From a virus: a DNA stretch of 20,462 nucleotides. A program made the position numbers and the translations under genes. The notes beneath the pieces were generated by a model. It saw only the letters and a list, made by a program, of their open reading frames with translations, did not search any database and was not told the DNA's origin. Location: IMG/VR virus record IMGVR_UViG_3300035698_009789, positions 1 through 20,462 of that record; one strand, given 5' to 3'. This document shows, piece by piece, positions 1-20,462 of this stretch (position 1 is its first letter; each line of letters opens with the position of its first letter).

Positions 1-1495
1 CCTCGCCTCGGTGAACCATAGCAAGCCCCGTTTCAGCCACTTTCCCACCACCTGCATACCCAACGATTCCACCTGTTCCTGAAGCCCCAAATACGTCACT
101 TGCTCCATACGTGGATAGTGCTGTACCGCCACCACCCGCACCGCCCGCCATAGCACTGAATATCATCATGATTGCTTTTTGAGCAAGTGCTCGCATTGCC
201 ATTTGCTGAAGGTCTAAAAAGAATGCACGAAATATATCTCTCGCATTTCCCAATTTATTATTTAATCCATCTACAAATACATCAGTAAATAATGTTTCCA
301 TTGAATTACCAAACGATAGTTTGAATTGTTTTGTACTTTCTGAGAATGACTTTATACCGTATTCAGCTCGTTTCATTGCTAAAACTGCTGCTTCCCCTGT
401 CCTTCTATGTATCTCCGCAGCATACTCTGACCATTCTGCTAATTTATCTGCTCTTGTATTATATGATAGCGTCATTGCTCTTTCTTCATCACCAATCTGA
501 TTGTAATATGCAATTTTTTCTCCTTGGATTATATCTATTCTTTGTTGAAATAAATTGTTCATTAAAACTTCTTGCTTCTCATTGGCTAATTTCTCTATCC
601 CCATTAGGTCTGCATATTTATTTTTATATTCAGCGATTGTCTGCCGTATCAACAATTGCTCTCGTTTAAATCCATGTTCTTTTAGAATGCCTATTTCTTT
701 TATTAATTTGTTTTGTAATAGTAATTCTTCGTTAGTTGGATATACTCTTTTTCTTCCTTTTAAAAAATCAACCCCTTTACTAATTCCAGTTTTAACAAGA
801 TTGCTAGCTCCAGGTCCCCCATGTATTCCAGCAAGTTGAGTCGCCCCTTGTGATAACGCTGATGCCCCAACCTTGGCAGCAGTTTTCCCCATCTCAAAAC
901 TAAACCTTTTCGCCATTCCCAGTAAATCAGAATATAAATTCCTCCATCCTTCAATTGTTTTTGATACCCCCGTTTCAATATTTCCACCATACCCCATTCT
1001 TTTTCCAAAATCTTCAAGTGTCATTCCAAGAGCTTGTGCTTGTTTTTTTAGATTTTGAACCTCATCAGTATGGCTTGTCATGCTTTTTATTGCTCGTGAT
1101 ACTAATTTAATATTAACTTCAGCTAATAACATACCAATTGAGATACCACCCAAATTTGTTTTTGTGAATTTTAATGCTCGATTTAATAAGTTTGTTGTCG
1201 CTACACCAGTTTTTACAACCTTCCAAGTCCGTACCATATTTCTTCTAAAATTTCTTATAGCCCAAATAAGTCCAGCACCCTGAAGCATTGTTTTTGATAC
1301 TTCGCCAACAGTTTTCCTTAAATTTCGTAATGCATTTTTTAGATTTGTTGTTCCTAATCGTAGATTTTGTGTTGCAGCTTCAGCTCTATTTGCTGTTTTT
1401 TCATAGTTTACTAATAATTTCTCAACAGCTTCAAGAGCTTTCTTTACGTTTTCTTCAGCGGATATTTTTATTTTTAATTCTCGTTCTGTCGCCAT
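1..1495 (-). CDS. Tail tape measure protein, C-terminus cut by the window edge
   Basis: Tape measure proteins set tail length and occupy the tail tube lumen before DNA ejection. The frame is open from ATG 1495 to the window edge (498 codons) with no stop. An in-frame TAG lies 21 bases upstream, so this is the only plausible ATG. Residues 1-60 are helical and charged. Residues 85-135 hold basic and hydrophobic segments. Residues 255-400 are a long polar helical region. From about residue 398 there is a lambda-type tape measure C-terminal pattern: SFGNSMETLFTDVF, then an Ala/Met helix with LAQKAIMMIF, then Gly-rich AGGAGGGG, ending near VHRGE, which in this family usually lies close to the C-terminus. 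The protein is therefore probably a short tape measure, implying a modest tail length (inference). The Shine-Dalgarno site is weak (AAAGAG next to the ATG). The start overlaps the end of the chaperone extension by 41 bases, suggesting coupling to frameshifted ribosomes. Confidence 0.87.
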   Translation of the reverse strand, partial: MATERELKIKISAEENVKKALEAVEKLLVNYEKTANRAEAATQNLRLGTTNLKNALRNLRKTVGEVSKTMLQGAGLIWAIRNFRRNMVRTWKVVKTGVATTNLLNRALKFTKTNLGGISIGMLLAEVNIKLVSRAIKSMTSHTDEVQNLKKQAQALGMTLEDFGKRMGYGGNIETGVSKTIEGWRNLYSDLLGMAKRFSFEMGKTAAKVGASALSQGATQLAGIHGGPGASNLVKTGISKGVDFLKGRKRVYPTNEELLLQNKLIKEIGILKEHGFKREQLLIRQTIAEYKNKYADLMGIEKLANEKQEVLMNNLFQQRIDIIQGEKIAYYNQIGDEERAMTLSYNTRADKLAEWSEYAAEIHRRTGEAAVLAMKRAEYGIKSFSESTKQFKLSFGNSMETLFTDVFVDGLNNKLGNARDIFRAFFLDLQQMAMRALAQKAIMMIFSAMAGGAGGGGTALSTYGASDVFGASGTGGIVGYAGGGKVAETGLAMVHRGE

Positions 1496-2071
1496 CTCTT
1501 TTTCGTATCTCCCCTAGTCGCCCCTCAATTATATTAAACCACAGCATATCTATATTGTATTGGTCGTAATACCCACCAGCACGAGGTAAACACCTAAAAA
1601 CTCCATCAAGTGTCGGACTACAAGCTAAATACAATCGCAAAGGGCGTGTGAGTTCTGGAGGCTGTATGCCCTTCATTATATGTTCAACCCCCAGAACTAC
1701 TTTTTTCTTTCTTCTTCCGTCACGCCAGAAAATCCATTATCAGCGTCTATCTTTGTTGATAACCACCGTGTTACCTGTATTGGTAATAATTTTTTTGCCC
1801 CATCAGTGCAGGGAACAATAACACCTTTATCATCAAGAATGTTTTTCCAACCGACAACAGCCATATTGATTTTCATTGCATTGGCTTTTCCAGCAAGATA
1901 CCTATACACAATCCTGTTATCCTTTTTCTCTGTTTCAGACGCTTCATCTTCTATTTTATCAGATTCTTCAGTTGTTAATTTTCTTAAAGTGAATACAGGT
2001 CTATCCTTTTCCTCAATATCTTTTTCTGGATAAACCACTTCATATGTTTCTTTAACATTTACTAATTGCAT
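1455..2071 (-). CDS. Tail assembly chaperone, long form made by -1 frameshift
   Basis: If ribosomes slip back one base at A AAA AAG (1706-1700), the zero-frame stop TAG is skipped. Translation then continues VVLGVEHIMKGIQPPEL and on to a TGA at 1455, giving a 205-residue product (124 + 81). The two-product arrangement (G and GT proteins) is a conserved property of long-tailed dsDNA phages, and the extension is thought to recruit the tape measure protein. In this window the extension is open, follows directly in the -1 frame, and ends inside the first codons of the tape measure gene. A separate start at ATG 1676 (MKGIQPPE...) lacks a good Shine-Dalgarno, which favours frameshifting over independent translation. 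The coding span is 2071-1700 joined to 1700-1455. Confidence 0.75.
1651..1698 (-). promoter_or_regulatory. Stem-loop downstream of the slippery site
   Basis: The arm AGTTCTGGGGG (1698-1688) can pair with CCTCCAGAACT (1661-1651): 11 pairs with one G-U wobble, enclosing a 26-base loop. Only one base separates the base of the stem from the heptamer, shorter than the usual 5-9. The lower pairs would have to be melted by the ribosome, or the upper part may act as the effective structure. The position and perfection of the repeat support a role as frameshift stimulator. Confidence 0.6.
1697..2071 (-). CDS. Tail assembly chaperone, short (zero-frame) form
   Basis: A 124-residue acidic and basic protein between the tail tube gene and the tape measure gene, the position of gpG-type chaperones. 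These coat the tape measure during tail assembly and are absent from the mature virion. The start has a strong Shine-Dalgarno (AAAAAGGAGGGGTT then ATG). The sequence is predicted soluble with no membrane segment: an N-terminal strand-rich part (YEVVYPEKD), a charged middle (DKIEDEASETEKKD) and a Lys/Glu-rich tail ending EERKK just before TAG. Identification rests on position, size and the frameshift signal at its end rather than on a strong sequence motif. The last codons AGA AAA AAG TAG contain the slippery heptamer A AAA AAG. Confidence 0.8.
   Translation of the reverse strand: MQLVNVKETYEVVYPEKDIEEKDRPVFTLRKLTTEESDKIEDEASETEKKDNRIVYRYLAGKANAMKINMAVVGWKNILDDKGVIVPCTDGAKKLLPIQVTRWLSTKIDADNGFSGVTEEERKK
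1700..1706 (-). promoter_or_regulatory. Slippery heptamer A AAA AAG for -1 frameshift
   Basis: The minus strand reads AGA AAA AAG TAG in the chaperone frame, which places A AAA AAG exactly in the X XXY YYZ phase. This is the same heptamer used by E. coli dnaX. It abuts the zero-frame stop. An AG-rich stretch (GGAAGAAGAAAG) lies just upstream and could act as an upstream Shine-Dalgarno-like stimulator. A stem follows immediately downstream. Confidence 0.75.
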
Positions 2072-2087
2072 AACCCCTCCTTTTTAT

Positions 2088-2972
2088 TTATGTTATATCT
2101 CCACTTATTTTTAATGAATATTCTGTTGCTGGTGCATCAACATACGCAGTAAAATTAAAAGTTTCAAGAATGTAATCTGATTGACTTGAAACTGGAACTG
2201 GTCGGCTATCATATTTAATCTTTGCACAATAAAATGTAAGAGAATAACTTGACCGTGCAAAATGGACTGCAAATGACCGTGCTGAATTGGCTAAGAACGC
2301 ATCTCTCTCCGTTGTATCATCAAAAACTTTTGTGAATGACCCTGTAACCTGTAGTTTTCCAGCAGGGATTTCCATTCTCTCCATTAGCGTACCAAACAAA
2401 CCAGTTTCATTGTTGTTGTTGATTTCTAGTGACCATGCCGTAACTGATGTATCTGCTGTACCATTTAATCTTACTGAACCTTCACTATGCACATACGGAG
2501 CATCACTGGTAGTAAAACTACTGGCATTAGCCGTTGTATCTTTAAGCCCTGCCGCTTCAATTGTAGCTCCACATACTAATTCCCCCCCTTGTGAACATGA
2601 TACACTCAAAGAAGTAACCATGCATCCCGAAGCTAAAATAGCATCTGTTTCCCTGTCTATTTCTATCGCTAATGAGCTTAATGGTCTTCCAACAGAATAT
2701 GGAGATGATGTTTGTCCCAATCCACATTCCCACCACAACATACTGTTTCGTGGCGATACGGGAAACTCTATGCTTCCAGAAACAACTCTGCTTGCAGCAT
2801 TAGAATATACTTGTTCAGGGGTGTCTTGTATTAAATCGCTATATATATTCCCCTGATTTAATATCAAATCGGCACTATGAACTGGTTGCCACGTTGATGG
2901 TGTGCCACCCGAAGCAAATGATAGCTCTTTAACTATTCCTACTTTTACTTGTGCCCCAATTGGTGTTGTCAT
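2088..2972 (-). CDS. Major tail tube protein
   Basis: A 294-residue Ser/Thr-rich, strand-rich protein just before the chaperone and tape measure genes, the position of the siphovirus tail tube (major tail) protein, which polymerises into hexameric rings. Visible features are MTTPIGAQVKVGIVKE at the start, a repeated strand pattern (VVSGSIEFPV, GKLQVTGSFTK) typical of tail tube folds, and a C-terminal ETFNFTAYVDAPATEYSLKI. A Ser/Thr-rich stretch lies at about residues 147-175 (TTANASSFTTSDAP, NGTADTSVTAW). The start has an excellent Shine-Dalgarno (AAAGGAGGATATAG then ATG). It directly follows the glycan cassette, so it is the first structural gene downstream of it. That and the Ser/Thr-rich loop make it a candidate glycosylation acceptor, but nothing in the sequence proves this. 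Confidence 0.82.
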   Translation of the reverse strand: MTTPIGAQVKVGIVKELSFASGGTPSTWQPVHSADLILNQGNIYSDLIQDTPEQVYSNAASRVVSGSIEFPVSPRNSMLWWECGLGQTSSPYSVGRPLSSLAIEIDRETDAILASGCMVTSLSVSCSQGGELVCGATIEAAGLKDTTANASSFTTSDAPYVHSEGSVRLNGTADTSVTAWSLEINNNNETGLFGTLMERMEIPAGKLQVTGSFTKVFDDTTERDAFLANSARSFAVHFARSSYSLTFYCAKIKYDSRPVPVSSQSDYILETFNFTAYVDAPATEYSLKISGDIT

Positions 2973-2996
2973 CTATATCCTCCTTTAATCGTTCTT

Positions 2997-3004
2997 CCCC
3001 CCCC
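2997..3004 (-). repeat. G8 homopolymer between the glycan cassette and the tail tube gene
   Basis: Eight G residues on the minus strand within the 50-base gap between the radical SAM stop and the tail tube start, about 24 bases before the tail tube ATG. A separate AAAGGAGG serves the tail tube gene, so the G tract is not needed as its ribosome binding site. It is long enough to slip during replication, but being outside a reading frame it could only affect spacing or RNA structure. Confidence 0.5.
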
Positions 3005-3022
3005 TTTTCTTATAAATATACC

Positions 3023-4033
3023 CTATATAAAATTAATATGCAAGTTGTTAGCAATAATTACCTCGTTTATTGTCTTATTGTACCCATGAAACCTGCAATC
3101 GTATTTATTGCAGTCGTGGATTTTTATTTTGCTGATTACTTCTTTATGTCTTTTAGAAAACCATATGTCTTTAAATTTATCTTGTATGATATTCCCTATC
3201 TTATGTTCAGCCATTCTGTACTGATAATAACAGCATATATACACATCCCCACAGGGGTCTATCATTGTATGTATTGGACTCATCACACATGGCGTGTCAA
3301 GCGTGCTTGTTGTTATACCACCTTGAATTTTTGGATTGTTATATGACTTTATTACATTATTGATTACCTCTTTACGCCCATCTGATAGCTCACTTTCATC
3401 TGCCCGTACACCCTTGAATTGTATATAATCAACATCAGTGTTAATGGCGAAACGTATCATCTTATCAACTTCTTTACAATTATACTTTGATATTATAGCT
3501 TTTAACCCAATAACACACTTTGACTTTATCCTATTCTTATATCCACATAATACCCCTATATTCTCTAATACTTTATCTAACCCACGCCCCTTTGGTGGAT
3601 TTTTTACCTTCTTATATACATCATTGTCCATTGTATCTATGCTTATTCTAACGTATGTTGCCCTCTCCATTAAAATATCATAGTATTTATGTAATAGGCT
3701 TCCATTGGTTAAAATGCCGAATTCAATACCATTGTCAGTTATATATTCAACAATATCGTTAAATCTTGGGTATATCATTGGCTCTCCACCCCCACAAAAC
3801 TCAATCGCCTTTACACCGACATCTTTTAATTGCTTAACTGTATCGCATAATTTATTATAGGGATAACTCACTTTTGACCTATTTAAGTCTTTGCATAAAC
3901 AATGTGAACACGAATAGTTACATACATACGTTGGATATATCAATGCCATTCGTGGATATACCACTTCCCCCCGCTTTATAGCAAGAGCATCTTTATAATA
4001 CGATAGTATTTTATATTTATTAAATGGTATCAT
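3023..4033 (-). CDS. Radical SAM/SPASM domain protein
   Basis: A 336-residue radical SAM enzyme with the [4Fe-4S] motif C38-x3-C42-x2-C45 (CNYSCSHC), the GGGEP SAM-binding motif at 81-85, the strand pattern ILTNGS at 107-112 and RISIDTMD at 129-136. Its C-terminus is SPASM-like, with cysteines at 249, 261, 267/268, 308 and 313 around IDPCGDVYICCYY and IGN...DIW. Such enzymes generate a 5'-deoxyadenosyl radical to modify peptides, sugars or other substrates, and the SPASM part usually binds auxiliary clusters. The substrate is unknown. It is the last gene of the glycan cassette. Its ATG overlaps the upstream stop (ATGA, 4030-4033) and it has no clear Shine-Dalgarno, so translation is coupled. 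Its spacing to the tail tube gene (50 bases) is the second largest gap in the cassette region. Confidence 0.85.
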   Translation of the reverse strand: MIPFNKYKILSYYKDALAIKRGEVVYPRMALIYPTYVCNYSCSHCLCKDLNRSKVSYPYNKLCDTVKQLKDVGVKAIEFCGGGEPMIYPRFNDIVEYITDNGIEFGILTNGSLLHKYYDILMERATYVRISIDTMDNDVYKKVKNPPKGRGLDKVLENIGVLCGYKNRIKSKCVIGLKAIISKYNCKEVDKMIRFAINTDVDYIQFKGVRADESELSDGRKEVINNVIKSYNNPKIQGGITTSTLDTPCVMSPIHTMIDPCGDVYICCYYQYRMAEHKIGNIIQDKFKDIWFSKRHKEVISKIKIHDCNKYDCRFHGYNKTINEVIIANNLHINFI

Positions 4034-5739
4034 TTTTTTGCTATTATAACCGCATTATCCCCGATATCGTGAAAGAATAAATTGGTCAGGTTGTAATCTA
4101 TACTCTTTTTTCTATCTTCTGGTATCTTGTCCCAAAATGTTCTCATCTCTGTACTACAGGGTAATTCTGGTATAGCTTTTAATTTCTCAAACATATCCTC
4201 ATTATCACACCTTCTTGTATCTACTGGTAATATTTTACATTCACTCCAAGGTGCTGTCCAGAGTATATTGTAATATTCTTCCAATGTAGGCTGACTCTCA
4301 TTAATGTGATATACATCTATATTTCTTCGTACATCCGCTTCTGCTTCTTCCTTTGTTCTCCATACAGGGCGTGGGGGTTCTCCTCCATCTGCAAATACCC
4401 CACCTTTCTTTAAAACCCTATAAAACTCCTTCATAGCCATCTCTTTGTGTCTAAAATGATGAAATGCAGAAGTCATAAATACATGGTCAAAATATTCGTC
4501 TTTAAATGGTATGTTATGCCCATCACCGCAAACACACATAATTCTAGCCTTTGCGTGCTCTCTTAATTGTACAGCACTACCTAACCCTTTAATCTCGTCA
4601 TCACATATATCAAGCATAACTACCAATGCACCTTTTTTTGAAAAATAATTTGCCTCCCATCCTATTTCCCCACCAAGATTGAGTATAACCTTACCCTTCA
4701 CATCTCCCATATGTTGATATGCCATTTCAATCATTCTTGCGTTAACCTTCCATGAATGGTGGTCTACATAAGGGTGTTTATCAAGCTCTTTTACTCCTAT
4801 TGCCACATAGCTCCCACCATCCTTGTGTATATCGACGCTTCCCTTTGCTTCTAGAGCCACTTCACTCCACGTTGCTTCGTTATAAAGATAGTATATCCCG
4901 TTGTTTATTTTAAATTTAGTTTTGCAGGTTCCACAAAATCCACACACTACTTCAGAAACAATGGGTGGGTTTTGTTGTTTGCATATTGGGCATATCATTG
5001 CTTCCCGTACTTCTTGTTTTTTGCATTGATGTTCCCAATCATCTTTTTGAGCTTGTGAGCAAGTTAGTTCCTGTAGTGCCATATTTTTATAATGATATAG
5101 GTATACAGCTTCATTGGTAGCATATTTATATCCAGCCCACCTCATTCTCCAAAACCAATCAACATCTTCAAATCCACCTAACCCATGATGTTCATCAAAA
5201 TTCCCTATTTCTTTTACCAGTTCTGCCTTGAATAAAAAACATGACCCGATAACTGCCTCATACCAACTTCCTTCTTTTCCAGTTGAAAGTTCTTTAGCTC
5301 TTTGATTAAATTCTTCTGGCGTAAATTTCTCGTCAAATACAACATTTGCCCCCATATGTACCCCTGATACTAGCATAGGGCTTACAATGTTAATTTTTGG
5401 TTCGTAACTGAATGTTTTTATTAGTTGTGATAACCATTTCTCCGATACAAGCATATCATTGTTCATTATACAGATATAATCTTCTTGTGCCAATTTTAAT
5501 CCCTGATTCCATACCCTTGAACACCCGCCAGAATTTTTCTCATTATTAACAATGACTTTTCTTATCATATTTTTATTTACAAACTCTACCCTATCAAGCA
5601 TATCTTTTGTATTGTCAGTTGAAGCGTCATTTATTATAATAAGCTCGTAAGGATAGTCTGTATATTCATCAACGCTATTGATACAGTCCTGCGTTATTTT
5701 AGCATTATTATATGCTGGTATTATAAGACTTAATCCCAT
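4030..5739 (-). CDS. Bifunctional GT2 glycosyltransferase, Trm112-like zinc ribbon and methyltransferase
   Basis: A 569-residue fusion. Residues 1-235 form a GT2 (GT-A fold) domain: LSLIIPAYNN at the start, INDASTDNT at 36-44, the NND metal-binding motif at 93-95 followed by WLSQL, GSCFLFK at 165-171, and GGFEDVDWFWR at 188-198, as in rhamnosyltransferase-like GT2 enzymes. Residues 249-285 form a Trm112-like zinc ribbon (C250-x2-C253, C266-x2-C269, C272) ending INNGIYYL. Residues 345-450 form a class I SAM methyltransferase: motif I ILNLGGEIG (352-360), acidic residue in MLDICD (375-380), and FDHVFMTSAFHHF (417-429). It may add a sugar and then methylate it, or methylate a chain end (inference). 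The gene overlaps the upstream stop by 10 bases and is preceded by GGGGGATAAC. The downstream radical SAM gene is coupled by ATGA. Confidence 0.85.
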   Translation of the reverse strand: MGLSLIIPAYNNAKITQDCINSVDEYTDYPYELIIINDASTDNTKDMLDRVEFVNKNMIRKVIVNNEKNSGGCSRVWNQGLKLAQEDYICIMNNDMLVSEKWLSQLIKTFSYEPKINIVSPMLVSGVHMGANVVFDEKFTPEEFNQRAKELSTGKEGSWYEAVIGSCFLFKAELVKEIGNFDEHHGLGGFEDVDWFWRMRWAGYKYATNEAVYLYHYKNMALQELTCSQAQKDDWEHQCKKQEVREAMICPICKQQNPPIVSEVVCGFCGTCKTKFKINNGIYYLYNEATWSEVALEAKGSVDIHKDGGSYVAIGVKELDKHPYVDHHSWKVNARMIEMAYQHMGDVKGKVILNLGGEIGWEANYFSKKGALVVMLDICDDEIKGLGSAVQLREHAKARIMCVCGDGHNIPFKDEYFDHVFMTSAFHHFRHKEMAMKEFYRVLKKGGVFADGGEPPRPVWRTKEEAEADVRRNIDVYHINESQPTLEEYYNILWTAPWSECKILPVDTRRCDNEDMFEKLKAIPELPCSTEMRTFWDKIPEDRKKSIDYNLTNLFFHDIGDNAVIIAKK

Positions 5740-6389
5740 GTTATCCCCCTAGCTGCAAAGTCCTTTATAACCCTTTTGTATCCATCAACAAAACTTTTCA
5801 CCCATGGCAGTTTTGAGTATCTATATTTTAATATCAACATTTTATATGTATTTGCAAATCGTGTTTCATCTAAATCTTGGTCTACCCGTGTCTTTCTATG
5901 TTCAAAAAACATATCATTGCATTTGATTATTTTATAGGGTCGCATAAAAGATGTATGTATTAAATCACAAAATTCTGCGTTATCTTTTCTCCCTAACCGT
6001 AATTGGTAATTTAAATCAGAAATGGCAATTTCACAGTCATCCATAAATTCTTTTCTTAAAAACGCATATACACATTTTTCTGACGTTTCTAATGTGGTTA
6101 TTTTTCTTATAAACTCAATTGTTTTTTGATTCCATACCTCATCAGGAAATACAAGTAATATCCAAGGATTAGAACATTTGGTTTTTGCAAATTCGTAATA
6201 TGCCTCGCAATATCCAACACATGGTACTTTATATATGCTTGCACCATTCTCCCGTGCTATTGTAATTGTCTTGTCTTCACTCTCTTGGTCAACTACAACA
6301 AATTCGTCCCCAAGTCCTTTTAAATTATCGAACATTCGTTGCATATATTTTTCTTCATTTCTCACCACCGTAAATATACTTAATTTCAT
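5730..6389 (-). CDS. GT2-family glycosyltransferase (LPS-core type, WaaE/KdtX-like)
   Basis: A 219-residue GT-A glycosyltransferase. The N-terminus KLSIFTVVRNEEKYM and the DEFVVVDQESEDKT segment (28-41) match the small GT2 subgroup that includes LPS core glucosyltransferases. The expected DxD-type motif is degenerate: LVFPDEVW at 79-86 has Phe where the neighbouring paralogue has Asp, which may alter metal binding or the donor used. The C-terminal FVDGYKRVIKDFAARG resembles the end of the next upstream protein, so the two genes look like a tandem duplication that has diverged. The Shine-Dalgarno is G-rich (TAGGGGGGAAT then ATG). Predicted cytoplasmic, with no membrane segment. Donor and acceptor are unknown. 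Confidence 0.8.
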   Translation of the reverse strand: MKLSIFTVVRNEEKYMQRMFDNLKGLGDEFVVVDQESEDKTITIARENGASIYKVPCVGYCEAYYEFAKTKCSNPWILLVFPDEVWNQKTIEFIRKITTLETSEKCVYAFLRKEFMDDCEIAISDLNYQLRLGRKDNAEFCDLIHTSFMRPYKIIKCNDMFFEHRKTRVDQDLDETRFANTYKMLILKYRYSKLPWVKSFVDGYKRVIKDFAARGITWD

Positions 6390-6397
6390 ATTCCCCC

Positions 6398-7015
6398 CTA
6401 GTATGTTCCCTCTTGTATAATTTTTTTGTAATATCCGACAAACGACTTATATGTGCCATGGTTTGTGTCCCCATATCGACATAATAACCTTTTCGCCCCT
6501 TCAATTCTATAGTTTTTTCTACTTTCTTTCTCTGTTCGCAAATTGTCTATATTCCCTTCCAATATTCTTCCTCTCCGTAACTCATGTATATTATACGGTG
6601 TAGCATTAAGGGTGTCAGTCCATAACACCTTATCTTTTCTGTATAGCCGTATGTGATAATGATGTTCTTTTCCATTCCATGTCATATGGCACTCTATAAC
6701 ATCTTGTGGTCGTTTTATTTCTGCTTCTAATCTCTGTAATAAATCTAACGACCATCTTTCATCAGGGTCACATTTTAATATCCAATTATGTTTTGCCATC
6801 AACGCCCCTTGATGTATATACGCAAATGGGTAATACACCTTTGGGAATAAATATACCTTATCTGTAAACTCTCTTGCGATTTTAACTGTATCATCTGTGC
6901 TTTCTTGGTCTATTACTACAAAATCATCAACAAATGGAGCAAGGTTCGTAAATGCTTCTTTGATGTATTTTTCCTCGTTATGTACTACTGATACCACTGA
7001 AATTTTCTTTTCCAC
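6398..7015 (-). CDS. GT2-family glycosyltransferase (LPS-core type), GTG start
   Basis: A 205-residue protein starting ISVVSVVHNEEKYIKE, with DDFVVIDQESTDDTVKIA at 30-47 and the metal-binding motif KCDPDERW at 81-88, all typical of short GT2 enzymes that add a hexose to LPS-core-like acceptors. The C-terminal part has FVGYYKKIIQEGTY, similar to the end of the downstream paralogue. The start codon is GTG at 7015, with AGGGGGAAATTAA in front. It overlaps the nucleotidyltransferase gene by 38 bases. The intact DPDE motif suggests that this copy is a functional metal-dependent transferase. Acceptor and donor cannot be told from the sequence. Confidence 0.82.
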   Translation of the reverse strand: MEKKISVVSVVHNEEKYIKEAFTNLAPFVDDFVVIDQESTDDTVKIAREFTDKVYLFPKVYYPFAYIHQGALMAKHNWILKCDPDERWSLDLLQRLEAEIKRPQDVIECHMTWNGKEHHYHIRLYRKDKVLWTDTLNATPYNIHELRRGRILEGNIDNLRTEKESRKNYRIEGAKRLLCRYGDTNHGTYKSFVGYYKKIIQEGTY

Positions 7016-7427
7016 TTAATTTCCCCCTGTACCATGTTGTTGAAACACCCTCCGTATATGGCAGATATATTACTTCCTTACCCAATCCTTCTCCATCATA
7101 AGTTATAGGCGACCAATCACTACCCTTAAATAAAACGTCCGGATTGTACTTATGCACCAATATGCTGAGAGTAAGGAAATCACGTTTATCAATTACGTCT
7201 GCATATCCAGTTAATTGTACGAGATGCACTCTATCATTATAAGACAATAATGGTTTTATATTTTTTAATGCTGTTAAATATTCGTCAGAAGCTACACATA
7301 CTATCAACTTCTCGCATTGTTCTTTTGCCCTTCTCAATAGATTGATATGCCCTACATGGCATAAATCAAATCCACCAGTAGTCATTCCCGTCTTGTAAGT
7401 CTTTCCTGCACGTTGGTTTTGTAACAT
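6978..7427 (-). CDS. Cytidylyltransferase-like nucleotidyltransferase (GCT/HldE-C type)
   Basis: A 149-residue enzyme of the HxGH nucleotidyltransferase superfamily. It shows TTGGFDLCHVGH (16-27, with HVGH at 24-27), LLRRAKEQCEKLIVCVASDE (30-49), PDVLFKGSDW (96-105) and YTEGVSTTWYR (124-134). This C-terminal signature is shared by glycerol-3-phosphate cytidylyltransferases (TagD) and heptose-phosphate adenylyltransferases (HldE C-domain). GSDW resembles the GDDW of TagD, but a sugar phosphate substrate is not excluded. I place the start at ATG 7427 because AAGGAG lies 7 bases upstream; a longer frame reaches 7463 without such a site. It overlaps the LicD-type gene by 62 bases. It probably makes a CDP- or ADP-activated group that the cassette transferases use. 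Confidence 0.82.
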   Translation of the reverse strand: MLQNQRAGKTYKTGMTTGGFDLCHVGHINLLRRAKEQCEKLIVCVASDEYLTALKNIKPLLSYNDRVHLVQLTGYADVIDKRDFLTLSILVHKYNPDVLFKGSDWSPITYDGEGLGKEVIYLPYTEGVSTTWYRGKLSGKENFSGISST

Positions 7428-7935
7428 TGTAATGCTCCTTATGCGGTATTCGCCAATCTCCATACTTCTCAGTTAAAAACCCTTCCCAATCTTTTGGGAT
7501 ATTAAATGTTCTACCGTAAAATTCTATCTGAGTTAATTCTTCTAAGTACCTTGCTTGATGAACTAAGCAATATTCTCCAATGTGTGCAGGTACATATCGT
7601 TTATCGCCAATTCTAAACCACCCGAAAAAATCAGCTTTTTCTTCATACCCATATATTTTTACTCCGTAAGGCAACCCATTCCAAGGTCGTTTGTGTCTAT
7701 GGTCTACCACTTCTACCCTTAATCCACTTTCCTCAAGTGCTACTCCGAATTTTCTTATTACTGGTATAAAATCTTCACTTAGACACGTAAAATCAATATC
7801 CTCATCTATGGGAATAAACGCCTGTTGCCGTACTGCTCCCAAACAAGTACCCCCATATAACATATATTTTATATTCATTTTTTCTGCTATATCTGCTATA
7901 TGAAACAATAATTTTTTTGCATTTTCCTCAATCAT
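7366..7935 (-). CDS. LicD-family phosphotransferase
   Basis: A 189-residue protein with the LicD/fukutin core: YMLYGGTCLGAVRQ (24-37) followed by FIPIDEDIDFTC (40-51), where the DEDID acidic cluster is the expected metal-binding site, and the C-terminal FNIPKDWEGFLTEKYGDW (144-161). LicD-family enzymes move a phosphorylated alcohol or sugar alcohol (choline phosphate in LicD itself; ribitol or glycerol phosphate in the fukutin group) from a CDP-activated donor to a glycan. The next gene encodes a cytidylyltransferase-like enzyme and overlaps this one by 62 bases, a strong hint that it supplies the donor. The start follows AGGGGCAAG and overlaps the upstream stop by 8 bases. Predicted cytoplasmic. 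The transferred group is unknown. Confidence 0.85.
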   Translation of the reverse strand: MIEENAKKLLFHIADIAEKMNIKYMLYGGTCLGAVRQQAFIPIDEDIDFTCLSEDFIPVIRKFGVALEESGLRVEVVDHRHKRPWNGLPYGVKIYGYEEKADFFGWFRIGDKRYVPAHIGEYCLVHQARYLEELTQIEFYGRTFNIPKDWEGFLTEKYGDWRIPHKEHYNVTKPTCRKDLQDGNDYWWI

Positions 7936-8590
7936 CTTGCCCCTGAATGGTTAATCGGCTTTTAGCATAGCGTTCATATAGTTCCCTTTTTATGTTTTCC
8001 CCCATTCCCCCAAGTGCATTACTGTCCCATGCTTCTTCCAATTGGGTATACTTTGTAGTTGGTATCACATATTGTCGTAACTTTGGCGTTAATATAGCCA
8101 ATTCAAGTTCACCGTTGTAAATCGAAAACTTGTAATAATCCATTCCCATAAACTCTTTTTTGTATGTCATTGTCAGGTATCCCATTACAACGTCTACTCT
8201 TTTAGGTTCATTTATGTGTATTCCATGCAACACCTCTCTTTTGTCGAAGTAATCTCCATGAAAAATTGTACCTGCAACACCAATTAGTGTGCTTGGTTTT
8301 ATATGATTAAGTAGTTCTCCACTTAATCCATGTTGAGGTACTATATCGTCATCACCATGTATAATTATATCATTTTTAGCCATGTCCGCCATGCTATACC
8401 TTATTGCTAAATTGAAATTGATTTGTGAATTTATAACTGTAACTGGTAACTTCGTTTTAAATGTACCAGAATTATCCCATATAATAACCTCATCTACTTC
8501 TTCCTCATCTAACCATGCCTGAATTATTCTCTCGAAATTCTTAAACCTTTTCCAACACGTTAGTATTACTGACACTTTTTGCTCCACCAT
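7928..8590 (-). CDS. GT-A fold glycosyltransferase (GT2/GT64-like)
   Basis: A 220-residue protein that starts KVSVILTCWKRFKNFERI. It has EVIIWDNSGTF at 34-44 and the metal-binding cluster HGDDDIVP at 78-85, the arrangement of small GT-A glycosyltransferases related to the GT64/exostosin C-domain. The middle shows GVAGTIFHGDYFD, and ALGGMGENIKRELY lies near the C-terminus. The start (ATG 8590, SD GGAGGAGT) lies inside the end of the SPASM gene, a 50-base overlap, and the stop overlaps the LicD-type gene by 8 bases, so translation of the three genes is probably coupled. GTG 8587 is an alternative start. Donor sugar and acceptor are unknown. Confidence 0.75.
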   Translation of the reverse strand: MVEQKVSVILTCWKRFKNFERIIQAWLDEEEVDEVIIWDNSGTFKTKLPVTVINSQINFNLAIRYSMADMAKNDIIIHGDDDIVPQHGLSGELLNHIKPSTLIGVAGTIFHGDYFDKREVLHGIHINEPKRVDVVMGYLTMTYKKEFMGMDYYKFSIYNGELELAILTPKLRQYVIPTTKYTQLEEAWDSNALGGMGENIKRELYERYAKSRLTIQGQDD

Positions 8591-9104
8591 ACTCCTCCAT
8601 TCTATTAAACTTGCATTTTTTACAGAAATCCATTTCTTCTAAGTTTTGAGCATTTACCCGTAAATCCCTGTTCCTACTATTATTCCATATCCCCCATATT
8701 GTACTCTTATTTAAATTGCCAATAACGTGTTGCCCTGTTATATCATTCGCACACTTGACACAGCTTCCATCCCATAATACCGTTAATACGCTTAGGAGTC
8801 TTTTGCAGGGGATTTTTTTTCCTGTTTGCTCTGGTAATCCCCTTTCTATGTATTTTGCCTCAAAAATCCTTATTTTTCTTAATCTTCCTTCTATCCTCTG
8901 TATAAATCTTCCATACCTCATATCACTTGACTTCCACCCATATACAATAAATTCAATTCCTTTTACCTCTCTTATAGTGATAATTTCACGTAATATCTTA
9001 TTCACCAGTTTTTCGTGCATATATCCAACTTGCCGCAGCGTTTCCTTTTTATATCCACTATTTGTGAGTTCAATTGATATTATTTTAGGTGTGTCAAATT
9101 CCAT
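8541..9104 (-). CDS. SPASM-domain protein with a deleted radical SAM core
   Basis: A 187-residue protein whose C-terminal half is a clear SPASM domain: IPCKRLLSVLTVLWDGS (98-114), CVKCANDITGQHVIGN (115-130), an IWGIWNN helix and MDFCKKC (158-164), with cysteines 100, 115, 118, 161 and 164. The N-terminus PKIISIELTN (6-15) and RQVGYMHEKLVNKILREI (24-41) match the flanks of the usual cluster loop of radical SAM/SPASM proteins, but the CxxxCxxC between them is gone (SGYKKETL instead). The core barrel is also far too short: about 60 residues lie between these parts and the SPASM domain. It cannot perform standard radical SAM chemistry. It may be a decaying gene, or an accessory Fe-S or carrier protein. 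The start overlaps the B12-radical SAM gene by 11 bases with a weak SD (AAGAAG). Confidence 0.7.
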   Translation of the reverse strand: MEFDTPKIISIELTNSGYKKETLRQVGYMHEKLVNKILREIITIREVKGIEFIVYGWKSSDMRYGRFIQRIEGRLRKIRIFEAKYIERGLPEQTGKKIPCKRLLSVLTVLWDGSCVKCANDITGQHVIGNLNKSTIWGIWNNSRNRDLRVNAQNLEEMDFCKKCKFNRMEEYGGAKSVSNTNVLEKV

Positions 9105-10404
9105 ATAGCTTCTTATATCCCCTGTTTTTGTGCCATTGATATAGTTTTTTGTATTGTTTATTTTCAGGTATCAAAGTCAATAATAATATAATTGGTAATA
9201 AGAATGGATACATAACCCCAACTGAAAACATCTTTTGTATGTTATTAATAAAACGGGCATTTTTTACCTTTAAAATTGTTTTGCTGAAAAAATCCTTACT
9301 GAATGTATCCGTATCTCCATTCCATAACCCCATCTGTGTGGCTATTTCCCCCAGTTTTGTGCTTGGGTATGGTTGAAATATGCTCATCCATGCTATGGTA
9401 GGGGAACACCTAATATTTAAAAATATTGTCTTTATTGTTTCTTTCCATGTTTCTCCGGGAACTCCAACCATATTCTCTGTTCTGAATTTTATCCCAACAT
9501 TGTGTAATATCATAGCACCAGCCAATATCTGCTTATTGGTCATTCTTCTATTTAATATCTCCCTTCTGATTGTATTATCCCCATTTTCTATAGCAAAGGT
9601 AACACCATTGCATCCTGCATATTTTAATAATAATGCATTTCTTGTGGTTAATTTCTCTATTCGTATCTGACAATGAAAAGGAACTTTAACCTCTTTTCTA
9701 TATAACTCCATTAATTTATTAAAGTTAGGATTTAATAAGAACTCATCATCTTCAAAGTATATCAATTTTGCTTTCCATGTATCCCGTAATTCTATACACT
9801 CTTGAACAACATTCTCTGGTGAACGATACCGTACAACCTTTTGCCCCTTATATAATTTTCTATATAATACATTATAGCAGTATGGACAATTATACGGACA
9901 TCCCCTGCTTGTTATTACATTTTTTATAGGGTTTTCGTAATTTTTCTGGTATTTATAGAGTATTTCCCTGTCAGGGAAGGGTGTTGTATCTAGATTATGC
10001 GATAATTCGCCTAACCCAAAGTCCTTGCTGATTGTTTCACCTTTCTCAAGTTGATTCAATAGCATAGGAAACGATACCTCACCCTCACCCCTTATTATAT
10101 AGTCAACGCCTTTAGCATTTGCTATTTCAGGGAAATAAGTAACATGGGGTCCCCCAAAAACTGAAACAAGTTGTGGATAAGTTCTTTTTATTTCATTATT
10201 GAGTTGTAGGTAGTAATTTTGACTACCTGTAGTTATGGAGTATGCTAGAACTTGTGGTTTAAAGTCCCTAATAGCCTCATAGGGGCTTTCTTTTACAGTT
10301 TTAATAGCTGTGGTAGGGTGTCCTGCCTTTTTAAGTGCAGAAGCCAAATAAGCCATTCCTAATGGTTCTATCTCCCAATCATGCAGTATAAACAACACTC
10401 GCAT
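9094..10404 (-). CDS. B12-binding domain radical SAM protein
   Basis: A 436-residue protein. Residues 1-130 resemble a cobalamin-binding Rossmann domain (MRVLFILHDW, IEPLGMAYLASALKKAGH, then FGGPHVT at 83-89 and YIIRGEGE at 102-109). A radical SAM core follows, with C169-x3-C173-x2-C176 (CPYNCPYC), YFEDDEF at 216-222 and FAIENGD at 270-276. The typical DxHxxG cobalamin-ligand motif is not evident near the N-terminus, so B12 may be bound base-on or not at all. The C-terminus has a hydrophobic stretch (396-412, MYPFLLPIILLLTLI) that could associate with a membrane. Related enzymes methylate unreactive carbons or rearrange sugars and lipids; the substrate here is unknown. SD AAGGAATCTTT precedes ATG 10404. 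A 60-base gap separates it from the upstream methyltransferase. Confidence 0.82.
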   Translation of the reverse strand: MRVLFILHDWEIEPLGMAYLASALKKAGHPTTAIKTVKESPYEAIRDFKPQVLAYSITTGSQNYYLQLNNEIKRTYPQLVSVFGGPHVTYFPEIANAKGVDYIIRGEGEVSFPMLLNQLEKGETISKDFGLGELSHNLDTTPFPDREILYKYQKNYENPIKNVITSRGCPYNCPYCYNVLYRKLYKGQKVVRYRSPENVVQECIELRDTWKAKLIYFEDDEFLLNPNFNKLMELYRKEVKVPFHCQIRIEKLTTRNALLLKYAGCNGVTFAIENGDNTIRREILNRRMTNKQILAGAMILHNVGIKFRTENMVGVPGETWKETIKTIFLNIRCSPTIAWMSIFQPYPSTKLGEIATQMGLWNGDTDTFSKDFFSKTILKVKNARFINNIQKMFSVGVMYPFLLPIILLLTLIPENKQYKKLYQWHKNRGYKKLYGI

Positions 10405-10456
10405 AAAGATTCCTTATAGGACAATAAATCTGACACCAGTCCAATATTTTGTCCAT
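10379..10456 (-). CDS. Possible 25-residue leader ORF before the B12-radical SAM gene
   Basis: In the 60-base gap upstream of the B12-radical SAM gene, ATG 10456 follows a strong Shine-Dalgarno (TAGGAGAAAAC) and opens a frame MDKILDWCQIYCPIRNLYAS ending at a TGA at 10379, overlapping the next gene start by 26 bases. It lies in the -1 frame relative to the end of the methyltransferase, which itself ends with an A AAA AAG in frame. It may be a coupling leader, or a remnant. No homologue is recognised. Confidence 0.35.
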   Translation of the reverse strand: MDKILDWCQIYCPIRNLYASVVYTA

Positions 10457-10464
10457 GTTTTCTC

Positions 10465-11199
10465 CTATTTCTTTTTTAAGTTTACCCCTACCGCAAATAC
10501 AGAAAATTCGGAAGGGACTGCATCCTTTTCTTTGTGTGTAGGTAATAAATATTCATCAAAATAAAATGGACTCATATTGATTAATTTTACAAATGTTGGT
10601 ATGGTATAAGCCCGTGTCTTATCGTTTGAAATATTTTCATACGGTTTAAAAACTCTGTTTGTAGCAAAATCTACTGTCATGCTAACCAATCCATCATCTT
10701 TAAGTATCCTTGCACATTCCTCAAGAGCCTTTAAATCGTCCTCTACGTGTTCAAGTACGCTTACGGAGATAATTTTATCGAAATGTTCGTCTGGGTATAA
10801 GGTGTTTTGTATATCTGCATATTCAGCTTTAAGGTTAGGTCTTTTTCTATTAAGCTCATCTAACCATTGCTGTTCTTCCATATCGTTTCCCGTTTTTCCC
10901 ATACCATATAATCTTGTCCATGCGAAATTATCTGTTGTGGTTATGTGATATGTAATATCTGCTACCATTATAGCAAAAAATGTAGACCATGCCCCAAACT
11001 CATATACTACATCAGTTGGTTTAAAGTTAGCATTTTCCCATATCATATAATGCTCTTTTATTCTACCGCCTATAACATCCTCCAATCCCCTTGTTGGGTT
11101 TTGTTTTAGATAGCTTGGTAATAGTTTTTCTTTATACATAGTCTTAAAGTCTATATAAGCCTTTTCTCTTGTTTTAATATCGCCATTTTGATATATCAT
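10465..11199 (-). CDS. Class I SAM-dependent methyltransferase
   Basis: A 244-residue protein with a methyltransferase core from about residue 60. Motif I is VVYEFGAWS (64-72), in place of the common D/E-x-G-x-G-x-G. The acidic residue after strand 2 is TTTDN (87-91), and motif IV/V is HFDKIISVSVLEHVEDD (139-155), which matches the Methyltransf_11/23 type closely. The C-terminus ends FAVGVNLKKK. The atypical glycine loop suggests altered SAM binding or a distinct subfamily. It probably methylates a sugar or an intermediate of the cassette (inference). Its ATG overlaps the GT9 stop (ATGA), with GGAG 8 bases upstream. Confidence 0.78.
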   Translation of the reverse strand: MIYQNGDIKTREKAYIDFKTMYKEKLLPSYLKQNPTRGLEDVIGGRIKEHYMIWENANFKPTDVVYEFGAWSTFFAIMVADITYHITTTDNFAWTRLYGMGKTGNDMEEQQWLDELNRKRPNLKAEYADIQNTLYPDEHFDKIISVSVLEHVEDDLKALEECARILKDDGLVSMTVDFATNRVFKPYENISNDKTRAYTIPTFVKLINMSPFYFDEYLLPTHKEKDAVPSEFSVFAVGVNLKKK

Positions 11200-12032
11200 T
11201 TCACTTGCTCCATTACGGTTGATACGGCTATGTTCTCAATACAGCTTTTACCAAACCTACAATTTCCATGACACCGTTGTTTTTCACATTCATCCATTGT
11301 GCTAGATAGAATATGAATTACATTGTTTCCATACGGAGATGATGTCGTTGGTATCGTGGGACCCATTAAAACTATTGTCTTAATACCAGCAGTACACGCC
11401 AAATAACTCAATCCACTATCCAAGCCTATAAACAGGTGGCATTGTTTTAATAAATTGTATAATTCACTGAAATTGTATTTTCCACATCTATTATCCACTT
11501 CATTTACGCTTGAATCATCTTTTCCACCAATCTGAATTATGTTGTATCCCTTACCTTTTAGCTGTGCTACAAGTTCATTGAATTTGCTCCAGTCCTTGCT
11601 TTTAACCAAAGTCTGTGTATGAATAGCTATTGTTTTTTGCGGTACTTCTGGTTTAAGTGCTTTTGGGTCTGGGTAAAATACCAATGCATCATCTAGGAGG
11701 CTTTTAAATCCACACCTTCTCGCATAAAATTCAGCTAAATGAAGATGTTTCCACATTGGGTTATGATGCCATAAATTGTCAAACCTAGATGTTTGTTGGG
11801 GGATTATTACTTTATCGTATTCTTGCTCACCTATCTGTAACAATACATCATCCCATGAATCAGGTACTATTACTCTGGTTATATTGGGGTTCCATTTAAT
11901 TAAATCAATATATTCTTTTTTGACGAAAAAACTTATCTGAGCATCTTCATGTGTCATTGCTATTTGATTGACAAGTGTATTTCCAATAATAGCATCACCT
12001 AACGTCCGAAGTAATACAATAGCTATTTTCAT
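11196..12032 (-). CDS. GT9 (heptosyltransferase-family) glycosyltransferase
   Basis: A 278-residue GT-B enzyme of the ADP-heptose:LPS heptosyltransferase family. It shows the N-terminal IVLLRTLGDAIIGNTL (5-20) with the conserved LGD, KDWSKFNELVAQL (146-158) and the C-terminal donor-binding segment FIGLDSGLSYLACTAG (201-216) followed by VLMGPT. It ends with a Cys-rich tail (C249, C254, C258, C264), which is common in this family. At 278 residues it is shorter than typical WaaC/WaaF (about 320-350). The donor need not be heptose. The start ATGA overlaps the upstream stop, with SD GGAGGGGGAA immediately before it. Predicted cytoplasmic or membrane-peripheral. Confidence 0.85.
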   Translation of the reverse strand: MKIAIVLLRTLGDAIIGNTLVNQIAMTHEDAQISFFVKKEYIDLIKWNPNITRVIVPDSWDDVLLQIGEQEYDKVIIPQQTSRFDNLWHHNPMWKHLHLAEFYARRCGFKSLLDDALVFYPDPKALKPEVPQKTIAIHTQTLVKSKDWSKFNELVAQLKGKGYNIIQIGGKDDSSVNEVDNRCGKYNFSELYNLLKQCHLFIGLDSGLSYLACTAGIKTIVLMGPTIPTTSSPYGNNVIHILSSTMDECEKQRCHGNCRFGKSCIENIAVSTVMEQVK

Positions 12033-13150
12033 TTCCCCCTCCCATATAAATTATCTATTACCCAACGAGCTTGGTTCATAAAAGTATATCTTTGTAAGAA
12101 TTTTCTCCCGATTTTTGCCTTTGCTTTTGCTTCTTCCCTATTATTGTATACGTGCCTCATTGTTTTTTGTAGTTCATCAACACTTACTTTCGCCCATTGA
12201 TGTCCTAACGCATGAGGACACTTTTTGATATAATCTATACTATTAATAGTTTCTAGTTCGTATTCAAGCATATAAGCAACATTCTCATTTAAAAACTCTG
12301 TTTGCCCTCCCCAATTAGTCGTAATGCAGGGGACCTCACAGGAAAGAGCTTCAGCGAGGGGTATGCCTAACCCTTCCCCGTGGCTCGGCAAAACCAAGCA
12401 ATCCCCAGCACGATAAAAACAAGGCATTATTTCTTGTGGTAATTTATCACCGAACAATAGAATTCTTGGTAAATGTGTCTTTCTTATAGTTCTTATATAT
12501 GCAAAGATTTTATTAAAAAGGTTAACCTGAAACCTATATTGAAATCCAGCAAAATGAACCTTTAATATTAACGCTACATCATCTTTATCTGTGAATTCAT
12601 TTACATAGGCAGTCAATAAAGTTTCAAAATTTTTCCTCTCTGTAAAATCACCGACTGACATGAAGTTAAATCCCTTTCTATTGCATATGTCTATTGCGGG
12701 AACATCTGGAGAATATTTTTCTGTATCAATAGCAAAAGGCATTATTTTTATCTTTGTTTTAACGTGTTCCTGCCACATCCATTTATTGAATTCAGAAAAT
12801 ACCCATACTTCATCTATCTTATTAAAATTTTCAACCCATCCTGACGGTGGTCTATCTGTTTCAAATAATGACATACACACTATCTTTTCTGCCTCTGCAT
12901 TGCATTTTATATCATCACCTTCAACTAATTGTTGAAGTATTAAAGCTGATGTTTGACTAGACCCAGCTTTTTGACACATATTCAGTCGTTCAGTATTTTC
13001 AATGTTTAAAGGTATTTTCTCTAAATTCCACTCTCCCTTATCCTTTAAATGTACGTTAACTCCCATTTTGTGTAATTGTAAAACTAATCCTCTACATATA
13101 TATTCCCATCCACTCTGTCCATAAACTGGAACTCTCATTCGTATATCCAT
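12029..13150 (-). CDS. GT4-family glycosyltransferase
   Basis: A 373-residue GT-B glycosyltransferase. N-terminal features include MRVPVYGQSGWEYICRGL and ETDRPPSGWV. The C-terminal GT4 domain shows FMSVGDFTERKNFETLL (163-179) and HGEGLGIPLAEALSC (257-271), whose E259 and E267 form the E-x7-E donor-binding motif. GT4 enzymes are retaining transferases using nucleotide-sugars. I choose ATG 13150 because GGAGG lies 7 bases upstream and the ATG overlaps the previous stop (TAATG); a GTG two codons earlier is possible. Its partner upstream is also a GT4 but of a different subtype, so the two probably act in sequence. Confidence 0.87.
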   Translation of the reverse strand: MDIRMRVPVYGQSGWEYICRGLVLQLHKMGVNVHLKDKGEWNLEKIPLNIENTERLNMCQKAGSSQTSALILQQLVEGDDIKCNAEAEKIVCMSLFETDRPPSGWVENFNKIDEVWVFSEFNKWMWQEHVKTKIKIMPFAIDTEKYSPDVPAIDICNRKGFNFMSVGDFTERKNFETLLTAYVNEFTDKDDVALILKVHFAGFQYRFQVNLFNKIFAYIRTIRKTHLPRILLFGDKLPQEIMPCFYRAGDCLVLPSHGEGLGIPLAEALSCEVPCITTNWGGQTEFLNENVAYMLEYELETINSIDYIKKCPHALGHQWAKVSVDELQKTMRHVYNNREEAKAKAKIGRKFLQRYTFMNQARWVIDNLYGRGK

Positions 13151-14358
13151 TAGCACACCTCCAACAATTTAACTGGACTTTCTGGCGATAATGGTGTTTC
13201 AACAATATTTAGCACCCTGTTCCAATGTATAATAATATTTTCCCAATCTCTTGCTTTTGCCCATTTATATCCAGATTCTCCATATAAATCTCTTTTCTCT
13301 TTATCTCTATATGCTTCTGCCATTGTATCTGCTAATTGATTAATGTTTGGATATGGTCGCTCTGTCCCATGTTTACCTGTCATATAGGTACTAGGTTCTA
13401 CCATCCAAGCTCTACCTTCTCCTATTTCAATATTTGCTGAATGGTTCAATAATATGCACGGTAGTTTTGTAGCCATAGCTTCAATCGTCGGTAATCCGAA
13501 TCCTTCACCACTTTGTAATAAAAATACATCCGACATATTATAAATCTTATTCAAATTTTCTTCTGACAATAGCGTTACATTGCTTGTTCCGTGAGCCACT
13601 TCATCAAGATACATAACATCATTAACCATATCATAATCCTGAAATATCTCATCAAGATTATGTCCCATTGGGTCTTGAAAATAACAATGAAACCATATCT
13701 TTGCGTTTTTTGCCCCACCATTATTTTTAAATATTTTCCATGCTTTACATATTTCTGGTATGTTTTTTCTGGGTTGGTTTCTCGCAACAACAAGGTATAG
13801 AAATGAATCTATAAGATTTTTTCCAATCCCACGCCGTAATTTTTCTTTCTGCCCTTCGAGTGGACGAAATCTTTTTGTATTAACTCCATGATGTATAACC
13901 AATGGTTCTCTTTTAATAGATTTCATAATAACTGCCTTACCGTATCTTGTATACGCAACCAATGTATCAACATCCATGAGTGTTCGTTTCCATGAAGCAG
14001 GTACTTGTCCGTTATAGGCATTTCCATCTATAGGTATATATGCAATCCATTTAAAGAGTCGCCTTGTTTTTGTAGTTTCCCAATCGGCAATATAATTCAC
14101 CATCCATTCATCACCAATAGTTAAAACCACATCTGGGAGTGTCTGCATAACAACATTATCAAAAACATCTCTGCCGTAGTGCATATTTTTTGTTTGAAAT
14201 AATGGGTAGGGAGCATTGTTTACTACGTTGGGGTCTGAAAACCATCCTAAATAAAAAACTTCATGCCCAGTTTTTTGTAATCCCTCGGCTATATTTCTTC
14301 CAACGGTAGCCATGCCCGTATGGACATTGGGATTGTCCGTCATTATTAAAATCCGCAT
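13150..14358 (-). CDS. GT4-family glycosyltransferase (first gene of the cassette)
   Basis: A 402-residue GT-B enzyme: MRILIMTDNPNVHTGMATVG at the N-terminus, VIHHGVNTKRFRP (154-166), LVVARNQPRKNIPEIC (189-204) and QSGEGFGLPTIEAMATK (282-298) with the E-x7-E pair E285/E293. I place the start at ATG 14358 because AAGGAGGGG precedes it; a longer frame to 14385 would overlap the previous gene and lacks such a site. The gene begins 16 bases after the tail-terminator-like stop, with no promoter visible, so it is likely transcribed from the late structural promoter. Donor and acceptor are unknown. Confidence 0.88.
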   Translation of the reverse strand: MRILIMTDNPNVHTGMATVGRNIAEGLQKTGHEVFYLGWFSDPNVVNNAPYPLFQTKNMHYGRDVFDNVVMQTLPDVVLTIGDEWMVNYIADWETTKTRRLFKWIAYIPIDGNAYNGQVPASWKRTLMDVDTLVAYTRYGKAVIMKSIKREPLVIHHGVNTKRFRPLEGQKEKLRRGIGKNLIDSFLYLVVARNQPRKNIPEICKAWKIFKNNGGAKNAKIWFHCYFQDPMGHNLDEIFQDYDMVNDVMYLDEVAHGTSNVTLLSEENLNKIYNMSDVFLLQSGEGFGLPTIEAMATKLPCILLNHSANIEIGEGRAWMVEPSTYMTGKHGTERPYPNINQLADTMAEAYRDKEKRDLYGESGYKWAKARDWENIIIHWNRVLNIVETPLSPESPVKLLEVC

Positions 14359-14374
14359 TACCCCTCCTTGCTCT

Positions 14375-14818
14375 TTATACGTCAATCAATCTAACACACT
14401 CAAGTAACAATGTAGCTATGAATAAATAAAAATTATCCCCTAAATCTGCTGTAACATATTCCGTGTTTCTTATTTCCAATGGTTTTGATAGATAACTCGT
14501 AAGCGTATTAATTCTAATAGCACTTTTTACGTCATTTATTAAATCAATAGCACCATCATTTCTACTATCCCCAATTATCGCTGTTTCCTTTATCATTAAT
14601 CTTGTTACAACATATAATTCGACGTTATGTATTAATTCTTTCTTTTGTGCTACCCATCTCTCGGCTGTATTTATTGGTGCTAATCCAATATAGGGAACCA
14701 TTCCTTGATTTATGCTTGGTAGCGTTCTTGGAGCAACAATCTCATATTTCTTAAATTTTGCTTTTACCGTTGCATTTGTATTTAAAGTTGTTCTTAATCT
14801 TGTGAGTATTGTATCCAT
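14375..14818 (-). CDS. Tail terminator-like / minor tail-joining protein
   Basis: A 147-residue protein (ATG 14818, SD GGAGGAATA, TAATG overlap with the upstream stop). It follows the tail-completion gene and, apart from the inserted cassette, precedes the tail tube gene, the position of tail terminator proteins that cap the tube and stop its growth. Visible features are an N-terminal helix DTILTRLRTTLNTNATVKAK, a strand region YEIVAPRTLP, NVELYVVTRLMI and a C-terminal LGDNFYLFIATLLLECVRL. This is consistent with the small alpha/beta fold of terminators. Assignment is mainly by position. It is the last head-tail junction gene before the glycan cassette. Confidence 0.6.
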   Translation of the reverse strand: MDTILTRLRTTLNTNATVKAKFKKYEIVAPRTLPSINQGMVPYIGLAPINTAERWVAQKKELIHNVELYVVTRLMIKETAIIGDSRNDGAIDLINDVKSAIRINTLTSYLSKPLEIRNTEYVTADLGDNFYLFIATLLLECVRLIDV

Positions 14819-15357
14819 TATTCCTCCACTATATCCCCTATCCATGTATCAAATATCATCTCAATAGCCCTTACATCCTCATCCTGTAGCATAATAAAAG
14901 GTCTTGCTGGTACATTATAACGGACTTCTGGAATTTCAACTCTCTTAGCGAAAATCACCTTATTCCCTATAGTAAATCGTAATGCTTTTGCTTTCTTAGG
15001 TACAACCGTATGAGCTGGCATTATATTTATTCCACCAAATTGTAATTTTCGTGCATACGGGATTGATGTTCCGACTTCAACGGAATTCCTAGTAATATCC
15101 ATTCCTATACTTCGCCTTAATGTTCCTGTATCCTGTAATATCCTATAGGGAGCTACGCCCCTTCTTCTTTTTTTAGTCATAGCCGATAAGGGAGCCCATT
15201 TTATAGGTCGCCCTTCAAATCTAAAATTATCATCTACTGACTTCATTGTGTATAATCCTGCAACTGTTAATGGAACATTAATATTCTCTAACCGTTGTAT
15301 TGATTTCTGGAGAGATTTTTTTAATTCCTGTATTTCATCTATCTTAATCTCTATCAT
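14818..15357 (-). CDS. Phage virion morphogenesis / tail completion protein (Mu gpG-like)
   Basis: A 179-residue protein matching the phage virion morphogenesis (tail completion, P2 gpS/Mu gpG) family: an N-terminal helix region IQELKKSLQKSIQRLENI, RPIKWAPLSAMTKKRRRG (49-66), RILQDTGTLRRSIGM (72-86), YARKLQFGG (101-109) and a C-terminal ARPFIMLQDEDVRAIE. These proteins complete the head-proximal tail end or neck. The start overlaps the connector gene stop by 14 bases, so it is coupled. It is followed by the tail-terminator-like gene through TAATG. Confidence 0.82.
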   Translation of the reverse strand: MIEIKIDEIQELKKSLQKSIQRLENINVPLTVAGLYTMKSVDDNFRFEGRPIKWAPLSAMTKKRRRGVAPYRILQDTGTLRRSIGMDITRNSVEVGTSIPYARKLQFGGINIMPAHTVVPKKAKALRFTIGNKVIFAKRVEIPEVRYNVPARPFIMLQDEDVRAIEMIFDTWIGDIVEE

Positions 15358-15811
15358 CAGCTATATCTTCCGTTAGGTCTTCACTTATTATGCTTCCATC
15401 TAAGTCTGATATTGGTGTATAGTCACCCCTATTACTTCTTACTTCGTCTGCAATTGTATTGCTTAATTCTGGTACCTTTATTTCTCCATTCACTATTTTT
15501 TCCAATAATCCAATTGGTTTTTCCCAATATTCTGCTTTTGTGTTTTTATCCAACGGGTTTGGACCAGGGTGCTTTGCTCGTCTAATATAATAAACGGCAA
15601 AATCTTCAGTTATACTGTTTATAAGGTTTGGTACATCATCAATAGATGTCCAAGGTACTGTACTTCCAATTAATGCTTCTAAGTATGAATTTACTAGCCG
15701 AGTTGCCCTTTTTCTTCCAGCCGTAATATCATCTGTCGATATTTCTTCATCTGAAACATTCCCCAGTTCCCTGCTAACCTCAACTATATCTCCATACAAT
15801 AATTCACTCAT
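15344..15811 (-). CDS. Head-tail connector-like protein (gp36/DUF1320-like)
   Basis: A 155-residue acidic, helical protein. The segment YGDIVEVSRELGNVSDEEI, a charged stretch GRKRATRLVNSYLEAL and the helix ITEDFAVYYIRRAK followed by PGPNPLDKNTKAEYWEK resemble Mu gp36/gp6-type connector proteins, which join the portal to the neck. Residue count and place (between capsid gene and tail completion gene) fit. The C-terminus is strongly acidic (EDLTEDIADDRD). The start overlaps the previous stop by 4 bases (ATGA). Confidence 0.68.
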   Translation of the reverse strand: MSELLYGDIVEVSRELGNVSDEEISTDDITAGRKRATRLVNSYLEALIGSTVPWTSIDDVPNLINSITEDFAVYYIRRAKHPGPNPLDKNTKAEYWEKPIGLLEKIVNGEIKVPELSNTIADEVRSNRGDYTPISDLDGSIISEDLTEDIADDRD

Positions 15812-16149
15812 TTCTCCCTTTTACCTTTCCCCTTCTTCATTACAACTTTTTTGACTGTGGCTATTTTAATGAGTTTTCTTGTGAGTAAACTTAAAACACA
15901 AGGGTCTTCATCTGCCAAGTCAACAATTACTCCTTTTCTTAAAAGAGTTCCACCGTAAGATATGTTTCCCAATACCTCGTATTGCTTTGATGGTGCTGTA
16001 TCAGATATTTTTAGGTGTCCTCTCCTAAAATGTCCAAGTGCTTGCCCGCATTTATCACACGTTAAATTGTTATCCTGTTTATTCTGACAATGTTCACATA
16101 TCCACACATACAATGCTTCTGTTCTCATTTTAACAACTTTTGTATCCAT
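15808..16149 (-). CDS. Small zinc-ribbon protein of the head-tail region
   Basis: A 113-residue protein with a zinc ribbon C18-x2-C21-x9-C31-x2-C34 (WICEHC and CDKCG), a middle segment VLGNISYGGTLLRKGVIV and a strongly basic tail KKGKGKREK. The start is ATG 16149, where AAAGGAGGGGTT is an ideal Shine-Dalgarno; a longer frame from 16176 overlaps the previous gene. The middle part resembles small head-tail joining proteins, but no family is recognised with confidence. The zinc site may stabilise a small neck or capsid-associated protein. Confidence 0.6.
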   Translation of the reverse strand: MDTKVVKMRTEALYVWICEHCQNKQDNNLTCDKCGQALGHFRRGHLKISDTAPSKQYEVLGNISYGGTLLRKGVIVDLADEDPCVLSLLTRKLIKIATVKKVVMKKGKGKREK

Positions 16150-16162
16150 AACCCCTCCTTTG

Positions 16163-16414
16163 TTATAAAGTTCCATCTGTATTAACAGAGTTCCGTTTCA
16201 TGCCTTCTCGAACACGCTTTTCTGAAATCTTATTATACCCCATCATATAGCGGATATTACTCGAATTATACCCACGCTTTTTGAGTTCTTTAATTCGTTT
16301 ATCCATATGATATTCTGTTTTATTTTCTTTTGATATATTGGGCTGGTTTGAAAGTTCTATGATGGGTTTGCCATCTGAGGCTTTACCGACTTTTTTCTGG
16401 TATATTTTACTCAT
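16163..16414 (-). CDS. Hypothetical basic protein
   Basis: An 83-residue Lys/Arg-rich protein directly after the capsid gene and its stem-loop. It begins MSKIYQKKVGKASDGKP and contains RIKELKKRGYNSSNIRYMM (40-58), which could form a helix-turn-helix, followed by KISEKRVREGMKRN. Its start has SD GAGGGG four bases before ATG 16414. The family is not recognised. Position suggests a head-associated role, but a DNA-binding function is also possible from composition. Confidence 0.55.
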   Translation of the reverse strand: MSKIYQKKVGKASDGKPIIELSNQPNISKENKTEYHMDKRIKELKKRGYNSSNIRYMMGYNKISEKRVREGMKRNSVNTDGTL

Positions 16415-16435
16415 AATCCCCTCTTACTTATTTGG

Positions 16436-16470
16436 TTAAGGGGGAGCTTTTCAGCCCCCCTAACCCTTAA
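16436..16470 (-). promoter_or_regulatory. Stem-loop between the capsid gene and the next gene
   Basis: In the 63-base gap after the major capsid gene the minus strand reads TTAAGGG ... CCCTTAA (16470-16464 with 16442-16436) around an inner GCT-GAAA-AGC hairpin flanked by G and C runs. Pairing alternatives exist. No T tract follows, so it does not look like a rho-independent terminator. It more likely protects the abundant capsid mRNA 3' end or reduces read-through. Evidence is structural only. Confidence 0.55.
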
Positions 16471-16477
16471 AACATTT

Positions 16478-17401
16478 TTAACCAAGCGGAGAAGTGATAA
16501 TGTAACCGCAATCAGCAGCTACAAGTTTTTCATCTTGTAACATATTGACTTCGATTTTTTCTCCTGATCTCGCTTCTTCTCTCCAAGTTTTGGTAGAGAA
16601 GTCGTTCACTCTAAACTGGTATCCAAGTGATAGTGCCATTAAAGAAGGACTTGCTTCTTTGTAAAACACTAATGCATTCTCGTTCCAGATGTTGCCGAGT
16701 GAAGAAGTCTGACCTTCAACTGCTGTTTCGTAAAGAGCCAGTCCAATCAGAATCTCGAGGTTAAATAACACTGGGGGAAGTTCCCCTGACCGACGTAATT
16801 GGTCATTTGGAACCGTATATCTAATTAAATCCCTTAATGTACTATCTTTTTTTACATATTGCTTTACAGCATAGTTCATTAAAAGAGAAGTTGGTTCCTT
16901 TGCGATTAAATCACGTATCGCAGCTTTCGCAGTATCAATATCACCTTCAACATCAACACCACTTGACGTACTCCATAAAACACTAGGAGCAGCGCTTGTC
17001 GTCACGTTGTTCGTATTTTGAACAAGCGACGCTATTCTTTTCTCTGCCCCACCAAGCAGCATATCTGTTAAAAATTTAGTGGTATTCATTCTAGGTTGCA
17101 CAGGTGAATCCGAATTAGCTACAATTCTATCAGGCAAAAGATGAGATAAACTATATTCCTCTGCCGAATAGGTTGCAGTCGTAACATCCCATGTGATTTC
17201 CCGAGATTCTGCTCCGGGAGCACGGGGGGTAACGTTATTATTAAGCTGGAAGCGTTCTTTTGCGAAAACGTAATACTTGTCGCTTTCTTTTACCACCTTA
17301 ATTATCGGAAGCACCTTATCCCCTATAAACTCAGCGTTTTTATACTGAATCGCTAAATTCGTTAGGGGAGCATCAACGTGTACTGACCCTATTAATGGCA
17401 T
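16478..17401 (-). CDS. Major capsid protein (HK97-fold type)
   Basis: A 307-residue protein with the N-terminal pattern of major capsid proteins of this type: LTNLAIQYKNAEFIGDKVLP (14-33), then VVKESDKYYVFAKERF. The middle part has EEYSLSHLLPDRIVANSD, and the C-terminal part GNIWNENALVFYKEASPS and SLGYQFRVNDFSTKTWREE, where related capsid proteins have comparable strands. It forms the icosahedral shell; the prohead protease upstream would act on scaffold and perhaps on its N-terminus. It starts MPLIGSVHVDAPL, which strikingly resembles the start of the protease/scaffold gene. SD AAGGAG lies 6 bases before ATG 17401, 10 bases after the cement gene. Ser/Thr-rich stretches (e.g. TTSAAPSVLWSTSSG) could accept O-glycans, but this is speculative. 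Confidence 0.88.
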   Translation of the reverse strand: MPLIGSVHVDAPLTNLAIQYKNAEFIGDKVLPIIKVVKESDKYYVFAKERFQLNNNVTPRAPGAESREITWDVTTATYSAEEYSLSHLLPDRIVANSDSPVQPRMNTTKFLTDMLLGGAEKRIASLVQNTNNVTTSAAPSVLWSTSSGVDVEGDIDTAKAAIRDLIAKEPTSLLMNYAVKQYVKKDSTLRDLIRYTVPNDQLRRSGELPPVLFNLEILIGLALYETAVEGQTSSLGNIWNENALVFYKEASPSLMALSLGYQFRVNDFSTKTWREEARSGEKIEVNMLQDEKLVAADCGYIITSPLG

Positions 17402-17411
17402 CCTTATCTCC

Positions 17412-17798
17412 TTACGTTAAAGCTTCACGATAGTTAACCCACACCGCAGCAATATCACCAGAAGCCGCTACAGCTTCCTCAACCTGTCCAAGGATGTCGT
17501 CGCCAGATGCCCATGCAGTCGTATTCACTCCAACCATACCCACCGTGTCGTGTGCCCCTACCGATGCTCCGATAGTTGCAGGTGTCCCGAACTTACACTT
17601 TGCAAGTCCTGACTTTCTTACACGCACAACGTCGCCTGAAGCTGCCGCTGAATCCATGGTAACACCAGCAATCGGTCCGCCCTTGGCGGCTGCCGGGAGT
17701 TTGACTATGCCTTCGGAAACTAAGCAGACAACTCTAAATTGCGAAATTGCAGCATTCGCAACATATGAGAGGTCTATTCCTTGTTTTGCTAAAGCCAT
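17412..17798 (-). CDS. Capsid decoration / cement protein (DUF2190-like)
   Basis: A 128-residue Ala/Gly/Val-rich protein immediately upstream of the major capsid gene, a usual place for capsid cement proteins. The pattern IAGVTMDSAAASGDVVRVRK and GLAKCKFGTPATIGASVGAH followed by DDILGQVEEAVAASGDIAAV fits the beta-tulip cement family (DUF2190). These trimeric proteins bind the capsid surface and stabilise it. I place the start at ATG 17798 (MALAKQG) because AAAGGAG lies 7 bases before it; an ATG two codons earlier sits almost on the Shine-Dalgarno. Base composition is visibly richer in G+C than that of the glycan cassette. Confidence 0.75.
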   Translation of the reverse strand: MALAKQGIDLSYVANAAISQFRVVCLVSEGIVKLPAAAKGGPIAGVTMDSAAASGDVVRVRKSGLAKCKFGTPATIGASVGAHDTVGMVGVNTTAWASGDDILGQVEEAVAASGDIAAVWVNYREALT

Positions 17799-17837
17799 GT
17801 TCATTCTCCTTTGTTATTGCTACTTACATTACTTCTA

Positions 17838-18584
17838 CTAAACCTTACTTACTTCTAGTAACGCTTTTTCATAGGACACATTGTGTTCCGATGAATATTT
17901 CTTTGCTTTTTCAGCAAGTTCTGCATCTTTTACTTCAAATACGTTGCCATTAGCATCCGTATGCGATTTCCTTACTGTCATCTGTCCATCTTCACTTATT
18001 TCAGCAAACTCAGCTATTTTGGGATATCCATCAAAATGAGCCTTTGTTTGTTCAAGCTCTGTTTCTTTTACTTCTTCTTCAGACCCTTCTTTTGTATAGG
18101 TCTTTACTACTTCCTTACTGTCACACTTCATAAGGATAGTGGTTATTCCTTCAGCCTGTTTTGCGAAAATCTTGCCTTCTGTCTGTAATTTAGCAACGAA
18201 ACCTTCAACATCTTTTTTCTTCGCTTCGCCCTCTAAATCACCAACCTTCTTTTCAGCATCTTCAGCTTTTTCAGCAAGGGTCTTTGCTTCACCCTTATAT
18301 TTAGCCAATTCAGCTTCAAGTTCAGCAATTCTCGATTTTAACGCACCAACATCTTCTCCATCGTCATCACCTTCACCAGTTTTATCAACTGGGGGTGCAT
18401 CACCATTAATGGGAGAATCAGGCATTGGTTCAGAAACCTCTGTTACTGCTTCACTTACCGCCTGTGAAATCGTAGCATCAATTTCTCCACCAACTTTTTC
18501 AGTAATAGCTCCAACCAGCTTATCCTTTACTGCCTCTACATCAGCAAATTCCTTTTTGTCAAAATAGAGTTTTAATTTCTTCAT
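17838..18584 (-). CDS. Nested scaffold protein from an internal start
   Basis: ATG 18584 (residue 338 of the long protein) follows a purine-rich Shine-Dalgarno, AAAAAGGAAAAAAAT, with AGGA 7 bases upstream, sited within the Lys-rich linker. The 248-residue product starts MKKLKLYFDKKEFADVEAVK, then has a Val/Thr-rich acidic segment, a Pro/Asp/Gly-rich linker, a coiled coil from LKSRIAELEAELAKYKGE to about EAKKKD, and a mixed C-terminus. Making free scaffold from the 3' part of the protease gene is a known phage arrangement (lambda C/Nu3, Mu I/Z). Here it is inferred from the SD, the domain border and the composition change. Confidence 0.62.
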   Translation of the reverse strand: MKKLKLYFDKKEFADVEAVKDKLVGAITEKVGGEIDATISQAVSEAVTEVSEPMPDSPINGDAPPVDKTGEGDDDGEDVGALKSRIAELEAELAKYKGEAKTLAEKAEDAEKKVGDLEGEAKKKDVEGFVAKLQTEGKIFAKQAEGITTILMKCDSKEVVKTYTKEGSEEEVKETELEQTKAHFDGYPKIAEFAEISEDGQMTVRKSHTDANGNVFEVKDAELAEKAKKYSSEHNVSYEKALLEVSKV

Positions 18585-19595
18585 ATTTTTTTCCTTTTTC
18601 TTTTTGTTATTTACCTTTAGTGCTTCTTCACTTAAAGAGTATACCCTCACTTCCTGATTTTGGCAAGTGTACAACGTAGGAATATCGGCTAGCGTGTCTA
18701 CAGCAGGGATATCCCCACCCAATAAAGCGACTGCACGCAATACATTTTTGTATGCCTTATCCTGTGTTTTAAATTTAGGATATATCTCAGAAGACACCCT
18801 TCTATATGCCCTTCTTTTTATTAACTCAGCTAATTTTTTAGGAACATCAACAAAATCTGCTACAACAGTATTCCCAATCAATTTTAGTTTATCTACCCAC
18901 CCAAAAGCAGGTTTACCAGTATCATTCTCAGACATTATACCCGCAAAATTCTGTCCTTCATCATGTCCAATCTTGACTGGTGGTTTTACCCTATGTCTTA
19001 ATAGCTCAAAATTTCTTACCATTTCTTTGATATTAGCCAAGCTATATTTGTCCTTATTCCATACACCACACTTAAATATTTCTACATTCGGAATATCTAC
19101 TGTTCCATCCGCAGCATATTGTTTATATAGCTCATTTAATTTTTCCATTATATTGATTGTAATGTTAGCTTTTGCACTACCAGTTTTTTCTGGTGCTGCG
19201 GCAGGTTCTTTTGGTTCTTCTATACCAGCATCTTCTAACGCCATTTGTGTTCCGCATATAGGACATAATTTCTCATTACACGGTATGCCTAATTCAACTG
19301 ATGTTTTATATCCACAACTATTACAAACACAATACGCTTCATCCCTACTTGCAACTTGTGCGTTCTTTTTTACCCATCCCTCTTTAACTTTTTCCCATCC
19401 AGCATTTTTAATCGCTGCCCACGATTTCTTTGAAGCCAATTCCTCGCTATCTCCAGAATCTGTTGCTTTTTTATAAACACTTTCCAACATAGCATTTAAT
19501 TCTGTCGGAGCATCTTTTACTTTTGGCATAATATCCTCTTGTTTCTTTTTTACTTTTAGTGGAACTGGTACATGCACACTTCCTACTGTTGGCAT
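17838..19595 (-). CDS. ChaB-like, zinc ribbon, Mu I-like protease and scaffold fusion protein
   Basis: A 585-residue protein. Residues 1-14 are a leader resembling the capsid N-terminus. Residues 29-78 resemble a ChaB domain (ESVYKKATDSG, SKKSWAAIKNAGWEKV). Residues 89-116 form a zinc ribbon (C91, C94, C111, C114). Residues 150-320 look like a Mu I-type prohead protease: VKIGHDEGQNFAGI (207-220), FGWVDKLKLIGNTVVADFVD (231-250), YRRVSSEIYPKF (264-275) and VALLGGDIPAVDTL (289-302). Residues 338-585 are a Lys/Glu/Ala-rich region with a coiled coil near 430-485, as expected for scaffold. Linkers are Lys-rich (VKKKQEDI, VNNKKKKEKN). Start ATG 19595 has SD AAAGGAGGGACA. ATG 19529 (SD AGAGGA) and ATG 18584 are further in-frame starts. 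Role: procapsid assembly and maturation. Confidence 0.82.
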   Translation of the reverse strand: MPTVGSVHVPVPLKVKKKQEDIMPKVKDAPTELNAMLESVYKKATDSGDSEELASKKSWAAIKNAGWEKVKEGWVKKNAQVASRDEAYCVCNSCGYKTSVELGIPCNEKLCPICGTQMALEDAGIEEPKEPAAAPEKTGSAKANITINIMEKLNELYKQYAADGTVDIPNVEIFKCGVWNKDKYSLANIKEMVRNFELLRHRVKPPVKIGHDEGQNFAGIMSENDTGKPAFGWVDKLKLIGNTVVADFVDVPKKLAELIKRRAYRRVSSEIYPKFKTQDKAYKNVLRAVALLGGDIPAVDTLADIPTLYTCQNQEVRVYSLSEEALKVNNKKKKEKNMKKLKLYFDKKEFADVEAVKDKLVGAITEKVGGEIDATISQAVSEAVTEVSEPMPDSPINGDAPPVDKTGEGDDDGEDVGALKSRIAELEAELAKYKGEAKTLAEKAEDAEKKVGDLEGEAKKKDVEGFVAKLQTEGKIFAKQAEGITTILMKCDSKEVVKTYTKEGSEEEVKETELEQTKAHFDGYPKIAEFAEISEDGQMTVRKSHTDANGNVFEVKDAELAEKAKKYSSEHNVSYEKALLEVSKV

Positions 19596-19624
19596 TGTCC
19601 CTCCTTTAAAATTATACCATCATT

Positions 19625-19915
19625 TTATTTTTTTGCAAGTTCATTCCCCTCAATTATTTTCTCAATTCGTTCTTTTGCCAATGCTGATATGGTTGCATTT
19701 GTAATAACTTTTTTAATAATAGCCATATCCGCATCTTCAATATCTATTGCCCCTGTTGACATGATTAATTGTGTTGCTATCTTAATTTGTCTAGCGGCAC
19801 TTCCCTCTGCTCTCGCCATTGCCAATAAATTAGCAATAAACTCACTCATTAATTGCCCTTCATTGTCCTTACCCCTTAAATCTTTAAACGGTATAGCAAA
19901 ATTTACGTTCTTCAT
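19625..19915 (-). CDS. Hypothetical phage protein, 96 residues
   Basis: A small alpha-helical protein: MKNVNFAIPFKDLRGKDNEG, then helices LMSEFIANLLAMARAEG, IKIATQLIMSTGAID and IIKKVITNATISALAKERIEKII. The composition and the pattern of a short N-terminal strand followed by helices resemble small proteins common in phage morphogenesis operons, whose role is unknown. SD AAAGGAGGGGATA precedes ATG 19915. It lies 29 bases upstream of the protease/scaffold start. No catalytic motif is visible. Confidence 0.65.
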   Translation of the reverse strand: MKNVNFAIPFKDLRGKDNEGQLMSEFIANLLAMARAEGSAARQIKIATQLIMSTGAIDIEDADMAIIKKVITNATISALAKERIEKIIEGNELAKK

Positions 19916-19926
19916 TATCCCCTCCT

Positions 19927-20187
19927 TTATGTTACTGTTAATGTTATGTTTGCGTCTATATCATCTTTCAGACCTTTTTTTGCAGACGCAACGACAGGTG
20001 GTTCTTCTCCCACCATTACACGGTTCTTAATGTATGCCAATAAATCGTTCTTAAAGAATTGTAACTTTGATATGTTTGGGGTTCCATCAGGTTTTAATGC
20101 CTGATACCCACGGCTCGCACAGTATGCTGTTAATGCTCGTGCTGCACTTGATGAGCCTACTGTTAATGTTATGATTGTATCTGCCAT
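19927..20187 (-). CDS. Hypothetical phage protein, 86 residues
   Basis: Starts MADTIITLTVGSSSAARALT, then YCASRGYQALKPDG and ISKLQFFKNDLLAYIKNRVM, and ends DDIDANITLTVT. Similar strand motifs ITLTV occur at both ends. The start overlaps the upstream stop (TAATG) and lacks its own strong Shine-Dalgarno, so it is probably coupled. The family is not recognised. Position before the protease gene suggests a head-related role. Confidence 0.6.
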   Translation of the reverse strand: MADTIITLTVGSSSAARALTAYCASRGYQALKPDGTPNISKLQFFKNDLLAYIKNRVMVGEEPPVVASAKKGLKDDIDANITLTVT

Positions 20188-20312
20188 TATGCACTTCTAC
20201 GCCTACCAAGACCTTTACCTGAATCTCTACCACGACCACCCCTACTTGGTTTCGGGTCGCCTTTTTTACCTACTCTTGGTGTTCCACCACATGAACCTTT
20301 TCTTGCTGTCAT
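20187..20312 (-). CDS. 41-residue basic Gly/Arg/Lys-rich peptide
   Basis: A short gene with a strong Shine-Dalgarno (AAAGGAGGTAAGTT then ATG 20312). It is coupled to the next gene by TAATG. The peptide starts MTARKGSCGGTPRVGKKG, contains SRGGRGRDSGKG and ends RRRSA. It has about 14 Lys/Arg, many Gly, few hydrophobic residues and one Cys. No known family is recognised. The composition suggests binding to DNA, RNA or an acidic protein partner, and it would be disordered alone. The good ribosome binding site and coupling support translation. Confidence 0.6.
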   Translation of the reverse strand: MTARKGSCGGTPRVGKKGDPKPSRGGRGRDSGKGLGRRRSA

Positions 20313-20325
20313 AACTTACCTCCTT

Positions 20326-20462
20326 TTATGTTGCTTTACCTAATACATTTGCCACATAATCTATAACCATTCCTTCTACTACAAATTCTCCAGCTATTTC
20401 ATCACCACTTGCATCAATCCTTCTAATCCTTATTCCTAAAGGCATATGAACTAGTACACCAA
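20326..20462 (-). CDS. C-terminal part of a small unknown protein, cut by the window edge
   Basis: The last 44 residues of a frame entering from the window edge (first full codon at 20460): GVLVHMPLGIRIRRIDASGD, then EIAGEFVVEGMVIDYVANVL, ending GKAT. The pattern near the edge (G, VH, P, L) resembles the starts of the protease/scaffold gene and the capsid gene, so the true start may lie only a few codons outside the window. Function unknown. Confidence 0.5.
   Translation of the reverse strand, partial: GVLVHMPLGIRIRRIDASGDEIAGEFVVEGMVIDYVANVLGKAT

Follow-up and report, generated by a model that had tools for sequence, protein, structure and literature searches.

The window analysed here is the whole 20,462-nucleotide stretch of IMG/VR virus record IMGVR_UViG_3300035698_009789. 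On its minus strand, running from 14358 to 3023, lie 13 co-oriented open reading frames, mostly with short overlaps, bordered upstream by a tail terminator and downstream by the tail tube gene (PF18906):

14375..14845, minus strand: tail terminator, upstream border (AlphaFold and Foldseek)
13150..14358, minus strand: c1, GT4-family glycosyltransferase, core gene (PF00534)
12029..13156, minus strand: c2, GT4-family glycosyltransferase, core gene (PF00534; kept in L013, L014, and L017)
11196..12032, minus strand: c3, GT9 (heptosyltransferase-like) glycosyltransferase, core gene (PF01075; PDB 3tov, 4rb4)
10465..11199, minus strand: c4, class I SAM methyltransferase (PF08241, E 3.5e-11)
9094..10404, minus strand: c5, B12-binding radical SAM enzyme, core gene (PF02310 and PF04055)
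8541..9104, minus strand: c6, SPASM domain protein (PF13186, E 4.8e-11, without PF04055)
7928..8590, minus strand: c7, probable GT-A glycosyltransferase, a weak assignment (PF00535, E 5.7e-4, below cut-off)
7366..7935, minus strand: c8, LicD-family phosphotransferase (PF04991, E 1.5e-14)
6978..7385 (start corrected from 7463), minus strand: c9, TagD-like cytidylyltransferase (PF01467; PDB 2b7l)
6398..7015, minus strand: c10, GT2 glycosyltransferase (PF00535, E 5.5e-14)
5730..6389, minus strand: c11, GT2 glycosyltransferase (PF00535, E 1.5e-5)
4030..5739, minus strand: c12, GT2 glycosyltransferase fused to a methyltransferase (PF00535, 4-178; PF08241, 354-449)
3023..4033, minus strand: c13, radical SAM/SPASM enzyme, last gene of the cassette (PF04055 and PF13186)
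2088..2972, minus strand: tail tube protein, downstream border and proposed acceptor (PF18906, E 1.2e-31)

All 13 frames of the original prediction are present, and c1 does start at its end coordinate of 14358, where the ATG is shared by three relatives; the start that it gave for c9 very likely moves to about 7385, since homology to TagD begins there. Pfam bears out the predicted classes of both GT4s, the GT9, two GT2s, and the GT2-methyltransferase fusion, and agrees on the separate methyltransferase, LicD, cytidylyltransferase, B12-radical SAM, radical SAM/SPASM, and SPASM-only proteins; c7 is the weak case, with a DDD motif visible in its sequence and no PDB match below E 0.1. The upstream neighbor has no match in Pfam or PHROG, but its supposed resemblance to tail terminators was confirmed by an AlphaFold model (10-sequence alignment, pLDDT 80.1) whose best Foldseek matches include the T5 p142, lambda gpU, and R4C tail terminators.

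The closest solved structure to c1, which carries an E-x7-E motif (GEGFGLPTIE) and is conserved in 4 lineages, is chlorovirus B736L (PDB 3oy2, residues 1-391, E 6.4e-13); c3 matches 3tov and 4rb4 (TibC, a protein O-heptosyltransferase), and both halves of c12 have PDB matches. The B12-binding enzyme c5 has CPYNCPYC at 169, matches AprD4 (6fd2, E 1.6e-20), and is conserved in L014, L017, and L097; an AlphaFold model of it built from 3 sequences was discarded (pLDDT 57). The CxxxCxxC motif and a PF04055 match are both missing from c6, which is probably degenerate or non-catalytic. For c8, the scores are E 1.9e-19 against the NCBIfam choline-phosphotransferase Mf1 (below cut-off) and E 0.002 against FKRP; for c9, E 3.8e-17 against glycerol-3-phosphate cytidylyltransferase (2b7l, query residues 26-153), with scores below cut-off for both TIGR01518 and TIGR02199. 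Viperin models score c13 in PADLOC and in NCBIfam, where its 58.7 bits fail the curated cut-off of 180 for viperin-type defence (pVip); because PADLOC otherwise returned only weak or generic matches, we rejected a defence system altogether.

As a scan with c1 alone had given no match, viral contigs were scanned with alignments, and related phages could then be compared with and without the cassette, as had been proposed: at one and the same junction they carry the core (c1, c2, c3, and c5), a gene resembling flagellin glycosyltransferases, or nothing. The whole core, in identical order and at the identical junction, occurs in two other lineages (the L014 and L017 groups) whose major capsid proteins are about 50% identical to that of this phage (16478-17401). 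Four more contigs have part of the set at this junction, with a partial core in L012, L013, and L097 and a c13 homolog directly before the tail tube gene in L004. Among 31 tail-tube clusters surveyed, 3 have the core, 8 a single Maf/PseD-like gene (by profile match to PseD/Maf flagellin glycosyltransferases), and 20 no glycan gene at the junction. The PF01973 (MptE-like/DUF115) domain, present in relatives at the same junction, is absent from the window, which has no Maf-like gene; a tblastn search of isolated phages with the tail tube and the Maf-like gene gave no match. With dN/dS of about 0.06-0.12, the core is as strongly constrained by purifying selection as structural genes are, and divergence of c1-c3 tracks that of structural genes. 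The original description of the cassette as inserted is right only in part, since c1, c2, c3, and c5 form a core that is old and common to this phage group, whereas c4 and c6-c13 are an expansion; c4, for example, has no counterpart in the L014 and L017 cassettes. The cassette shows no sign of an insertion in the form of flanking repeats, tRNA genes, or mobility genes.

The gene set is phage-borne and is not a host polysaccharide locus: a scan of 84,980 genomes with c1 gave no more than two distant matches, on two short contigs of Verrucomicrobiota MAGs that look phage-like in their turn, and turned up no chromosomal locus of the kind against which the original prediction had to be checked. 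Its observation that flippase, polymerase, and multi-spanning membrane proteins are missing holds in the window, which is a fragment, and in the circular map of one relative, fully covered by two overlapping contigs, which yielded neither a flippase nor a Wzy polymerase and has at most 2 predicted membrane segments in any one protein. Specifically, i) a Wzx/Wzy export locus (PF01943 and PF04932) was found in 0 of 11 records, with controls positive in 13 of 14 and 10 of 14 genomes; and ii) a Gtr cassette (GtrA flippase, membrane-bound GtrB, GtrC) was not seen, no multi-spanning or membrane-anchored transferase being evident from hydropathy among the 13 genes.

Several other explanations must be weighed. 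The source is a single linear metagenomic contig, but it is almost certain that cassette and structural genes were not brought together by chimeric assembly: the terminator-c1 junction recurs in L012 (with one extra gene), L013, L014, and L017, the c5-tube junction recurs in L097, L014, and L017, and L004 has its c13 homolog before the tube; in between, successive genes overlap and composition shows no break. Since both junctions recur in independent contigs, we see no assembly artefact, contrary to a possibility that the original prediction had raised. It is also unlikely, although less so, that the cassette remodels the host envelope (lipid-linked sugars, O-antigen, or teichoic acid) by way of a host flippase, excluding superinfection or the binding of progeny to debris. 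GT4, GT9, GT2, LicD, TagD-like, and methyltransferase genes are indeed the classes found in bacterial surface polysaccharide loci, and some of the GT2 genes match PHROG families named O-antigen conversion; yet the genes sit among structural genes in several lineages, c1 lacks a chromosomal homolog beyond the two phage-like contigs, and neither the window nor the relative's covered map has a Wzx-type flippase, Wzy, or membrane-anchored transferase.

Hypermodification of phage DNA bases by the glycosyltransferases and radical SAM enzymes, the role for which phage glycosyltransferases are best known (PMC13216743, T4), seems improbable. In one relative, QueC and QueE/QueD-like genes are present and raise the possibility of 7-deazaguanine in its DNA, but Pfam finds no hydroxymethyl-base genes or DNA-modification partners among the 13 cassette genes, the cassette lies among tail genes and away from replication genes, and polyol or choline phosphates are what LicD and TagD-like enzymes work on. 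A search of relatives for TET/JBP proteins gave no PF12851 match, and its control was silent too, so that this result has no weight here. We give slightly less credence still to the making or maturing of a small peptide or soluble metabolite (a glycosylated RiPP or a nucleotide analog, for example). The pair of radical SAM enzymes, of which one has SPASM, and the viperin scores of c13 would suit such a product, but no precursor peptide or peptide-recognition domain was seen, c13 is far under the viperin cut-off and has SPASM, and in the core a single radical SAM enzyme stands beside three glycosyltransferases.

We consider it rather likely that the cassette is a phage-encoded pathway that glycosylates virion protein in the cytoplasm; the foremost candidate acceptor is the tail tube subunit, whose gene follows directly downstream. 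Because the four-gene core is kept at the same junction in relatives, the phage's own tail or head proteins are most likely what is decorated, and the glycan would be an unusual one; the original preference for cytoplasmic glycosylation of virion proteins over export gains support, in part, from the lack of export genes, the recurrent junction, and the phage-borne set. The scheme that we infer, in its acceptor, sugars, order of steps, timing, and benefit, would begin with expression that is presumably late, together with the surrounding structural genes, so that the virion protein is modified before or during tail assembly. A glycan might be started on an acceptor Ser/Thr by c1, c2, or the GT9 c3 and extended by the other core transferases; c5 could deoxygenate or C-methylate a sugar; c7 and c10-c12 would add further sugars in this phage, and c4 and the c12 methyltransferase would cap them; c9 would supply a polyol phosphate in CDP-activated form, most likely CDP-glycerol, for attachment by c8, so that phosphopolyol decoration is probable here; c13 might modify sugar or peptide; and the finished glycan may shield or tune tail and/or capsid.

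At 22.8%, Ser+Thr content of the tail tube is the highest among window proteins, and across clusters the tail tube values with the cassette (0.205) or a Maf-like gene (0.222) exceed those of empty clusters (0.181) only slightly, with overlapping ranges and phylogeny ignored; we dropped this as an acceptor signal because it is too weak. Tail tubes of this phage group have no Ser/Thr-rich C-terminal tail. We wish to stress that similar cassettes in other phages adjoin capsid or portal genes, and that neighborhood is no proof of target.

Phage particles are usually regarded as bare protein. If our reading is true, virion glycosylation would be a regular trait of a broad environmental siphovirus group, with modification of the tail tube in particular being selected; the significance lies in a conserved multi-enzyme glycan pathway in the tail operon across lineages, replaced in others by a flagellin-glycosyltransferase-like gene. 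The cassette would be a self-contained, membrane-free set of glycosyltransferases with a sugar-type radical SAM enzyme and a predictable acceptor. More tentatively, a large group of uncultivated siphoviruses may have a dedicated hotspot for glycosylation at the terminator/tube junction, and the tube of this phage may be coated with a long glycan that bears polyol phosphates and includes a sugar formed by B12-radical SAM chemistry, in effect a teichoic-acid-like viral glycoprotein assembled wholly in the cytoplasm.

Flagellin, which also assembles into a tube, is glycosylated by Maf enzymes while still in the cytoplasm. Maf/PseD-like genes lie at the same junction in 8 related clusters, where the acceptor would likewise be a tube-building protein that is modified in the cytoplasm, whereas the window has a GT4/GT4/GT9/B12-radical SAM core. 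Chloroviruses make their own capsid glycans (PMC4691112) and so resemble this phage in glycosylating their own structural protein with their own enzymes, c1 being closest in sequence to NY-2A B736L (whose own acceptor is still unsettled; PMC9614988), but they are eukaryotic viruses with another enzyme set. In mycobacteriophages (Che8, Corndog, Myrna), phage glycosyltransferases modify capsid and tail tube, according to PMC12619734 and PMC12363180 (citing Freeman 2023), and those of Maravista, a close relative of Che8, are placed near the genome 3′ end in PMC11256854; the enzymes are likewise phage-encoded and the reported acceptors are capsid and tail tube, but glycosyltransferases are few, whereas here 4-13 genes, including radical SAM, LicD, and cytidylyltransferase genes, lie between terminator and tube. 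Glycosyltransferase and methyltransferase genes also occur in the head/tail block of S-CBS4, Mae-JY09, and podovirus ctQWt234 (the last with a radical SAM gene), but as one to six genes after a portal or capsid gene and without annotated B12-radical SAM, LicD, or GT9; no published study of these cassettes was found in the literature looked through. The system that the original prediction called unusual is so in position and enzyme set, but shorter glycan cassettes in structural operons were already public. Thus, phage-encoded virion glycosylation is known from mycobacteriophages, and what is new is where the genes lie, which enzymes they encode, and that the hotspot recurs.

The 20,462-base window, the whole of an IMG/VR record, is a linear piece of a siphovirus genome. 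Its minus strand begins with two small genes and continues in the order below, with two more small genes between the major capsid protein and the connector:

17838-19595, minus strand, head maturation protease
17412-17804, minus strand, decoration/scaffold-like protein
16478-17401, minus strand, major capsid protein
15344-15811, minus strand, Gp36-like connector
14818-15357, minus strand, neck protein (PF05069)
14375-14845, minus strand, tail terminator (by model match)
14358-3023, minus strand, glycan cassette (c1 to c13)
2088-2972, minus strand, tail tube (PF18906)
1697-2071, minus strand, chaperone-like gene
after the chaperone-like gene, minus strand, tape measure protein

A small ORF at 1455-1676, between the chaperone-like and tape measure genes, possibly encodes a second tail assembly chaperone; its motif CSPTLDG..RCLPR.GGYYDQ is kept in the other lineages seen.

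The original prediction placed a co-oriented, thirteen-gene glycan cassette between terminator and tube, and this observation is confirmed by ORFs filling the interval and by their Pfam assignments. The terminator matches no Pfam or PHROG family. Modelled from ten homologues (pLDDT 80), it resembles the tail terminators of T5, lambda, Mu, and R4C, and the frame of reference of the prediction is therefore correct. The genes are GT4 (c1, c2), GT9 (c3), methyltransferase (c4), B12-binding radical SAM (c5), SPASM-only (c6), weakly GT-A (c7), LicD (c8), cytidylyltransferase (c9), GT2 (c10, c11), GT2+methyltransferase (c12), and radical SAM/SPASM (c13); the majority overlap or nearly abut, the largest gap being 60 bp (c4/c5). 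Sequence matches to solved structures refine these assignments: i) c1 aligns at full length with the chlorovirus glycosyltransferase B736L; ii) c3 matches GT9 enzymes including TibC, a protein O-heptosyltransferase; iii) the structure nearest to c5 is AprD4, an enzyme whose substrate is an aminoglycoside sugar; and iv) the structure nearest to c9 is glycerol-3-phosphate cytidylyltransferase, and c8 weakly matches the ribitol-phosphate transferase FKRP and LicD-type choline-phosphate transferases, so that the pair, judged by family membership, probably comprises a CDP-polyol synthase and the corresponding transferase. Lacking the CxxxCxxC motif, c6 cannot be a radical SAM enzyme of the usual kind. 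PADLOC viperin models match c13 (3023-4033) at E 1e-21; we reject viperin given a score under the NCBIfam cut-off and the presence of SPASM, and automatic annotation may mislabel such genes as defence.

Searching with an alignment of three capsid proteins yielded 80 viral loci. Two groups, L014 and L017 (51% and 49% capsid identity to the window), have terminator, GT4, GT4, GT9, B12-radical SAM, and tail tube in identical order, apart from one additional small ORF in the L014 group. Other contigs end past GT4-GT4 (L013) or methyltransferase-GT4 (L012), or start immediately upstream of the tube, at the B12-radical SAM gene (L097) or a c13 homologue (L004). Between lineages, the identities of c1, c2, and c3 rise and fall with those for capsid, terminator, and tube; the L014 group appears to have exchanged its c5. 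Within that group dN/dS is 0.07, 0.10, 0.12, and 0.06 for c1, c2, c3, and c5 (structural genes, 0.03-0.17). This four-gene core is therefore an ancient, selected component of the phage group, and the window phage has extended it with c4 and c6-c13. In one strain the B12-radical SAM gene (L098:2296-4680) is interrupted by an intein (PF14890, LAGLIDADG) exactly before the third cysteine of CxxxCxxC; the intein is absent from the close relative L014. Conserved active sites are the usual homing targets of inteins.

We surveyed the terminator/tube junction at 46 loci with neck and tube on the same contig (31 tube clusters at 80% identity). From neck to tube, twenty clusters have no more than a terminator-sized gene and at most small ORFs; three have the core, and in eight a single PF01973 gene of ~330 residues separates terminator from tube. 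The profile of the latter scores better against PDB 5mu5, which we take to be a Maf glycosyltransferase (the record itself says uncharacterised), than against MptE, and three members are weakly placed by NCBIfam with the flagellin modification protein PseD. That two unrelated kinds of glycosylation gene occupy one junction is the strongest argument that their product acts on something that is produced or put together at that site. In L002, a 313-residue ORF (3546-4487) holds two terminator domains in tandem, and a GDP-mannose 4,6-dehydratase-like gene (5577-6566) comes after it.

At other loci of the capsid family, glycan genes adjoin the capsid gene or are found upstream of the protease (L024, L043, L117, L118); at L043:11029-16663, GT-like, radical SAM/SPASM fusion, GT4, and Anp1-type genes separate capsid and neck. 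Upstream of terminase, two relatives, G003 and G002, carry a further cluster of the same gene classes (GT4, GT2, methyltransferase, radical SAM/SPASM; L110:15201-17672, L111:1-2486, L116:2689-7514), with a B12-radical SAM gene in G003 (L111). Another run, L119:6233-12143, apparently adjoining structural genes, combines weakly Maf-like, several glycosyltransferase-like, radical SAM/SPASM, and FkbM methyltransferase genes. QueC (Pfam), QueE-like radical SAM, and QueD-like genes at L111:9752-11419 suggest 7-deazaguanine in that relative's DNA.

The cassette could make an exported polysaccharide or, as originally proposed, glycosylate virion proteins in the cytoplasm. Two contigs of one related phage, G001 and G003, are 99.9-100% identical across stretches of 11.6 and 10.3 kb at the two ends of G003, and thus jointly cover a closed map of ~62 kb; it contains no Polysacc_synt or Wzy_C match (controls positive), and a simple hydropathy count gives at most two hydrophobic segments per protein. 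Nor did a scan of 84,980 genomes find a chromosomal member of the c1 family: its two distant matches lie on MAG contigs of 5-6 kb whose proteins are largely phage-like and beta-structured. These results argue against export and for a cytoplasmic acceptor, and the proposal is partly supported. We consider it fairly probable that the cassette glycosylates a virion protein; the tail tube as main acceptor is our tentative choice, at somewhat under an even chance.

Shorter, apparently unstudied cassettes occur in structural operons of public phage records: one annotated glycosyltransferase in Mae-JY09, three genes in S-CBS4, and six genes (radical SAM, glycosyltransferase, PhyH, methyltransferase, NodB, glycosyltransferase) in podovirus ctQWt234. 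New here are the fixed site at the terminator/tube junction, a core that includes a B12-radical SAM enzyme, the cassette length, a probable polyol-phosphate branch, and the swap with Maf-like genes. In mycobacteriophages, phage-encoded glycosyltransferases glycosylate virions, the reported acceptors being capsid and tail tube (PMC12619734, PMC12363180); the window cassette would work like that system and is a candidate member of the same kind.
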